A stretch of DNA of 64,000 bases from Myxococcus stipitatus. GTDB lineage: Bacteria; Myxococcota; Myxococcia; Myxococcales; Myxococcaceae. This document shows positions 1 to 64,000 of this stretch, piece after piece. Below the pieces are notes generated by a model. It saw only the letters and a program-made list of their open reading frames with translations. It was not told the DNA's origin and did not search any database. The stretch spans positions 310,001 to 374,000 of the forward strand of contig NZ_JAKCFI010000002.1 in NCBI RefSeq assembly GCF_021412625.1, written 5' to 3'. The number at the start of each line of letters is the position of its first letter. Within the stretch, counting starts at the first letter, position 1. The position numbers and the translations under genes are program-made.

Positions 1-852
1 CCGCTCCTGGTGCGGGCCGTGGGCCGCGTCCACGCGCACCAGCCTTGCCCCCGGAATCCGGCGGGCCGCCTCTTCGGCGAGCGACACGGGCAGCACGTCC
101 TCCCGCTCTCCCCAGACGAGGAGCACGGGGAGCCTCAGCTCCCCCAGCCGCTCGCGGACGTGGAACACCGGCCCCGTCAGGGGCACCAGCGCGTCGAAGG
201 CCCGGGCGGCCTCGTCACGACCCTGGGGCACCGCGTGAAGCTCGTACCCCAGCTCCCCCAGCCGCTGCCCCAGCGGGGTGGGCACGGGAGGGACCAGCCG
301 CGCCCAGACCCACGGACCGAGCGAGCGCGCCAGCCGCTCCGGTCCCGCGCGGAAGAACAGGCGGGCCTTGCGCGCCATCTCCGGCCCCAGCCCCATCGCG
401 TCCACCAGCGCCAGCCGCTCCACGGGCACCCGGCCGCGCAGCGCCAGCTGGAGCCCCACCAGCCCGCCCAGCGAGTGTCCCACCACGGCCACCGGCCCCG
501 GCGCCAGCTGCTCCAGCAGCGCCTCCACGGGGCCGGTGAAGAAGCGACAGGCGTCCTCGGCCGAGCGGACGGGGCCGTCGCCGGGGGACGACATCCCGAA
601 GCCGGGCAGGTCCACGGCCAGCACCCGGCGCCCCCGGGCGAGCGCCGTCAGGTACACGAACCAGGAGGAGGCCGCGCCTCCCCGCCCGTGCAGCAGCACC
701 ACCGCCGGCCCCTGGCCGCCCTCCAGGACCCGCACGGCCCCTCCCCCCGGCACCCAGTGCACCGTCGCCCTCACGGCTGGGGCAAGCTGACCCAACAACC
801 CCCTCTCCACCGGCCCCACGGAGGGGGACTGGGCCAGGGCGGACGACTTCAT
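1..852 (-). CDS. alpha/beta hydrolase (C-terminus cut by window edge)
   Basis: Predicted hydrolase of the alpha/beta fold, probably a cytoplasmic esterase or lyase-like enzyme; the substrate cannot be told. The reverse strand encodes an HGRGGAASSW oxyanion-hole region, the nucleophile elbow GHSLGG, and near the window edge a late DAAHGPHQERP segment that fits the catalytic histidine of this superfamily. The chosen ATG gives MKSSALAQS. The frame stays open to base 1, so the last residues lie outside the window. It is transcribed away from the MoxR/Bat operon, and the 185 bp between them should hold both promoters. Confidence 0.85.
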   Translation of the reverse strand, partial: MKSSALAQSPSVGPVERGLLGQLAPAVRATVHWVPGGGAVRVLEGGQGPAVVLLHGRGGAASSWFVYLTALARGRRVLAVDLPGFGMSSPGDGPVRSAEDACRFFTGPVEALLEQLAPGPVAVVGHSLGGLVGLQLALRGRVPVERLALVDAMGLGPEMARKARLFFRAGPERLARSLGPWVWARLVPPVPTPLGQRLGELGYELHAVPQGRDEAARAFDALVPLTGPVFHVRERLGELRLPVLLVWGEREDVLPVSLAEEAARRIPGARLVRVDAAHGPHQER

Positions 853-979
853 GGGCCACCCCTCGGGGAAAACGCACGGGAAGGGGTGGACAGGACGGGG
901 TGGGACATGGGAACGAAAAGGGGCCGGAGAGACGGGGATTGGGAGGGCAACTTACCGGAATGCCCGGGCTTCTGCGGTG

Positions 980-1009
980 TTGAGCCGGATACCCGGTCAA
1001 CCCTAGGCT
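980..1009 (+). promoter_or_regulatory. candidate sigma70-type promoter overlapping an imperfect palindrome
   Basis: TTGAGC and TAGGCT are separated by 18 bp and end 28 bases before the moxR start codon. The -35 element lies inside an imperfect inverted repeat, GTTGA...TCAAC, at 979-1001, which could be a repressor site. This is read by eye only. Confidence 0.35.
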
Positions 1010-1037
1010 GCCCGCCGCCAGTCCTTCACGAGGCGAC

Positions 1038-2027
<990 letters not shown>

Positions 2028-2045
2028 CCTCCCGCCGAGCGCCCC

Positions 2046-2927
2046 GTGCTGCCCAAGGACCTCATCCGCCGCATCCGCAAGCTGGAGATACGCACCCGCA
2101 AGGTGGTGTCGGACATGCTCGCGGGCCAGTACCACTCGGTCTTCAAGGGCCGGGGCATGGCCTTCTCCGAGGTGCGGCAGTACCAGGCCGGCGACGAGAT
2201 CCGCATCATCGACTGGAACGTCACCGCGCGCATGAACGAGGCCTACGTCAAGGTCTTCACCGAGGAGCGCGAGCTGACGGTGATGCTCCTGGTGGACGTG
2301 TCGGCCTCGAAGGAGTTCGGCTCGCGCGAGCGCACCAAGGCGGAAATCGCCGCGGAGGTCGCCGCGCAGATCGCCTTCAGCGCCATCGCCAACAACGACC
2401 GGGTGGGGCTCATCCTCTTCTCGGACCGGGTGGAGAAGGTGGTGCCGCCGCGCAAGGGCCGCACGCACGTGCTGCGGCTGGTGAGCGACATCCTGACGTT
2501 CCAGCCGGTGGGCAGGGGCACCAGCCTCGCCACGGGGCTGACGTACCTGACGCAGGTGTCCAAGCGCAAAGCCGTCACCTTCCTCGTCTCCGACTTCCAG
2601 GCGCGCGACTACGAGAAGCCCCTGCGGCTGGTGGGGCGCAAGCACGACCTGGTGCCGGTGGTGGTGGAGGACCCCATGGAGGAGGCCTTCCCGCGCCTGG
2701 GGCTGGTGGAGATGGAGGACCCGGAGTCCGGCGAGCGCTTCGTGGTGGACACGAGCGACCCGGGCGTGCGGGGCCGCTACGCGCGCGCGATGCAGGCCGC
2801 GCGCGACGAGCGCCGCAAGCTGTTCAAGAAGCTGGAGCTGGACCACGTGGAGCTGCGCGCCGGGGATGACCACGGCAAGGCGCTCGCGCAGTTCTTCCGC
2901 GCGCGGGCCCGGAGGATGGCGGCATGA
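2046..2927 (+). CDS. DUF58 domain protein (vWA-like)
   Basis: Member of the DUF58 family that nearly always accompanies MoxR ATPases and has a von Willebrand A-like fold. The family signature YQAGDEIRIIDWNVTAR lies near residues 46-62, and a MIDAS-like DVSAS (84-88) suggests metal-dependent protein binding. There is no signal peptide or membrane segment, so it is probably cytoplasmic. It starts with GTG 18 bp after moxR, and its stop overlaps the next start (ATGA), indicating translational coupling. Confidence 0.93.
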   Translation: MLPKDLIRRIRKLEIRTRKVVSDMLAGQYHSVFKGRGMAFSEVRQYQAGDEIRIIDWNVTARMNEAYVKVFTEERELTVMLLVDVSASKEFGSRERTKAEIAAEVAAQIAFSAIANNDRVGLILFSDRVEKVVPPRKGRTHVLRLVSDILTFQPVGRGTSLATGLTYLTQVSKRKAVTFLVSDFQARDYEKPLRLVGRKHDLVPVVVEDPMEEAFPRLGLVEMEDPESGERFVVDTSDPGVRGRYARAMQAARDERRKLFKKLELDHVELRAGDDHGKALAQFFRARARRMAA

Positions 2928-3925
2928 GCCGGTGGATGCCCCTCTTCGCGGTGCTGCTGTGCGTGGGGGGCCTCCCCACCGACGTCCACGCCCAGCAGGC
3001 CACGCCCCCCGGCGCGCCCGCGCACGAGGAGGCGAAGCCGCTCGACGTGTCGGCGCGCGTGGACCCGCAGCAGGTCCGCATCGGCGACCCGTTCACCTAC
3101 CACGTGGTCATCACCCACCCGAAGGACCAGCGCTATGAGCTGGCGGTCCCGAAGGAGACGGGGGACTTCGAGCTGTTGGACCAGACGCGCCAGCGACAGG
3201 ACGGCGCGGACTCGGCGACGACCACGTTCGCCATCCGGATGTCCGCCTTCGCGCTGGGCACGGTGAAGGTGCCGTCGCTCGCGTTCGACGTGGCCACGCC
3301 GGAGGGGCCGCGCGCCTACACGCTGCCGGGCCGCGAGGTGGACGTGGTCTCCACGCTGCCCGAGGACGCGGACGGGCAGGGCGCGGACCTGTTCGACATC
3401 CAGCCCCCGCAGGAGGTGCCCATCCGTTCGTGGCGCCTGCTGCTGACGGTGCTCGGCGTGCTGGTCGCGGGCGTGCTGGCGTGGATGCTCGCGCGCTGGT
3501 GGAAGAACCGCCCCAAGCGCGTGGTGGTGGCGCCGCCCCTGCCGCTGGACGTGCGCACGCGCAAGTCGCTGGACGCGCTCAAGACGGACGACCTGCCGGC
3601 GCGTGGCCACGTGAAGGAGCACTACTTCCGGCTGTCCGAAATCATCCGCGGCTACCTCGGCGAACGCTATGGCTTCGAGGCGCTGGAGTGCACCAGCTCG
3701 GAGCTGATGGCCTCGCTGCGCCGGCTGTCCCCGCCCGGGCTCCCGGAGGACAAGCTGATGCGCTTCGTCTCCGAGTCCGACATGGTGAAGTACGCCCGCG
3801 CGGACGCGTCGCCGGAGAGCTGTCGCGACGCGCTGTTGTTCGGCTACGAGCTCGTCGACAAGACCTACGTCCCACCCGCGCCGCCCCAGGCCCCCGTCAA
3901 TGCCGCCGCTTCCCGCGTTCAATAA
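2924..3925 (+). CDS. Membrane-anchored BatD/DUF4381-like protein
   Basis: Exported, single-span membrane protein of the Bat operon. An N-terminal signal peptide (cleavage near VHA-QQ) precedes a beta-rich extracytoplasmic domain (about 35-160) resembling the Ig-like BatD repeats. A transmembrane helix at about 168-190 is followed by a basic stretch and a roughly 130-residue cytoplasmic helical domain, with a YFRLSEIIRGYLGERYGFEALE motif region typical of DUF4381 proteins. It overlaps both neighbours (4 bp and 26 bp). I infer a partner of the MoxR-vWA complex; the function is not known. Confidence 0.82.
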   Translation: MSRWMPLFAVLLCVGGLPTDVHAQQATPPGAPAHEEAKPLDVSARVDPQQVRIGDPFTYHVVITHPKDQRYELAVPKETGDFELLDQTRQRQDGADSATTTFAIRMSAFALGTVKVPSLAFDVATPEGPRAYTLPGREVDVVSTLPEDADGQGADLFDIQPPQEVPIRSWRLLLTVLGVLVAGVLAWMLARWWKNRPKRVVVAPPLPLDVRTRKSLDALKTDDLPARGHVKEHYFRLSEIIRGYLGERYGFEALECTSSELMASLRRLSPPGLPEDKLMRFVSESDMVKYARADASPESCRDALLFGYELVDKTYVPPAPPQAPVNAAASRVQ

Positions 3926-4910
3926 CCCCGAGGCGCTCTGGGGGCTGTTGCTCGTTCCGCTGATGCTCATCCAGGCGTGGCGGGAGCGGCGCGCCCGCGC
4001 CACCCTGCGCTTCTCCGCGGCCCACGTCTTCGCCCGGAGCGGCAAGGGCCTGCGCACGTACCTCTTGCCGCTGCTGCCGCTCTTGCGCGCGGCGGCGGTG
4101 GCGGCGGCGGTGCTCGCCATCGCCCGGCCCCAGGTGCGCGACTCGCGCGTGCGCGACCTGTCGGTGGAGGGCATCGACATCGTGGTGGCGCTGGACCTGT
4201 CCACCTCCATGGAGGCCGGTGACTTCCGGCCGCAGAACCGCCTGCACGTGGCGAAGGAGGTGCTCAGCGAGTTCATCGCCAACCGGGTGAACGACCGCAT
4301 CGGCCTCGTCGTCTTCGCGGGCGCGGCGTACACGCAGGCGCCGCTGACGCTGGACTACGGCGTGCTCAAGGAGGTCATCAAGCAGCTGCGCACGCGCGTG
4401 CTGGAGGACGGCACGGCGATTGGCGACGCGCTGGCCACCTCGCTCAACCGCCTGCGAGATTCGGAGGCGAAGAGCCGCGTGGTGGTGCTCATCACGGACG
4501 GCGACAACAACGCCGGCAAGCTGTCGCCGCTGGACTCCGCGAACATGGCGCAGGCGCTCCACGTGCCCATCTACACCATCCTCGTGGGCAAGGGCGGCAA
4601 GGTGCCCTTCCCCCAGGGCACGGACCTGTTCGGCAACGTCGTCTGGCGCGAGACGGAGATCCCCATCAACCCGGAGCTGATGCAGGACATCGCGGACAAG
4701 ACGGGCGGCGAGTACTACCGCGCCACGGACCCGGAGGGGCTGCGGCGGGGACTGCAGAAGGTGCTCGACTCGCTGGAGCGCTCGAAGTTGATGGAGGGCG
4801 GCGCGGCGGCGACGTACCGCGAGGAGTTCCATCCCTTCCTGCTGGCCGCCTTCTGTCTGGCCGCGCTGGAGTTGTTCCTGCGCTCCACCTTCCTGAGGGT
4901 CTTCCCGTGA
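3900..4910 (+). CDS. BatA-type vWA domain membrane protein
   Basis: vWA protein held in the inner membrane by two N-terminal helices (about 12-25 and 56-76) and a C-terminal helix (about 312-330), the usual Bat topology. The MIDAS motif DLSTS begins at residue 99, with supporting Thr/Asp in LITDGDNNAG. These metal-dependent adhesion sites bind partner proteins in MoxR systems. In other bacteria bat genes have been linked to stress or oxygen tolerance; the role here is inferred only. The start lies 26 bp inside the previous gene. Confidence 0.92.
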   Translation: MPPLPAFNNPEALWGLLLVPLMLIQAWRERRARATLRFSAAHVFARSGKGLRTYLLPLLPLLRAAAVAAAVLAIARPQVRDSRVRDLSVEGIDIVVALDLSTSMEAGDFRPQNRLHVAKEVLSEFIANRVNDRIGLVVFAGAAYTQAPLTLDYGVLKEVIKQLRTRVLEDGTAIGDALATSLNRLRDSEAKSRVVVLITDGDNNAGKLSPLDSANMAQALHVPIYTILVGKGGKVPFPQGTDLFGNVVWRETEIPINPELMQDIADKTGGEYYRATDPEGLRRGLQKVLDSLERSKLMEGGAAATYREEFHPFLLAAFCLAALELFLRSTFLRVFP

Positions 4911-5965
4911 CGCCCGTGGAACCCTGGCGCTTCACCGTGCTCGGCTACCAGGCGGGACTCGCCCAGCCCTTCTTCCTGGGGCTGGTGCTGGCGGGCCTGC
5001 TGGTGGGGCTGCTCGCGCTCGTCTCGTCGCTGCGTCGCCGCTCGCGCGCGCGGGCGGTGCTCCACGAACGGCACGCCGAGCGCTTCACGCCCGGCGTCTC
5101 CGTCTGGCGCCCGGCGACGCGGGGCGGCCTGTATGGCCTGGGGCTGGCGCTGTTCGGCTTCGCGCTGGCGCAGCCGCAGTGTGGCACCAAGAGCGAACTG
5201 ACCAAGCGGCGCGGCATCGACGTGGTGGTGGCGTTGGACGCCTCGAAGTCGATGCTCGCGCGCGACGTGCAGCCCAGCCGGCTGGAGCGCGCGAAGCTGG
5301 AGCTGACCACGCTGCTGGACGAGCTGAAGGGCGACCGGGTGGGGCTCGTCGTCTTCGCGGGGGACGCCTTCATCCAGTCGCCGCTGACGTCGGACTACTC
5401 GGCGGTGAAGCTGTTCCTGCGCGCGGTGGACCCGGAGATGATGCCCCAGGGCGGCACCAACGTGGGCGCGGCGCTGCGGCTGGCCAAGCAGGTGCTGGAC
5501 AACGCGGACCGCGGCTCGAAGGAGCGGGTGGTGGTGCTGTTGTCGGACGGCGAGGACCTCGGCGGCGAGGTGGGGGATGCCACCGACGCGCTGAAGGAGG
5601 CGGGCATCCAGGTGCTGACCGTGGGCGTGGGCTCCGAGTCGGGCGAGCCCATCCCCGTGTTCGACCGCCGCGGAGAGTTCGTGGACTACAAGAAGGACGC
5701 GGACGGCAACACGGTCATCACCCGGTTGGACCGCGCGGGGATGACGGCCCTCTCGGAGGCCACCGGCGGCGCCTTCTTCTTCCAGCCGCGCGGCGTGGCC
5801 ATGAGCCAGGTGGTGGAGCGCATCGACCAGATGCAGAAGAGCGAGCTGGAGAGCCGCGTGACGGTCCGTTACGACGAGCGCTTCCAGGCCTTCGCCATCC
5901 CGGGGCTGGCCATGCTGGTGCTCGGCATGTTGCTGTTGCCGTCCTCGCGTAGGAGGGCGTCATGA
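4907..5965 (+). CDS. BatB-type vWA domain membrane protein
   Basis: Second vWA protein of the operon, likely the result of an old duplication with the preceding gene. Two N-terminal membrane segments (about 22-41 and 73-88) lead into a vWA domain with a complete MIDAS, DASKS from residue 111, and a VVLLSDGEDLGG loop. A C-terminal hydrophobic segment (about 328-345) ends in RRR. It overlaps both neighbours by four bases (ATGA), so the pair and the TPR protein behind are likely made in fixed ratio. Confidence 0.92.
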   Translation: MTPVEPWRFTVLGYQAGLAQPFFLGLVLAGLLVGLLALVSSLRRRSRARAVLHERHAERFTPGVSVWRPATRGGLYGLGLALFGFALAQPQCGTKSELTKRRGIDVVVALDASKSMLARDVQPSRLERAKLELTTLLDELKGDRVGLVVFAGDAFIQSPLTSDYSAVKLFLRAVDPEMMPQGGTNVGAALRLAKQVLDNADRGSKERVVVLLSDGEDLGGEVGDATDALKEAGIQVLTVGVGSESGEPIPVFDRRGEFVDYKKDADGNTVITRLDRAGMTALSEATGGAFFFQPRGVAMSQVVERIDQMQKSELESRVTVRYDERFQAFAIPGLAMLVLGMLLLPSSRRRAS

Positions 5966-6990
5966 GCGCGCGTCGGACCCCCGGGCGTTGGCTGGGCGCG
6001 TGGGGATTGGTGACGTGCCTTACGCTGCCACAGCTGTCGCTGGCGGCCGGGCCGCTGGAGCGCGACCATCCGCTCATCCAGCAGGGGCGCGAGGCGTACC
6101 TGGCCGGGCGCTACGAGGACGCGCTGAAGGCGTTCGAGGCCGCGAAGAAGGAGCGGCCCAACGACCCGACGGTGGACTTCAACCGCGGCGACGCGCTGGC
6201 GAAGCTGGGCCGCGTGAAGGACGCGCAGGAGGTCTTCCGGGGCGTGACGGAGTCCAACCGTCCCGACCTGCGGCAGAAGGCCTGGTACAACCTGGGCAAC
6301 CTGGCCGCCACGACGGGCGACCGGCTCGAGGCGCTCAAGGCCTACCGGCGGGCGCTGACGCTGGACCCGGAGGACATCCAGGCCCGCCACAACTACGAGG
6401 TGGTGCTGCGCAACCTGCCCCCGCCCCAGGACAAGGGCCAGGATGGCGGCACCGACGGCGGTGGCGACGGAGGCCAGGATGGTGGCCGTCCGGACGCGGG
6501 CGAGGACGGCGGCGTGAAGAAGGACGGCGGGACGCCGCAGGACGCGGGGACCGACGGCGGCGCGGATGGGGGCGAGGACGGCGGCGCGGACGCGGGCGGT
6601 GACGCGGGCTCCGACGCCGGGGCGGACGGGGGCGCGGACGCGGGCGGCGGCGATGGGGGCGCGGACGGTGGGGGTGACGGCGGCGCGGACGCGGGAGACG
6701 CGGGCCAGCAGAAGCCCGACCAGAAGGGCGACGGCGGCGCGGACGCGGGCGCGGACGGCGGCCAGGGCGAGGGCGAGGGAGACCCTCAGGACGCGGGCGC
6801 CGACGGTGGCAGCGCGGGAGAGAGTGAAGAGGAGGACTCCGAGTCGGACGCCGGGGTGAGTCCTTCGGAGCTGGACAAGCAGGAAGCGGAACGCCTCCTG
6901 GATGCGATGAAGCAGAACGAGAAGAATCTCCAGCTCTGGCGTTTCCAGCAGAAGAAGAAGCAGAGGAAGCCCAATGAGAAGGACTGGTAG
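5962..6990 (+). CDS. BatC-like TPR protein with long Asp/Gly/Ala-rich repeat tract
   Basis: Exported TPR protein of the Bat operon. A signal peptide (about 1-29, ending SLAAG) precedes three TPR-like helix pairs (about 31-140, e.g. YLAGRYEDALKAFEAAK and AWYNLGNLAAT). Residues about 150-280 are almost wholly Asp, Gly and Ala in DGG, DGGADAG and DGGQDGG units. The protein ends in a charged, Lys/Gln-rich segment. TPRs normally bind partners; the tract could be a flexible linker or bind divalent cations, but that is inference. It overlaps batD by 17 bp. Confidence 0.88.
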   Translation: MSARRTPGRWLGAWGLVTCLTLPQLSLAAGPLERDHPLIQQGREAYLAGRYEDALKAFEAAKKERPNDPTVDFNRGDALAKLGRVKDAQEVFRGVTESNRPDLRQKAWYNLGNLAATTGDRLEALKAYRRALTLDPEDIQARHNYEVVLRNLPPPQDKGQDGGTDGGGDGGQDGGRPDAGEDGGVKKDGGTPQDAGTDGGADGGEDGGADAGGDAGSDAGADGGADAGGGDGGADGGGDGGADAGDAGQQKPDQKGDGGADAGADGGQGEGEGDPQDAGADGGSAGESEEEDSESDAGVSPSELDKQEAERLLDAMKQNEKNLQLWRFQQKKKQRKPNEKDW

Positions 6991-8839
6991 CAGCGGCCGC
7001 GTGGCGGTGCTCGTCGGGCTGGCCTTGCTGGCCTCGGCGCCGGCATGGGCGGCGGGCCTCGAGTTCTACCAGACGGTGAACCGCGAGGAGGTGGGCAGCG
7101 AGGACACCTTCATGCTCACCATCGTGACGGTGGACGCGCCCCCGGACGCGAGGGTGAAGCCGCCGTCGTCGGACGACTTCGAGATCCTCAGCAGCACCCG
7201 CAGCGCGCAGCGCTCCGTCTCGTGGTCCGGTGGCGGGCCCGCCAAGATTCAGGAGGTCACCAAGTACGTGCTGGTGATGCGCGCCAACCGCGCGGGGCGG
7301 CTGACGATTCCGCCCGCGGAGATGACGGTCGGCGGCAAGACGCTCCGCACGGACCCGGTGCCCATTTCGGTGAAGACGGGGCGGCTGGGGCCTCCGGCCG
7401 GACAGGCGCAAGGTGGCCGTCAGCGCCTGCCGGACCCGTTCGCCAACTTCCCCTCGCGCCTGCCGGACCCGTTCGCGGAGGACGCGGAGGACGAGCCCAC
7501 GATTCCGCGCGGTGACTCGGACCTGTTCCTGCGCGCCAGCCTGGACCGGGACTCGGTGGTGGTGGGCGAGCAGGTGACGCTGTCGCTCTTCATCTATTCG
7601 CGCGTGGACCTGAACAGCGTGGACTCCGTCACCATGCCCAAGCTGGAGGGCTTCTGGACGGAGGAGGTGGAGAGCCCCACGCAGCTGTCCGGCGAGCAGA
7701 AGGTCGTCGACGGCGTGCCCTACCGCGCCTACCTGCTGCGCCGCCGCGCCATCTTCCCGGTGAAGGCGGGCACGCTGACCATCTCCCCGGCGGAGGCGGA
7801 CATCACCACGGGCTTCCTGTTCGCGGGACACCGGGTGCGCCGCGTCTCGAACGGGCTCAAGGTGAAGGTGGCGCCGCTGCCGCCCGGCGCGCCCCCGGGC
7901 ATGTCCAACGCGAACGTCGGTTCGTGGCGCCTGTCGATGGACGTGTCGCAGACGCAGGTGGAGCTGGGGCAGCCCGTCACGGTGAAGGTCATCCTCGAGG
8001 GCGTGGGCAACGTGAAGAACGTCACGCCGCCGAAGCTGACCGGGCCCGCGTCGCTCAAGATCTACGACCCCACCACGACGGACAAGGTGACGCCCCAGCG
8101 CAACCGCGTCCAGGGGCGCCGCGTGGTGGAGTACCTGGTGATGCCGCAGCGCACGGGGACCTTCACCCTGCCTGGTCTGGAGTTCCCCTTCTACGACGTG
8201 CGCAAGGGGGCCTACGAGGTGGCGCGCACGGAGCCGGTGACGCTCACGGTGGAGCAGGGCGCGGGGAGCGCGACGTCCACGCCCACGTCTCCCACGCACG
8301 TGGCGGACGCGGCCAACGAACAGAAGAACGTGCTGACGACCGGAGGACTGCGGCCGGTGCGCTACCAGGCGCGCTTCGTCGCGCCGGGAGTGGCGCCCTG
8401 GAAGCGGGGCTTCTTCGTGCCGGCGATGCTCGCGCCCGTGGCCCTGCTGCTGGGCGTGGCGTTCGTCGGGGGGCTGCGCGGCAAGCTGGCGAACCGCACG
8501 CAAGGCGACCAGGGACGGCAGCAGGCCCGGGCCGCGCGCAAGCGCCTGGCGGAGGCGGAGATGCTCCAGGCCGGCGGCGACGTGGGGGCCTTCTATGGCG
8601 AGGTGGAGAAGGCGCTGCATGGCTTCCTGGGCGCGCGCCTGGGCGGGCCGGTGAACGGGCTCACCCGCGAGGTCATCGCCGAGCGCATGAGCACGGCGGG
8701 CGTGGCCCCGGAGCGGCGCGCGCAGGTGCTCTACGTGTTGGAGGCCTGCGACTTCGGACGCTATGGCGGAGGAGGCGACGCCGCCGCGAGGCAGAAGGTG
8801 ATGGACGCCGCCGCGGCGGCGATGGAGGGCTGGGCGTGA
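6974..8839 (+). CDS. BatD-like protein
   Basis: Large exported protein of the Bat operon with a signal peptide (about 1-25, APAWA-AG). Several beta-sandwich repeats follow, characteristic of BatD (oxygen-tolerance family), with segments such as FYQTVNREEVGSEDTFMLT. A transmembrane helix near residues 475-495 leads to a roughly 120-residue cytoplasmic helical domain. Length (621) is normal for BatD. The AGAGGAAG ribosome-binding site lies within the end of the preceding gene. The stop overlaps the GTG start of the next gene. Confidence 0.9.
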   Translation: MRRTGSSGRVAVLVGLALLASAPAWAAGLEFYQTVNREEVGSEDTFMLTIVTVDAPPDARVKPPSSDDFEILSSTRSAQRSVSWSGGGPAKIQEVTKYVLVMRANRAGRLTIPPAEMTVGGKTLRTDPVPISVKTGRLGPPAGQAQGGRQRLPDPFANFPSRLPDPFAEDAEDEPTIPRGDSDLFLRASLDRDSVVVGEQVTLSLFIYSRVDLNSVDSVTMPKLEGFWTEEVESPTQLSGEQKVVDGVPYRAYLLRRRAIFPVKAGTLTISPAEADITTGFLFAGHRVRRVSNGLKVKVAPLPPGAPPGMSNANVGSWRLSMDVSQTQVELGQPVTVKVILEGVGNVKNVTPPKLTGPASLKIYDPTTTDKVTPQRNRVQGRRVVEYLVMPQRTGTFTLPGLEFPFYDVRKGAYEVARTEPVTLTVEQGAGSATSTPTSPTHVADAANEQKNVLTTGGLRPVRYQARFVAPGVAPWKRGFFVPAMLAPVALLLGVAFVGGLRGKLANRTQGDQGRQQARAARKRLAEAEMLQAGGDVGAFYGEVEKALHGFLGARLGGPVNGLTREVIAERMSTAGVAPERRAQVLYVLEACDFGRYGGGGDAAARQKVMDAAAAAMEGWA

Positions 8840-9546
8840 GCGGCTACTACACGCCGGAAGAGGCGCAGGACGTCTTCCTCAAGGCCAACGAGGCCTACGC
8901 GCGCGAGGACTACGCGGCGGCGCAGGAGGGCTACGAGAAGCTCCTCTCGCGGGGACATGGGGGGCCGGACGTCCTCTACAACCTGGGCACCACGCAGCTG
9001 GCGAAGGGCGACCTGGGGCGCGCGGTGCTGGCGCTGGAGCAGGCGAAGAAGCAGGGTGGGCGCGCGCCGGACCTGGAGGCGAACCTGGCCGTGGCCCGCG
9101 CGCGGCAGGTGGACAAGGTGGTGGGCGCGACGGCGGAGGAGGAGTTCCTCCCGCGCGTGACGGCGGCCACGGATGGCGCGGCGGTGGCCTGGACGTTCCT
9201 GGCCAGCTGGGTGGGCGCGCTGCTGCTGCTCCTGGCGTGGCGGTGGATGCGCCCCGGCAAGCGCACCGTGGTGGGCCTGCTGGCCGCGTTCCTCTTCGTG
9301 GTGGCGCTGCCCTCGGGCGTGCTGCTCGCCGCGCATGCCTACGTCGAGCACACGGTGCACGAGGCCGTGGTGCTGTCGCCCACGCTCGTCGCCCGGGAGC
9401 TTCCGCAGCCGGGGGCCCGCTCCATCTTCGAGGTCCACGCGGGCCTCAAGGTCCGGCTCCTGGAGGAGACGGGGAAGTTCGTGCGCATCCGCCTGCCCAA
9501 CGGGCTGGAGGGGTGGACCGAGCGCGACGGCGTGTCCGAAATCTGA
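8836..9546 (+). CDS. BatE-like TPR and SH3 domain membrane protein
   Basis: Last gene of the Bat operon. The GTG start overlaps the batD stop (GTGA). The N-terminal half has TPR-type repeats (YTPEEAQDVFLKANEAYARE, then VLYNLGTTQLAKGDLG). Two membrane helices follow (about 117-135 and 143-163). A bacterial SH3-like domain at the C-terminus contains VHAGLKVRLLEETGKFVRIR and GLEGWTERDGV. This is the standard BatE layout and predicts a membrane-bound scaffold that may contact the cell wall through the SH3 domain. Confidence 0.9.
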   Translation: MSGYYTPEEAQDVFLKANEAYAREDYAAAQEGYEKLLSRGHGGPDVLYNLGTTQLAKGDLGRAVLALEQAKKQGGRAPDLEANLAVARARQVDKVVGATAEEEFLPRVTAATDGAAVAWTFLASWVGALLLLLAWRWMRPGKRTVVGLLAAFLFVVALPSGVLLAAHAYVEHTVHEAVVLSPTLVARELPQPGARSIFEVHAGLKVRLLEETGKFVRIRLPNGLEGWTERDGVSEI

Positions 9547-9632
9547 GCCCGCGCCGCCCCCTGGATGTCCACCGGAGGCGAGGGCTAGACTTTCGTGAGG
9601 GTTGGCGGGTTTTTCCCGGAGGTCTTGAGTCC

Positions 9633-10001
9633 GTGTTCGAAGTCGAGGCGCTCGTCGGGAAGAACCGGCTGGTGGTCCGAATCTGGGGCGACATCGACGC
9701 CGAGGAGGCCCGTCGCGTGGGTGACGCGGCGGTGAGCGCCATCGACCGGCTGCGCCCGGACTTCGACCTGCTGTCGGACATGAAGGGCGTGACGACGCTG
9801 CACGCGGAGGGGTTGGTGCAGCTGCGGCGCATCATGGAGGTCTCGAGGGCGCGAGGCTTCCGCCGGGTGGTGCGCGTGGTGGGGCGCTCGGTGGACACGG
9901 CGCTGCGGTTCGAGCGCACCAGCCGGGAGCTGGGCTACGACGCGCACCTGGCCTTCTCCCTGGAGGAGGCCGAGCGTCTGCTGGATGGCGCCGGGAGCTG
10001 A
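9633..10001 (+). CDS. Small STAS/SpoIIAA-like protein
   Basis: Compact 122-residue cytoplasmic protein that looks like an anti-sigma-antagonist/STAS-type fold: a beta strand (NRLVVRIWGDID), helices, a DLLSDMKGV strand-turn, a long helix (GLVQLRRIMEVSRARGFRRVV), then a strand and final helix. Similar proteins in myxobacteria are unannotated. The GTG start is preceded by GGAGG about 10 bases upstream. I see no conserved Ser/Thr that would identify a phosphorylation site, so a switch role is inference. Confidence 0.7.
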   Translation: MFEVEALVGKNRLVVRIWGDIDAEEARRVGDAAVSAIDRLRPDFDLLSDMKGVTTLHAEGLVQLRRIMEVSRARGFRRVVRVVGRSVDTALRFERTSRELGYDAHLAFSLEEAERLLDGAGS

Positions 10002-10303
10002 GCGGGCTCGAGCCGCGGCGCGCACGCGGGAGGTCGTCCTCGCCCACCGTCCCAGGGCACTCGGGACATTCATGTTTTACGGCAATTGCTGACTCGGTAT
10101 CGCGCCCGAGACGACGCGCCAGGTAGCCGTGCCCACTCCGCCTTACGTCTGGGTATTGAGTGGTCCTCCACACAAATGGAGCGCAGTGCTGGTGTGGGTG
10201 GTGTTGGCGGGGCTATATCGCGCGCGGCAGGTGGCACCGGCAGTGGGGGTGGCGCGCCCGCGAATCGTCGTCCCTCGGTCGTCCAGAGTCGCGCCGGAGA
10301 AAC
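10002..10303 (+). other. Intergenic stretch, no gene seen
   Basis: About 300 bases between the STAS-like gene and the response regulator. It is less GC-rich than its surroundings around 10060-10180 (e.g. ACATTCATGTTTTACGGCAA), as expected for a promoter region of the downstream regulator. I find no convincing coding frame, RNA gene or clear -35/-10 pair. Confidence 0.5.
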
Positions 10304-10711
10304 ATGGTTGGCATGTCCCAGACACCCTTCCACATCCTGCTCGTCGAGGATGAGCCGGTCATCCGGGAGCTGGTCCGTTCGATGTTGAGCGACGGCACCG
10401 TCGAAGTGGTGTGCGCGGCCAACGGGCTGGAGGGCCTGAAGCTGGCGCGCAGCCGTCCCTTCCAGCTCATCCTGATGGACGTGGTCCTGCCGCAGCTGGA
10501 TGGCATCTCCGCGTGTCGCATCCTGAAGAGCGACCCGACCACCGCGACGGTGCCGCTCTACATGCTCACCGCGAAGGCGAAGAAGTCGGACATGGAGAGC
10601 GCCACGCTGGCGGGGGCGGACGGCTACATCCACAAGCCCTTCCGGGGCGCGGAGCTGATGTCGCTGGTGGAGCGGCTGCGCGGGGCGCCGCCTCGCTCCG
10701 AACAGGGCTGA
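10304..10711 (+). CDS. Stand-alone response regulator (receiver domain)
   Basis: Single-domain CheY-like receiver protein of 135 residues. It has the acidic pair in LLVEDEP, the phospho-acceptor Asp in LILMDVVLPQLDG, the conserved Thr in YMLTAKA, and the Lys in YIHKPF, so it should be phosphorylatable. There is no output domain, so it must act by protein contact. The chosen ATG (MVGMSQ) has GGAG five bases upstream; an ATG nine bases later is a possible alternative. The cognate kinase is not in the window. Confidence 0.93.
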   Translation: MVGMSQTPFHILLVEDEPVIRELVRSMLSDGTVEVVCAANGLEGLKLARSRPFQLILMDVVLPQLDGISACRILKSDPTTATVPLYMLTAKAKKSDMESATLAGADGYIHKPFRGAELMSLVERLRGAPPRSEQG

Positions 10712-10724
10712 CTCGGGGGGCGCT

Positions 10725-11051
10725 TCAGGGCAGGCGCGGATGGAGGAAGCGCGCCAGGGCGATGAAGTCGTCCCAGTCCAGCGTGCCGAACTCCAGCGCG
10801 ACGCCGTCCGCCTCGCGCCGACGGATGTCGCAGGTCGTGACGATGTCGTGCTCGCCCGGCAGCGGCAGGCTGAGCGTGAGCTTCGTCTGGGTCTCGCCGG
10901 GGTGCGCGTGGAGGAACAGCCCCGCCATGGACAGGTCGCGGGCCTGCACCATGACGGTGCGCCCTGGGAGGATGACCTTCACGGGGAAGGCGCCGACGAC
11001 GCGCGGGTGGAAACGCTCGGCGATGTGTGGGCCGCCATGGGGTGTCTGCAC
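10725..11051 (-). CDS. PilZ domain protein
   Basis: Small c-di-GMP receptor candidate consisting of a PilZ domain only. An RFHPR segment near residue 13 resembles the RxxxR arm, and DLSMAGLFLH is the [DN]xSxxG-type motif, which together form the c-di-GMP-binding site. The GTG start is backed by AGGAG seven bases upstream. It converges with the response regulator (13 bp gap) and diverges from the type III cluster. Myxobacteria use many such proteins to control motility and development; the partner is unknown. Confidence 0.85.
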   Translation of the reverse strand: MQTPHGGPHIAERFHPRVVGAFPVKVILPGRTVMVQARDLSMAGLFLHAHPGETQTKLTLSLPLPGEHDIVTTCDIRRREADGVALEFGTLDWDDFIALARFLHPRLP

Positions 11052-11274
11052 CGGTTCCGCTCCTCTCCGAGCAACAGGGTGCGACAACTCTGAGGCTCCT
11101 GGACGTCGAGGCAAGTTTCCGTCCACCCGCCATGCGTCCCGGCGCATGGACGCTCCTCCCGGCTCCTGGAGCCTTTCGGGGGCGTGAGGCCTGGCCACAG
11201 TGGCGGGATTGCTGGGGTTTCTGTCTGGCACGCCCCCTGAAATGCCCCGGGCAACTCGACGCAGGAGGCCGCCC

Positions 11275-11745
11275 GTGGACCCCAACAACCGACTCCCCTC
11301 GCTCACCATCACCCAGACCGTCCCGCGACAGACGCCGCGCAACGACTTCGGCACGGTGCTGGCGCGCGCCGCGCACGAGGTGGTGCGTTCGGGGGCCGGG
11401 GTGGTGGGAGGGATGATTCCGGCGGGGCCCATCGTCAGCGCGGCGGTCTCCAGCGCGAAGACGACGGTGTCGACGGTGGTGCCCGTCGGCACCTCGACCA
11501 CCGTCTCTTCTCCGGCGTCCGCCACGGCGGCGGGAGGGGGCCTGGGCGTGTCGACGGGGAACGGCGACGCGTGGGACCTGCTGGAGGCGCAGAAGGCGAT
11601 GAGCGCCGAGGGGCAGAAGTTCAACGCGGCCTATCTCCACCTCCAGAACGAGATGCAGAAGGAGAGCCGCGAGCACAACGCGGTCTCCAACATCATGAAG
11701 GTCCGCCACGACTCGGCGAAGGCCGCCATCAACAACATCCGCTGA
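11275..11745 (+). CDS. Small type III-associated protein with needle-like C-terminus
   Basis: Not confidently recognised. It is a 156-residue protein opening the type III operon, with GTG start and AGGAGG six bases upstream. The N-terminal two thirds are rich in Thr, Ser, Val and Gly and look disordered. The last 60 residues form two amphipathic helices, ending SNIMKVRHDSAKAAINNIR, reminiscent of the C-terminal helix of SctF needle subunits (SN..K..D.A...I..). Position just before a rod-like gene and sctJ also fits needle or inner-rod genes. It is about twice the usual needle length, so it may instead be an atypical substrate. Confidence 0.6.
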   Translation: MDPNNRLPSLTITQTVPRQTPRNDFGTVLARAAHEVVRSGAGVVGGMIPAGPIVSAAVSSAKTTVSTVVPVGTSTTVSSPASATAAGGGLGVSTGNGDAWDLLEAQKAMSAEGQKFNAAYLHLQNEMQKESREHNAVSNIMKVRHDSAKAAINNIR

Positions 11746-11764
11746 AGGAAGGAGCTGGCGAGCC

Positions 11765-12241
11765 ATGAGCATGGACAAGGTGGGCCCGGTGGGCGGCGCG
11801 GGCAACGCGCCGTCGGTGGAGGCGGGCCGGGAGCGGTTCGACAAGGTGCTCGAGGAGTCCCCGCCGGCGTCGACGCGGGTGGGCCTGGAAGGGGGACCCG
11901 GGGGCGGCGCGACGCAGGCGGCTCCGGGTGTCGCTCGGGCGGAGTCGGTGGGCGCGGCCGCTTCGCCGGGTTGCATGGAGGCGAAGTCGGCGGGGCGAGT
12001 GGACTCGGTGGGGGCCGCGAGGGAGCAGCAGGCGGCGCGCATGCTGGACCGGGTGGGCCAGGCACAGAAGCGGCTGGACGGCATCCTGGAGCTGGCGGAG
12101 TCGGGGCGTTCGTTCTCGCCCGCGGAGCTGTTGTCGCTCCAGGCCCAGGTCTATCGAGCGAGCCAGGAGCTCGACCTCGCCGGCAAGGTCGTCGAGAAGG
12201 CCACCGGCGGCGTCAAGCAGGTGTTGCAGACCCAGGTTTGA
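11765..12241 (+). CDS. SctI-like inner rod protein (candidate)
   Basis: 158-residue protein between the needle-like gene and sctJ, the canonical place for the inner rod gene. The N-terminal ~75 residues are low-complexity Gly/Ala/Pro. The C-terminus (about 118-158) has a Leu/Gln-rich helix followed by SQELDLAGKVVEKATGGVKQ, matching the SctI/YscI pattern in which a helix ending near a conserved AGK motif terminates the protein. It would connect the export gate to any extracellular filament. Assignment rests on position and this C-terminal pattern. Confidence 0.65.
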   Translation: MSMDKVGPVGGAGNAPSVEAGRERFDKVLEESPPASTRVGLEGGPGGGATQAAPGVARAESVGAAASPGCMEAKSAGRVDSVGAAREQQAARMLDRVGQAQKRLDGILELAESGRSFSPAELLSLQAQVYRASQELDLAGKVVEKATGGVKQVLQTQV

Positions 12242-12254
12242 GGAGGGCCTCTCG

Positions 12255-13061
12255 ATGAAACTCTCTCCACGACATGGGCTGTTCCTTCTGTGGCTGGGCG
12301 CCGTGGGGTGTCGCGAGCGCATCCAGCATGGCCTCGACGAGCGGCAGGCCAATGAACTGCAAACCGTGCTCATCGAGCGGGGGCTCGAGGCGCGCAAGGT
12401 GCCCGAGTCGGGCAAGAAGCCGACCTGGGCCATCGAGGTGGCGGACGCGCGGGCCTCGGACGCGGTGCGGGTGTTGGCGGAGCTGGGGTTGCCGAGGCCG
12501 GCGGCGGAGGTGGGCTGCGACGTCTTCGGGGGGAGCGGGTTGGTGCGCACGCCAGTGGAGGAGGGGTTGTGTCGCGTGCGGGTGTTGGAGCGGGGCCTGG
12601 AGAAGACGCTCCAGGCGGTGGATGGCGTGTTGCTGGCGAGGGTCCACCTGGTGGTGCCCGCGCCGCCGCGGCCGGGGGTGGCCCCCGTCCCGTCCAAGGC
12701 CTCGGCGATGTTGCGCGTGACGCCCGGGAGCGCGGCGCGGGTGCGGCGGTCCGAGGAGACGTTGAAGGCGCTGCTGGCGGGTGGGGTGGAGGGGCTGTCC
12801 GCGCAGTCCGTGTCGCTGCTGGTGGACGAGGTGCAGGTGCGGGTGGAGGTCCCTCCGGCCGAGGAGCTGTCCACCCTGTCCCGGCTGCGATGGCTGCTGG
12901 GCGGGCTGGGGGTGGTGGTGACGGGGCTCGCGGCGGCGCTCGTCTGGGTGACGTTGCGGATGCGCACATATCGGGAGCAGTCCGCCGCCGCCGCGTCGGT
13001 CGCCGTGTCCGTGCCCGCGCGTCCCGTGGTGGCGCCGGCCGTGTCGCGCAAGGTGGCGTGA
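12255..13061 (+). CDS. sctJ: Type III secretion inner-membrane ring lipoprotein SctJ
   Basis: Ring-forming lipoprotein of the YscJ/PrgK/FliF family. A short signal peptide ends in a lipobox (LGAVGC, lipidated Cys19). Two ring-building domains follow: QANELQTVLIERGLEARKV, then RVRVLERGLEKTLQAVDGVLLARVHLVVP. A transmembrane helix sits near residues 213-235, with a short cytoplasmic tail. Length 268 fits SctJ and is far shorter than flagellar FliF, pointing to a non-flagellar system. GGAGGG lies seven bases before the ATG. Confidence 0.92.
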   Translation: MKLSPRHGLFLLWLGAVGCRERIQHGLDERQANELQTVLIERGLEARKVPESGKKPTWAIEVADARASDAVRVLAELGLPRPAAEVGCDVFGGSGLVRTPVEEGLCRVRVLERGLEKTLQAVDGVLLARVHLVVPAPPRPGVAPVPSKASAMLRVTPGSAARVRRSEETLKALLAGGVEGLSAQSVSLLVDEVQVRVEVPPAEELSTLSRLRWLLGGLGVVVTGLAAALVWVTLRMRTYREQSAAAASVAVSVPARPVVAPAVSRKVA

Positions 13062-13072
13062 GGGGCTCGGTG

Positions 13073-13558
13073 ATGGATACGACGCGAGTGGGACGGGTTC
13101 GGAGTCCGGCACGGAAGGCGAAGGCCACGGTGGCCGTGAGGACCGGGGTGGACCGGGACAAGACGCCGATCCGGCGTCCACCGATGCCACTTCCCCTGGA
13201 GCGGTATGCGCTGGTGGCGTGGGTGTTGGGGCGGGAGCGGGCGGAGCTGTTGCTGGAGGGGTTGGGGGCGAGGGACGCGGAGCGGGCGAAGGCTCACTTG
13301 CGATACCTCGCGTCGCTGCCCTCGCCACGACGGCAGGCGAAGGTCTCCGTGGAGTTCGGGGAGCGGGCCGATGCGGCCGCGAGGTTGAAGACCTTGATGG
13401 ATGAGGTGCCGGAGCCCCTGCGCAAGGAGGTGTTCCGGCGCCTGCCTCCCTATCACCGGAGCCTGTTTCCGGGGCGGCGGGTGGAAGCGGCGGACCCGTT
13501 GTCTCCCCCCGCGTTGGCCGTGCTCGCGGAGCGCTTGATTCGAGAAGCCACGCGCTGA
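13073..13558 (+). CDS. Uncharacterised type III cluster protein (161 residues)
   Basis: Not recognised. A basic, probably disordered N-terminus (about 1-40) is followed by a compact helical domain: LPLERYALVAWVLGRERAELLL, a central RQAKVSVEFGERAD segment, and RKEVFRRLPPYHRSLFPGR near the end. There is no signal peptide or membrane helix, so it is cytoplasmic. It lies between sctJ and sctQ, where SctK or SctL (sorting platform/stator) genes usually are, and might replace one of them. An in-frame GTG three bases upstream is an alternative start. Confidence 0.7.
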   Translation: MDTTRVGRVRSPARKAKATVAVRTGVDRDKTPIRRPPMPLPLERYALVAWVLGRERAELLLEGLGARDAERAKAHLRYLASLPSPRRQAKVSVEFGERADAAARLKTLMDEVPEPLRKEVFRRLPPYHRSLFPGRRVEAADPLSPPALAVLAERLIREATR

Positions 13559-13668
13559 CGCCCTGCCGGGGGCCGTCGTCACTGGATGCGAAGGACCTCA
13601 CGGGCGAGCCCTGGCTGGCGCCGTGCGTGGGGCTGTGTTGCCGAAGGTCTGTCGGGTCGGAGCTTTCG

Positions 13669-14814
13669 ATGAATCATGACACCGTGCCATCCATCACCCT
13701 CGAGGTGGCCCCGTTGCGTCGGTTGGGGATGCGTCGGCTGAGTCGTGCGCACCTCATGCTCATGGAGCGGCCACGGGTGGGCGAACTCGGGCGCGCGGCG
13801 TTGAAGTCGGTCTGCGAGGCGCTGGGGCGTGAGCTGGGGACTCCCGTGCATGCGGAGGCGCGGTTGCTGGACGCGGTGGTCTCGCCCAGGGGGGGACTGG
13901 CGTCGCCCGCCATCTTCGCGGTGTTCGAGCTGTCGGCGGTCGGCGGCATGGCGGTGCTGGAGCTCGACCCGGCTGGGGTTGTCGCGGGCCTGGAGCGGAT
14001 CGCTGGCGCGGGGGCGCGCCCTGGCGTGATGACGGAGCTCACCCGCCTGGAGGACGCGACGCTCGGATACCTGATGCTCGTGGGGCTCGCGGCGCTGCGT
14101 TCCCAGGCGGAGCTGCACGCGTTGCTGTCGCCTCGGCTCGTCAGCGTGACGATGAAGACGGAGGAGGTCCTGGCGCGGCTTCAGGGCCGGCAGGTGCTGG
14201 CGGCGGTGGAGCTGTCGCTGGCGGTGGGGCCTGTGCGCGCGGGAGGGCGGCTGCTGGTGCCCATCCACGTCCTCCAGACGGTGTTCCAGGGATTCGCCGT
14301 CGAGCGCCCGTCGGGGCGCGCTCCGGAGGTGCTCGCCGCGACGCTGGCGCTGCGCGCCTTCATGGGGCGCACGGGCCTGTCGGACGCGGCGTTGGAGTCG
14401 CTCTCGGAAGGGGACGTCGTGTTGCTGGAGGGGATGCGCCAGGAGGGGATGGGCTTCCTGGGCGCGGGGCGCCTGGTGGCGCGGGGCTTCGAGCTGCAGG
14501 GGGAGTTCCTCGCGGAGGGTTTCTCGCTGACGCGCGCGAGGACGCGCGCGCTTTCACAGGGGTCGGACATGGTGTCGACGAACGAAGGACTCGCGGAGAT
14601 GCCTCCGCTTCCGGTGGACGTGGAGGTGGAGTTGACGCGGGTGATGGTGCCGTTGTCCGAGCTGGCGTCGTTGAAGCCGGGCTCGTTGTTGCCGCTGCAC
14701 ATGAACGCCGTGCAGCCGGTGTTGCTGCGGGTGGGGGAGCGCGCGGTGGCCCGCGCCGAGCTGGTGGAAATCGAGGGCGAGGTCGGGGCCCGCATCCTGG
14801 CCCTGCTGCCATGA
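13669..14814 (+). CDS. sctQ: Type III secretion C-ring protein SctQ
   Basis: Cytoplasmic sorting-platform component of the YscQ/HrcQ/FliM-FliN family. The last ~65 residues form a SpoA domain (LPVDVEVELTRVMVPLSELA, then GSLLPLHMNAVQPVLLRVGE), which in this family dimerises and docks the export machinery. The N-terminal ~300 residues resemble the variable SctQ core. The ATG giving MNHDTVP was preferred because GGAG stands about eight bases upstream and conservation begins soon after. The stop overlaps the next start (ATGA). Confidence 0.88.
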   Translation: MNHDTVPSITLEVAPLRRLGMRRLSRAHLMLMERPRVGELGRAALKSVCEALGRELGTPVHAEARLLDAVVSPRGGLASPAIFAVFELSAVGGMAVLELDPAGVVAGLERIAGAGARPGVMTELTRLEDATLGYLMLVGLAALRSQAELHALLSPRLVSVTMKTEEVLARLQGRQVLAAVELSLAVGPVRAGGRLLVPIHVLQTVFQGFAVERPSGRAPEVLAATLALRAFMGRTGLSDAALESLSEGDVVLLEGMRQEGMGFLGAGRLVARGFELQGEFLAEGFSLTRARTRALSQGSDMVSTNEGLAEMPPLPVDVEVELTRVMVPLSELASLKPGSLLPLHMNAVQPVLLRVGERAVARAELVEIEGEVGARILALLP

Positions 14815-15248
14815 GGGGGCGGATGACGGACCTGTCTGGCCGTGTCTCCCCGCGCGCTCGATTGTTGGGGGCGGGAGCGCTCCTCGTCGGGCTGTCGGCC
14901 CTGGGGCCGCTGGGGGGGATGTCCGGAGTGATGGTCGCGCGGGTGGTGCTCGCGCTGGTGATGGTGGTCGGCGTGGGTGGGTGGTGGCTGCGCCGTGGCG
15001 CGGCGCGGACGCGGGTTCCGGTGGCCGAGCGGATGAAGGTCGTCTGCCGGGATGGGCTGTCGCCCCGGTGTGGCGTGGCGCTGGTGGAGGCGGAGGGCAG
15101 GAGCTTCCTGGTCACCTTCGGGGATTCGTTCGCGGCGGTCCATGCATTGGAGCCACGTGAGGAGGTGGCGCCGGTGGTGGTGGCCCAGGCGCGCCGGCCC
15201 CGACCGAGGTGGCGGATGCCACACGTGCCAGGCAGGGGGCGGTCATGA
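14811..15248 (+). CDS. FliO-like membrane protein
   Basis: Small membrane protein with two hydrophobic segments (about 17-33 and 38-58) and a short beta-rich domain (RMKVVCRDGLSPRCGVALV, then GRSFLVTFGD) typical of FliO, the assembly factor for the FliP(SctR) ring in flagellar export. Non-flagellar type III systems normally lack a FliO, so its presence between sctQ and sctR is notable. It is coupled to both neighbours by four-base overlaps. A start at the ATG 12 bases downstream is possible. Confidence 0.75.
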   Translation: MRGRMTDLSGRVSPRARLLGAGALLVGLSALGPLGGMSGVMVARVVLALVMVVGVGGWWLRRGAARTRVPVAERMKVVCRDGLSPRCGVALVEAEGRSFLVTFGDSFAAVHALEPREEVAPVVVAQARRPRPRWRMPHVPGRGRS

Positions 15249-15979
15249 CGCGTGCGTGGGGAGGGTGCATCGGGCTGCTCGCGCCGGCGGTCGCCGGAGC
15301 GGCCGAGGGCCCGTTGTCGAAGATGTCCTACGCGGGCAGCCCCCTGTCGATGATGGGGATGCTGGCGGTGATGTCCCTGCTGCCGTTCGCGGTGTTGATG
15401 CTGACGAGCTTCTCGAAGATGGCGGTCGTCCTGTCCCTGGCCCGGTCGGCCATGGGGACCCAACAGGCGCCTCCGACGCTGGTGTTGACGGGGCTCGCGG
15501 CGGTCCTGACGGGACACGTGATGGCCCCGGTGATGGAGCGGATGTACGACGAGGCCCTGCTGGCCTACGAGGTGTTGGAGACGGGCTCGGGTGCCCAGAT
15601 GCTCTCCGCGGGGGCGCGGGTCGCGGAACCGCTGCGGGAGTTCCTGGTGAAGCACGGGAGCATCGAGGAGCGGGAGCGCTTCGTGGACCTGGCTCGCGAG
15701 CTGCGTCCTCCCGAGGAGATGGAGGAGGTGGCGGAGACGGACCTCTTCGTGGTCATCCCCGCCTTCGTCGTCACCGAGCTGAAGGAGGCCTTCCAGATTG
15801 GCTTCCTCGTCTTCCTCCCGTTCCTGGTGCTCGACATGGTCATCGCGAACGTGCTGCTCGCGTTGGGGATGCAGACGTTGTCGCCGAGCCAGGTGAGCCT
15901 CCCCTTCAAGATCCTGCTCTTCGTCGCGGTGGATGGGTGGTCGCTGCTCGCGCGGGGACTCATCCTGGGTTACCGGTGA
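15245..15979 (+). CDS. sctR: Type III secretion export gate protein SctR
   Basis: Core export-gate subunit (FliP/YscR family) forming the SctRST channel in the inner membrane. The family-typical LLPFAVLMLTSFSKMAVVLS occurs near residues 48-67. FVVIPAFVVTELKEAFQIGF and FLPFLVLDMVIANVLLALGM mark the conserved C-terminal membrane pair. Length 244 is normal, with a short signal-like N-terminus as in FliP. ATG overlaps the preceding stop. Confidence 0.96.
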   Translation: MTRAWGGCIGLLAPAVAGAAEGPLSKMSYAGSPLSMMGMLAVMSLLPFAVLMLTSFSKMAVVLSLARSAMGTQQAPPTLVLTGLAAVLTGHVMAPVMERMYDEALLAYEVLETGSGAQMLSAGARVAEPLREFLVKHGSIEERERFVDLARELRPPEEMEEVAETDLFVVIPAFVVTELKEAFQIGFLVFLPFLVLDMVIANVLLALGMQTLSPSQVSLPFKILLFVAVDGWSLLARGLILGYR

Positions 15980-15983
15980 CGGC

Positions 15984-16253
15984 ATGACCCAGGACCTGTT
16001 GCTGTCCCTGGGCCGCGAGGCGCTGTTGCTGATGGTGCTGGCCTCGTTGCCGCCTATCGGCGCGAGCCTGCTGGTGGGCTTCCTGTCGAGTCTCTTCCAG
16101 GCGACGACGCAACTCCAGGAGAGCACGTTGTCGGTGGTGCCGAAGCTCGTCGCCGCGGTGGTGGCGCTGGTGCTGTCGGGACCGTGGATCGCCGCCCAGC
16201 TCACCCGGTTCACCCATCAGGTGTTGATGCTCATCGCCGAGGTGTCCGCATGA
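15984..16253 (+). CDS. sctS: Type III secretion export gate protein SctS
   Basis: 89-residue FliQ/YscS-family subunit of the export gate. It has two transmembrane helices (about 11-34 and 50-70) with the family pattern LPPIGASLLVGFLSSLFQA followed by QLQESTLSVVPKLVA. It assembles around SctR and SctT. It starts four bases after sctR and overlaps sctT by four, in the invariant R-S-T order. Confidence 0.96.
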   Translation: MTQDLLLSLGREALLLMVLASLPPIGASLLVGFLSSLFQATTQLQESTLSVVPKLVAAVVALVLSGPWIAAQLTRFTHQVLMLIAEVSA

Positions 16254-17032
16254 GCGTCGAATGGCTCGAGGCGTTGGGGCCACGCATCCTCGCGGTGGCG
16301 CTGTGCGCGACGCGGCTCCTGCCCGTGGCCTTCCTGTGTCCGCTGTTGGGAGGGCAGGCCACGCCCACGACGGTGAGATTGGGGCTCGTGTTGGCCCTCT
16401 CGCTGTTCCTTCATGTCGAGGCCGGCGTCGAGCTGCCGGCCCCGGTGGAGTCCCTCCTGGTCCTGGGCGGGCTGCTGGGGCGGGAGCTGCTCTACGGGGT
16501 GTCGATGGGGATGATCGCCGCGCTCCCGTTCGACGCGGCCCGGATGGGGGGCCGCTTCATCGACCTCTTCCGGGGCACCTCGGCGGAGGCGAGCCTGCCC
16601 GTGGCGGGGAGCAGGGAGTCGGCGACGGGGGATGGTCTCCATCAGCTCCTCGTCGCGCTGGTGGTCTCGGGGCCGTTGTTCCCGCTGGTCATCGGCGGGC
16701 TGGTTCGCGGGTTCGGGGTGGTGCGGCTCGGCGCGTTCGTGCCCACGGAAGCGGCGGCGTTGCATGTCGTCATGCTCGCGGGTGGCGCCGTGGCCACCGG
16801 GCTGGCCCTGGGCGCACCGGTGGCCGCCGCCACGCTGGCGGTGGATTGCTTCCTGGGCATGGCGTCGCGCGCGGCGCCCCAGATGGGCCTCCATGAACTG
16901 GGGGCGCCGTCGAGAATCATGGGAGGGGGCGTGGTGCTCTGGCTGGGCGTGGGGTGGCTGTGTGAGCGGCTCTTGGTGGAGGTGTCGTCCACCGAGGGCG
17001 CGCTCGCCCTGCTCGGGACGATGGGGCGATGA
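16250..17032 (+). CDS. sctT: Type III secretion export gate protein SctT
   Basis: FliR/YscT-family membrane protein of 260 residues with six or so hydrophobic helices. Family features include the N-terminal RLLPVAFLCPLLGG, the GRELLYGVSMGMIAALPFDAAR region and a loop with GRFIDLFRGT. It completes the SctRST channel. Unlike some systems it is a separate gene, not fused to SctU. Start overlaps the sctS stop. Confidence 0.95.
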   Translation: MSVEWLEALGPRILAVALCATRLLPVAFLCPLLGGQATPTTVRLGLVLALSLFLHVEAGVELPAPVESLLVLGGLLGRELLYGVSMGMIAALPFDAARMGGRFIDLFRGTSAEASLPVAGSRESATGDGLHQLLVALVVSGPLFPLVIGGLVRGFGVVRLGAFVPTEAAALHVVMLAGGAVATGLALGAPVAAATLAVDCFLGMASRAAPQMGLHELGAPSRIMGGGVVLWLGVGWLCERLLVEVSSTEGALALLGTMGR

Positions 17033-18075
17033 GCGGCGAGAAGACAGAGCAGCCGTCGCCCAAGCGACTGCGCGAGGCGCGTCGGAAGGGGCGGATTCCG
17101 CGGAGCCGGTTGCTGTCCTCCAGCGTCGTCACCCTGGGCGGGGTGCTCGGGTTCCTCTCCGGAGCGCCGTCGAGCCTCGCGAGCCTCCAGGAGTGGACGG
17201 CGCGGCTGTTCCTCGAACAGCGCATGGACGGGGCCTGGGAGGAAGCTGGTTGGCTCTGGTTGCGGCTGTGTGGTCCCGGGCTCGGCGGGGCGCTGGTGGC
17301 CTCGATGCTGGTCTCGGTCGCCACGGTGGGCTTCGAGTCGAGCCCCACCCACGTGTTGCCGAAGCTCGAGCGCATCAATCCCCTGGCGGGCGCGAAGCGG
17401 TTGTTCAGCCTGCGCTCCCTGCGGGAGCTGGCCACGGCGCTCGCGGTGGTGGCCGTGGTCGCGCTGCTCGCATGGCGCGAAGTGGAGGCGTTGGGGGCCG
17501 AGGTCCTGCGAGCGTCCTGGCTGGAAGGGGCGCGGGGACTTCCCCGGTTGTTGGAGCCGCTGGAGGCACTCGCCGTCCGGACCGCCTGGGTGCTGTTCGT
17601 GCTCGGCGTCGTCGACTACGTGCTCGCCCGCCGTCGCCACGTGCGCGAGCTCATGATGACGCGCGAGGAGCTGAAGCGGGAGTTCCGGGAGAGCGAGGGG
17701 GACCCGCGTCACAAGGGGCAGCGACGGGCCTTGCACCGCCAATTGGCGCAGGGCGGTCCGGCACGAGGGGTGCAGAAGGCCACTGCCGTGGTCGTCAATC
17801 CCACGCACATCGCGGTCGCGCTCCGCTACGACGCCGGGGAGTGTGAGGCGCCCTATCTCGTGGCCAAGGCTCGGGAGGACGAGGCGCTGGCGCTTCGAGA
17901 AGAGGCGCGTCGGCTGGGGGTGCCCGTCGTCCGGGACATCCCCCTGGCGCGCAGCCTCGTCCACTACGACGTCGGCGAGCCCATCCCCGAGGAACTCTAT
18001 CAGGCGGCGGCCGTCGTCCTCCGCACGGCGATGGAGACGCGGGACGCGGACGACCATCCACGGAGACAGACGTGA
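17029..18075 (+). CDS. sctU: Type III secretion specificity switch protein SctU
   Basis: FlhB/YscU-family protein of 348 residues. It begins with the family hallmark EKTEQPSPKRLREARRKGR. Four membrane helices follow (to about residue 205), a linker with SEGDPRHKGQRR, and the autocleavage motif NPTH within VVVNPTHIAVALRYD. Autocleavage between Asn and Pro controls substrate switching in this family, and the complete motif predicts that it is functional here. Overlaps on both sides indicate coupled translation with sctT and sctV. Confidence 0.96.
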   Translation: MSGEKTEQPSPKRLREARRKGRIPRSRLLSSSVVTLGGVLGFLSGAPSSLASLQEWTARLFLEQRMDGAWEEAGWLWLRLCGPGLGGALVASMLVSVATVGFESSPTHVLPKLERINPLAGAKRLFSLRSLRELATALAVVAVVALLAWREVEALGAEVLRASWLEGARGLPRLLEPLEALAVRTAWVLFVLGVVDYVLARRRHVRELMMTREELKREFRESEGDPRHKGQRRALHRQLAQGGPARGVQKATAVVVNPTHIAVALRYDAGECEAPYLVAKAREDEALALREEARRLGVPVVRDIPLARSLVHYDVGEPIPEELYQAAAVVLRTAMETRDADDHPRRQT

Positions 18076-20153
18076 CGCACGCGTTGAGGCGGATGTTGTC
18101 GAGGGCCCGGAACTCGGCGGATGTGGTGCTCGCGGTGGCGATGGCCGCCGTGCTGGGGGCGCTCATCATCCCCTTGCCGGCGTGGCTGTTGGACGCGGGG
18201 TTGGCGGTGAACCTGGCGGCGGCGGTGGCGCTGCTGGTGGCCGCGCTGCGCGCGAAGGACGCGCTCCAGGTGACGTCCTTCCCCACGCTGTTGTTGTTCA
18301 CCACGCTGTTCCGGTTGTCGCTCAACGTGTCGTCGACGCGGCTGGCCCTGGCGGAGGGACACGCGGGAGAGGTCATCCAGGCGTTCGGTGAGTTCGTGGT
18401 CCGGGGGGACTACGTGGTGGGCGCGGTGGTGTTCGCCATCCTCACGCTCGTGCAGTTGCTGGTGGTGACGAAGGGGGCCGAGCGGGTCGCGGAGGTCTCC
18501 GCCCGTTTCACCCTGGACGCGATGCCGGGCAAGCAGATGTCCATCGACGCGGACCTGCGCGCGGGCGCCATCGACCAGGCCCAGGCCCGCCGCCGCCGCA
18601 GGGACCTGGAGCGTGAGTCCCAGATGTTCGGGGCCATGGATGGCGCGATGAAGTTCGTGAAGGGGGACGTCATCGCGGGCCTCGTCATCGTCGCCGTCAA
18701 CCTGCTGGGCGGCTCGCTCATCGGCGTGGTGCAGGGCGGCATGTCGTTGTCGGAGGCCGCGTCGACCTTCGCGCTCATCGCGATTGGTGACGGGCTGGTC
18801 TCCCAGGTGCCCTCGCTGTGCATCGCGGTGGCGGCCGGGCTCGTCGTCACGCGGGTGTCCGCGGAGAAGGAGGATGTGTCGCTCGGCGCGGAGATTGGCG
18901 GACAATTCTTCGGAGAGGCCCGGACGCTCTGGGTGGTCGCGGGGCTCTGCGCGGCGCTGGCCCTCATGCCGGGCATGCCACACGTGACGTTCCTCGTGCT
19001 CGCGGCCGGGCTGGGGGGCCTGGGGTACGCGCTGACGGGAGGCACCGTGGCGGGGGCCGAGTCGGAGCCGGGAGGGGCGCGGCCACCTGCCTCGGAAGGA
19101 GCGGGGAAGGAAGGGGCGCCGCCAGACAGCGCGGCCGCCGCGGTGGGCGTGTCGCCGCTCACGCTGGACCTCGCCCCGGACCTGACGGCGCTGGCCCAGG
19201 AGGATGGAGGCGCCTTCGTCCACAAGACGTTGAACGCGGTTCGCGACGAGCTGTTCTTCGAGCTCGGGGTTCGTGTCCCCGGGGTCCGCGTGAGGACCCA
19301 TGCCGCCTATCTGTCGGCGGGGGAGTACCGCATCCTGGTGGACGAGGTCCCGGCGGGAGGAGGACGGCTCCTGGCAGGCGCGCTCTATGCCCTGGCTCCA
19401 CCGGAGGAGCTCGCCTTCCTCCAGGTGAAGGCCGAGCCCGCGGTGGAGCCCATGACGGGGCGGGCCATCAGCCGCGTCTTCGAATCAGGCCGGGCCGCGT
19501 TGGAGCTGGCGCAGGTCCAGGTCCTGCGTGCCGGGGAGTTGCTCGCTGACCACCTGCGAGGCGTGCTGCGGCTGCGCGCGGCCGAACTGCTGGGCCTCCA
19601 GGACGTGCAGGGGTTGCTCGAGGGGTTGGAGGCCCGGAGCCCGGCGCTCGTGAAGGAGGCGCTCCAGAAGGTGCCGCTGCCGCTGCTGACGGATGTCCTG
19701 CGCAGGCTGCTCCAGGAGGGCGTCAGCATCCGCGACATGCGGGCCATCCTGGAGGCGCTCGTCGCGCCCACCACCGAGGGGGACGCCGCCGCGCTCGCGG
19801 AGCGCTGCCGGCAGGCCCTGCGGCGCTACCTCAGCCACAAGTTCGCTCCGAGCGGGCCGCTCTACGCGTACCTCGTGGACCCGGAGGTGGAGGAGGTGCT
19901 GCGGAGCGCGGGGCCACGAGGCGCCGCTCCGGATCCGACGCGGGTGGCGGAGATCCTCGAGGGCGTCAGACAGGTGGCCTCGGGAGGGCGCGCCGTCCTG
20001 CTCACCGCTCCCGACGTCCGACGCTCGCTGCGCAAGCTCTGCGAGGGCGCGTTCCCGGACGTGGCCGTGCTCACCTATGGGGAGCTGGAGGGCGGGCTGC
20101 AGGTCCGTCCCATCGGGCGGCTGTCCCCGGTATCCGTGGGACACGGCGCCTGA
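18072..20153 (+). CDS. sctV: Type III secretion export gate protein SctV
   Basis: FlhA/YscV (FHIPEP) family protein of 693 residues, normal length. The N-terminal half carries about eight membrane helices with conserved loops (LFRLSLNVSSTRLALAEG; TLDAMPGKQMSIDADLRAG). The C-terminal ~350 residues are the cytoplasmic nonameric substrate-docking domain, including LPLLTDVLRRLLQEGVSIRD. The linker between them (about 330-365) is Gly/Ala/Pro-rich. It is the last gene of the cluster and converges with the IHF-like gene, so ATPase, secretin and translocon genes must be elsewhere if they exist. Confidence 0.96.
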   Translation: MTHALRRMLSRARNSADVVLAVAMAAVLGALIIPLPAWLLDAGLAVNLAAAVALLVAALRAKDALQVTSFPTLLLFTTLFRLSLNVSSTRLALAEGHAGEVIQAFGEFVVRGDYVVGAVVFAILTLVQLLVVTKGAERVAEVSARFTLDAMPGKQMSIDADLRAGAIDQAQARRRRRDLERESQMFGAMDGAMKFVKGDVIAGLVIVAVNLLGGSLIGVVQGGMSLSEAASTFALIAIGDGLVSQVPSLCIAVAAGLVVTRVSAEKEDVSLGAEIGGQFFGEARTLWVVAGLCAALALMPGMPHVTFLVLAAGLGGLGYALTGGTVAGAESEPGGARPPASEGAGKEGAPPDSAAAAVGVSPLTLDLAPDLTALAQEDGGAFVHKTLNAVRDELFFELGVRVPGVRVRTHAAYLSAGEYRILVDEVPAGGGRLLAGALYALAPPEELAFLQVKAEPAVEPMTGRAISRVFESGRAALELAQVQVLRAGELLADHLRGVLRLRAAELLGLQDVQGLLEGLEARSPALVKEALQKVPLPLLTDVLRRLLQEGVSIRDMRAILEALVAPTTEGDAAALAERCRQALRRYLSHKFAPSGPLYAYLVDPEVEEVLRSAGPRGAAPDPTRVAEILEGVRQVASGGRAVLLTAPDVRRSLRKLCEGAFPDVAVLTYGELEGGLQVRPIGRLSPVSVGHGA

Positions 20154-20172
20154 ACGCGGCGAGGAGAGGGAC

Positions 20173-20526
20173 TCAGAGCCCCGTGCCGGTGCTGCCCGGG
20201 CTCTTGCTCTCCGGGGAGCCCGGCAGCTCGCTCTGGGCCTGTTGCGGGGCAGGGCGGTTGACGCGGTCGCGCAGCTCCTTGCCGGTGCGGAACAGCAGGC
20301 CCCGCTTGGGCTTCACCGGGATGACGTCTCCCGTCTTGGGGTTGCGGCCCTGGTAGCCCTGGTAGTGCTTGACGTGGAAGGCACCGAGACCGCGGATCTC
20401 GATGTTCTCGCCGCGACAGAGGGCATCCTTCATCGACTCGAAGATCGTCTCGATGGTGGCCTCAGCCTGCTTCTGCGTCACGCCCCGCTTGGCCACGAGG
20501 ATGTTGATCAGATCGGACTTGAGCAT
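20173..20526 (-). CDS. HU/IHF family DNA-binding protein
   Basis: DNA-bending protein of the HU/IHF family, closest in pattern to an IHF subunit. The N-terminal dimerisation helices (MLKSDLINILVAKRGVTQKQ) are followed by IEIRGLGAFHVKHYQGYQG and RNPKTGD, the tip of the DNA-intercalating arm, and the terminal RTGKELRDRVN. A further ~27-residue Pro/Ser/Gly tail follows the usual C-terminus. The ATG giving MLKSD has GGAG upstream; upstream in-frame codons encode no conserved sequence. Role: chromosome architecture and assisted promoter activation. Confidence 0.93.
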   Translation of the reverse strand: MLKSDLINILVAKRGVTQKQAEATIETIFESMKDALCRGENIEIRGLGAFHVKHYQGYQGRNPKTGDVIPVKPKRGLLFRTGKELRDRVNRPAPQQAQSELPGSPESKSPGSTGTGL

Positions 20527-20593
20527 CGGACGCTCCCGCAAACCCGGTGACCCCTTCGCAACAGGGCACTCTGGCCCGTGGTCGAATCCGGAA

Positions 20594-20621
20594 AACATAA
20601 CAGAACGCATCGACACTGCAA
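20594..20621 (-). promoter_or_regulatory. Candidate promoter for the IHF-like gene
   Basis: On the reverse strand, TTGCAG and TATGTT are 16 bp apart in the only AT-richer part of the 125 bp between the YihY-type gene and the IHF-like gene. The -10 ends about 68 bases before the start codon. The -35 match is weak. Confidence 0.35.
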
Positions 20622-20651
20622 GCGTGGTGGGCTCCCAACCACCTAGAAACT

Positions 20652-22037
20652 TTACGGATTTCCGCTGGCCGCCACCTTGGGGGCCTCCGAGGGAGGGAGC
20701 CCGGCCAGCTCCGGACGCAGGGTCGAGACGAGGTCCGTCCAGCGGGTGCGGCGCAGGCGTTCGACGCCGAGGCAGTCCGCCTCCTGGAGGATGCGCTCCA
20801 CCTGCTCGAAGCCCGCGGCCTTGGGCCCCTCCCAGGAGTCGCCGCCGGTGATCATCACCCCGTGCACGGCGAGCGAGGTGTCCGCGAGGGTGAGCGAGGC
20901 CGGGTCCCGGGCGGGGCGCAGCCCGCCTCGTCGCAGGCGCTCCAGGAGGCCCGCGTCGACCATGCGGTCGACGACCTCGTGGACGAGCGACTCGGGGACC
21001 CGCAGCCGGGTCGCAAGCTCCCGGGGCGTGGGGGCCTGTCCCCCGTCGACCCAGGTCAGCGTCGTCTCCTGGGCGATGCGGGATGCGACCAGCTCATGGG
21101 CGCGCGGGTGGGTGCCGAAGGCGAAGAGCGAGTCGCGGAACGCGGTGTGCTCCACGGCGTAGGAGAGGCGGGCGCCGAACAGGAGCAGCAGCCAGCTGAC
21201 GTACACCCACGCGAGGAAGAGCGGCAGGGCGCTCAGCGAGGCGTAGAGCAGGTTGTAGCGGAAGCTGCGCGCGGCGAATTCGGCGTAGAGGGACTTGGCG
21301 GCCATCCACCCGAGGCCCGCGACGAGACCGCCCGCGAGGGCCGAGCGTACGCGGACGTGCGCGTAGGGGGTCCAGTAGTACAGCAACGTCAGGCCCACCA
21401 CGGCGATGAGGCTGGTGCCGAGCGCGATGAAGATGCCGGGGTAGGGCAGGCTCTGGAGCACGCCCCGGACCGCGCGGGTCCCCGTGAAGGATGCGGCCAG
21501 GAACACGGGGCCGAGCAGGAGCAGCCCCGCGTAGATGAGCAGGCGGATGCCCCAGGGGCGCTGGCGCCGGATGCCCCACAGCTCGTTCACCGCGCCGTCG
21601 ATGTGGCGCAGCAGGGAGCCCGCCGACAGGAGGATGGCCAGGAAGCCCACGCTGCCGATGGCGACGGAGCTGCTCTGTTCCAGCAGGCGGTTGAGGATGG
21701 CGGCGGACTTCTCCTGCACGCCGGGGGCGAGCACCTCGCGGACGACCGCGCGCAGCCGCTCCTCGAAGCGCTCCTGGTGGAAGGCGTTCAGCAGCACCAG
21801 GCCGACCGTCAGCAGCGGCACCAGCGAGAACATGCTGATGTAGGTCAGCGCCGCGGCACGCAGGCGGAGGTTGTCCCCCCGGAACCCCTGCGTCACCGTG
21901 CGCGCCGCGAGCAGCGTATCCGTCGCGAACCGACCGACCGGCGTGCCCTCCAGTGGAGACCACAGGCGCAGGACCCACGCCCAGGCGCGCTCCTGGATGG
22001 CCCGGAGCCATGAACGCGGGAAGGGAGCCAACCTCAC
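20652..22037 (-). CDS. YihY/BrkB family inner membrane protein
   Basis: Integral membrane protein of the YihY/UPF0761 family (formerly misannotated as ribonuclease BN). The hallmark region LRAAALTYISMFSLVPLLTV opens a six-helix core ending in WVYVSWLLLLFGARLSYAVE. A cytoplasmic C-terminal ~130 residues contains a winged-helix-like part (TPRELATRLRVPESLVHEVVDR), as in longer family members. Function is unknown; permease or envelope roles have been proposed. The GTG start has GGGAG close upstream. The frame is open further upstream but without family similarity. Confidence 0.85.
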   Translation of the reverse strand: MRLAPFPRSWLRAIQERAWAWVLRLWSPLEGTPVGRFATDTLLAARTVTQGFRGDNLRLRAAALTYISMFSLVPLLTVGLVLLNAFHQERFEERLRAVVREVLAPGVQEKSAAILNRLLEQSSSVAIGSVGFLAILLSAGSLLRHIDGAVNELWGIRRQRPWGIRLLIYAGLLLLGPVFLAASFTGTRAVRGVLQSLPYPGIFIALGTSLIAVVGLTLLYYWTPYAHVRVRSALAGGLVAGLGWMAAKSLYAEFAARSFRYNLLYASLSALPLFLAWVYVSWLLLLFGARLSYAVEHTAFRDSLFAFGTHPRAHELVASRIAQETTLTWVDGGQAPTPRELATRLRVPESLVHEVVDRMVDAGLLERLRRGGLRPARDPASLTLADTSLAVHGVMITGGDSWEGPKAAGFEQVERILQEADCLGVERLRRTRWTDLVSTLRPELAGLPPSEAPKVAASGNP

Positions 22038-22295
22038 GGGCTCCCTGGCCTGAGGGCCATGGCCCGGCGTGCGACACGCGGACGGGGGCGCGACGATGGC
22101 GCCGGACGGGTGGGTGGGTGGGAAGTCATCCGGGGTGTGGCCCACAAGGCTAGCCAAACCGAGGTGGGGAGGGCCAGCCCACCCTGGCGGCCCGCAAGCG
22201 ACACCCGCGGACACCCGCCCACCCGACGGGGGAATTCGCAGGGGGCTTTGAGACACGCGCCTCGTGGAGGGCACACGCTTCGTAGGACAGCCCTG

Positions 22296-22336
22296 GCCCA
22301 CCGCCGCGTGGCCCGCGAAACGACGCAGGGGCGCTC
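22296..22336. repeat. Direct repeat copy 1 (about 40 bp)
   Basis: Begins GCCCACCGCCGCGTGGCCC and ends CGAAACGACGCAGGGGCGCTC. It matches the second copy at about 33 of 40 positions, including an uninterrupted CGAAACGACG. Confidence 0.6.
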
Positions 22337-22409
22337 CGACGGGAGAGTCTTCTTCAAGGTGGACTCTCGACGCTCATTCCGTGGCGCCCTTGCCCGGAGA
22401 GCGGACTTC

Positions 22410-22449
22410 GCCCACCGTCGTGCAGCCCTCGAAACGACGAAGGGCGCTC
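22410..22449. repeat. Direct repeat copy 2 (about 40 bp)
   Basis: Begins GCCCACCGTCGTGCAGCCC and ends CGAAACGACGAAGGGCGCTC. It lies 114 bp after the first copy in the same orientation, downstream of the RNase E/G gene. Confidence 0.6.
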
Positions 22450-22485
22450 GACCTCGGCGCCCCTCGTCACTTCACGTGTTCTCGA

Positions 22486-22509
22486 GGGCGGTGCCAGGAA
22501 GCACCGCCC
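22486..22509 (-). terminator. Strong hairpin just downstream of the RNase E/G gene
   Basis: A perfect nine-pair stem, GGGCGGTGC/GCACCGCCC, with a six-base loop begins 11 bases after the stop codon. There is no U-tract, so it may be a 3' end stabiliser or a myxobacterial-style terminator rather than a classical intrinsic terminator. Confidence 0.5.
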
Positions 22510-22520
22510 GGGAGGAAGTC

Positions 22521-25265
22521 TCAGGCCGTGCCGCCACCCGAGGACTCCGAGCCACCGCCCTGGGACGAGCCCGAAGAGGTCGCGGGAGGCGTCGCGCCGC
22601 CAGCGGACTCTCCACCCGACTGGCCGCCACGCTCGCCCTGCTGACCGCCGCGCTCGCCCCGCTCACCGCCCTGCTGACCGCCGCGCTCGCCCCGCTCACC
22701 GCCCTGCTGACCGCCGCGCTCGCCCCGCTCGCCGCCTTGCTCGCTCGGACGGCCACCGCGCTCTCCACGACGGTCGCCCCGCTCGTGCCGCTCGCCGCGC
22801 TCACCACCGCCGCCACGCTCGCCACCACCGCGCTCGCCACGTTCACCGCCGCCGCGCTCACCACCGCGCTCACCGCCGCCGCGCTCGCCTCCACCGCGCT
22901 CGCCGCGTTCACCACCGCCGCGCTCGCCACCGCGCTCGCCCCGGGGCCGGTCTCCGCCCCTGTCGCCACCGCCGCGTCGACCATCGCGGCGGTCGTCACG
23001 CCGCTCACCACGGTCGCGGTCCCTGCCACCCCGGTCACCGCCGCCGCGCCGACCCTGCTCCTGGCGCCCGTAGCCGCCGCTGTCCGGCTTGCGCTGCTGC
23101 ATGGCCAGCTCGCCGTCTCCGGAGCCCGGGGACGAGGCCACCTTGTGCTCGGGGCCCGTCGCCGAGCGCCCGTAGATGTCGTACTGCTCGCGGTGGTAGT
23201 TCTGCTGCGCCTTGACCTGGATGGACTTGTTGTACCGGTCCATCAGGTGCCGCAGCTCGTTGCGCTCCTCGCCCTGGAGCAGGCGCGCCACCTCCGCGTT
23301 GCAGTTGATGACCAGCGTGGAGTCCTTGTAGCCGGGCGCCTCGCGGCGAATCTCACGGAAGATTTCGTACGCCACCGTCGTGGCCGTCTTCACGAAGCCG
23401 TTGCCGTCGCAGTACGGGCAGTCCTCGTGCAGCACCCGGCCAATGGACTCGCGCACGCGCTTGCGCGTCATCTCCACGAGGCCCAGCTCGGAGATGCGCA
23501 GCACGTTCGTCTTCGCCTTGTCGCGGCCCAGCGCCTCCTGGAGCGCCTTGAAGACCTTGTCCCGGTTCTGCGCCTTCTCCATGTCGATGAAGTCGCAGAT
23601 GATGATGCCGCCGATGTTGCGCAGCCGCAGCTGGTAGACGATCTCCTTGGCCGCCTCGACGTTGATCTTGGTGATGGTCTCCTCGAGGCTCTTCTTGCCG
23701 ACGTAGCGCCCCGAGTTGACGTCGATGGCCGTGAGGGCCTCGGCCTGGTCGATGATGAGGTAGCCGCCGCTCTTCAGCCACACCTTGCGCTGGGTGGCGC
23801 GCTGCAGCTCCTGCTCGATGCCGTACGCGTCGAAGACGGTGTCGTCGCCCTCGTGCAGCGCCACGCGGTCCCTCAGCGCCGGGTCCTGCGCGGTGACGAA
23901 GCCGAGGATGCGCTCGTACTCCTCCCGGTCGTCGACGACGAGCTTCTCCACGTCGTGCGCGAACAGGTCGCGCGTCGCGCGCAGGATGAGGTCCAGGTCC
24001 GGATGCAAGAGGCCCGGGCCGCCCCGCTTCTCGTTCTTGCGGACGACCTGGTTCCACACCTCGATGAGGAACCGGATGTCGCTCTCCAGCTTCTCCTGCG
24101 GCACGTTCTCCGCCACCGTGCGCACGATGAAGCCCGTCCCGGGCGGACGCAGCCGGTCCACGATTTCACGCAGCCGCCGGCGCTCCTTCTCGTTGGAGAT
24201 GCGGCGGCTGATGCCCACGTGGTCCACCGTGGGCATGAACACCAGCTGACGACCCGGAATCGAGATGTGCGAGGTGAGGCGCGCGCCCTTGGTGCCGATG
24301 GGGTCCTTGGAAATCTGGACCACCACCTCCTGGCCCACCTTCAACAGGTCCTCGATCTTGTCCGTCCGGCGCGGCTTGGCTTTCTCCTCCTCGCCCTTGC
24401 CACGGCGCTTCTCTTCCTTGTGCCGACCCTTGTCCTTCTCCCGGCCCTCGCGGTTGCGCGGCTCACGGGCCTCGCGAGCCTCGCGCGGGGCGCGGCGCTC
24501 GCCGGAGACCTCCGCAGGCCGGGCGGCCACGGCTGGCGCGCCCTCGCCCTGGGGCGCGGGGATGAGCTCGCTCAACGCCGAGGCCGCGTGCGGAGGCGGT
24601 TCGGGAGGCAGCATCACCATCGCCATCGTCGCGGCCTCCTCCGACACGGGGGCCTCGCCCGCGGCGCCCTCCGTCACGGTGGTCACCGTCGCCTCCAGCA
24701 CCGCGACGGCCACGGGGGCCGCCTCCGGCGCGGGGGCGCCTGCCTCGGGGGCCGCGACCGCGTCGGGGCTTCCCTGCGAGGGAGCCTCGGCGCCCGCCTC
24801 GTCCGGCGCCACCGCCGGCGCGTTGGCAGCCATCTCCACCAGCGTGTCGTGGGGCAGGGACTCGGCGCGCGCGGCGGCCTCGGCCGACAGCTCCTCCGCC
24901 TCCACCTCCGCCTCGGTCGGGTGCCCGTGGTCGTGCGCGGCCATCTCCGCGGCCTCGACCTCCGACTCGGAGGGCACGTCCGGGGCGTCCTCGTGCTCGC
25001 CCTCGGTCAGCTCGAACTGCGCGCGCGCGAAGTCCGGGTCGTAGACCACGTCGCTGACGTAGAGGAACGCGGCCTTCTCCAGGCCGATGTCCACGAAGGC
25101 CGCCTGCATGCCCGGGAGCACCCGGACGACGCGACCCTTGTAGATGTTTCCGACGACGCCCTTGTCCTTCTTACGCTCGAGATAGAACTCCGCGATGTGC
25201 CCGTTCTCGACGAGCGCCACGCGCGTCTCGCGCCCCGCGGCGTTGATGACCAGGATGCTGCTCAT
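22521..25265 (-). CDS. rne: Ribonuclease E/G family endoribonuclease with split S1 domain and RGG tail
   Basis: Central RNA-degrading endoribonuclease. Residues 1-84 are the first half of the S1 domain (VVGNIYKGRVVRVLPGMQAAFVDIG). An acidic Ala/Glu-rich insertion of about 215 residues (85-302) follows, then the S1 half resumes (KVGQEVVVQISKDPIGTKGARLT). The catalytic core has AIDVNSG and IICDFIDM (Mg-binding Asp residues) and a CPYC Zn-link motif. The last ~170 residues are Arg/Gly repeats (RGGGERGG), probably RNA-binding or partner-binding. The ATG giving MSSILV has AGGA seven bases upstream; a GTG 15 bases earlier is less likely. Confidence 0.94.
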   Translation of the reverse strand: MSSILVINAAGRETRVALVENGHIAEFYLERKKDKGVVGNIYKGRVVRVLPGMQAAFVDIGLEKAAFLYVSDVVYDPDFARAQFELTEGEHEDAPDVPSESEVEAAEMAAHDHGHPTEAEVEAEELSAEAAARAESLPHDTLVEMAANAPAVAPDEAGAEAPSQGSPDAVAAPEAGAPAPEAAPVAVAVLEATVTTVTEGAAGEAPVSEEAATMAMVMLPPEPPPHAASALSELIPAPQGEGAPAVAARPAEVSGERRAPREAREAREPRNREGREKDKGRHKEEKRRGKGEEEKAKPRRTDKIEDLLKVGQEVVVQISKDPIGTKGARLTSHISIPGRQLVFMPTVDHVGISRRISNEKERRRLREIVDRLRPPGTGFIVRTVAENVPQEKLESDIRFLIEVWNQVVRKNEKRGGPGLLHPDLDLILRATRDLFAHDVEKLVVDDREEYERILGFVTAQDPALRDRVALHEGDDTVFDAYGIEQELQRATQRKVWLKSGGYLIIDQAEALTAIDVNSGRYVGKKSLEETITKINVEAAKEIVYQLRLRNIGGIIICDFIDMEKAQNRDKVFKALQEALGRDKAKTNVLRISELGLVEMTRKRVRESIGRVLHEDCPYCDGNGFVKTATTVAYEIFREIRREAPGYKDSTLVINCNAEVARLLQGEERNELRHLMDRYNKSIQVKAQQNYHREQYDIYGRSATGPEHKVASSPGSGDGELAMQQRKPDSGGYGRQEQGRRGGGDRGGRDRDRGERRDDRRDGRRGGGDRGGDRPRGERGGERGGGERGERGGGERGGGERGGERGGGERGERGGGERGGGGERGERHERGDRRGERGGRPSEQGGERGERGGQQGGERGERGGQQGGERGERGGQQGERGGQSGGESAGGATPPATSSGSSQGGGSESSGGGTA
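22630..22745 (-). repeat. Tandem repeat encoding GGERGERGGQQ units
   Basis: Three near-identical copies of about 36 bases (unit containing CTGCTGACCGCCGCGCTCGC on the plus strand) within the 3' end of the RNase E/G gene. They encode GERGGQQGGER units. The period is a multiple of three, so copy-number change would keep the reading frame. Confidence 0.7.
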
Positions 25266-25822
25266 GGACGAATCCTGCACGCGCGCGCGGTAGGGCGGAC
25301 CTCACCGGACGGGAGGCGGCAAGACGCCGCGCCTCCGAGCACGCTGCGATGGGAGAGGCGGCCTCCGGCGGTCCTCCAGCCAGGACGGCCGCCCCGGACG
25401 CAGGTCCAGGTGCGGCTCGAAACGCGCTGTCGAGGGCCAAGGGGACCACCGCCTGCTCCTCCGAGTTCACTCGCTCCGCTTTGCCACCGGCACCCTGCCG
25501 GGCGGAGCCTTGTCTTCCAAAACGCGTTCGAGCCCCTCCACCACGCGCGTGCCGCCCGCTCCTTCCTTCCTCACCCGGTCGGTGCCCTTCAGTGGGTCAC
25601 CTTGGGGGGGCGACATGGAGCCCCGGCGCAGCCGACGCGCCCGGAGAAACCGGGAACGCAACCCGTCAAAAATTCACGACTGGGCGTGACCTTCGCCAAT
25701 GCGGAGCGTCACACAAGCGCCCAGAAACTCGGGGAGTTTTTCACGCCCCCGCCACACGTGTAAAGCCGAGAAACGGCATCCATCCACTGTCGGGCAGATG
25801 GTGGGGGGCGACCCAGGCGGTC
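25266..25822. other. Upstream region of the RNase E/G gene, no gene seen
   Basis: About 557 bases between the DUF3052 gene and the RNase E/G gene, both on the reverse strand. The part nearest DUF3052 (25660-25790) is distinctly less GC-rich and would hold the promoter, leaving a 5' leader of several hundred bases. RNase E mRNAs in other bacteria carry long self-regulating leaders; whether this one does is inference. Short open frames here show no coding character. Confidence 0.5.
25725..25741 (+). terminator. Small inverted repeat followed by T-run
   Basis: AAACTC-GGG-GAGTTT, with a run of five T residues in plus orientation. It is short (six pairs), and no plus-strand gene ends here, so it is more likely a structural element of the RNase E/G promoter or leader region. 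Confidence 0.25.
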
Positions 25823-26266
25823 CTATGCCTGGGCGGGGGCCTGCTTGCGACCCTCGGGCTTGTCCAGCCGGCCCCGGGGCCGGCGCACCAGCCGCAGGCC
25901 GGTCCACGTCTCGTCGATGAGGCAGATCTTGTTGTCGACCAGGCCGATGTCGAGCGCCGCCTGGCGCACGAAGTCCTCGGAGAGGCTCGTCTTGATGCCC
26001 TCGCCGCCGGGCCAGCACACCCAGATGCCGCCGGTGAGCGCCATGGCGCGCGCCAGCGCGGGCAGCCGCTGCACCAGCTCCTGGGCGTCGTGGGAGAAGA
26101 AGAGGATGACGTCCAGGCCCGTCTGGGCGGTGATGAGGAACTCCACGCCGTCCGGCAGGGGGTTGAGCTTCTGGACGAATCCGCGCGGCGGGTTGATGAC
26201 GGATACCTTGGACCCGGCCCGGATGCCCAGCATGGCCGGCAGCGAGGCCAGCGCGTAGGGCGTCAT
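25823..26266 (-). CDS. DUF3052 family protein
   Basis: Cytoplasmic 147-residue protein of the DUF3052 family, whose function is unknown. The family pattern is clear: [15 protein letters not shown], then [24 protein letters not shown], and [20 protein letters not shown] near the end. It ends in a basic tail. The ATG overlaps the acylphosphatase stop (ATGA), with GGAG inside the upstream gene, so the two are cotranslated. Confidence 0.88.
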
Positions 26267-26559
26267 GATGTGCGCTCCACGATGAAGTGACTGAACTCGC
26301 CGGTGGCCTCGCCGTCCGTGCGCCCGACGCCGTCGACGCGCGCCTGGGCTGGACCGCGATGACACCAGCCGATGAACTCTTCCAGCTTCTGCGCCTCGCC
26401 TTCCACCACCGCCTCCACCGAGCCGTCCGAGCGGTTGCGCACCCAGCCGGTCAGCCCCAGCCGGGATGCCTCGACGCGGGCGCTCTCCCGGAAGAAGACG
26501 CCCTGGACCTTGCCCTGGATGCGCAGCGTCACCCGCCGCGCGCCGTTGATGGAACCCAC
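26263..26559 (-). CDS. Acylphosphatase
   Basis: Small enzyme (98 residues) hydrolysing acyl phosphates such as carbamoyl- or aspartyl-phosphate. The active-site loop [11 protein letters not shown] contains the phosphate-binding Arg, and [17 protein letters not shown] carries the catalytic Asn. This is the complete family pattern at normal length. It starts three bases after the ligA stop, on the same strand, and overlaps the DUF3052 gene. Confidence 0.95.
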
Positions 26560-26562
26560 GCT

Positions 26563-29172
<2,610 letters not shown>

Positions 29173-30801
29173 ATGCGCAAAGCCCGTACTTCGAGAGAGA
29201 AGGCCGCCGACGTCGCCGCACCCGTCGAGGCCGACGACAAGCCCCGTCGCAAGCGCGCGGCGGCGAAGACCACCGACAGGGAAGAGGAGAAGCCCACCCG
29301 CACCCGCCGCGCCCGCCGCGACGAGGACACTCCCGCGGAGGAGGCGGAGTCCGCGGAGGTGAGCGCCGAGGCGCCGCGTCCGGTGCTCACGCCCATCTCC
29401 CGCCCGGTGCGAGACGACGACCTCCAGGAGGCCCGTATCTCCGGCGGGGACGAGCAGCCCGCCGCCTCCCTGCCCCCCGCGCCGGAGGCGCCCGAGTCCC
29501 CCGCCATCACCGAGGTTCCCCGCGGCGACGGCGCGCCCATGCAGGTCATCAAGCTCAATGACCTGAAGCGGATGAAGATCACCGACCTGGCGAAGATGGC
29601 CCACGACGTGGGCATCGAGGGGTACCAGGGCCTGAAGAAGCAGGACCTCATCTTCGCGCTGCTGGGCGGCATCGCCGACAAGCGCTTCGAGGTCCACGCC
29701 GAGGGCGTGATGGAGCTGCTCAGCGACGGCTTCGGCTTCCTGCGCAGCGCGGACAGCGACTACCAGCCCAGCCCCGACGACATCTACGTCTCCCCGTCGC
29801 AGGTGCGCCGCTTCAACCTGCGGCCCGGCGACACGGTGACGGGCCCCATCCGCCAGCCCCGCGAGGGCGAGCGCTTCTTCGCGCTGCAGAAGGTGGACAA
29901 GGTCAACTTCGCGGACCCCATGTCGGACGCGGCGCGCGAGCGCATCCTGTTCGACAACCTCACGCCGCTGTATCCGACGCGCAAGCTCAAGCTGGAGCAC
30001 GAGTCGTCGGAGATGACCACGCGCATCATCGACATGTTCTGCCCCATCGGCCTGGGCCAGCGCTGCCTCATCGTGGCGCCTCCCAAGGCCGGCAAGACGG
30101 TGCTCCTGCAGAACATCGCGCACGCCATCAGCCGCAACCACCCGGACGTCTACCTCATCGTGCTGCTGGTGGACGAGCGCCCGGAGGAAGTGACGGACAT
30201 GGAGCGCAGCGTGCGCGGCGAGGTGGTCTCCTCCACCTTCGACGAGCCCGCCACGCGCCACGTGCAGGTGGCGGAGATGGTCATCGACAAGGCCAAGCGC
30301 CTGGTCGAACAGAAGTACGACGTCTGCATCCTGCTGGACTCCATCACCCGTCTGGCGCGCGCCTACAACACGGTGGTGCCCGCCTCTGGCAAGATTCTGT
30401 CCGGCGGCGTGGACGCCAACGCGCTGCACAAGCCCAAGCGCTTCTTCGGCGCCGCGCGCAACATCGAGGAGGGCGGCTCGCTGACCATCATCGGCACGGC
30501 GCTCATCGACACCGGCAGCCGCATGGACGAGGTCATCTTCGAGGAGTTCAAGGGCACCGGTAACTCGGAAATCGTCCTCGACCGCAAGCTGATGGAGAAG
30601 CGCATCTTCCCGACGCTGGACATCAACAAGTCCGGCACGCGCAAGGAGGAGCTGCTCCTGTCGCCCGCGGACCTGGTGCGCATCACCGCGCTGCGCCAGG
30701 TGCTCCACCCGTTCACGCCCATCGACGCCATGGAATTTGTGCTCAAGCACATGCGTCCGACGGCGTCGAACGCCGACTTCCTCGGCTCCATGAACCGGTA
30801 A
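29173..30801 (+). CDS. rho: Transcription termination factor Rho
   Basis: RNA-dependent hexameric helicase/ATPase that terminates transcription. Residues 1-115 are a charged, low-complexity extension rich in Lys/Arg then Glu/Pro. They precede the Rho N-terminal domain ([20 protein letters not shown]) and the cold-shock-like RNA-binding domain ([20 protein letters not shown]). The Walker A is APPKAGKT, with the conserved [10 protein letters not shown] and the Q/R-loop region [20 protein letters not shown]. The ATG (MRKART) is favoured; a GTG 84 bases upstream is in frame, and neither has a strong ribosome-binding site. Confidence 0.96.
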
Positions 30802-30820
30802 CCCCGGAGAAGGAGGGCCC

Positions 30821-31135
30821 ATGTGCCGCCCCGTGCTCGTCCGCCTGCTCACCCTCGTCATGGGGGTGACACTCGGAGCCCTGGCGGGATGTGACGTGGG
30901 CTCGCTGGGGCCGGTGGGGGATTCGCCACCGGTCCTCTCCACGAAGACCTGTTACACGGATGACGATTGCGTGGCCGACGCCTGCTGCGGGCTCGGCACC
31001 GCCGTCACCCACGCGGACGAAGGCCCGAGCTGTGGTGGCGTCACCTGTACGGGTGGCTGCCCCGCCGGCACCATCGACTGCGGGCGCTGCATCCCCGTCT
31101 GCCGTGGCGACCGCTGCGCCGCCGCGTGTCAGTGA
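30821..31135 (+). CDS. Small Cys-rich lipoprotein
   Basis: Predicted lipoprotein of 104 residues with signal peptide and lipobox LAGC (Cys24). The mature part contains about a dozen further cysteines in pairs (CYTDDDC, DACCGLG, CGGVTCTGGC, CGRC), suggesting a disulfide-stabilised extracytoplasmic domain. This resembles the many Cys-rich surface proteins of myxobacteria. Function unknown. It lies 19 bases after rho with its own GGAG, so it may be cotranscribed. It converges with the permease gene. Confidence 0.75.
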   Translation: MCRPVLVRLLTLVMGVTLGALAGCDVGSLGPVGDSPPVLSTKTCYTDDDCVADACCGLGTAVTHADEGPSCGGVTCTGGCPAGTIDCGRCIPVCRGDRCAAACQ

Positions 31136-31211
31136 CAGGGGCTGGAGGAGCCAGGGGCTCCGCTTCCACCACCCGTGGGCCTCGCGCCGCGCGTCGGTGA
31201 CGCGTGGCTCC

Positions 31212-32447
31212 TCAGGCGGCCGGTGGCTGCTGGATGTCCGGCAGGGAGGTCGTCTCGCCTTCGCCGCCGAGCACGGCGCCGCGCGGCTGCGCCTTGAGCC
31301 GCGCGTAGTCGAAGCAGGCCACGAGGATGGCGGCGATGGGGACGGCGAACAGCGCGCCCACCAGCCCGAACAGCCGCTCCCCGGCGATGAGGGAGAAGGC
31401 GACGATGACGGGGTGGATGCGCGCGGCCTGGCCCATGATCTTCGGGTTGAGGAAGTACGCCTCCACCGCGTGGATGCCGATGATCCACAGCAGGATGATG
31501 ACGCCCTTCTTGAAGCCGTCCGCGAGCGCGATGAGGACGATGGGCACCGAGCTGAGGATGGTGCCGAAGATGGGGATGAGGCTGAAGAACGTGGCGATGG
31601 TGGCCAGCAGGAAGGCGAACTTCACGCCGAACAGCAGGAGGCCCACGAACGTCAGCGCGCCGTTGACGACGCAGATGGTGACCTGACCGCGCACGACGCC
31701 GGACAGCGAGCGGTCGATGCGCTCGACGAGCTGGCGCGCGTCGTCGCCGTACTCCGGGGGGACGAGCGTGCCGAAGTAGCGGCGGATGGCCTGCCCGTCG
31801 ATGGAGAAGAACGCGGCCACCATCATCACGAAGAAGAGGGTGAAGATGCTCGCGGCGACGGAGGCGACGATGCCGCGCGACACGTTGACGATGTCGCCCA
31901 GGTTCTCCTGCACCAGGGACGAGGCGCGCTTGACGGCGTCACCCAGCAGCTGCTCCAGGTCCAACGCGAGGCTGAAGTGGCCGCCGCCCGCCGCGTCCGC
32001 GCCCTCCAGCGCCCGGTTGGAGAGGGCCACGGGGATGCCGTGGTCGCTCAGCCACGTCTCGCCCCGCTGCGCCAGCTCCTGCATGTGCTCCGGCGTGAGC
32101 GTGTTGGCCAGCGCCACCGCGTCGCGGCTGATGCGCGCCATCTCCCGGTAGAGCTGGGGCACGAGCGCGACCAGGAAGAGGTACACGCCGACGAAGAAGC
32201 CCGCGTAGATGAGCAGGATGGCCGCCCAGCGGGGCAGCGCGCGGCCCGCCACCTTCACGCGGGTGATGCGCGCCACCAACGGCTGCACCAGGTACGCGAT
32301 GAGCGCCGCGCCCGCGAAGGGCATCACCACGGAGCGGAAGACCACGAGCACCGCGGCCACGCTCAGCCACAGTCCCGCCAGCACGAGCAGGCGCTTGCGA
32401 CGGTCGACGATGGGATTCGGAGACGGGGCGTCCACGGGCTGCGACAT
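31212..32447 (-). CDS. AI-2E family (PerM/YhhT-type) transporter
   Basis: Polytopic membrane protein of the AI-2E transporter family, exporters or permeases of uncertain substrate. It has about eight helices, with a long extracytoplasmic region around residues 105-190. Family-typical segments are FFSLIPIFGTILSSVPIVLIAL, IIGIHAVEAYFLNPKIMG and HPVIVAFSLIAGERLFGLVGALFAVP. The ATG giving MSQPVD was chosen because the extra upstream codons show no similarity to the family. A normal 411 residues. Confidence 0.88.
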   Translation of the reverse strand: MSQPVDAPSPNPIVDRRKRLLVLAGLWLSVAAVLVVFRSVVMPFAGAALIAYLVQPLVARITRVKVAGRALPRWAAILLIYAGFFVGVYLFLVALVPQLYREMARISRDAVALANTLTPEHMQELAQRGETWLSDHGIPVALSNRALEGADAAGGGHFSLALDLEQLLGDAVKRASSLVQENLGDIVNVSRGIVASVAASIFTLFFVMMVAAFFSIDGQAIRRYFGTLVPPEYGDDARQLVERIDRSLSGVVRGQVTICVVNGALTFVGLLLFGVKFAFLLATIATFFSLIPIFGTILSSVPIVLIALADGFKKGVIILLWIIGIHAVEAYFLNPKIMGQAARIHPVIVAFSLIAGERLFGLVGALFAVPIAAILVACFDYARLKAQPRGAVLGGEGETTSLPDIQQPPAA

Positions 32448-32601
32448 GGAGACCGGCTTATGGCACCGTCCACGCGCTGACAAGGGCCGCCCCCCTTCCG
32501 GGCCCGCTCGCCCGGCCCTCGGCGGGGATGGCCCGGGACGTCCCCGTTGGAACGGGGCGGAAAGTTCGGCCCCCCAACGATTCGAGGGAGGACGCGGGAG
32601 G

Positions 32602-33060
32602 TCAGGCCTGGGCGCCCTGGACGAGGCGCAGCCTCGACTCCAGGAGGTCCAGGCCCTGGAGCATGTGCTTGCGCTTGACGCGGCCCCCGGTGGCCTCGCC
32701 CAGGCCGAGCATCTGCTCCGTCACCCAGCGCGAGAGGAACAGCAGCGTCAGCCGGTCGTCCGGCGCCAGCCCCCGCTCCAGGTAGCGCTTGTTGCGCATG
32801 TAGTCGTCATACGCCTCCGTCTCACGCTCCAGCTCCCAACGCGTCAGCCGCAGCGCCTCCGTGTAGACGGCCGGAGCGGGGCGCGGACGGGCCTCCGTGA
32901 AGAGCGGGGCGAACGCTCCGCCGGTGTCCAGGTCCAGCTCCTCCACCGGCGGAGGCCAGCGCTGGAGGTCCTTCGCCAGCAGCTTCGCCACCTCGTCCAG
33001 GAGGTGGTCCAGCAGCGCCACGGGCTTCAGGTCGAAGAGGTGGTCCCAGCGGGAGGGCAT
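32602..33060 (-). CDS. Conserved hypothetical helical protein
   Basis: Not recognised. It is a 152-residue soluble, mostly helical protein beginning MPSRWDHLFDLKPVALLDHLL and containing a Trp/Glu-rich helix (RWELERETEAYDDYMRNKRYL). There is no signal peptide, cysteine pair or catalytic motif. It starts 14 bases after the lipase-like gene ends, so the two probably share a transcript. Confidence 0.7.
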   Translation of the reverse strand: MPSRWDHLFDLKPVALLDHLLDEVAKLLAKDLQRWPPPVEELDLDTGGAFAPLFTEARPRPAPAVYTEALRLTRWELERETEAYDDYMRNKRYLERGLAPDDRLTLLFLSRWVTEQMLGLGEATGGRVKRKHMLQGLDLLESRLRLVQGAQA

Positions 33061-33074
33061 GGCCCCTGTCTACC

Positions 33075-33872
33075 TCAAGACGCGGAGGACGGCAGGGGCA
33101 GCGCGCGCAGCGCGGGCTCGACGGCGCCATAGCCCGCCTCCAGCTCGCGCCGGATGACCTGGTAGGCGTCCCGGCGCGTGAGCAGCTCGCCATGGCCCAT
33201 GGAGGGCAGCTCGTGGCTGGAGACGTTGGGCTGGCCGTCCGCGTCCAGCCGGGCGGAGGTCCAGGGCGTCACCCCGTCCGCGCGTGAGTACAGCGACGCC
33301 AGCCTCACGTGGCGGGGGAAGGCCCCCGTCCGCAGGCGCTCGAGGAAGGGCGAGACGGGCGTGAGCTGCCACATGCTGCGGCTGAACCAGCCCAGCGTCG
33401 CGCACCCCAGGTATGCCAGCCGCGAGCCCCGGTGCGGCGTGCCCAGCGTGACGAGGTTGCGCACCCGCTGGTCCCCGCCCAGCCGCTTCACGTAGTACAG
33501 CCCGATGAGGCCGCCCTTCGAGTGGCCGATGATGCTCAGCGGCCCCATGTGCGGATGGCGCGCGTACATGCGCTCCACCTTCTCCCTCACCTTGTGGGCC
33601 AGCGTGTCGATGCCGTACGTGTTGTAGCGGTCCAACGCCCCGCCCAGGTGGATGGACCAGACGGAGTAGCCGTCCCGCCGCAGCCGGTGCTCCAGCACGC
33701 TGAAGACGCGGCGCGTGCTGAAGAAGCCGTAGAGCAGCAGCACGGGCCGGGGGCAGTGGGAGAAGTCCGTGCGACGGATGACGCGGTTGGCGTTCGGGTC
33801 CAGGTGCAGGTAGCCCGCGAGGCTCTGGAGTCGACGCTTCCACCGACGAAGACGCGGGAGCAGAGGATTCAT
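33075..33872 (-). CDS. Lipase/esterase-like alpha/beta hydrolase
   Basis: Predicted triacylglycerol-lipase-type hydrolase. It has an oxyanion-region LLLYGFFSTRR, the nucleophile elbow GHSKGG, and GTPHRGSRLA, typical of class 2 lipase or PGAP1-like folds. Asp in SRADGVTPW and His in MGHGELL are candidates to complete the triad. No clear signal peptide; the N-terminus is basic (LRRWKRRL), suggesting membrane association. The ATG giving MNPLLPR was chosen over a GTG three codons upstream. Confidence 0.85.
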   Translation of the reverse strand: MNPLLPRLRRWKRRLQSLAGYLHLDPNANRVIRRTDFSHCPRPVLLLYGFFSTRRVFSVLEHRLRRDGYSVWSIHLGGALDRYNTYGIDTLAHKVREKVERMYARHPHMGPLSIIGHSKGGLIGLYYVKRLGGDQRVRNLVTLGTPHRGSRLAYLGCATLGWFSRSMWQLTPVSPFLERLRTGAFPRHVRLASLYSRADGVTPWTSARLDADGQPNVSSHELPSMGHGELLTRRDAYQVIRRELEAGYGAVEPALRALPLPSSAS

Positions 33873-33977
33873 GGCGCACACGGCCGGCGCGTGGGGCGCC
33901 GCCCAGGGAGACGCTGTGCACGCCAGGCCGCTCGCGCCGCGCGGAGGCTCCGACGGCGGGGGCCGAACGCGCGGTGC

Positions 33978-34454
33978 TCAACGTCCCGCGTCGGGTGACT
34001 GCGTCCCCGCGTCGGGAATCCCACCATCGCCCGCGCCGCCATCCGGACGCGCGCCCTTGCAGCATGCCGGGACTTCCGCGAAGTACAGGGCCGCCTGGGA
34101 ACAGAAGGCGCGGACCTCGCGGCGGTGGGCGCCGCAGCCCGTCACGAAGCGGCCGTCCTCGTCGCAGGTGGGCGCGGGTGCGGTGGTGGGGTCGCACACC
34201 GACAGGCTCACCGCGCACACGGCGCGGGAGCGGTAGAAGCGCGCGTCGCTGCGGTCGCCGGGGACGACGGCGCAGACGGTGCCCTGGTCGCAGCGCTGGA
34301 AGACGGGGCCGGTGGAGCAGGGCCCCACGGTGCAGGCCGTCTCGCAGTTGAGCGCCTCCGAATCGTCACAGCGGGGAGCTTCGGCGCAGAGGTCCGCGTC
34401 GGAGCAGGCGGAGAGGAACAGGGCGAGCAGGAGCGTGGGCAGGTGGCGCGGCAA
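33978..34454 (-). CDS. Cys-rich lipoprotein
   Basis: Predicted outer-surface lipoprotein of 158 residues: signal peptide with lipobox LSAC (Cys17). The mature domain has about 14 cysteines (CAEAPRCDD, CETACTVGPC, ACCKG) likely forming disulfides, and a Gly/Asp/Pro-rich tail (GGAGDGGIPDAG) of the type common on myxobacterial lipoproteins. Function unknown. It lies 15 bases downstream of the amidotransferase gene on the same strand. Confidence 0.78.
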   Translation of the reverse strand: MPRHLPTLLLALFLSACSDADLCAEAPRCDDSEALNCETACTVGPCSTGPVFQRCDQGTVCAVVPGDRSDARFYRSRAVCAVSLSVCDPTTAPAPTCDEDGRFVTGCGAHRREVRAFCSQAALYFAEVPACCKGARPDGGAGDGGIPDAGTQSPDAGR

Positions 34455-34469
34455 GGGGGCCTCGGGCGG

Positions 34470-35255
34470 TCAGGTGAAGCGCTCGAGGAAGTTCAGCAGG
34501 ATTCGCGGCCCGGCGGGAGTGGGACGAAGCCCGGACAAGAGCCGGGGCACGCACTGCCCCGGGCGCTCGCCGCGCGAGACGGCCTCCGCCTCCAGCCCCT
34601 CGCACCGCGCCTCGATGACGGCCCGCAGCGCCTCCGGGGGGGCCTCCGGGTGGAACTGCACGCCGCGCACGTTCGCGCGGAAGGCCAGCGCCTGCGCCGC
34701 GGTGTTGCGGTTGCCCGCGAGCACCCGCGCGCCCTCCGGCACCTGGATGACGACGTCCTCGTGCGTGGCCTGCGCCTCGAAGTGCTCGGGGACGCCGTCG
34801 AAGAGCGCGTCCGCGCGCCCCGCGTCGGTGAGGGACACCGTGACGGTGCCCGTCTCGCGGCCCTCGGGGTTGCGCGCCACGTGGCCGCCATAGGCCCGCG
34901 CGAGCAGTTGGTGGCCGAAGCACACCCCCAATACCGGCCTGCCGCGCTCGGCCGCGGTCAACATGAAGTCCGCGGCGCGCGTCATCCACGGCGCCAGCTG
35001 CGTCACCGACAGCGGCGAGCCCGTCATCAGCACCGCGTCATACCCGGAGGCATCCGGGGGCAGTGGCGCGTCCCGATGCACAGGCAGGATGTCGAAGCGA
35101 TAGCCCGACAGTCCAATGGTGCGCAGGAACCACTGCTCATAATCACCCACCGAGCGACGCACGTGCTCCGCCGCGTCTCCGGCTTTCAGCAACAAGACGT
35201 TCTTCACCCGGGAAGGTTGCCGCATCTGGACGCCATTCCTACCCTGTCGCTCCAT
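34470..35255 (-). CDS. Class I glutamine amidotransferase (GMP-synthase-like)
   Basis: Stand-alone class I glutaminase-type protein resembling the amidotransferase half of GMP synthase. The nucleophile is Cys112 in GVCFGHQLLARAYGG. The catalytic His is in GVQFHPEAP, with the expected Glu two residues on. Such proteins hydrolyse glutamine or gamma-glutamyl compounds. It is divergent from the aldehyde dehydrogenase (59 bp), next to a glutamine-synthetase-like gene, which hints at gamma-glutamyl amine metabolism. The first ATG has AGGAG nine bases upstream; a second in-frame ATG 30 bases on (MRQPSRV) is possible. Confidence 0.85.
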   Translation of the reverse strand: MERQGRNGVQMRQPSRVKNVLLLKAGDAAEHVRRSVGDYEQWFLRTIGLSGYRFDILPVHRDAPLPPDASGYDAVLMTGSPLSVTQLAPWMTRAADFMLTAAERGRPVLGVCFGHQLLARAYGGHVARNPEGRETGTVTVSLTDAGRADALFDGVPEHFEAQATHEDVVIQVPEGARVLAGNRNTAAQALAFRANVRGVQFHPEAPPEALRAVIEARCEGLEAEAVSRGERPGQCVPRLLSGLRPTPAGPRILLNFLERFT

Positions 35256-35314
35256 CTGTGTCCGCTCCTGGCCAGTTCATCCGGAACGCTCCCCAGCTCT
35301 CCCGAGGAACCCCC

Positions 35315-36805
35315 ATGCTTGACGCACGCTCGCTCACCCCACGGCTGCCCGTCCCGCAACTCCTCATCGACGGGCAGGGGGTCGACCCCGTCGAGGGGGG
35401 GATGCTCCCGGTGGTGAATCCCGCCACCGGCGAGAAGGTGTGCGACGTGCCGAGCGCCACCGCCGCGGACGTGGACCGCGCGGTGAAGGCCGCCCGGCGC
35501 GCCTTCGAGTCCGGCCCGTGGAGCCGCATGTCGGCGCGCGAGCGCGGCAAGCTCATCCGCAAGCTGGCGGACCTGCTGTGGCAGCGCCGCGAGGAGTTCG
35601 CGCTCGTCGAGTCGCTCAACAACGGCAAGACGTTCCGCGACGCCATCCGGGGCGACGTGGCGCCCGGCGCGGGCACGCTGTCGTACTTCGCGGACTGGGC
35701 GGACAAGATTCACGGCGAGGTGCTCCCCGTGGACGGCCCCTTCCACACGTACGTGCTGAAGGAGCCGGTGGGCGTGGTGGGCGCCATCGTCCCGTGGAAC
35801 TACCCCACGTGTCTGTTGTGCTGGAAGCTGGGGCCCGCGCTGGCGGCCGGCTGCACGGTCGTCGTGAAGCCCTCGGAGATGACGCCGCTGACGGCGATGA
35901 AGCTGGGCGCGCTCGCGCTGGAGGCGGGCATCCCGCCCGGCGTCCTCAACGTGGTGACGGGCTACGGCGACCCCGCGGGCGAGGCGCTCGCGCGCCACCC
36001 GGACGTGGACAAGATTTCGTTTACCGGCTCCGGCCGCACCGCGCGCCGGCTGATGCAGGCGTCGGCGGGCAGCAACCTGAAGAAGCTGACGCTGGAGCTG
36101 GGGGGCAAGAGCCCGCAGGTCATCTTCCCCGACGCGGACATGGACCGCGCGGTGGAGGCGTGCTTCTGGGGCATCTTCGGCAACAAGGGTGAGACGTGCA
36201 ACGCGGGCAGCCGCGTGCTCGTGCACGAGCGCGTGTACGACGACTTCGTGGGCCGGCTGGCGGAGCGCGCGAGCAAGCTGCGCGTGGGGGACCCGCTGGA
36301 CCCGAATACGGAGATGGGCGCGCAGGTCAGCCAGCGGCAGCTCGACACCATCCTCGGCTTCGTGGAGAGCGGCAGGCAGCAGGGCGCCAGGCTGCTGGCG
36401 GGGGGCGCGCGCGACACGGAGGGCGCCAAGGCGAAGGGCTACTTCATGCGGCCCACCATCTTCGGCGACGTACGGCCGGACATGCGCATCGCCCAGGAGG
36501 AGATCTTCGGGCCGGTGCTGGCGTGTCTGCGCTTCCGGGACGACGCGCACGCGGTGGAGCTGGCCAACGGCACGCTCTACGGCCTGGCCGCGTCGCTGTG
36601 GACGCACGACGTGGCGAAGGCGCACGCGCTGGCGCGCAAGCTCAAGAGCGGCGTGGTGTGGATCAACTGCTTCAACGAGTTCGACGATGCCGCTCCGTTC
36701 GGCGGCTACAAGGAGTCCGGCTGGGGCCGTGATTTGTCCCACCACGCGCTGGAGGGCTACCTCCAGTGCAAGGCGGTGTGGACGCGGCTGCCGACGGACA
36801 CCTGA
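35315..36805 (+). CDS. Aldehyde dehydrogenase (NAD-dependent, betaine/aminoaldehyde type)
   Basis: Oxidises an aldehyde to the acid with NAD(P). Substrate-binding and catalytic features are intact: PWNYP (157-163 region), KPSEMTPL, SFTGSGRTARRLM, the general base Glu261 in LELGGKSP, and nucleophile Cys295 in GETCNAGSR. The closest pattern is gamma-aminobutyraldehyde or betaine aldehyde dehydrogenase. Length 496 is normal. It opens a three-gene operon with a glutamine-synthetase-like ligase and an iron alcohol dehydrogenase, suggesting use of amines or alcohols. Confidence 0.93.
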   Translation: MLDARSLTPRLPVPQLLIDGQGVDPVEGGMLPVVNPATGEKVCDVPSATAADVDRAVKAARRAFESGPWSRMSARERGKLIRKLADLLWQRREEFALVESLNNGKTFRDAIRGDVAPGAGTLSYFADWADKIHGEVLPVDGPFHTYVLKEPVGVVGAIVPWNYPTCLLCWKLGPALAAGCTVVVKPSEMTPLTAMKLGALALEAGIPPGVLNVVTGYGDPAGEALARHPDVDKISFTGSGRTARRLMQASAGSNLKKLTLELGGKSPQVIFPDADMDRAVEACFWGIFGNKGETCNAGSRVLVHERVYDDFVGRLAERASKLRVGDPLDPNTEMGAQVSQRQLDTILGFVESGRQQGARLLAGGARDTEGAKAKGYFMRPTIFGDVRPDMRIAQEEIFGPVLACLRFRDDAHAVELANGTLYGLAASLWTHDVAKAHALARKLKSGVVWINCFNEFDDAAPFGGYKESGWGRDLSHHALEGYLQCKAVWTRLPTDT

Positions 36806-36846
36806 GCAGACAGAGCGCTTCACCTCACGCAGGAAGGAAGGTCCCG

Positions 36847-38310
36847 ATGCCGACGCGTCCCAAGGCGAAGGTCCTCACGCATCCGGCCGTGGCTCGCAGG
36901 GCTCGCGCGAAGGAGCGCGGAGGGGCGGTACGTGGCGCGTCCGGCCGGGAGGCGCATGGCACCGACACGTTGAAGCGCTGGCTGGACGACCATGGCGCGA
37001 GGAACGTGAAGGTGGCCGCCATGGACATCGACGGTGTCTGGCGCGGCAAGTACATCTCCGTGGAGAAGTTCCTGAGCGCGGTCAAGGGAGGGCTGGGCTT
37101 CTGCGACGTCGTCTTCGGCTGGGACCTGGGCGACGAGCTGCTCGACAACACCCAGGTGACGGGCTGGCACACCGGCTATCCGGACGCGCACGCGACGGTG
37201 GATGTGTCCACCGGCCGCATGATTCCGTGGGAGCCGGACACCGCGGCCTTCCTGCTGGACTTCGTCAACGCGGACGGCACGCCCTTCGAGGCCAGCCCCC
37301 GACAGCTCCTCCACAAGGTCGCCGCCCGCGCGCGCAAGCTGGGCTACCTGCCGCGCTTCGGCGCGGAGTACGAGTTCTTCATCTTCAAGGAACAGCCGCA
37401 CACCTTGAAGGAGAAGGGCTTCCACGACCTCACGCCGCTGACGCCGGGCATGTTCGGCTACTCGTGGCTGCGCACGTCGCTCAACGCGCCGCTGGTGCAC
37501 GCGCTCATCGACGGGTGCAACGGCTTCGGCCTGGACATCGAGGGCTTCCACACGGAGACGGGGCCGGGCGTGTTCGAGGCGGCCATCCGCTACGACGACG
37601 TGGAGCGCTCGGCGGACAAGGCGGCGCTGTTCAAGACGGTGGTGAAGGAGATCTGCGCCCGGCATGGGCTCACCGCGTGCTTCATGGCCAAGGTGAACGC
37701 GAAGCTGCCGGGCTGCTCCGGCCACGTGCACCAGTCCCTGTGGGACCTCAAGGGCGAGCACAACCTCTTCCACGAGGAGGGCGCGCCCCACGGGATGAGC
37801 CGGTTGATGCGCCACTACATCGGCGGGCAGCTGGAGCTGATGCCGGAGCTCACCGCGCTCTACTGGCCCACCATCAACAGCTACAAGCGCAGCGTGGAGA
37901 ACACCTGGGCGCCCACCACCGCGACGTGGGGCCTGGAGAACCGCACCTGCGCGGTGCGCGTCATCGGCGAGAGCGCCAAGGCGATGCGCATCGAGTACCG
38001 GCAGCTGGGCGCGGACATGAACGCGTACATCGGCATGGCGGCCAGCCTCGCCGCGGGGCTGTGGGGCATCGAGCACGAGGTGGAGCCGCCCCCGGCGTGC
38101 AACGCCAACGCGTACGCCATCCGCGACGCGGCGCCGCTGCCTCGCAACCTCAAGGAGGCCGTGGCGCTGCTCAAGGACAGCGAGCGCGCCCGCGCGCTCC
38201 TGGGCGAGGGCTTCGTGGACCACTTCGTGCGCACGCGCGAGTGGGAGGTGCGCCAGTACGAGCGCGCCGTCACCAACTGGGAGCTGGAGCGCTACCTGGA
38301 GCTCATCTGA
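36847..38310 (+). CDS. Glutamine synthetase family protein (gamma-glutamyl amine ligase type)
   Basis: ATP-dependent gamma-glutamyl ligase of the glutamine synthetase fold, 487 residues. The metal site begins FGAEYEFFIF. The ATP/metal motif reads CSGHVHQSLWD, and the substrate Arg region is NRTCAVRV. A basic ~45-residue N-terminal extension is unusual. Divergent members like this conjugate glutamate to putrescine or ethanolamine rather than ammonia. The aldehyde dehydrogenase before it and the amidotransferase nearby match such a pathway, but the substrate is inferred. AAGGAAGG precedes the ATG. Confidence 0.88.
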   Translation: MPTRPKAKVLTHPAVARRARAKERGGAVRGASGREAHGTDTLKRWLDDHGARNVKVAAMDIDGVWRGKYISVEKFLSAVKGGLGFCDVVFGWDLGDELLDNTQVTGWHTGYPDAHATVDVSTGRMIPWEPDTAAFLLDFVNADGTPFEASPRQLLHKVAARARKLGYLPRFGAEYEFFIFKEQPHTLKEKGFHDLTPLTPGMFGYSWLRTSLNAPLVHALIDGCNGFGLDIEGFHTETGPGVFEAAIRYDDVERSADKAALFKTVVKEICARHGLTACFMAKVNAKLPGCSGHVHQSLWDLKGEHNLFHEEGAPHGMSRLMRHYIGGQLELMPELTALYWPTINSYKRSVENTWAPTTATWGLENRTCAVRVIGESAKAMRIEYRQLGADMNAYIGMAASLAAGLWGIEHEVEPPPACNANAYAIRDAAPLPRNLKEAVALLKDSERARALLGEGFVDHFVRTREWEVRQYERAVTNWELERYLELI

Positions 38311-38335
38311 GGAGCCCCGAGCGAGGAGAAGCGTG

Positions 38336-39520
38336 ATGAAGCCGTTCGACATCCCCACCGAGCCCCGCGTCACCGAGATGGCGTGGCCCACCCGCATCGT
38401 CTTCGGCGCGGGGGCGCTCCAGCGTCTGCCCGCGCAGGCGCGGCGCCTGAAGATGCAGCGCCCCTTGCTCGTCACCGACGCGGGCGTGGTGAAGGCGGGG
38501 CTGGCCACGCGCGTCCTGGAGGTGATGAAGGGCGCGGGGCTGGCGTGCGCCGTGTTCGACGGCGTGGAGCCCAACCCCACGGAGAAGGACGTCTTCGCGG
38601 GCCTCGAGGCCTACCGCGCCAACGACTGCGACGGCATCGTCGCGCTGGGGGGCGGCAGCGCGCTGGACGCGGGCAAGCTGGTGCAGCTGCTCACGACCCA
38701 CGAACCCCCGCTCAGCCGGTATGACGACGCGAAGGGCGGGGACCAGTACGTCCGGGACGACCTGCCGCCCCTCATCGCCATCCCCACCACGGCGGGGACG
38801 GGCTCGGAGGTGGGGCGCTCGGGCGTGGTGACGCTGGAGGACACCGGCCGCAAGACGGTCATCTTCAGCCCGGCCCTGTTGCCGCGCGCGGCCATCGTCG
38901 ACCCGGAGCTGACGCTGGGGCTGCCGCCCGGCGTCACCGCGGCCACCGGCATGGACGCCTTCACGCACTGCCTGGAGGCGTACCTGGCCAGCGGCTTCCA
39001 TCCGCTCGCGGACGCGGTCGCCATCGACGGCATCCACCGCGTGGGGCGCTCGCTGGTGACGGCGGTGCGCGAGGGCTCGGACCTGGCGGCGCGCACGGAC
39101 ATGATGGTCGCCGCGATGGAGGGCGCCATGGCCTTCCAGAAGGGCCTGGGCGCCTGTCACGCCCTGGCGCACGCGCTCACGCCCACCTCCGGCGTGCACC
39201 ACGGGCTCGCCAACGCCGTCGTGCTCCCGGTGGTGATGGAGTTCAACCGGGGGACGAGCACCGCGCGGCTGGCGCGCGTGGCGGTGGCCCTGGGCGACAC
39301 GTCGAACGCCCGCGAGGAGGTGCTCGCGAGCAACGCCATCGACCGGGTGCGCAAGCTCAACGCCGCCATCGGCATCCCCGCGCGCCTGCGGGACGTCGGC
39401 GTGAAGGAGGAGGACCTGCCGCGCATCGCGGAGAAGGGCTTCCAGGACGCGTCCCACCTGTGCAACCCGCGCAAGGTGACGGAGGCCGACCTGCTGGCCA
39501 TGGTCCGCGACGCCTGGTGA
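38336..39520 (+). CDS. Iron-containing alcohol dehydrogenase
   Basis: Group III alcohol dehydrogenase with an NAD-binding N-terminal domain (GGGSALDAGK, the dinucleotide motif) and a helical metal-binding domain. Metal ligands are expected at Asp in ITAATGMDAFTHCLEAYL-like sequence (here GVTAATGMDAFTHCLEAYL) and His residues in GACHALAHAL and GVHHGLANA. Length 394 is normal. ATG is seven bases after AGGAG. As last gene of the ALDH-ligase operon it may interconvert an alcohol and the aldehyde used by the first enzyme. Confidence 0.93.
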   Translation: MKPFDIPTEPRVTEMAWPTRIVFGAGALQRLPAQARRLKMQRPLLVTDAGVVKAGLATRVLEVMKGAGLACAVFDGVEPNPTEKDVFAGLEAYRANDCDGIVALGGGSALDAGKLVQLLTTHEPPLSRYDDAKGGDQYVRDDLPPLIAIPTTAGTGSEVGRSGVVTLEDTGRKTVIFSPALLPRAAIVDPELTLGLPPGVTAATGMDAFTHCLEAYLASGFHPLADAVAIDGIHRVGRSLVTAVREGSDLAARTDMMVAAMEGAMAFQKGLGACHALAHALTPTSGVHHGLANAVVLPVVMEFNRGTSTARLARVAVALGDTSNAREEVLASNAIDRVRKLNAAIGIPARLRDVGVKEEDLPRIAEKGFQDASHLCNPRKVTEADLLAMVRDAW

Positions 39521-39531
39521 GGCGGAGGCAT

Positions 39532-39556
39532 CGCCGGGGAAGGGGCTTCCCCGGCG
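39532..39556. terminator. Perfect 10-bp inverted repeat between convergent genes
   Basis: CGCCGGGGAA-GGGGC-TTCCCCGGCG lies between the ends of the alcohol dehydrogenase and the lipoprotein gene. It has no T-run on either side, so it may end transcription from both strands as a strong GC hairpin. Confidence 0.55.
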
Positions 39557-39567
39557 GCACGGTGTCC

Positions 39568-40119
39568 TCAGCTGCCGTCCTCGGACGTGGTCGGCGCGCC
39601 CTCGGGGACGCCGCCGTCCTTGAGCACGGGGGCGCCGATGTCCTGGGCCGCGACGCCGCCGGCCTCGCCATTGGCGCCCGGGGCGCCGTCCTCGGGCGTG
39701 AACTCCAGCGTCTCCACGAAGACGCGGCCGGGCAGGCGCAGGTCCATGGCGTTGATGCGCTCGTTGGCGCGCAGGTCGTAGAGCTGCTGCGCGACGGGGC
39801 CCGCGGGAATCCGGTCGTCGGAGAAGAAGATGTAGACCTTCACCTTCCCTTCCTGGACGGGGACGCGGAAGCTGGTGTGCGCGACGGGCTTGTTCGCGTC
39901 GCAGCGGATGGAGCGGTTCTCCCGCGTCAGCGTCAGCTGCCGGATGACGCCCTTCTCCGACACCGTGAAGAGCATGCAGTACGGGAGCTGCCCGTCCCGG
40001 GGGACGACCTCCATCGTCGCGGCGCCCGTCTTGCGGACATCCGCGCGAGTGGGGCGGTCATCCCGTCCTCCCTGACAGCCCAACGCGACCATTGCCAGCA
40101 ACCAGCTCCAGCGCTTCAT
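39568..40119 (-). CDS. Predicted lipoprotein
   Basis: 183-residue lipoprotein: signal peptide with lipobox VALGC (Cys15). The mature domain is beta-rich (YCMLFTVSEKGVIRQLTLTREN; VKVYIFFSDDRIP), and an acidic Gly/Ala/Pro tail follows. No known family recognised. The ATG is backed by GGAGG. It converges with the alcohol dehydrogenase and follows the Nramp-like gene at a 171 bp distance. Confidence 0.78.
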   Translation of the reverse strand: MKRWSWLLAMVALGCQGGRDDRPTRADVRKTGAATMEVVPRDGQLPYCMLFTVSEKGVIRQLTLTRENRSIRCDANKPVAHTSFRVPVQEGKVKVYIFFSDDRIPAGPVAQQLYDLRANERINAMDLRLPGRVFVETLEFTPEDGAPGANGEAGGVAAQDIGAPVLKDGGVPEGAPTTSEDGS

Positions 40120-40290
40120 GAGTCCCTCCGGGGGGCGTGGAAGAACCACCGTCCGCACGCCCCAGCCTACCGTGGTGGCTCGTACCCCGGGGAGAGCGCG
40201 CTGTCCCGTTCCCGGCCTCACGCACCCCACAACGATTGCCAGTACACACCCGCGCCGAGCGGGTACCCCCACGCACGCCCGGTCCGTCCC

Positions 40291-41568
40291 TCAGGAGGCG
40301 CCGAGCTTGCGCAGCGCCTCGAGCGCCTCGTCGAGCCCCACCACGAGGAAGAGCAGCAGCGTGGCGACGAGGGCGGCGTTGACGAGCCAGGTGTTGCGCA
40401 GCGGGCCCACCCAGTCGCGGCGGTTGTTCAGCCACAGCAGCGTCGCGGCGAGCAACGGCATGAAGAGCGCGCCCACCACGGCGTAGGCCAGCTGCGCCCG
40501 CTGCAGGGGCACCCAGAGCATGGGCAGCGGCACGAGCGCGAGCGCGACGAGGTACAGACGCCACGCCCGCGTGGTCCGCAGGTCCACTGACGCGGTGGAT
40601 TTCTCCCGGCGGTGGATGCGCAGGAAGTCCGCGAAGAGGTAGGGGATGCCCTCCCAGACGCCGAGCAGGCTGGAGAAGACCGCCCCCCAGAAGCCGACGA
40701 GGAAGACCCAGTGGCCCGCCGGGCCGATGACGTCTCCCAGCCGCTGGGCGAGCAGGGTCGCCACCTTCAGGCCGCTGCCCTCCAATCGCAGCGTGGAGCC
40801 GATGACCACCATGGCCATGCCGAACAGGCCCGTCAGCGCATAGCCCACGGCGAGGTCGGCCTGGCAGGCGCGCAGGCTCATGGGCCCCTCGCGGCCCTTC
40901 TCGCGAATCCAGTAGCCGTACGACAGCATCGTCACCGTGCCGCCCACGCCGCCGAGCAGCCCGAGCACCCACACCGAGCCGCCCGCTGGGAGCGTGGGGA
41001 GGACGAGGCCTCGGGTCGCGGCGGCCCAGTCCGGCCCGGAGCCCACCGCGGTGAAGAGGACGGCGCCGAACATCAGGCCGATGCACGCGGCCATCAGCTT
41101 CTCGAAGAGCTTGAACCCGCCCAGCCCCACGAGCACGAGGCCGACGAGCGAGTGCAGCACGCCCCAGACGCGGCGCGAGGTCTCCGCGTCGCTGGAGAGC
41201 GGCCACAGCGCGTCCCCGGCCGCGCCGCACGCGGAGATGAGCGCGCCCCCCGTGAAGAAGCTCCAGCCCAGCAGGTAGACGAGGAAGACGTTGCGCAGCC
41301 CCGTGCCCAGGCGCGCCCAGCCCTCCAGCACCGTGGTGCCCGTGGCGAGCTGCCAGCGCGCGATGCCCTCGTTGAGGAAGCCCTTGAGCACCGAGCCGAC
41401 GACGGCCGCCCAGAGGATGCTCACGCCCACCGCGGAGCCGCCGAGGCTGGCGGTGAGCAGGTCTCCGGCGCCCACGCCCGTGGCGGCCACGAGGATGCCG
41501 GGGCCGAAGCGCGCCATCAGCCCGGGTTTGCCGGTGCCCGTGGCGAGAGAGGGGGCGTTGCCTTCCAT
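40291..41568 (-). CDS. Nramp-like transporter lacking the canonical DPGN motif
   Basis: Membrane protein with about eleven helices and the overall Nramp/APC layout. The first helix reads FGPGILVAATGVGAGDLLTASLGG. In true Nramp metal transporters this position holds DPGN, which binds Mn/Fe; here it is GAGD. The partner motif in helix 6 (MPH) is also not present at TMLSYGYW. Substrate is therefore probably not the usual Mn or Fe; related divergent proteins are merely called Nramp-family. Length 425. ATG starts MEGNAPS. Confidence 0.82.
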   Translation of the reverse strand: MEGNAPSLATGTGKPGLMARFGPGILVAATGVGAGDLLTASLGGSAVGVSILWAAVVGSVLKGFLNEGIARWQLATGTTVLEGWARLGTGLRNVFLVYLLGWSFFTGGALISACGAAGDALWPLSSDAETSRRVWGVLHSLVGLVLVGLGGFKLFEKLMAACIGLMFGAVLFTAVGSGPDWAAATRGLVLPTLPAGGSVWVLGLLGGVGGTVTMLSYGYWIREKGREGPMSLRACQADLAVGYALTGLFGMAMVVIGSTLRLEGSGLKVATLLAQRLGDVIGPAGHWVFLVGFWGAVFSSLLGVWEGIPYLFADFLRIHRREKSTASVDLRTTRAWRLYLVALALVPLPMLWVPLQRAQLAYAVVGALFMPLLAATLLWLNNRRDWVGPLRNTWLVNAALVATLLLFLVVGLDEALEALRKLGAS

Positions 41569-41762
41569 GACCGGGGGACGCTACCACCCCCGGTCGAGCC
41601 GTATCTCCACCTCTCCCGCGCAATCCCCAGGGGCAGGCGGGGGCCGCCCCCCGAGCCGAGCTGGCCCTCCAGGGTCTTCGGGAGAAGCGCCCGGCGTCCA
41701 TTCCCGGGAGCCTCGCTTCGTGTGACGGACGGGCCCGCGTTTCGTGCCCGGGACGCGTCGTA

Positions 41763-42962
41763 TCAAGGCTCCCGCGGCAGTTCCGCCTCGATGAGGTCCG
41801 CGGCCCGCTTCGCGCCGCCCTCGTCGCGCAGTTCGTCGCGCAGCGCGCGGGCCCGGGAGCTGATGGCCGCGTCCGTGGTGACGCGCTGGAGCGCGTCCCG
41901 CAGGGCCTCGACCGTGGCCTGCTCCGTGTCGAGCCGCACGCCCACGCCCAGCTCGACGATGCGGTCGGCGTTGGTGAACTGGTCCGTCGCCTGGGGCACG
42001 GCGATCATCGGCGTGCCGGCCCACAGGCCCTCCTGGGTGCTGCCCATGCCCGCGTGGGTGATGAAGGCATCCGCCTGCTTCACGACCGCGAGCTGTGGCA
42101 GCCAGGCGTGGACCTCGAAGTTGGCGGGGATGTCTCCCAGCTCCTCCCGCTTCACGTGCCGCCCGATGTTGAGCACGACGTGCCAGCCGGCCATTCCTCC
42201 GAACGCGGCCATGCATCGCCGGTAGAACGCGGGCTGGTTCGTGAAGGCCGACCCCAGGGAGATGAGCAGCACCTTCCCGGCGCCAGGTGGGCGGCTCCAG
42301 GTCTCCTGGTGCTCACGCTCGCCGAAGCACGGCCCGACGAAGGTGTAGCGCCGTGGGTCCACGCGGTCCGCGTGCGGCTGCATGGCGCGGGGGATGAGCA
42401 CGAGCGAGCGCGGCGGCAGCCCGACGAAGAGGGTGGAGTCCGTCTCGCGCACGCCACTCTCCTTCAGCCACTCGGAGAAGCGGCGGTAGTGCTCGGCGCC
42501 TCCGGGGGCCGCGCGCAGGGCCGCCATCATCGGCTCCATCTCCTGCGTGTAGCCCTCCCACGCGACATACGTGGGCGACAGCTGGATGGCCGGGACGCCC
42601 CAGTTCTCCGCGAGGATGCGCGCGACATAGCCCGCGATGTCGTAGAGGAAGAGGTCCGGCCGGTCTTTCTCGTAGGCGGCGCGCAGCCGGGGCAGCAGCG
42701 CCCGCGCGTCATCGAGGAACACGTCGAACTGCGCGATGGGGGCCTCCGGCCATTCGCGCCCCGCCACGCCCTCGCGCGGCAGCGTGGACGGGTAGGGCAC
42801 CAGCTCCGCCCCCGTGCGCGCCACCTGCTCCGCGAAGGACGGGTCGTTGGCGTAGGTGACGCGATGCCCCCGCGCCACCAGCTCCCGGATGACCTCCAGG
42901 CTCGGGTTCACGTGGCCGTGGGCCGGGATGCTGACCATCGCGATGTGGGCACGGCGTCGCAT
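41763..42962 (-). CDS. Macrolide-type (MGT/GT1) glycosyltransferase
   Basis: UDP-sugar-dependent glycosyltransferase of the GT-B fold, related to macrolide-inactivating and glycolipid enzymes. N-terminal SIPAHGHVNPSLEVIRELVARG contains the catalytic-type His. The donor-binding C-terminal signature includes VHAWLPQLAVVKQADAFITHAGMGSTQEGL and the late VPQATDQFTNADR. The ATG giving MRRRAHI was chosen since similarity starts there. It is divergent from a TetR repressor with two palindromes between, so it is probably induced by a xenobiotic or antibiotic. That role is inferred. Confidence 0.92.
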   Translation of the reverse strand: MRRRAHIAMVSIPAHGHVNPSLEVIRELVARGHRVTYANDPSFAEQVARTGAELVPYPSTLPREGVAGREWPEAPIAQFDVFLDDARALLPRLRAAYEKDRPDLFLYDIAGYVARILAENWGVPAIQLSPTYVAWEGYTQEMEPMMAALRAAPGGAEHYRRFSEWLKESGVRETDSTLFVGLPPRSLVLIPRAMQPHADRVDPRRYTFVGPCFGEREHQETWSRPPGAGKVLLISLGSAFTNQPAFYRRCMAAFGGMAGWHVVLNIGRHVKREELGDIPANFEVHAWLPQLAVVKQADAFITHAGMGSTQEGLWAGTPMIAVPQATDQFTNADRIVELGVGVRLDTEQATVEALRDALQRVTTDAAISSRARALRDELRDEGGAKRAADLIEAELPREP

Positions 42963-42988
42963 GCGCTGACTCCATTCAGGGGTAGAGA

Positions 42989-43005
42989 CGAGACGGTTCG
43001 TCTCG
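42989..43005. promoter_or_regulatory. Candidate TetR operator 1 (perfect 7-3-7 palindrome)
   Basis: CGAGACG-GTT-CGTCTCG, in the region between the divergent glycosyltransferase and TetR genes, about 27 bases upstream of the glycosyltransferase start. The shared AGACGAGACG flank is repeated at site 2. Confidence 0.65.
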
Positions 43006-43042
43006 CTAAGCAAGGTGCGCGAGGCGTGGCCTGTTGTCAAGA

Positions 43043-43059
43043 CGAGACGTCGCGTATCG
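43043..43059. promoter_or_regulatory. Candidate TetR operator 2 (7-3-7 palindrome, one mismatch)
   Basis: CGAGACG-TCG-CGTATCG, 54 bases after site 1 in the same register and 25 bases before the tetR start codon. It would allow autorepression. Confidence 0.6.
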
Positions 43060-43084
43060 TTTCGGACGCGGTACGGTGGGGGGA

Positions 43085-43696
43085 ATGGGTGAAGCGAAGA
43101 CGCCGGACGCCTCCCGACGCAGCGAGCGTTCGAGGCAGGCCATCCTCAAGGCGGTGGTCGAGCAGGTGGGGGAGGTGGGCTACACGCGGCTGACCATCGA
43201 GGCGGTCGCCGCGCGGGCGGGCGTGGGCAAGCAGACCATCTACCGCTGGTGGCCGACGAAGGGCGCGTTGGTGCTGGATGCGTTCATGGCGCTGCTGGGC
43301 GAGCCCGCCATGCTCCCGGACACGGGGGACGTGGCGCGGGACCTGAAGGTCGTGATGCGCGCCACGCTCGTGGAGCTGGTCAATCCGCGGTTCGAGCTGC
43401 CCTCGCGCGCGCTGACGGCGGAGACGCAGATGGACCCGGCGTTGGCGAAGCAGTTCGTGGATGCGCTGATGCGGCCCAACCTGGAGGCCACGAAGGCGCG
43501 GCTGCGCGTGGCGCAGCGGGTGGGGCAGGTGGCGGAGGGCGTGGACCTGGACGTCGCCGTCGAGCTGCTGTTCGGGCCCGTCTATCACCGCTGGCTCCTG
43601 CGCACGGCGCCGCTCACCGAGCGCTACGCGGACACGGTGGTCGACTACGTGCTCGCGGCCCTGCGCCCCCCGGGGCCGCCGGGGAGCGCGGGCTGA
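43085..43696 (+). CDS. TetR family transcriptional repressor
   Basis: Ligand-responsive repressor of 203 residues. The DNA-binding helix-turn-helix is at about 15-60: SRQAILKAVVEQVGEVGYTR, then IEAVAARAGVGKQTIYRWWP with the characteristic KQTIYRWW recognition end. The C-terminal domain (TetR_C type, with DPALAKQFVDALMRPNLEAT) would bind a small molecule. It is divergent from the glycosyltransferase and probably controls both genes through the two palindromes. ATG follows a GGGGGG stretch. Confidence 0.93.
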   Translation: MGEAKTPDASRRSERSRQAILKAVVEQVGEVGYTRLTIEAVAARAGVGKQTIYRWWPTKGALVLDAFMALLGEPAMLPDTGDVARDLKVVMRATLVELVNPRFELPSRALTAETQMDPALAKQFVDALMRPNLEATKARLRVAQRVGQVAEGVDLDVAVELLFGPVYHRWLLRTAPLTERYADTVVDYVLAALRPPGPPGSAG

Positions 43697-43709
43697 GTGG
43701 CGGGGTGGC

Positions 43710-44414
43710 TCAAGGCAGGGTGGTGTTCACGCCGGGGCAGATGCCGGGCTTCATCTCGTCCGCGGTGTGGTGCACCTCCTTGTTGAGCTGCTCCTGGTGC
43801 TTGGGGTCCTGCGCCGTGTAGACGATGACGACGCCCTCGGGCGTGTCCTGGATGTGGGCGCTGGAGGGCATGGTGGGCGCCCCCGCGAGGCCGCCGCCGC
43901 CGCGACCGCTCTCGTCGCTCCCGAGCTGCTCCTCGAGCGGGCTGTCGCCCAGGTCCTCCCGCTGGGCCTCCTCGATGGGCGGCTCGTGCTGGACGCGCTG
44001 GGTGCTGGCGGCCTGCTGGTTCAGCATCCGCCGGCTGCGCTGCTGGAGGTCCGCCACCTGGGTGCTGTCGGGCGTGCTGATGATGAGCGCCACGCCCTCC
44101 GGCACGTCCTGCGCGCGGGCCTGGGCGCCGGGGACCTTCATGGGGCAGTTCTCGTCCTCCACGCTCTGTGCGTGGTGCTTCTTGTGGTGCTTGCCGCCCT
44201 GCGTGGCCTGTTCTGGCGGGGGGGCCTGAGCGGTGGTGGAGGACGGCGAGCTGGTGCCCTGTGGCTGGGCGGTGGTGGAGGACGGCGAGCTGGTGCCCTG
44301 GGGTTGGGCGGTGGCCTGCGCGCCCTTGGACTGGTCTCCTTTCTTGGAGCAGCCAGCGCTCACGCAGAGCGCCGCGGACACGGCGAGAATCGACGGAAGT
44401 CTGAGAAGACGCAT
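43710..44414 (-). CDS. Predicted lipoprotein with duplicated Ser/Thr/Pro linker
   Basis: 234-residue lipoprotein: signal peptide with lipobox VSAGC (Cys22). A linker follows in which a 13-residue unit (QPQGTSSPSSTTA) occurs twice in tandem, then a His/Lys-rich stretch (GGKHHKKHH). The remainder holds two related segments, DVPEGVALIISTPD and DTPEGVVIVYTAQD, which look like a duplicated small domain. Function unknown. It converges with tetR. Confidence 0.78.
   Translation of the reverse strand: MRLLRLPSILAVSAALCVSAGCSKKGDQSKGAQATAQPQGTSSPSSTTAQPQGTSSPSSTTAQAPPPEQATQGGKHHKKHHAQSVEDENCPMKVPGAQARAQDVPEGVALIISTPDSTQVADLQQRSRRMLNQQAASTQRVQHEPPIEEAQREDLGDSPLEEQLGSDESGRGGGGLAGAPTMPSSAHIQDTPEGVVIVYTAQDPKHQEQLNKEVHHTADEMKPGICPGVNTTLP
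44230..44310 (-). repeat. Tandem 39-bp duplication in the lipoprotein gene
   Basis: Two near-identical copies of GGTGGAGGACGGCGAGCTGG-type sequence (plus-strand view) encode the repeated QPQGTSSPSSTTA linker. The length keeps the frame. Confidence 0.6.
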
Positions 44415-44663
44415 GTGAGGCCCCCCTCTGGGCGTGGGTTCTTCGCGCGGAAGGTGGCCAGGGGTGTGGGGCGTCGGCAACGCGTCCGTGTCCGGCGTGG
44501 GCTCGGCGGCCCCGTCCCGCTGGAGGTCCGTTCTATCGAGCGGGCGACGTCGCGCGAGGCCGCGCGTTCATTGAGCAACAGGCAGGGGGCCGGGGCGGTC
44601 TCCCATTCCGTGGCCACCTCCGTCAGCATTCGTAGACCAGAGCTGACGGGGGAGGGTGTGCCC

Positions 44664-45398
44664 ATGCGACGGCTGGCGGTGCTCGAACTGGATGGGACGC
44701 TGACGCCAGACCTGCTCGGTGGGTTGTTGATGCGAGAGCTGGTGGCGCGGGGTGTCTGCGCGACCCGTGAGGGCCAGCGTATGTTGGAGTTGCTGACGCG
44801 GCACCGTTCGGGGCAGCAGGGCGTCGCCGTCACCGCGGTCGAGGTCTATCAGGCCTTCGGGCGGGCGGTGGAGGGGGTGGCGGCCTCCGTGGTGGAGCGG
44901 GTGGCGGAGGTCGTCTGGAGCCGGTCGCGCGCGCGGCTCCATCCGTATGTGAAGCCGCTGGTCCGCGAGCTCGACCGCGAGGGATTCCTGGTGGCGCTCG
45001 TGTCGAGCAGCCCCATGGAGATGGTCCACCTGGTGGCGACGGAGCTGGGCATCGACATCTGCCGGGGCGCGGTGCTCGAGATTCGCCGCAATCGCTATAC
45101 CGGGAGCATGTTGGAGGCGCCGGGGCTCGTGGGCGCCCGGCAGCGCATCCTCCTCGAACTGGCGGCGCTCCATCAGGCGAGCCTGCCGGATTCGCTCGCC
45201 ATGGGGAACGCGGTGGCGGACGCGGAGCTGTTCGAACGGGTGGGGTTGCCGGTGGTCTTCGAGCCGGTGGAGGTCCTCGCGCAGCAGGCCGCGCAGCGCG
45301 GGTGGCCGGTGGTGCATCGGCATGACGTGCGCCAATTCCTGACGTCGCTCGTGGCGCGCCCGGCTCCTCGATGTGAGGTCGTCCGGTTCGCGCGATGA
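44664..45398 (+). CDS. HAD-superfamily protein (PSPase-like) with degenerate active site
   Basis: Protein of 244 residues with the subclass IB HAD layout seen in phosphoserine phosphatases: N-terminal motif I, a helical cap, and VALVSSSPMEMV as motif II. However, motif I reads LELDGTLT, where the nucleophile Asp is replaced by Glu, and motif IV reads MGNAVADAEL instead of GDxxxD. Both changes weaken or abolish phosphatase chemistry, so it may be a binding protein or an altered enzyme. ATG follows GGAGGG by seven bases. It is the last gene before the accessory island. Confidence 0.8.
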   Translation: MRRLAVLELDGTLTPDLLGGLLMRELVARGVCATREGQRMLELLTRHRSGQQGVAVTAVEVYQAFGRAVEGVAASVVERVAEVVWSRSRARLHPYVKPLVRELDREGFLVALVSSSPMEMVHLVATELGIDICRGAVLEIRRNRYTGSMLEAPGLVGARQRILLELAALHQASLPDSLAMGNAVADAELFERVGLPVVFEPVEVLAQQAAQRGWPVVHRHDVRQFLTSLVARPAPRCEVVRFAR

Positions 45399-45815
45399 GC
45401 GTCACGGGGGAGTCGACGAGCCCTGTCCCGTGATTGCCCCTGGATGTCAGGCCCACTTCGCCCGTGTCCTGGAGACGGGCCCGTCGCCGCAGGCGATGGG
45501 GCGCTCTATTTCAAATGGAGCTGTATGGCACTGTCCGACGTGCCCTGGTGCACTCCGTGAACACTGGCTTGAAAGTCAAAAGCCGTCACGGCGAGGTCAC
45601 GGGAGCGAGTTGTGCGTTGCGTCTCGTGTGAAGCGTCGCCGAGGGCTTGTTCGAAGGGCTGAGCGCTGCGCGTACTCCTGTCGGAGCTGTACTCATACAT
45701 GGTGCCCGGAGCTTCCCTTCGTTGGAGTATCCGGGGTGCGAAGTGACTCCGGGCCATGAGCGCGATGGCTCGGGGCGGTTTGGTCGGGGAACGGTGCATC
45801 GTGTATGGTTATGAG
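45399..45815. other. Island-edge intergenic region, no confident gene
   Basis: About 417 bases with visibly lower and more even base composition than the flanking core genes. It holds a short TTGA-AAG-TCAA inverted repeat near 45569 and a promoter candidate at its end. A 128-codon open frame crossing it has no recognisable features and was not accepted. No tRNA or integrase site was found to explain insertion. Confidence 0.45.
45780..45809 (+). promoter_or_regulatory. Candidate promoter for the protease-STAND cassette
   Basis: TTGGTC and TATGGT are 18 bp apart. The -10 ends six bases before the ATG at 45816, so transcription would start at or next to the start codon and produce a leaderless message. 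Confidence 0.4.
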
Positions 45816-46655
45816 ATGGATAGAACCGAGACTGGAGAACGCCTCCATCCTGGCTCCCCGCGCCAAATCGATTGGGAGGAGTTGCCGGACAAGTCTCTCT
45901 GGACGACGCTCCTGGGGGAGCGCTCAGCGCACGCCGAGCTGTCCCCGACCTCTTCCCATCGTGGCGGCGGTAGCGACTGGGATGCGCCATTTGATTTGCG
46001 AGTCGCGTGTCCCCGTGCCATGGACATCGAGAAGCTCTGGGCGCTGAACCAGACGAAGCCTCATCCGGAAGTCGCTGCGGCCCCCTCCGGCCTGACCCCG
46101 GTCCTGCTCGCACATACTGTCACGGCATTTCCCAATGATGGCTTCCTCCCGGGAAACGTCTTTGCGCTGGGGTATGAGTTCGTTCTGCACGATCAGTCGC
46201 GAGCGGCCACGATTGCGGTCGCTCCGTCCGACGAAGTGCTGCGCATCGCCAGTATTCACCAGAAGGTCTCGTTCGGCGTGGATCTCGGAGGGAAATGGCA
46301 TTACCCCACCGCCTCGGGAGGAGGAGGTGGCGAGGTCCTGGAGTCACTCGGCGGTGCGACGATCTCCTGCTCCACGGACCAGCGATATGCGTTCGACGTC
46401 ACGCTGGATGCCTCTCTCCGCAAGGTGGTCGGAGCGCCGGTCGGAGTAGGAGGGGCTCTGTGGAAGTTGTATCGCCAGAACGAATCGCTGGATCGCCCCT
46501 TCACGCTGCTGCAAACGCTGCTCCTACCAAAGGAGACCGTGGAGCTGAGGTGCACCGTGAAGACATGGGTGATGCGAGCGGGCTTCCTGGGGACTCGATG
46601 GGGAGCCGTGTATTGGCCTTATGCTGATCAGGACTTTGCCGTCATGCTCAGGTGA
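45816..46655 (+). CDS. Uncharacterised first protein of the protease-STAND cassette
   Basis: Not recognised. A 279-residue soluble protein; no signal peptide or membrane helix. The first ~75 residues are polar and probably flexible (DRTETGERLHPGSPRQ). The rest looks beta-rich, with strands such as VLLAHTVTAFPNDGFLPGN, FALGYEFVLHD, VSFGVDLGGKWH and FDVTLDASLRKVVG, a Gly5 run near the middle, and a Trp/Tyr-rich end (TRWGAVYWPYADQDFAVML). It ends six bases before the protease-STAND gene. It could be an effector, ligand sensor or chaperone for that protein; no function is claimed. An upstream in-frame ATG (45756) is possible. Confidence 0.72.
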   Translation: MDRTETGERLHPGSPRQIDWEELPDKSLWTTLLGERSAHAELSPTSSHRGGGSDWDAPFDLRVACPRAMDIEKLWALNQTKPHPEVAAAPSGLTPVLLAHTVTAFPNDGFLPGNVFALGYEFVLHDQSRAATIAVAPSDEVLRIASIHQKVSFGVDLGGKWHYPTASGGGGGEVLESLGGATISCSTDQRYAFDVTLDASLRKVVGAPVGVGGALWKLYRQNESLDRPFTLLQTLLLPKETVELRCTVKTWVMRAGFLGTRWGAVYWPYADQDFAVMLR

Positions 46656-46661
46656 GCCCCT

Positions 46662-49600
46662 ATGGACGTAAAGTCGCAGCGGTTGCTGAAGCGCATGGTT
46701 GCACGCGTCGATCTTCCGCCTGACCAGAAGCATCGGCCGGATGTTCCGCCCGGCGCTCCTCGGCCGAATGGGACGGCCTTCCTGGTGGGGCCGGACTTGG
46801 CGGCCACGGCGCTCCACGTTCTCGAGGGGCATACGACTGTTTCCCTACGCTTCACTGAGACAGGAGAAGAGAGGACCGCGGACCTCATCTGGAAGCATCC
46901 TTGGGGACATGACGTGGCAGTCCTCCGATTGAGGGCGCGTTGTGATTGGCCAAGGTTGGCCTGGGGGGAGGGGACGTTTGCTGGGGATGGCTGGGCTTCT
47001 TTCGGCTATCCAGCGGGGCTCTTCGATGGCCACCTGTTGAGAAACGAGAAGGTCGCGGACCCCGAGCACCTGATTGCCCAGTACAACCAGCGATTCCTTC
47101 ATCTGGAGACGCGGTTGGCCAAGGAGAGCCTCGGGGGATTCAGCGGGGCGCCGGTCGCAGTCGACGGATGCGTCGTTGGCATCATCACGGCGCAACTCCA
47201 GCGCAGACTGTTCGACTCTCAGTCCGCCGATCCCACTGTTTCGCCGCCATCTCCGCAATGGCGTCTTTCGCTTGATACTCTATATGCGTTGCCCGTGACG
47301 CTGTTGAACGAATGCTTCGCGCTTGCCGGGGAGGCTCGGAAGCCCCGACCGCGGGGGCTGGAGCAGCTTCTCGCGCTCTTTGATGATCCTCGGTGCGAGG
47401 GGCAGTGGGTGGTGCCGACATTGTCGAATCTCGATACCGGTGCGCAGATGCCCGCGACTGAGTTCGCGTCGCGGGTCTGGCAGTCGCCTCGGGCCCTGTT
47501 CGGGGTCGAGGCGCCGAGTGGCTCCGGAAAGTCGACGTTGATCGAGTTCCTCGGACGTCATGCCATGCAGGCGAATGTGGCCGGCCCAATCGACCTGGTA
47601 CCGCTCTATGTCAATGCGGCCTCCTGGGTTGACGCTCCAGACAGTGACGAGATTTTTCATTTCGCGGTAAGGCAACGCGCGCGGCGAAGGGGACGCGGCT
47701 GCGAGCTGATCAATCCCGGCTTCTATACCCGATGGCCTGATGAATTCGGAATCCGGTTCATGGTGTTGGTCGAGGGGCTTGATGAACTCGACCTGAAGCA
47801 GCAAAGGGCGTTCGAGCCGCATCTGCAGACCTTCGCGAGCAATGTCGGGCGAGGCGATGCGCTGGTCCTGGTGACACGCTCGCGAACGAAAGTTGTGTCG
47901 CGAACACTCGCGAATGAGCTCGCCTGGCATTCAATCCTGCCATTCAGCGACGAGCAGCAGCGACAGGCCGTCGAACGTTGGCAGACTGCCGTATCCAGGG
48001 ATGGCGGGCGAGAAGTGCTCAGCGCGTTGCCGGACACGATACGTCAACACCCCCAGTGGCTGGCGGTCGCGCTGGCTGCCGCGTCCGGTTCGGCGGCGAG
48101 GTCACGCCCCGTTCCTGCGCATGTTACCGCGCTGTATTCGGAATATGAGCGGCACGCGTTACCGGAATATGCACTCGAGGATACAGCGGAAGCCTCGTTT
48201 CAACGTGCGGCATTGCAGACTTTCGCGTTGTGGTCGATTCAGAATCGTCGCACGGACATCCAGCTCTTCAAACGCGAACGCTTGGGCGTTCTCGCCGCGC
48301 GGCTGGATGAGTCGCCCGCGCGTGCTCAAACAGGATTTGGCCGTCTGATGGACGACCTCGCTGCTCGTCGGAATCTGCTGCAAAAGGATGGAGATCGCGT
48401 CGTCTGGAGGCATGCCTCCATCCAGGCGTATTTCGCGGCGAGCGCTCTCGTCTCCTCCAACGAAGAGGTGCGCAAGGCCCAGGCGTTCAACGATCAAGAC
48501 CCGGTGGATGTCCTCCTAGGGGATGTGACTTACAGCGAGAACGAGGTGAAGCTGTTTGCCGCGTCGATGTTGTGTGACGCGGACCGGGAGCGGTTGTTGA
48601 GCCTTGCTGGTTCAAGTCCGAAGGCCCGAAAGCTGGTGGCGGCCTCCGCTCCGTATGGATTTGAGCTCGCGTCGCATGGCCCGGCGTTGGCGAGTTCGCT
48701 CGTCTCTGATCTGCTCGGTCGACGTCAGGGCAAGTCGGCCTGCTCATTGCTGTGGGAACTCTATGATGGGGCGATGCCTGACGAACTCAGGTGCATGGTC
48801 AGTATCGGCAGGGATGCGACGGATGCGCTGGCGGACGCGTTCCATGGACTTCAGGACGTGTACTTCCTGGCGCGAGTCTTCTCGTCGGCACTGGCTCATG
48901 TGAGAGCATTCGATGCGCTCGAGAGCGTGGCCGCTGACTCCGCGTCTCACGCCGTCGTGAGGACGCAGGCGCTGCGTGCCTTGTTTGCCGCGGGGGCGGA
49001 GAATCATGTCAGGAATCTCTTGGAAAGGGTATCCTTCGTCGGCCCCATGAGGCGGATTGCTGAAGCGGCATGCCGTGTGCTGGTGCCCGGGTTGGCATCT
49101 CGTCTTGGTCTCGGCCCAGTGGATGATTTTCGCCGCTCGGAGTGTGGAGGCGTGTTCTGGCTGGCGGTGGCGGCGGCCGAGGAGAACCGTCTCGCGGATG
49201 TCGTTGAACAGGTCGTGCGTGGCGGCTTCTCGCTTTCAGATGTCGAGGCGTTGCTCTCAGTCGCGGAGCGCTACGAGATGCTGGATGCGCCATGCCTCAG
49301 CCAGATCGAGGGTGCTGTCTCCGTTTCCACCCGACTTTTGGCTCATGCTCGTGAGCGCCAGTCCATCAGGGCCAACCCGCTCAACCTGCTGCATGAAGAG
49401 GGAGAGCCGCCGAACACCGCCAGGCTGGATGCCGCATGTCTGAACATCCATGCCTGGGCGGAGGGGCGCATGATCGGGAAGCTTCGTTTCGTGGTGGAGA
49501 AGGAATCCACGCCGGAGTTGCGCGCCCACGCGGTCAAGGGGCTCGCCAACATCGGGGCGGCACGGACACTCAGGTCGCTGGGGCAATCGGGCGTGTATCC

Positions 49601-49685
49601 CACCGAGAAATACCTGGAGAGTCACGCGGACATCTGGTTCGGACGGATTGTTGGAATGGACCGGAGTGAAACGCCATGGTGGTGA
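46662..49685 (+). CDS. Trypsin-like protease fused to NACHT/STAND NTPase
   Basis: 1007-residue multidomain protein. Residues 1-215 form a trypsin-like serine protease with all three catalytic residues: His52 (TALHV, after GTAFLVG), Asp84 (HDVAVLRL) and Ser161 (GGFSGAPV). Residues about 240-640 are a STAND/NACHT NTPase: Walker A APSGSGKST (284-292), Walker B region LVEGLDELD (369-377), a sensor-like LVTRSR, and the NACHT winged-helix signature RHASIQAYFAA. The last ~350 residues are helical, suggestive of degenerate repeats that could sense a target. STAND proteins switch from ADP to ATP form and oligomerise to activate effectors; here the effector is presumably the protease. Inferred role: anti-phage or self/non-self conflict. 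Confidence 0.9.
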   Translation: MDVKSQRLLKRMVARVDLPPDQKHRPDVPPGAPRPNGTAFLVGPDLAATALHVLEGHTTVSLRFTETGEERTADLIWKHPWGHDVAVLRLRARCDWPRLAWGEGTFAGDGWASFGYPAGLFDGHLLRNEKVADPEHLIAQYNQRFLHLETRLAKESLGGFSGAPVAVDGCVVGIITAQLQRRLFDSQSADPTVSPPSPQWRLSLDTLYALPVTLLNECFALAGEARKPRPRGLEQLLALFDDPRCEGQWVVPTLSNLDTGAQMPATEFASRVWQSPRALFGVEAPSGSGKSTLIEFLGRHAMQANVAGPIDLVPLYVNAASWVDAPDSDEIFHFAVRQRARRRGRGCELINPGFYTRWPDEFGIRFMVLVEGLDELDLKQQRAFEPHLQTFASNVGRGDALVLVTRSRTKVVSRTLANELAWHSILPFSDEQQRQAVERWQTAVSRDGGREVLSALPDTIRQHPQWLAVALAAASGSAARSRPVPAHVTALYSEYERHALPEYALEDTAEASFQRAALQTFALWSIQNRRTDIQLFKRERLGVLAARLDESPARAQTGFGRLMDDLAARRNLLQKDGDRVVWRHASIQAYFAASALVSSNEEVRKAQAFNDQDPVDVLLGDVTYSENEVKLFAASMLCDADRERLLSLAGSSPKARKLVAASAPYGFELASHGPALASSLVSDLLGRRQGKSACSLLWELYDGAMPDELRCMVSIGRDATDALADAFHGLQDVYFLARVFSSALAHVRAFDALESVAADSASHAVVRTQALRALFAAGAENHVRNLLERVSFVGPMRRIAEAACRVLVPGLASRLGLGPVDDFRRSECGGVFWLAVAAAEENRLADVVEQVVRGGFSLSDVEALLSVAERYEMLDAPCLSQIEGAVSVSTRLLAHARERQSIRANPLNLLHEEGEPPNTARLDAACLNIHAWAEGRMIGKLRFVVEKESTPELRAHAVKGLANIGAARTLRSLGQSGVYPTEKYLESHADIWFGRIVGMDRSETPWW

Positions 49686-50614
49686 AGCTCGGATGCTGGT
49701 CGTGTCGCGCGCATGTCGCCGACAGCGAAGGGGCGCCTAGTTTGTTCAAGTGCCGGCGTTGCCAACGCGACAACTTGTTCTGGTCACGCGTCATTGTCGA
49801 TTGTTCATCGTGTGGGCGTGGCGTCTCGATTGATGTTCTCAACCAGAAGAGCGCGACCTGTAGTCGATGCCAGAAGGTGGTGCGTCCAACCTCCTTTGGG
49901 ATTCATGGGATCGATCCCAACACGCCCTTCACGGCATTGGACGAAGGTCCGCTGAGTGACCATGAGGCTCTCCAGTGTCGGAAGGCTGGCTGGAGCGTTT
50001 CCTACTGGGAGGACGACGAGCTCGGCAATGAGGGTCCTTATGACGACATCTGGGCGCTGCATGACATCGCCGAGGGAGTTTTGAATCGCGTCGAGCGCTC
50101 ATCGAAAAACAAAGTGCTTGCGATTCTGCCATGCTTTTTTCGTGATTATCCCGCGCTGCTGTGTTGGAGCAATGTCGTCCTTGGTCAGGGGGATACGGGA
50201 ACCGCCAAGTTCATGGGGGCAGGTGGAAGCGCCAGGTTTCAGGCCGAGTTCGAGCGATTTCTGCATGTCCTGAAAATCTCTGTCGTTGTCGTTGCGACTC
50301 GCGCCGTCGCGGCATTGCTGGCGCAGCATCAGTTCTATGCGCGGTTCATGTCCATGCTCGCCGTCGCGGACACTCAGGAGACAGGCCTCCCGATTACTCG
50401 AGTTCCCGTCGTCTTGAGCGGTGTGAAGCGTCACGCTGTGGGGGTGATTTGGGGGCGCTCCACCGGTGAAAAGTGGCGCGTGAACAAGGTGAACGCGGAT
50501 GGTACGGCGGACCTCGTGCAACTCACCTCTGACGGTGAACCGTCAGGGACGTTCGTCACCAGGCGAACCGAGGCGCATTTGCTGAGAACCGGGCTGACGC
50601 AGCGCCTGTTTTGA
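49676..50614 (+). CDS. Double zinc-ribbon protein of the protease-STAND cassette
   Basis: 312-residue protein whose start lies 10 bases inside the end of the protease-STAND gene, so the two are translationally linked. The N-terminus holds eight cysteines in four CxxC knuckles (C7/C10, C26/C29, C43/C46, C62/C65), forming two zinc ribbons. The remaining ~245 residues are not recognised: an acidic, Trp-containing region (GWSVSYWEDDELGNEGPYDD), a helix-strand core with VLKISVVVVATRAVAALLA, and a charged C-terminus. It could be a substrate cleaved by the protease, a nucleic-acid-binding effector, or an adaptor. Codon usage is less GC-biased than in neighbouring core genes. Confidence 0.8.
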   Translation: MVVKLGCWSCRAHVADSEGAPSLFKCRRCQRDNLFWSRVIVDCSSCGRGVSIDVLNQKSATCSRCQKVVRPTSFGIHGIDPNTPFTALDEGPLSDHEALQCRKAGWSVSYWEDDELGNEGPYDDIWALHDIAEGVLNRVERSSKNKVLAILPCFFRDYPALLCWSNVVLGQGDTGTAKFMGAGGSARFQAEFERFLHVLKISVVVVATRAVAALLAQHQFYARFMSMLAVADTQETGLPITRVPVVLSGVKRHAVGVIWGRSTGEKWRVNKVNADGTADLVQLTSDGEPSGTFVTRRTEAHLLRTGLTQRLF

Positions 50615-50856
50615 CCTGCCATGCGTCGTCGTTCGACGGGCGCAATCCGTTGCGGCGCTGCTTCCTGCCAAGGGCCCCCATTCCAATGGACACGGCGCCG
50701 TCCCTTTGGGGGGACCGTTCCCATGCGGATGGAACTTCCGTGGGTTGAGGCGTGCCGAATTTGTGGGAGCGGGCTGTGCTGCCTCCCGGAACCGACGAGC
50801 TCCCAGAGGACTGTCAGGACGGCGGCCGCGTCGCGCCCTGGTCATGCGCGGCGGAC

Positions 50857-50883
50857 GGCCCGAGGCTCAGCGTGCCTCGGGCC
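50857..50883 (-). terminator. Hairpin spanning the 3' end of the GT39 gene
   Basis: Perfect ten-pair stem GGCCCGAGGC/GCCTCGGGCC, with a seven-base loop that contains the stop codon. No U-tract. It separates the accessory cassette from the reverse-strand glycosyltransferase and may end transcripts from both sides. Confidence 0.5.
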
Positions 50884-52714
50884 GGACGTAGACGACCACC
50901 TGGGGCGTCTCGTCCAGGTACAGGCCCATGGCCGGCGTGCGCGTGCCGAAGGCCTGCCACGTGAGGAACTCGTGCTCGCGGAACTCCTGGTGGTACTGGT
51001 ACGCGACGATGTCCGCGTCGAACGGGCTGCCCACCGCGCGCAGGTCCTCGCGCAGCATGCCGTTGCGCTGGTAGTCGCGGAACGAACCACCGTGGACCTC
51101 GTGGAGGAACAGCCTCGCGCCGGGCTTCGCGTGGGCGTTGATCCACGGCAGCACGCCCGTGACGTGGCTCGACCAGAACTGCCGCTGCATTCCCAGCGTC
51201 GCCGCGCCCGCGGCCCCGCCCGCCAGCTCCGAATAGGCCGCCGTCCCGTACGGGAAGACGTGCGCCGAATACGCCAGCGCCGGCGCGAGGAGCACCGCGA
51301 AGACGGGCGCCGCCACCGCGGTCCACGGCAGTGAGGCCCAGCGCGTCCTCAGCCGCTCCCACAGCGCCGCGCACCCCCGCGCCACGGCCTCTCCGGCGAG
51401 CAGCCCGAGGAACACCATGGACGGGAACCAGTGCTTCACGCCGCCGAAGTGCGGCACCTGCGGGTGGCTGATGATGAGGATGGACGTCACCGCGTTCACC
51501 CCGACCAGCGCCTCCGCCATCGTCACCGGCCGCGTCACCCACGCGCGCGTGCGCTCGAATCGTGTCAGCCCCACGCGCGCCGCGAGCGCCACCAGCCCCG
51601 TCACCATGGGCGCGAACAGGCTGGTGGGCACCGTGAGCGCCGTCTTCACCACCACGTAGGCCAGGGGGAAGGGCGGCTCGCGCAGGAGGGTGCCCAGGTA
51701 GAACCAGGCGTAGTGGTTGTGCTTGGCGTGGAAGGCCAGGTACCAGGCCGTGCGGTCCACCGGGTGGTGCCAGAGATAGGGCCAGTGCAGGTAGAAGAGG
51801 ATGGGGCCGAGCACCGCCATGGCGGCGATGGGCACCAGCGCCCGCGTCACCTCGGGACTCACCTTCTCCACGCCCTTGAGCAGCCACGTCCCGCCCGCCG
51901 CCAGCCCCGCGAACAGGAGCGTGTGCGGGCTGAGCAGCAGGAAGCCGCGCTGGAAGCCGTCCGCGCCGCCGAGCGACAACACCAGCAGCCCGTAGAACAC
52001 GCCCACCGCCGCGAACAGCCCCACGAAGCGCAGGAGCCACGCGCGCGCCTCGGGGACCGCCTGGCTCGCCGTCCACGCGCGCCACAGCGCGAAGGGCGTC
52101 AGCACGAACGGCAGGAACAGCGCGTTGTGCTTGGTGGCCAGCGCCAGGCCGAAGGCCACGCCGCACCACACGCCCCACTTCACGTCCTCCAGCGCCCGCC
52201 AGAAGCCGTACACGACGAGCAGCCACAGGGCCGCCACCGGCACGTCGAAGCAGGACAGCTCCGCGTTGAAGTACTGGCGCGGCACCAACATGAAGGCGAG
52301 CGCGGCGAACAGGCCCGCGGTGCGTCCGTAGAGCGCGCTGCCGAAGAGGAAGCTCAAGGCCGGCACCAGCGCGGCCAGGGCGAACGCCGGCAGCCGGAAG
52401 GCCGTGGCCGACCGCATCCACCCCAACGTGTCGTGGAAGAGCAGGTGGCTCAGCCCGAACAGCGTCTTCATCAGCGCCGGGTGCTCGTGGTTGTAGTCCC
52501 ACGCCCGCACGATGGCCGCGTCCGTCAGCGCCCGCGCGGGCGAATGCAAGAGCTGGCGGAACCAGCCCGCGTAGCCCTCCGCCGCCGCGAAGTAGACGCT
52601 CTCGTCACGCGTGAAGCCCACCGCGGACTCCGTCACCCACAGCGCCACGAAGGCCAGCACCCACAGGCCGAAGGCGGTCCACTTCTCGTCCCGCGTGGGC
52701 GCCCTGCCCGTCAT
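50867..52714 (-). CDS. GT39-type membrane glycosyltransferase (ArnT/PMT-like)
   Basis: Integral membrane glycosyltransferase of the GT-C fold, 615 residues, using a polyprenyl-phosphate sugar donor. Early acidic residues after the first helix (FTRDESVYFAAAEGYAGW) match the catalytic Asp loop of GT39 enzymes. About ten to twelve helices follow (e.g. AFALAALVPALSFLFGSALYG). The C-terminal ~100 residues are extracytoplasmic and soluble. It overlaps the preceding gene by four bases, suggesting that the two proteins work as a pair on an envelope or surface glycan or protein. Confidence 0.85.
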   Translation of the reverse strand: MTGRAPTRDEKWTAFGLWVLAFVALWVTESAVGFTRDESVYFAAAEGYAGWFRQLLHSPARALTDAAIVRAWDYNHEHPALMKTLFGLSHLLFHDTLGWMRSATAFRLPAFALAALVPALSFLFGSALYGRTAGLFAALAFMLVPRQYFNAELSCFDVPVAALWLLVVYGFWRALEDVKWGVWCGVAFGLALATKHNALFLPFVLTPFALWRAWTASQAVPEARAWLLRFVGLFAAVGVFYGLLVLSLGGADGFQRGFLLLSPHTLLFAGLAAGGTWLLKGVEKVSPEVTRALVPIAAMAVLGPILFYLHWPYLWHHPVDRTAWYLAFHAKHNHYAWFYLGTLLREPPFPLAYVVVKTALTVPTSLFAPMVTGLVALAARVGLTRFERTRAWVTRPVTMAEALVGVNAVTSILIISHPQVPHFGGVKHWFPSMVFLGLLAGEAVARGCAALWERLRTRWASLPWTAVAAPVFAVLLAPALAYSAHVFPYGTAAYSELAGGAAGAATLGMQRQFWSSHVTGVLPWINAHAKPGARLFLHEVHGGSFRDYQRNGMLREDLRAVGSPFDADIVAYQYHQEFREHEFLTWQAFGTRTPAMGLYLDETPQVVVYVRPEAR

Positions 52715-53715
52715 GGCCTCGACCCCACCGCCGGCTCCACCGCCAGCACGTCCAGGCACACCTGCCGCCGGTCCTGGTTCTCCGAACGCACCCAGACCTT
52801 CACCGTGCGCGGCGGCCCCTCGGGCAGCCGCACCTGCGCCGTCTGCACGCCCTCGCGGCCCGGCGGTATCGCGACCTCCAGCAGGTTGTCGCCGCTCGCC
52901 GCGTCGTCCACGCCCAGGTACGCCGTCGTCAGGCGCGCGTCCTTCATGTGCGCGAACTCGAAGATGATGCCGCCCTCCAGCCGCAGGTCCACGCCGCCCG
53001 GCACGCCGTCCAGCTCCGCCACCAGCCGCTGGGCGCCGCCGGGCGCGTGCATCCACAGGCAACGGCGCGGCTCGTAGAAGATTTCGTGCCACTCCGGCGC
53101 CACGTACAGGTGCGGCGGGCCGGGGCAGCGGTGCGCCTTCCCGTCGAAGGGGCAGCTCTTGCGCCCGCCGTCGGGCTCCTCCAGGTACACGCGCGCCTGG
53201 TCCGCGACCTCCATGGCCACGAAGCGGCGCGGCCGGTAGCGCCCGTTCTCATAGAGCGCCAGCGTCAGGGTGCCCGCGTGGTGCGTGGCGCCCACGGCGC
53301 GGCGCTCGGGGAGGAAGTCCTTCAGGAAGGCCGCCTCGTCCGAGCGGGGCAGCTCCGGCTGGCCCAGCACCCAGACGCGCGGGTGCGCGGAGAGGTCGTC
53401 GCGCTCCGAGCCCAGGTACCCGTAGACGGGGACCTCCGGCGGGACGAAGAGGCGGGCGCGCTCCGCCCACCAGGGGAACAGGAGCACCGCGTCGCCGGGG
53501 CGGGCCTCCGCCTTCAGCCGCTCCGCCAGCGCCCGGTAGTTGTCCTCGGAGGGCATGCGCGAGGACAGGCGCAGGTGGAACACCAGGCACAGGAGCGCGA
53601 CGAGCAGCAGCCCCCCCAGCTCGAGCAGGGGCAGCGCGCGCGTGAGGCTAGGACTTCGCAAGGCGGATCTTCTGCTCGCTCTTTTCCCGGCAGAAGGTGC
53701 AGAAGATGGGCTCAC
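52711..53715 (-). CDS. Single-span membrane protein partnered with the GT39 enzyme
   Basis: Not assigned to a family. One transmembrane helix (about 30-50: LPLLELGGLLLVALLCLVFH) follows a basic N-terminus, and the rest is extracytoplasmic. The segment DNYRALAERLKAEARPGDAV, then LFPWWAERARLFVPPEVPVY, resembles the soluble domains attached to GT39/PMT membrane enzymes, and the second half looks like a beta-sandwich. The longest frame begins with GTG and overlaps carG by 68 bp; a TTG near 53661, just before the membrane segment, is a plausible true start. Confidence 0.75.
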   Translation of the reverse strand: MSPSSAPSAGKRASRRSALRSPSLTRALPLLELGGLLLVALLCLVFHLRLSSRMPSEDNYRALAERLKAEARPGDAVLLFPWWAERARLFVPPEVPVYGYLGSERDDLSAHPRVWVLGQPELPRSDEAAFLKDFLPERRAVGATHHAGTLTLALYENGRYRPRRFVAMEVADQARVYLEEPDGGRKSCPFDGKAHRCPGPPHLYVAPEWHEIFYEPRRCLWMHAPGGAQRLVAELDGVPGGVDLRLEGGIIFEFAHMKDARLTTAYLGVDDAASGDNLLEVAIPPGREGVQTAQVRLPEGPPRTVKVWVRSENQDRRQVCLDVLAVEPAVGSRP

Positions 53716-54160
53716 CCTGGGAGAACGACGGCGTCCAGGGCGGGTACATGGAGCAGCGCGGATCCAGGCAGTGGTGCAGCTCCCACAGGTGCCCCAGCTG
53801 GTGCAGCGCCTGCCGCGCCACCGGCTTGAACGCGGCCTCCAGGTCCTTGTGCGGCTGGAGGGTGATGACGGCGCGGTCCTTGCCCTGGCGCGCGAAGCCC
53901 TGCGTGGGCGCCATGCCGCTGGGCAGCTCGCGCTCCTTCAGCTTGCGCGAGGTGAGCAGCAGCACCTTGTCGTCCTGGTAGGCGCGGATGCCCTTCACCT
54001 GGTCCAGCAGCTTCTCCGCGTCCAGCGGGTCGCCAATCCCCGCGGGGACCTCGGCGCTGCCGGAGTGCTCGCTGCCCACGCCGAACGCCGTGTAGAGCGT
54101 GCGGTTGAGCTTGGCGAGCTGCTTGTCGTCGAAGGGGTCCAGCGTCACGACGCGAATCAC
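53648..54160 (-). CDS. carG: CarG, archaemetzincin-like transcription regulator
   Basis: Zinc protein of 170 residues, the obligate partner of CarD in myxobacteria, where the pair regulates light-induced carotenoid synthesis and development. It has the archaemetzincin core HQLGHLWELHHC (residues 120-131), then Cys136 and the Cys154/Cys157 pair. His120, His124 and His130 fit one zinc site and the cysteines a second. The general-base Glu of proteases (position 121) is Gln, so it should not be a peptidase, as known for CarG. It lies 88 bp after carD on the same strand. Length and context both match. Confidence 0.93.
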   Translation of the reverse strand: MIRVVTLDPFDDKQLAKLNRTLYTAFGVGSEHSGSAEVPAGIGDPLDAEKLLDQVKGIRAYQDDKVLLLTSRKLKERELPSGMAPTQGFARQGKDRAVITLQPHKDLEAAFKPVARQALHQLGHLWELHHCLDPRCSMYPPWTPSFSQGEPIFCTFCREKSEQKIRLAKS

Positions 54161-54248
54161 GGGGCGTCACCTCGGCGCAAAGGGCCTGGGAGGGAGCGGG
54201 AGGGTCCGCCGCTTCATCCGACAGACCCGTCGGTCCAGTTGTCGACGG

Positions 54249-55214
54249 TCAGTCCTCGCTCTCGGCCGGCTTGGCCTTGGGCGGACGACCGCGCTTCTTG
54301 GGGGCGGCGGGCGCGGCGCCCTCCACCTCGGGTGGCTTCGGCTTGGGCGGACGGCCGCGCTTCTTGGGAGCGGCGGGCTCGGCGCCCTCCACCTCGGGCG
54401 GCTTCGGCTTGGGCGGACGGCCGCGCTTCTTGGGCGCGGCGGGCTCGCCACCCTCGGCGGGCGCGTCGGCCTTGGCCTTGGGCGGACGGCCGCGCTTCTT
54501 GGGCGCGGACTCCTCGGCGGACTCCTTCTCCTCGGCCTCCTCGCCCCCTTCCTCGGAGGAGGACTCCTCGTCCGACTCGGAGGCGGGCTCCTCGTCCGAG
54601 GGCAGGTCCAGGTCGCCATCCAGGCCGAGCAGGTCGCCCTCCAGGCCCAGGTCGTCCTCGTCGCCCCGCGCGAACTCGGCGGCGGTGCGCTTGGGGCGCT
54701 CGCGGCCGGGCGGGAACAGGACGATGTCGATGGCGTCCTCGGCGTTGACCTCGGCGGTGCCCAGCGCGGCGGCGACCTCCGACACCAGCAGGTGCCGGGC
54801 GTTGTCGTACAGCTCGCGCTCCTTGGTGGGCAGCGGCCGCAGCTCGCTGAGGACCTGCAGGTCCTTGACGACCTCCGCCAGCCCGAGGATGCCGCCCTGG
54901 GTCATCCGGTCCAGGTTGGTGCGCGCGCGCTGCTTCCAGTCGAGGTCGGCCTTGTCGCTGTCCGACCGCAGGAAGGAGAAGACGCTCTTCACGTCCTCGG
55001 GGCTGGCCACCTTGCGCACGCCGATGGTGACCACCTTGGCCTGGGGCACCATGACGACGGCGCCGTCTTCCTCGCGGCGCATCGTGACGAAGACGAGCTT
55101 CTGGCCCGCCACTTCCTTCGCGTCGATGGCGGTGACGCGGCAGACTCCCTGGTTCGGATACACGACCCGGTCGCCGACCGCGAGCTGCTGGAGTGACGCG
55201 GACCCTTCTGGCAT
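54249..55214 (-). CDS. carD: CarD, CdnL/RID-like and HMGA-like global regulator
   Basis: Global transcription regulator of 321 residues. Residues 1-180 are the CarD domain (LAVGDRVVYPNQGVCRVTAI), which binds RNA polymerase beta subunit and CarG. Residues about 195-235 are strongly acidic (SDEEPASESDEESSSEEGG). The C-terminal ~85 residues carry four AT-hooks (KKRGRPPK) in near-identical repeats, the eukaryote-like HMGA part found in the myxobacterial CarD. It controls carotenogenesis and fruiting-body development together with the downstream carG. Confidence 0.95.
   Translation of the reverse strand: MPEGSASLQQLAVGDRVVYPNQGVCRVTAIDAKEVAGQKLVFVTMRREEDGAVVMVPQAKVVTIGVRKVASPEDVKSVFSFLRSDSDKADLDWKQRARTNLDRMTQGGILGLAEVVKDLQVLSELRPLPTKERELYDNARHLLVSEVAAALGTAEVNAEDAIDIVLFPPGRERPKRTAAEFARGDEDDLGLEGDLLGLDGDLDLPSDEEPASESDEESSSEEGGEEAEEKESAEESAPKKRGRPPKAKADAPAEGGEPAAPKKRGRPPKPKPPEVEGAEPAAPKKRGRPPKPKPPEVEGAAPAAPKKRGRPPKAKPAESED
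54275..54495 (-). repeat. AT-hook coding repeats in carD
   Basis: Four copies of a segment encoding PKKRGRPPK with Pro/Lys/Glu spacers. The two central copies share an almost identical 66-base unit. Expansion by duplication is evident. Confidence 0.75.
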
Positions 55215-55292
55215 GTCCCCCTCACGGGCAGTTCTTGACGGACGTCAGAGGAGGCCCGGGCTTACCACCGAGTCGCTTCGGACGCCACGAGA

Positions 55293-55508
55293 TTACCGGT
55301 GGGCCGCCGCCGGGCGTTCGCCCGTCCGCTGAGCCTCCAAAAGAATGCCCAGCAGTTCCTTCTGCCGCGCGTCCAGCGCCGCCTCCACCTCGGCCTGCGT
55401 CGGCCCCTCGTCCGCGGTGGTGCCCGGCCGCGCGTCCACCCGCCCGGACAGGCCCATCGCCGACAGCACCATCAATCCGAACACGGTCACCGCCACCAGC
55501 TTCTTCAT
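55293..55508 (-). CDS. Small exported protein
   Basis: 71-residue protein with a clear signal peptide (MKKLVAVTVFGLMVLSAMGLSG, probable cleavage near VDA) and a short mature part containing a Glu/Ala-rich helix (EVEAALDARQKELLGILLEA). GGAGG stands seven bases before the ATG. No family recognised. It lies between carD and the kinase gene on the same strand. Confidence 0.72.
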   Translation of the reverse strand: MKKLVAVTVFGLMVLSAMGLSGRVDARPGTTADEGPTQAEVEAALDARQKELLGILLEAQRTGERPAAAHR

Positions 55509-55595
55509 GGTGAGTCCTCCCTGGCGCCCAGGGTAGGGGGCATGCCCGGAGGATCAACTTTTCGGCAACAGGGCGCTGCACGGCTGTAGCGCCCG

Positions 55596-58064
55596 CTAGC
55601 GCGCCGGAGGTGACGGCGCCTCCCTGCCAGGGGCCTGGCTGCCCGGCGGCTGGGCGGCGGGGAAGACCTCGACCAGCAGGGTGCCGGTGTTGTCGGTGAG
55701 GTGGTCGTCCGGGAAGGTGAGCGCGAGCCAGTTGATGCCCCGCAGGCGCAGGGGGCGGCCCACCTCCAGCACCGCGAGCCCGGTGGGCACGGCGTCCTCG
55801 GGCCCCCGTCCCAGGCCCATGAGCCCGAGCACCCGTCCCACGGGGCCACCCTCCGGGCCCCGGGTCCGCGCGGGCTCGGCGGTGTAGCGCAGCACGACGT
55901 CGTAGGGCGTGTCCGGGTCGAGCGCGTGGAGGGCGAAGCGGTCCGCGCGCGACAGCCTCACCGCGTGGTGGCGCGCGTCCAGGCGCACCGGCGGGAGCGC
56001 CGCGCCGCCCTGTTCGCGGATGCGCACCAGGAGCGCGCCACGGACGTCCTCCCCGCGCCCTCCCGGCACGAAGACGTGGAGGACGCGGGTGTGGCGGACC
56101 AGCTGCTCCTCCGCGGCCAGGATGCCGAACGAGTCGTGCGCGGCCAGGCGCGCATCCCCCTCCAGGAAGTACGCGGCCTCCTCCACGGGGGAGGGGCCGC
56201 CGAGCGACATCCTCCCCTCGACGCGCACCAGGTACGCGCGCGTCGGGTCGAGCAGCACGTGCACCGCCTGGGAGGTGGGTACCCGGAAGGCGTGGCTCAC
56301 CGCGGACAGGCGGATGGCGCCCACCGGCATGTCGGCGTCCTGGAGGGGCGGTTTCCCGCGCGCCTTCTCCGCGGACCCGCCGGTGGACGAAGTGTTCAGT
56401 CGGGGATGGAGGCGGGCGTGGACGGCGAGCGTGGTGCCGTGCTCGGCGCGCACCACCTGGCTCCAGGGCACCATGCCGGGGACGACGACCTCCAGCAGGT
56501 GTTCGCCATCCGCGGCCAGGTGGGTGATGAGCGCGGGGGTGGGGGATTCCAAGGGCCGGCCGTCCACGCGGATGGCGGCCCCGGGCGGCGAGGAGCTCAA
56601 CTCCACGGAGAAGGTGCCCTCCCGGCCCAGCAGCGTCACGGCCAGGGAGGCCATCACCGCCGCGAGGACGGGCGCGCCCAGCATCACCGCGCGGGGCAGG
56701 CGGGAGCTGGTCGGCGCCGTCGGCCCCGGCGCCAGGGGCACGGGCACGACGGGCGCGGGCCGTGGCGCGGCGGTGGTCGCGGGCGGAGGCTCGGCGGGGG
56801 CCGGCGCCGGCGCCGCGCCGTCGGGGACCGCGGGGATGGGCTGGGTGGTCCGCTCGCGGCGTCCCTCTCCCGGGGCCGCGGCCCGTTGCGGCGCGGACGC
56901 GGGAGGCGGAGCGGGGGGCGTCTCCTCGAGGGCGAGCGGCGTGAGCGTGCGCGTGGGGCGGCGCTCGGCGGCGCCCCGGGACCAGCGCGACATCTGGGCG
57001 AGGAACTCGCGCGGCAGCAGCACGGGGCGCCCGTCCGCGACGAGCTCCGTCTCGAACAGGTAGCCCATGAAGTGCCCGAGCGCGCTGGTGGACACGTCCG
57101 GCGAGGCGGTGTGGAGATAGCGGGTGAGGGCCTCGGCGAACGCCTCGGCGGTGGGGTAGCGCTGGTCCCGCTCCACGGCCAGCGCCGTCAGCAGGATGCG
57201 CTCCAGGGCCGGGGGGATGTCCGGCTGGAGCTCGCGCGGACGTGGGAAGTCGCCCAGGGCGATCTTCCTCATCACGTCGGAGACGCTGCCCTCGAAGGGG
57301 AGGCGCCCGCACAGCGCCTCGTAGAGGACGGTGCCCGCCGCGAAGATGTCCGTGCGCGCGTCCAGCTCCCGGCCCCGGGCCTGCTCGGGCGCGAAGTACG
57401 CGTACTTGCCCTTGGCGTCCGTCTCGTCGGGCTCGGCGCCGCTGGCCAGCCGGGCCCGCGCGATGCCGAAGTCCACCAGCTTCACCTGGCCCTCGTAGCT
57501 GAGCAGCACGTTCTGCGGGCTGACGTCGCGGTGGATGATGCGCAGCGGGCGCCCCCGGTCATCCAGCCGCGTGTGGGCGTAGGCCAGCCCCTTGAGGACC
57601 TCCACCATCACCAGCAACGCCAGCGGCTGGGGAAGCGTGTACAACCCCTTCTCCCGGGCCCGCCGCAGCACCCGGGACAGCGGATGCCCGTCCACCCACT
57701 CCATGGCGATGAAGTACTGCCCGTCGACCTCTCCGAAGTCGAAGACCTGGGCGATGTTGCCGTGGCTCAGCTCCACGGCGATGCGCGCCTCGTTCACGAA
57801 CATGGAGACGAAGGCGCTCTGGTCCTCGTAGCCGGGGAGGATCTTCTTGATGACGACCGGCTTGGTCACCCCCGCGGCGGCCGTCATGCGGGCGCGGTAG
57901 ATCTCCGCCATTCCGCCCGTCGCGATGCGCTCGAGCAACTTGTACTTGCCGAAATAGAGCCCTTCGGGCGGGTGCTCCACGGGTTGTCCGGCTCCTCTGG
58001 GCGCACCGGGCCGCTGTGCATGCCCCTCCACGCGGCCTCCGCGAGGCCCGCGAGAAGCTATCAT
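55596..58064 (-). CDS. Serine/threonine protein kinase with PEGA domain
   Basis: Membrane-bound eukaryotic-type kinase. The kinase domain is at about 36-320: glycine-loop ERIATGGMAEIYRAR, Lys in VVIKKI, catalytic loop HRDVSPQNVLL (Ser where most kinases have Lys, as usual in myxobacterial family members), and DFG in LVDFGIAR. A Pro/Ala-rich linker and one membrane helix (about 458-478) follow. A PEGA domain (SSPPGAAIRVDGRPL) lies outside, then ~270 residues of beta-rich sequence. The ATG lacks a good ribosome-binding site; a GTG at 57980 (VEHPPEGL) is an alternative start. Confidence 0.9.
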   Translation of the reverse strand: MIASRGPRGGRVEGHAQRPGAPRGAGQPVEHPPEGLYFGKYKLLERIATGGMAEIYRARMTAAAGVTKPVVIKKILPGYEDQSAFVSMFVNEARIAVELSHGNIAQVFDFGEVDGQYFIAMEWVDGHPLSRVLRRAREKGLYTLPQPLALLVMVEVLKGLAYAHTRLDDRGRPLRIIHRDVSPQNVLLSYEGQVKLVDFGIARARLASGAEPDETDAKGKYAYFAPEQARGRELDARTDIFAAGTVLYEALCGRLPFEGSVSDVMRKIALGDFPRPRELQPDIPPALERILLTALAVERDQRYPTAEAFAEALTRYLHTASPDVSTSALGHFMGYLFETELVADGRPVLLPREFLAQMSRWSRGAAERRPTRTLTPLALEETPPAPPPASAPQRAAAPGEGRRERTTQPIPAVPDGAAPAPAPAEPPPATTAAPRPAPVVPVPLAPGPTAPTSSRLPRAVMLGAPVLAAVMASLAVTLLGREGTFSVELSSSPPGAAIRVDGRPLESPTPALITHLAADGEHLLEVVVPGMVPWSQVVRAEHGTTLAVHARLHPRLNTSSTGGSAEKARGKPPLQDADMPVGAIRLSAVSHAFRVPTSQAVHVLLDPTRAYLVRVEGRMSLGGPSPVEEAAYFLEGDARLAAHDSFGILAAEEQLVRHTRVLHVFVPGGRGEDVRGALLVRIREQGGAALPPVRLDARHHAVRLSRADRFALHALDPDTPYDVVLRYTAEPARTRGPEGGPVGRVLGLMGLGRGPEDAVPTGLAVLEVGRPLRLRGINWLALTFPDDHLTDNTGTLLVEVFPAAQPPGSQAPGREAPSPPAR

Positions 58065-58105
58065 CAGGGTTGCTGAAACGTTAACACGGGAAAATTCCGT
58101 TGAAA

Positions 58106-59095
58106 ATGCTCGCCTACCTCTTTCTCCTTGTCGGGATTTTCTTCACGGACATGGCATTCGCGGCTCCCGGGGTGCTGCTGGCGCCCGTGTTGGGGCGGCC
58201 GGACGGAGTCTCGCTCCATGGGCGCGTCCTGAAAGAGGCACCGGGCGAGGGAAGCTCCGCGCTGTCGAGAAACGTACGGCGGCTGGCGGCGCGCAACTGG
58301 GAGGGGGCGAAGGTGGAGGTGGACTTCCAGGGCGTGGTGGCGACGGTGACGAGCGGGCATGACGGGTACTTCGAGGTGAACCTCCGGCCGCCGGAGGGAG
58401 GCCGCTTCGCGGTGGGCGCGTCGCGGGCGCAGGCGCGGGTGGGCGAGGTGTCGACGAGCGCGAGGGTGGAGGTGGTGGAGGACGCGCGCGCGCTGCTGGT
58501 GGTGTCCGACTTCGACGACACGCTGGCGGTGACGGAGGTGACGAAGCCGACGAAGCTGGTTTCGTCCGCGCTGTTGAAGGACGCGGGCACGCAGCCGGTG
58601 GTGCCGGGCATGGCGGCGTTCTATGGCTGCCTGCGGGGAGGGCAGGGCGCGCCGGCGTTCGCGCTGGTGAGTGGCTCGCCCATCCAGTACCTGTCGCGCG
58701 TGGAGGGCTTCCTGTCGCGCCACGGCTTCCCGGAGGGCTTCGGCGTGTACCTGCGGGACATCGGGCCGGGGACGCTGTCCGGCTACAAGCAGCCGCTCAT
58801 CCGCCGGCTCCTCCAGCAGTTCGACGCGCCGGTGGTGCTGGTGGGGGACTCCGGGGAGAAGGACCCGGAGGTGTACGCGCAGATTCGCGAGGAGTTCCCC
58901 GGCCGGGTGAGGGCCGTCTACATCCGCGACGCCGGGCGGACGAAGGACGCGAGCCGCTTCCGGGACATGGTCCTGTTCAAGGCACCGCGCGAGGCGGCCG
59001 AGCATGCCGTGGGCGCGGGGCTCGCCGACGCGGCCTGCGTCTCCGCCGCGTTCGTGAAGGCCGCTCCGGCGACGGCGGCGCCGACGCCTCCGTGA
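58106..59095 (+). CDS. App1-type phosphatase (DUF2183), exported
   Basis: Protein of 329 residues with signal peptide (cleavage near AFA-AP), a short beta-sandwich, and an App1/DUF2183 phosphatase domain. The HAD-type motif DFDDTL gives the nucleophile Asp, followed by VSGSPIQYLSR and VLVGDSGEKDPEVYAQI, the metal-binding motif. The yeast App1 enzyme dephosphorylates phosphatidate; an envelope lipid-phosphate substrate here is inferred. Starts with ATG; a TTG six bases upstream is possible. It diverges from the kinase gene with 41 bp between. Confidence 0.87.
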   Translation: MLAYLFLLVGIFFTDMAFAAPGVLLAPVLGRPDGVSLHGRVLKEAPGEGSSALSRNVRRLAARNWEGAKVEVDFQGVVATVTSGHDGYFEVNLRPPEGGRFAVGASRAQARVGEVSTSARVEVVEDARALLVVSDFDDTLAVTEVTKPTKLVSSALLKDAGTQPVVPGMAAFYGCLRGGQGAPAFALVSGSPIQYLSRVEGFLSRHGFPEGFGVYLRDIGPGTLSGYKQPLIRRLLQQFDAPVVLVGDSGEKDPEVYAQIREEFPGRVRAVYIRDAGRTKDASRFRDMVLFKAPREAAEHAVGAGLADAACVSAAFVKAAPATAAPTPP

Positions 59096-59103
59096 GGTCG
59101 CGC

Positions 59104-60030
59104 ATGGCGGGACGCGTGTTCACGGCCCTGGCGCCCTCGGAGGCCCGCGTGGGCGCCTCGCGCGGGGCCCGCTCGCGCGCGGGCGGGGTGTTCGCGCTGC
59201 TGGCGATGTTGTGGGTGGCGGGGTGTCGCGAGGAGAAGGCCGCCGAGCCGCTCCAGTCGCTGCGGCCCGAGCCGCTCCCCTCGTTGGCCGCGCCCGCCGC
59301 GGGGCGCGCCGGGGGCGGCGCGGAGGACTCGGGTGTCGGGGGGACGACGGCGCCGGTGTACGGCGAGCCGCTCCCCGAGGAGGCGACGCGCATCCGGTTG
59401 GACGGCGAGCGCGTGCGCGTGGGCGACGAGGTGTTCGAGCCCGCGCGTCCCCGGGATGCCCGGCGGCTGGCGGAGGTGGTGAAGGGGCGCGAGGTGCTGG
59501 TGGTGCCGGACGCGGACACCTTCCTGGCGCAGACGTCGGAGCTGCTGACGGTGCTGCGGGACTTCGCGAGGGAGACGTGGCTCGAGCATCCGGACGCGCC
59601 GGTGGCCTACCCGGTGGTGCTGCGTGACGAGGAGGGGTTTCGCGCGTGGCTCGCGGAGGTGGCCCCGGGGAAGCTGCGCATCATCCAGCGCGCGGACGGC
59701 TTCGAGCTGAGCACCAGCGTGGGCAAGCTGCCCGGGCCGGACGCGAACGGACCCTCGGTGCCGGTGCGCGAGGGACGGCAGGACCTGGCGATGCTCCGCC
59801 ATGGCCTGGAGCTGCTCCGGGGGCGCTTCAAGACGTCAGAGGACCTCTGCCTCGTCCCCTCGTTCGGCACGGAGGTGGCCCAGGCCGCGCGGGCGCTGGG
59901 GGCCGTGTACACGGCCCCGGGAGAGCCCCTCTTCGAGACCTCGTGCCTCGTCTTCCCCATGCCGCCTCGAGGGGCGGACGCGGGGCCCGCGCCGGACGCG
60001 AGGCCCGGCCCTTCGTCTCCGGAGAAGTAG
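59104..60030 (+). CDS. Predicted lipoprotein
   Basis: 308-residue lipoprotein with a long basic N-terminus, hydrophobic core and lipobox VAGC (FALLAMLWVAGC). The mature protein has a Pro/Gly/Ala linker then a mixed domain including VGDEVFEPARPRDARRLAEV, VLVVPDADTFLAQ and TSEDLCLVPSFGTEVAQAAR. The late part vaguely recalls periplasmic ExbD-like domains, but I would not assign it. The ATG has GAGG upstream; a GTG overlapping the previous stop (59092) is an alternative, implying coupling to the phosphatase gene. Confidence 0.72.
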   Translation: MAGRVFTALAPSEARVGASRGARSRAGGVFALLAMLWVAGCREEKAAEPLQSLRPEPLPSLAAPAAGRAGGGAEDSGVGGTTAPVYGEPLPEEATRIRLDGERVRVGDEVFEPARPRDARRLAEVVKGREVLVVPDADTFLAQTSELLTVLRDFARETWLEHPDAPVAYPVVLRDEEGFRAWLAEVAPGKLRIIQRADGFELSTSVGKLPGPDANGPSVPVREGRQDLAMLRHGLELLRGRFKTSEDLCLVPSFGTEVAQAARALGAVYTAPGEPLFETSCLVFPMPPRGADAGPAPDARPGPSSPEK

Positions 60031-60046
60031 CGCTCCTGGCCCCGGC

Positions 60047-61399
60047 TCAGGGGTCGAAGCCGAAGAGGAACAGGTCCGAGCGTCCGCTCGTGGTCCACTT
60101 CGTCGGGCCCACCTGGAGCGTGTCGTGGAACATGCCCACCACGCAGGCGCGTCCCTCCGGCGTGACGGCCACGCTGCCCTCGTCGACGCCGGGGATGCCC
60201 AGGTCCAGTCCGCTCACGAAGCCGCGCGCCCAGCGCAGCCGCCCCTCGACGCGGTCGAACTTCGCGACGTACACGTTGGCGGCGCCGGTGGGGTTGCCCG
60301 CCAGCGCGCCCAGCACGCCGACGTCCGCGCTGCCCCCCTGGTAGCCACCGGCGATGACGACGCTGTCGTCCACCTCGCTCATGGCGACCCCGCCCACGTC
60401 GAAGCCGAGGTTCCACGCCCAGCGCTCCGCGCCCTCGCGCGTCCAGGCCGCCACGAAGGCGTCCTGGTTGGTGCCCAGGTTGTCGGTGGCGACGTGGTCC
60501 CCACCCGCGAAGTGGAAGCCGCCCCCATAGGTGCCGACGAGCACCACCCGGTTGCCATGGGTGGCCACGTCATGGCCGAAGCCCACGGCGCCCGCCAGTC
60601 GCCGGTGCCACACGGCGTGTCCCCCTGGTGACAGCTTGACGAGGTAGGGCTCGACGACGCCCCCATCGCCCTGGGCGTTCCCGCCGACATAGAAGGCGCC
60701 CTCGCTGTCGACGGTGACGGCGCGGCCCTCGCTTTGCGGCGTCTCGCCATCGACGTACGTCCACTGACGGACGCCCTCCGCGTCGTACTTGACGAAGGCG
60801 AGCTGGCCGTTGCCGGTGCCCACGGTGTAGCCGCCGACGCCGATGTTGCCGGCCCGGTCGGTCGTCAGGGCCTGCGGCCAGAGCTCCCCGTCGGGCAGGG
60901 GGCGCAGCCAGAGCAGCTTCCCGCTCGCGTCGAGCTTCGCCAGGTGCACGCCGGTGTCGAGCACGCCGCCGCCCGCGGAGACGAGCAGCAGGATGTTGCG
61001 CTGGACATCCACGGCGTGCCGCAGCCCGAACGCGCTGTGGAAGACCTTGAGGACCTGGGCCTGCCCCTGGGTGTCGTAGCGGACGAGCGCGGTGTGCCAT
61101 TCGGTCGGGTCGTCCGAGCCCTCGAGGGGGCCGGTCCCCACGTCGACGCCGCGGACGTAGTTCACCATGGCGAGGAAGCCTCCCGCCCGATCGCTGACGA
61201 GTCGCGCGGACTCGTCCCCGCTGGGGCCCGTCAGCGCGCGAGCCCAGCGCGGTGGCGGCGTCGCGGCCGGGGCGGCGAGCCTCCGGACCTCGCCGGGAGT
61301 CCCGGCCGTGGCCTGCATCTTCTGCTTCTGCGCCGCCATCGCCACGCCGCCCATCAGGACGCATGCCCCACACAGCAGCGCCAGCACCTGTCTCCCCAT
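60047..61399 (-). CDS. Exported beta-propeller-like repeat protein
   Basis: 450-residue protein with signal peptide (GVAMA-AQ). After a Pro/Ala linker there are seven or so repeats of about 50 residues in which a strand such as LAFVKYDAEGVRQWTYVDG or NVYVAKFDRVEGRLRWARGF is followed by VAVTPEGRACVVGMF-type sequence. The pattern (KxDxxGxxxW, then GGYxxG) is that of SBBP/Delta-60 or PQQ-like propellers found on myxobacterial surfaces. No catalytic residues recognised. GGGGAGG lies seven bases upstream of the ATG. Confidence 0.82.
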   Translation of the reverse strand: MGRQVLALLCGACVLMGGVAMAAQKQKMQATAGTPGEVRRLAAPAATPPPRWARALTGPSGDESARLVSDRAGGFLAMVNYVRGVDVGTGPLEGSDDPTEWHTALVRYDTQGQAQVLKVFHSAFGLRHAVDVQRNILLLVSAGGGVLDTGVHLAKLDASGKLLWLRPLPDGELWPQALTTDRAGNIGVGGYTVGTGNGQLAFVKYDAEGVRQWTYVDGETPQSEGRAVTVDSEGAFYVGGNAQGDGGVVEPYLVKLSPGGHAVWHRRLAGAVGFGHDVATHGNRVVLVGTYGGGFHFAGGDHVATDNLGTNQDAFVAAWTREGAERWAWNLGFDVGGVAMSEVDDSVVIAGGYQGGSADVGVLGALAGNPTGAANVYVAKFDRVEGRLRWARGFVSGLDLGIPGVDEGSVAVTPEGRACVVGMFHDTLQVGPTKWTTSGRSDLFLFGFDP

Positions 61400-61760
61400 C
61401 CCCTGACCTCCCCATCCAGCGGGCCTCCGGGCCCGTCGGTGTGAGGCCGGATGCGTGCGCACGGCGCGCGAGGTGGGCTGGCGCGAGGACAGCGGAAGTG
61501 TCGCGCCCGCCACACTCGAGTCCCTCATGCGTCGTCTGTCCCGACGCCACTGGCCCGTGGGTGCGAGGCCCGGGCCCCTTGCGCGCTTGGTCCGCCTGGC
61601 GGAACGGTCCGCCTGGCGAAATGGACCGCGCGCGCTCCACGCGAAAAGGGCTGGCCTGCCTGGCGCTCCCCCTATGATGCCGCGCTCCCTAGCTTGCCAG
61701 GAGCAGGCCGCGTGTCTGCTCGGCGGAAGGCTGCTCCTTCCGCGCACCCGGAGGTCGTAG
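61400..61760. other. Divergent regulatory region, no gene seen
   Basis: About 360 bases between the propeller gene and the acyl-CoA dehydrogenase. It contains the 17-bp-spaced repeat described separately. No coding frame here has credible features. Confidence 0.5.
61589..61627. repeat. Direct repeat with 17-bp period (possible operator)
   Basis: GGTCCGCCTGGCG occurs at 61589-61601 and 61606-61618, followed by GGACC at 61623-61627, which is inverted relative to the GGTCC ends. Position upstream of the acyl-CoA dehydrogenase suggests a regulator site. Confidence 0.4.
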
Positions 61761-63566
61761 ATGGTCGCCCAGAACGCGTCTTCGTCGTCGCGGGACATTC
61801 CCACCGGTGGTGCCTTCCTCTTCGAGGAGGTCGGCGCCTCGCCCTTCCTCACGCCCGAGGCCTTCACGGAGGAGCAGCGGCTCTTCTTCAAGACGGCGCT
61901 CCAGTTCAGCCGGGAGCAGGTGCTCTCCCAGGCACAGAAGCTCGAGCACAAGGACAACGCCTTGCTGCGTGGACTCCTGCGGAAGGCGGGGGAGCTGGGC
62001 CTGCTCAGCGTCGACATCCCGGAGGCCTATGGCGGCGTGGGCCTGGACAAGACGACGTCGCTGCTGCTCGCGGAGGCGATGAGCCTCAACGGCTCCTGGT
62101 CCGTCACCTTCGGCGCGCACACGGGCATCGGCACGCTGCCCATCGTCTGGTTCGGCAACGCGGCCCAGAAGGCGAAGTACCTGCCGAAGCTGGCCACCGG
62201 CGAGTGGGTGGCGGCGTACGCGCTCACGGAGCAGGGCAGCGGCAGCGACGCGCTGGGCGCGAAGACGCGCGCGGTGCGCTCGCCGGACGGCAAGCACTGG
62301 CTCCTCAACGGCTCCAAGCTCTACATCACCAACGCGGCCTTCGCGGACGTGTTCATCGTCTTCGCCAAGGTGGACGGAGACCGCTTCACCGGCTTCATCG
62401 TGGAGAAGGACACCCCGGGGCTCACCGTGGGGCCGGAGGAGCACAAGATGGGCATCCGTGGCTCGTCCACGTGCCCGCTGTACTTCGAGGACGCGCGCGT
62501 GCCCGTGGAGAACCTGCTGGGCGAGGTGGGCAAGGGGCACAAGATCGCCTTCAACATCCTCAATTACGGCCGGCTCAAGCTGGGCGCGGGCGTCATCGGC
62601 GGCATGAAGCTGCAGCTGCACAACGCGCTGAAGTTCACGCAGGAGCGCAAGCAGTTCGGCACGCCCATCGTCCGCTTCCCGCTGTCGCGCGAGAAGCTGG
62701 CGCGCATGGCGTCGCTCGTCTACGCGCTGGAGAGCATGACGTACCGCACGGCGGGGCTCGTCGACGCGCGGCTGGCCGGCCGGGACAAGGCCGCGCCGGA
62801 CCACGAGGGCCACCTGCTGGCCGCCGTCGAGGAGTACGCCATCGAGTCGTCCATCATGAAGGTGTACGGGTCGGAGGCGCTCGGGCAGGTCGTCGACGAC
62901 GCGGTGCAGCTGCACGGCGGCGCGGGCTACATCGAGGAGTACCCCGTCGAGCGCGCCTACCGCGACGCGCGCATCAACCGCATCTTCGAGGGCACCAACG
63001 AAATCAACCGCATGCTCATCACCGGCATGCTCCTCAAGCGCGCGGTGAAGGGCGACCTGCCGCTGTTCGCCGTGGCGGGCAACATCGCGGAGGAGCTGGA
63101 CCGGGGCGAGCTGCCCCGCGCCCGGACCGGGGACGCGCTCGCGCCCCAGGAGGTGGCCGCGGAGGTGGCCAAGCGCCTGGCGCTGCATGGCCTGCGCGTG
63201 GCGGCGGAGACCTTCGGCGCGGAGCTGGAGAACCACCAGGAGGTGCTCGCCGCGCTCTCCGACGTGGTGATGGACGCCTTCGCGCTGGACTCGCTGGTGA
63301 CGCGCACCCGCCTGACGGCGAGGGACGGCGCGCTCGACCCGCTGCGGCTCGCGCTGGTGCGCCTGTACGCGTTCGACAGCATCCCGCGCGCCTACGACAG
63401 GACGCGCCGCGCGCTGTGCGCCACGCTCGGGGGCGCCGCGCTGGAGAAGGAGCTCAAGCGGCTCGGCGCGCTCGACGTCTTCACGCCGTACAACCCCGCC
63501 GAACTGCGCGAGACGGTGATGACGGCCCTGGAGGCCCGGGACGGCTACCCGGTGACGTGGGACTGA
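61761..63566 (+). CDS. Acyl-CoA dehydrogenase (long, VLCAD/ACAD9-like)
   Basis: FAD-dependent acyl-CoA dehydrogenase of 601 residues, longer than the usual 380-390 because of a C-terminal helical extension as in very-long-chain enzymes. Signatures: YALTEQGSGSDALGAKTRAV (FAD/substrate domain), MGIRGSSTCPLYFEDARVP, and LHGGAGYIEEYPVERAYRDA with FEGTNEINR at the FAD end. The catalytic base is expected as the Glu in that FEGTNE region. It acts in fatty-acid beta-oxidation. GGAGG lies shortly before the ATG. Confidence 0.95.
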   Translation: MVAQNASSSSRDIPTGGAFLFEEVGASPFLTPEAFTEEQRLFFKTALQFSREQVLSQAQKLEHKDNALLRGLLRKAGELGLLSVDIPEAYGGVGLDKTTSLLLAEAMSLNGSWSVTFGAHTGIGTLPIVWFGNAAQKAKYLPKLATGEWVAAYALTEQGSGSDALGAKTRAVRSPDGKHWLLNGSKLYITNAAFADVFIVFAKVDGDRFTGFIVEKDTPGLTVGPEEHKMGIRGSSTCPLYFEDARVPVENLLGEVGKGHKIAFNILNYGRLKLGAGVIGGMKLQLHNALKFTQERKQFGTPIVRFPLSREKLARMASLVYALESMTYRTAGLVDARLAGRDKAAPDHEGHLLAAVEEYAIESSIMKVYGSEALGQVVDDAVQLHGGAGYIEEYPVERAYRDARINRIFEGTNEINRMLITGMLLKRAVKGDLPLFAVAGNIAEELDRGELPRARTGDALAPQEVAAEVAKRLALHGLRVAAETFGAELENHQEVLAALSDVVMDAFALDSLVTRTRLTARDGALDPLRLALVRLYAFDSIPRAYDRTRRALCATLGGAALEKELKRLGALDVFTPYNPAELRETVMTALEARDGYPVTWD

Positions 63567-63576
63567 GGGCGCACCG

Positions 63577-64000
63577 TCACGGCATCCGCGTGACGGCGTC
63601 CATCCCGAAGCTCACCCGCGCCTTCCAGGGCGCGGGGGGCAGGGACTCCAGGGCGAGCAGCGCCTCCAGCCGCCGCTGCATCTCCGGCCGCAGCCGCCCG
63701 AAGGTCGCGCCCAGCCCCGGCGTCACCGTGTTGGTGTTCTTCCGGGGCACCGACGAGGTCCACACCACCTCGCCGTGCAAGAGCAGCGCGCCCTCCGTCA
63801 GGTCCATCTCCAGCAGGAACGGCGTCCCCACCCGCACGTGGCGGGGCAGGGCGGCCGCCTGGACCTCCAGCCCCACGCCGCCCCGGGAGATGTCGCGCAC
63901 CACGAAGCCCGGCGCGAACGGCGCCGCCTCCAGCGCGCGCAGGTGCAGGGGCAGCCGCGGGAAGCGCCGCAGCCCCTCCCGCTCCTGGACGGAGAAGATG
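63577..64000 (-). CDS. PilZ domain protein (N-terminus cut by window edge)
   Basis: C-terminal 140 or so residues of a PilZ-domain protein. RRFPRLPLHL-like sequence near the window edge, and VVRDISRGGVGLEV, form the RxxxR and DxSxxG c-di-GMP-binding motifs, although the first is less canonical. LLLHGEVVWTSS and GLGATFGRLRPEMQRRLEALL complete the barrel and C-terminal helix. The frame is open to the last base, so the start is outside. It converges with the acyl-CoA dehydrogenase. Confidence 0.8.
   Translation of the reverse strand, partial: IFSVQEREGLRRFPRLPLHLRALEAAPFAPGFVVRDISRGGVGLEVQAAALPRHVRVGTPFLLEMDLTEGALLLHGEVVWTSSVPRKNTNTVTPGLGATFGRLRPEMQRRLEALLALESLPPAPWKARVSFGMDAVTRMP

What the first reader, a model, noticed from the sequence alone, without database searches (positions are those of the whole stretch)
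11275..20153. Type III export core without ATPase, secretin or translocon genes
SctJ, Q, R, S, T, U, V are complete and tightly coupled, but SctN, SctC, a typical needle and translocators are missing from this cluster. Established: Myxococcus xanthus has an atypical, needle-lacking type III-like system used with a Tad-like apparatus in contact-dependent prey killing. This cluster may be that system or a relative.
Basis: partly seen in the sequence, partly recalled or inferred. Interest (0 to 1): 0.62.

Follow-up and report, generated by a model that had tools for sequence, protein, structure and literature searches.

The report
Myxobacterial short type III exporter
This is an intact, old protein-export machine of myxobacteria that lacks its own energy-supplying enzyme and outer-membrane ring, but it carries a gene resembling the needle subunit that these "needleless" machines are said to have lost.

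Summary
In detail: window 11275-20153 is an intact 11-gene type III export operon without SctN, SctL, secretin or translocator. It is not the predation system T3SS*. The counterpart of T3SS* is a second locus of this genome (C1:553-574 kb), which holds the genome's only SctN and SctL. The window cluster is the "short" myxobacterial type III locus; that it equals T3SS(2) of M. xanthus is inferred.

Two points go beyond what I found in print. (1) The first gene (sF), a paralogue at the head of the long locus and a variable set beside the long SctV form a family whose C-terminal ~40 residues match needle subunits (SctF) at profile level. sF itself stays below Pfam's cut-off, so it is needle-like, not a filed member. 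(2) The ATPase acts, if at all, in trans: 27 of 27 searched genomes of the genus have two gates and one SctN, and five of five single-contig genomes with a short but no long gate carry an unlinked sctL-sctN pair over 1 Mb away.

Best mechanism: the gate exports rod- and needle-like subunits into the periplasm, powered by the shared SctL-SctN pair. Export, polymer and sharing are inferred.

The parts
11275..11745 (+). sF: needle-like first gene (156 aa from the GTG at 11275; the frame opens at 11200)
   Evidence: 29 members at the head of short loci. PF09392 E=0.033, 14.8 of 29.4 bits; third of four hits of the genome scan, E=0.31; profile comparison with canonical needles 73-89%, six controls at most 0.8%
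11765..12241 (+). sI: SctI-like inner rod subunit (158 aa)
   Evidence: PF17001 E=2.2e-4, below the cut-off
12255..13061 (+). SctJ inner-ring lipoprotein
   Evidence: PF01514 6.6e-16; TIGR02544 1.3e-35, below its cut-off
13073..13558 (+). sX: unnamed 161-aa helical protein between SctJ and SctQ, possibly FliG-like
   Evidence: FliG_N in 3 of 14 members, best E 0.016; AlphaFold pLDDT 79.7; the seven best Foldseek rows are flagellar C-ring, FliG or FliF-FliG entries, all at E>2; VIA Z up to 4.4 for these, 5.0 for TrpR
13669..14814 (+). SctQ, C-ring / sorting platform
   Evidence: PF01052 7.1e-19; TIGR02551 1.8e-28, 100.4 of 100.8 bits
14823..15248 (+). FliO-like protein
   Evidence: PF04347 E=8.4e-4, below the cut-off; FliO in both M. 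xanthus T3SSs is in print (passages of PMC12403147)
15245..15979 (+). SctR export gate
   Evidence: PF00813 2.5e-64; TIGR01102 over its cut-off
15984..16253 (+). SctS export gate
   Evidence: PF01313 3.5e-25
16250..17032 (+). SctT export gate
   Evidence: PF01311 3.6e-35
17029..18075 (+). SctU switch protein with an NPTH motif (recalled as the autocleavage site)
   Evidence: PF01312 3.4e-91; sequence
18072..20153 (+). SctV export gate (start 18072 GTG or 18093 ATG)
   Evidence: PF00771 688 bits at C2:328150-330090; TIGR01399 5.2e-199, below its cut-off

Best explanation
The cluster is the vertically inherited short type III export locus of the Myxococcales. It makes an inner-membrane ring (SctJ), a C-ring (SctQ, perhaps linked by the FliG-like sX) and an export gate (SctRSTUV, assembled with FliO). 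Its first substrates are the needle-like sF and the rod-like sI, encoded directly ahead of sctJ, which build a short rod or needle in the periplasm. Energy comes from the proton-motive force plus the single SctL-SctN ATPase pair encoded elsewhere: in the long locus in this genome, as an orphan pair in genomes without the long gate. Shown: gene content, order, conservation, purifying selection, absence of SctN and SctL from the cluster, no T3SS secretin or SseC over the cut-offs, the unlinked pair, and a needle-like profile match. Inferred: that sF is exported and polymerises, that the pair serves this gate, that the product stays in the periplasm or borrows another secretin.
For: Locus kind: order F-I-J-(X)-Q-O-R-S-T-U-V recurs in the relatives fetched; short SctV is one clade (21 rows from 20 loci); Nei-Gojobori dN/dS 0.065-0.623 in 33 of 33 gene comparisons with three relatives. 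Needle: six-frame PF09392 scan of the 10.1-Mb genome, four hits at E<=10, the best three being the long-locus sF paralogue (0.047), the long SctI (0.11) and sF (0.31). Order scan: 51 of 145 genomes, 64 hits at E<=0.1, 45 of 64 within 6.3 kb of a SctV or SctN. A profile of six needles from other phyla finds 56 of 5,880 myxobacterial frames (5,564 distinct) at E<=1, 50 of them this family; 26 of 29 sF, window sF 0.031; 0 hits in reversed and 0 in shuffled frames. hhalign to canonical needles: 73.3% (18 of the 29 short members), 88.6% (18 short, 6 long F1), 94.6% (slot family); six controls at most 0.8%. Best PDB sequence for the slot profile (7.5e-5) and the mixed C-terminal profile (0.4) is 7y6c_F, whose stretch matches PF09392 at 1.9e-14. 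ATPase in trans: one SctN in the genome; 27 of 27 searched genomes of the genus have two gates, one SctN; five of five single-contig genomes with a short but no long gate have the non-flagellar SctN 1.0-2.4 Mb away with SctL beside it; in three of them the other gate is flagellar-like, in G015 and G018 there is no other gate.
Against: sF alone is under the Pfam cut-off and at E=0.31 in the genome scan; 7 of 14 control genomes also give PF09392 hits at E<=10 and 1 of 14 at E<=0.1. 94 of 145 genomes give no hit at E<=0.1, though 120 of 145 have a gate. The short-only C-terminal HMM finds no canonical needle below E=0.47 among 8,951 frames; its best non-myxobacterial hit (0.16) is SctI-like. Full-length sF profile finds no needle in the PDB. 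More sF members match Pfam HrpF (12 of 29) than the needle model (8 of 29), none strongly. About 90 extra N-terminal residues; AlphaFold gives one long C-terminal helix, no hairpin, and Foldseek finds nothing. The six canonical needles were picked partly through hits of my own slot profile, which favours similarity; four of six pass Pfam's cut-off, two fall just short. Abby and Rocha searched for SctF in these loci and report none, and list the ATPase among the genes of the short locus. Nothing shows that sQ binds the shared SctL; the orphan pair could have another use.
Confidence: 0.6

Rival explanations
1. The short gate exports on proton-motive force alone, and SctN serves only the long gate (T3SS*).
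For: SctN and SctL were found in none of the short loci fetched. Flagellar export can run without its ATPase (recalled). SctN of this genome sits in the long locus.
Against: Complete genomes whose only gate is the short one keep one SctL-SctN pair (G015, G018). Gate and SctN are both present in 114 and both absent in 22 of 145 genomes; the 9 exceptions are drafts of 320 or more contigs (comparison).
Confidence: 0.25
2. sF is not needle-like; it is another early substrate (second rod protein, regulator or effector) with a helical C-terminus.
For: Sub-threshold scores, long N-terminal extension, no hairpin in the model, best non-myxobacterial hit of the short-only HMM is SctI-like.
Against: Myxobacterial SctI, SctO and sX profiles do not match needles, and the short C-terminus does not match SctI (0.8%); shuffled and reversed frames give no hit; long-locus relatives pass Pfam's cut-off (three matches in two genomes; 30.4 bits).
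Confidence: 0.2
3. The cluster is a decaying relic with no function.
For: It was first called a relic (as told in PMC3459982). T3SS(2) is reported as not involved in killing and its genes go down with prey (PMC10196010). One relative (L042, G092) lacks SctQ between J and O.
Against: All 11 window frames are intact, gene order is kept between families, dN/dS is below 1 in 33 of 33 comparisons.
Confidence: 0.05
4. The cluster is itself part of the Tad-linked predation machine T3SS*.
For: Homologous gate, same genome.
Against: A separate long locus with SctN, SctL and TPR genes fits T3SS* better; SctV clades differ; T3SS(2) is reported as not involved in killing; family f3 genomes have the short gate without a long one.
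Confidence: 0.04

Closest known systems
Short 'Myxo' NF-T3SS locus (Abby and Rocha 2012, PMC3459982; section 9 and passages read)
   Same: Cystobacterineae, conserved gene order, export gate, SctJ, inner rod, no secretin, vertical inheritance
   Different: They list the ATPase among its genes and say SctF was lost; here SctN lies outside the short locus in the genomes looked at, and the first gene is needle-like
T3SS(2) of M. xanthus, MXAN_5643-5654 (named in PMC10196010; passages read)
   Same: Second, smaller T3SS cluster of a Myxococcus genome; 12 locus tags against 11 genes here
   Different: Identity with the window cluster is inferred; no M. xanthus record with locus tags could be compared
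T3SS* of M. xanthus, MXAN_2434-2464 (PMC12075869, PMC10433427; passages read)
   Same: Homologous gate, J, Q, I, FliO-like gene and an sF paralogue in its counterpart here
   Different: Long locus with SctN, SctL, YscO-like, FliK-like, a FliG_C-like match below the cut-off, sigma factor, TPR genes and a second SctU C-terminus; acts in prey lysis
Canonical injectisome
   Same: F-I-J start of the operon (order recalled from SPI-1), gate and C-ring
   Different: No secretin or SctD over the cut-offs, no SseC match, no own ATPase
Flagellar export apparatus
   Same: FliO-like gene; possible FliG-like gene between the FliF and FliM/N homologues
   Different: SctV lies outside the clade that I take for FlhA

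Membership tests
Short Myxo NF-T3SS locus | SctV in the clade of short loci | tested here: met
   21 rows from 20 loci, SH-aLRT 100 (quick search)
Short Myxo NF-T3SS locus | Gate, SctJ and inner rod in conserved order, no secretin | tested here: met
Short Myxo NF-T3SS locus | ATPase gene as part of the locus, as in Abby and Rocha's list | tested here: not met
   SctN only at C1:560244; outside the short locus in the relatives fetched too. The paper's 'locus' may have counted unlinked genes; this is my reading, the figure was not held
T3SS(2), MXAN_5643-5654 | Sequence identity with those locus tags | not testable with these tools
   No annotated M. xanthus record in the collections used
T3SS* (predation) | SctN and SctL in the cluster, SctV in the long clade | tested here: not met
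T3SS needle subunit PF09392 (for sF) | Score over the curated cut-off of 29.4 bits | tested here: not met
   14.8 bits; 8 of 29 members match at E<=1, best 0.014; relatives in the long locus do pass
T3SS needle subunit PF09392 (for sF) | Family-level profile match to canonical needles | tested here: inconclusive
   hhalign 73.3% for short members with controls under 1%, but the short-only HMM reaches only E=0.47 for a canonical needle
T3SS needle subunit PF09392 (for sF) | Helical hairpin fold and polymer | tested here: inconclusive
   One long helix, mean pLDDT 61.9, no PDB match
Canonical injectisome | Secretin, SctD and translocators | tested here: not met
FliG (for sX) | FliG domain match or fold | tested here: inconclusive
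Flagellum | SctV/FlhA in the flagellar clade | tested here: not met

The most novel reading that the evidence does not exclude
Neither myxobacterial type III system is needleless. The short one assembles an sF filament over an sI rod in the periplasm; the long one makes needle-like filaments from its F1 gene and from a variable gene set between TPR chaperone genes, which could pass through the Tad/Kil secretin. The two gates share one SctL-SctN module, so one ATPase complex serves two export machines.
Probability: 0.35. Interest if true: 0.82.

Novelty: new variant of a known kind. Interest (0 to 1): 0.58.

Why it matters
Papers of 2012 to 2025 describe these systems as lacking a needle, and models of how Myxococcus lyses prey rest on that (passages of PMC3459982, PMC12075869, PMC10433427, PMC10849154). 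Needle-like genes at the head of both loci give a direct candidate for the missing conduit and a simple deletion test. The retained, unlinked SctL-SctN pair is a natural experiment on whether one ATPase module can serve two export gates. Both bear on how injectisomes arose from flagella, since Abby and Rocha place these loci at the base of the non-flagellar systems.

Tried and rejected
Tried without result. Full-length sF profile against PDB sequences: best hits a haemolysin component and a mitoribosomal protein, E 0.38 and 3, taken as chance. sX profile against the PDB: two chance-level hits. Foldseek with the sF model: nothing at E<=10. The 71-residue slot protein of the window's own genome has no needle match in Pfam, nor has the slot protein of G048, although the slot profile finds canonical needles at 5.7e-7 and 2.8e-4. 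Slot members were found in 9 of the 14 long loci that cover that stretch (G000, G048, G075, G076, G085, G086, G088, G137, L071) and in 5 not (G059, G092, G104, G126, L133). M. xanthus itself: the one genome scan kept 80 of 590 loci, among them Corallococcus and Myxococcus sp. RHSTA-1-4 but no M. xanthus record. Thiery et al. 2022 is not held; I know it only through other papers. PMC10433427 lists a SctD in T3SS*; the SctD model gave no match in the long locus.

Considered and rejected. 'Relic'. 'Chance' (E-values). 'The inner-membrane hat structure of Kaplan et al. 2022': they saw none in 95 M. xanthus tomograms (passages of PMC9380563). sX as SctK: no match found, which does not exclude it.

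Rows chosen or dropped. SctV tree: 61 rows by a typed locus list, out of 122 matches; L012, L018, L022 and L046 were on my list but had no match of 550 residues in one piece; L028 is in twice; L074, a Deltaproteobacteria MAG, joins the long clade at 96. SctN tree: 29 of 31 rows, two duplicates left out; L126, G028 and L095 are long branches, five orphan rows have odd composition. Needle profile test: of the 53 'family' frames three were added by hand, one of them (G137) after seeing the hit list; it matches PF09392 at 0.0079; the six non-family hits are two frames of G104 that are in the file twice, one SctI frame and one other. Anchors were copied by hand; the 19 unplaced hits lie on contigs without a listed gate or SctN.

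Not found in print (open-access library only): a needle-like gene in the myxobacterial loci, or the unlinked sctL-sctN pair.

Corrected on re-check: flagellar nature of the second gate of G013, G014 and G024 was assumed and is now tested; Pfam scores of two of the six canonical needles were added.
Full report
What is there. The window lies at C2:310001-374000 of a 10.1-Mb assembly of 47 contigs. Eleven frames follow each other on the plus strand between 11275 and 20153: a 156-residue first gene (sF), SctI-like, SctJ, a 161-residue gene (sX), SctQ, a FliO-like gene, SctR, S, T, U and V. Four junctions overlap by four bases. The GC-by-codon-position profile supports these frames. There is no ATPase, stator, secretin or translocator among them.

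The rest of the genome. PF00771 finds two export gates, the window one and one at C1:571564-573579. The second lies in a long locus of which I named 24 frames: sF paralogue, TPR gene, sigma factor, SctI, SctJ, a 711-residue frame with a FliG_C match below the cut-off, SctL, SctN, YscO-like, FliK-like, SctQ, FliO, SctR, S, T, U, a second SctU C-terminus, TPR genes flanking a variable slot, SctV, and some unnamed (Pfam). FliI/YscN has one match over its cut-off, in that locus, and FliH/SctL likewise one. T3SS-secretin matches are all under the cut-off and elsewhere, SseC has none, and the SctD model gives 14 sub-cut-off matches, none in either locus. FliG_C gives one place in the whole genome at E<=1, in the long locus between SctJ and SctL, at E=0.068.

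Which known system. The literature describes two M. xanthus clusters: T3SS* MXAN_2434-2464, used with the Kil/Tad apparatus in prey lysis, and T3SS(2) MXAN_5643-5654, not involved in killing (passages). Abby and Rocha described a long and a short 'Myxo' locus (section 9 read). The window cluster has the gene set of the short one. In a tree of 61 SctV/FlhA rows the 21 short rows (20 loci) form one clade (SH-aLRT 100), the 14 long rows another (99), and the presumed flagellar and canonical injectisome rows lie apart, except that one Deltaproteobacteria MAG joins the long clade (quick search, no bootstrap). The nearest named relative is Myxococcus sp. RHSTA-1-4, 86% identical over 674 columns. 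The genomes searched bear family codes only; I take f1 for Myxococcaceae and f3 for Anaeromyxobacteraceae, which no call shows.

Conservation. The order F-I-J-(X)-Q-O-R-S-T-U-V recurs in families f1 and f3 and in one genome of f7. Where sF is not seen (L026, L038, L040, L069, L070) the contig or the match ends before it. sX was found in 14 loci, the window included; O has no BLAST match in some; in L042 (G092) O follows J directly, so Q and X are missing there. Nei-Gojobori dN/dS of the 11 genes against three relatives is 0.065 to 0.623, 33 of 33 below 1. Neighbours that I read as a response regulator, a PilZ-like gene and an HU-like gene were found in 11, 13 and 14 of 15 relatives' loci.

The first gene. 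sF has 29 members at the head of short loci and a paralogue at the head of the long locus (34% over 182 residues, 2e-19). Its last ~40 residues resemble needle subunits. Single-sequence scores are weak: PF09392 E=0.033, 14.8 bits against a cut-off of 29.4. Five results converge. (a) Six-frame scan of the whole genome with PF09392: the best three of four hits at E<=10 are the long-locus paralogue, the long SctI and sF; but 7 of 14 control genomes also show hits at that threshold. (b) Over 145 genomes of the order: 64 hits at E<=0.1 in 51 genomes, 45 of 64 within 6.3 kb of a SctV or SctN; the other 19 lie on contigs for which no gate or SctN was listed; three hits pass the curated cut-off, in two genomes; 1 of 14 controls rings. 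Most of the placed hits belong to the long locus. (c) A profile of six needle genes of other phyla, four of them over Pfam's cut-off and two just under, puts this family at the top of 5,880 frames: 50 of 56 hits at E<=1; reversed and shuffled frames give none. (d) Profile-profile probabilities of 73 to 95% against these needles, six controls at 0.8% or lower. (e) The top PDB sequence for the slot profile (7.5e-5) and for the mixed C-terminal profile (0.4) is one needle fragment. Against it: the short-only HMM alone reaches a canonical needle only at E=0.47 and a SctI-like frame at 0.16; no fold support and an N-terminal extension of about 90 residues. So the long-locus members are the firmer needle relatives, and sF is tied to needles mostly through them (97.1% between the two profiles; A4 there includes six long F1 rows). 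In the long locus the slot between TPR genes holds one to four such proteins of about 70 to 270 residues in 9 of 14 loci. Near the N-terminus F-x-x-x-hydrophobic is kept in 29 of 29 sF (26 L, M or V; 3 F) and 12 of 12 SctI; it resembles the gate-recognition motif of early flagellar substrates (recalled).

The ATPase. In the window's genus 27 of 27 searched genomes have two gates and one SctN. Across 145 genomes of the order, 114 have gate and SctN, 6 a gate only, 3 SctN only and 22 neither; the nine exceptions are drafts with 320 or more contigs. Five single-contig genomes carry a short but no long gate (G013, G014, G015, G018, G024). In five of five the non-flagellar SctN lies 1.0 to 2.4 Mb along the contig from the short gate, with SctL beside it. 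In G013, G014 and G024 the second gate is closest to flagellar rows and a second SctL-SctN lies near it. G015 and G018 have no other gate, so the pair has no other type III gate to serve. G042 has no long gate but keeps sctL-sctN-sctO on another contig; its SctN lies inside the clade of long-locus SctN (support 100/99), the other orphans do not, so the orphan label needs two to three changes on the tree. This suggests that the L-N module is kept when the long gate goes. That it drives the short gate is inference.

sX. A confident helical model (pLDDT 79.7) whose seven best Foldseek rows are flagellar C-ring, FliG or FliF-FliG entries, at E above 2; second-look Z up to 4.4 for these but 5.0 for TrpR; FliG_N in 3 of 14 members. 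It sits where fliG sits in flagellar operons (recalled). I call it possibly FliG-like.

Verdict. New are the needle-like family in both loci and the trans-encoded ATPase module. Neither was found in print in the searches made.

Noticed in passing
G000:C1:553-574 kb (L003, L004): The long locus has a gene order close to a flagellar operon (FliF, FliG-like, FliH, FliI, FliJ-like, FliK-like, FliM/N, FliO, FliP...; order of flagellar genes recalled), a sigma factor, a stand-alone SctU C-terminal domain and a variable slot of needle-like genes between TPR genes.
   Followed up: partly
10313-10711 (+), 10725-11108 (-), 20173-20616 (-): A response-regulator-like, a PilZ-like and an HU-like gene (names read from sequence) flank the short locus in 11, 13 and 14 of 15 relatives' loci.
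   Followed up: partly
L029, L059 (G126) and G125, G127: Genomes of 2.1-2.7 Mb in the same family show only a long-type or similar gate (about 750 bits) with SctN and no second gate; only G126 was fetched.
   Followed up: no
L042:4495-5640 (G092): Short locus in which the FliO-like gene follows SctJ directly, without SctQ and sX.
   Followed up: no
45500-50600: Stretch of lower GC (0.62 against about 0.71) with frames 45756-46655, 46662-49685 (1007 aa) and 49676-50614 and weak codon-position bias; perhaps a recent arrival.
   Followed up: no
L076:1635-2333 (-), L091:2934-4103 (+): Other T3SS loci (Lampropedia, a Verrucomicrobia MAG) also hold larger proteins with a weak needle-like C-terminus, neighbouring each other in the latter.
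   Followed up: no
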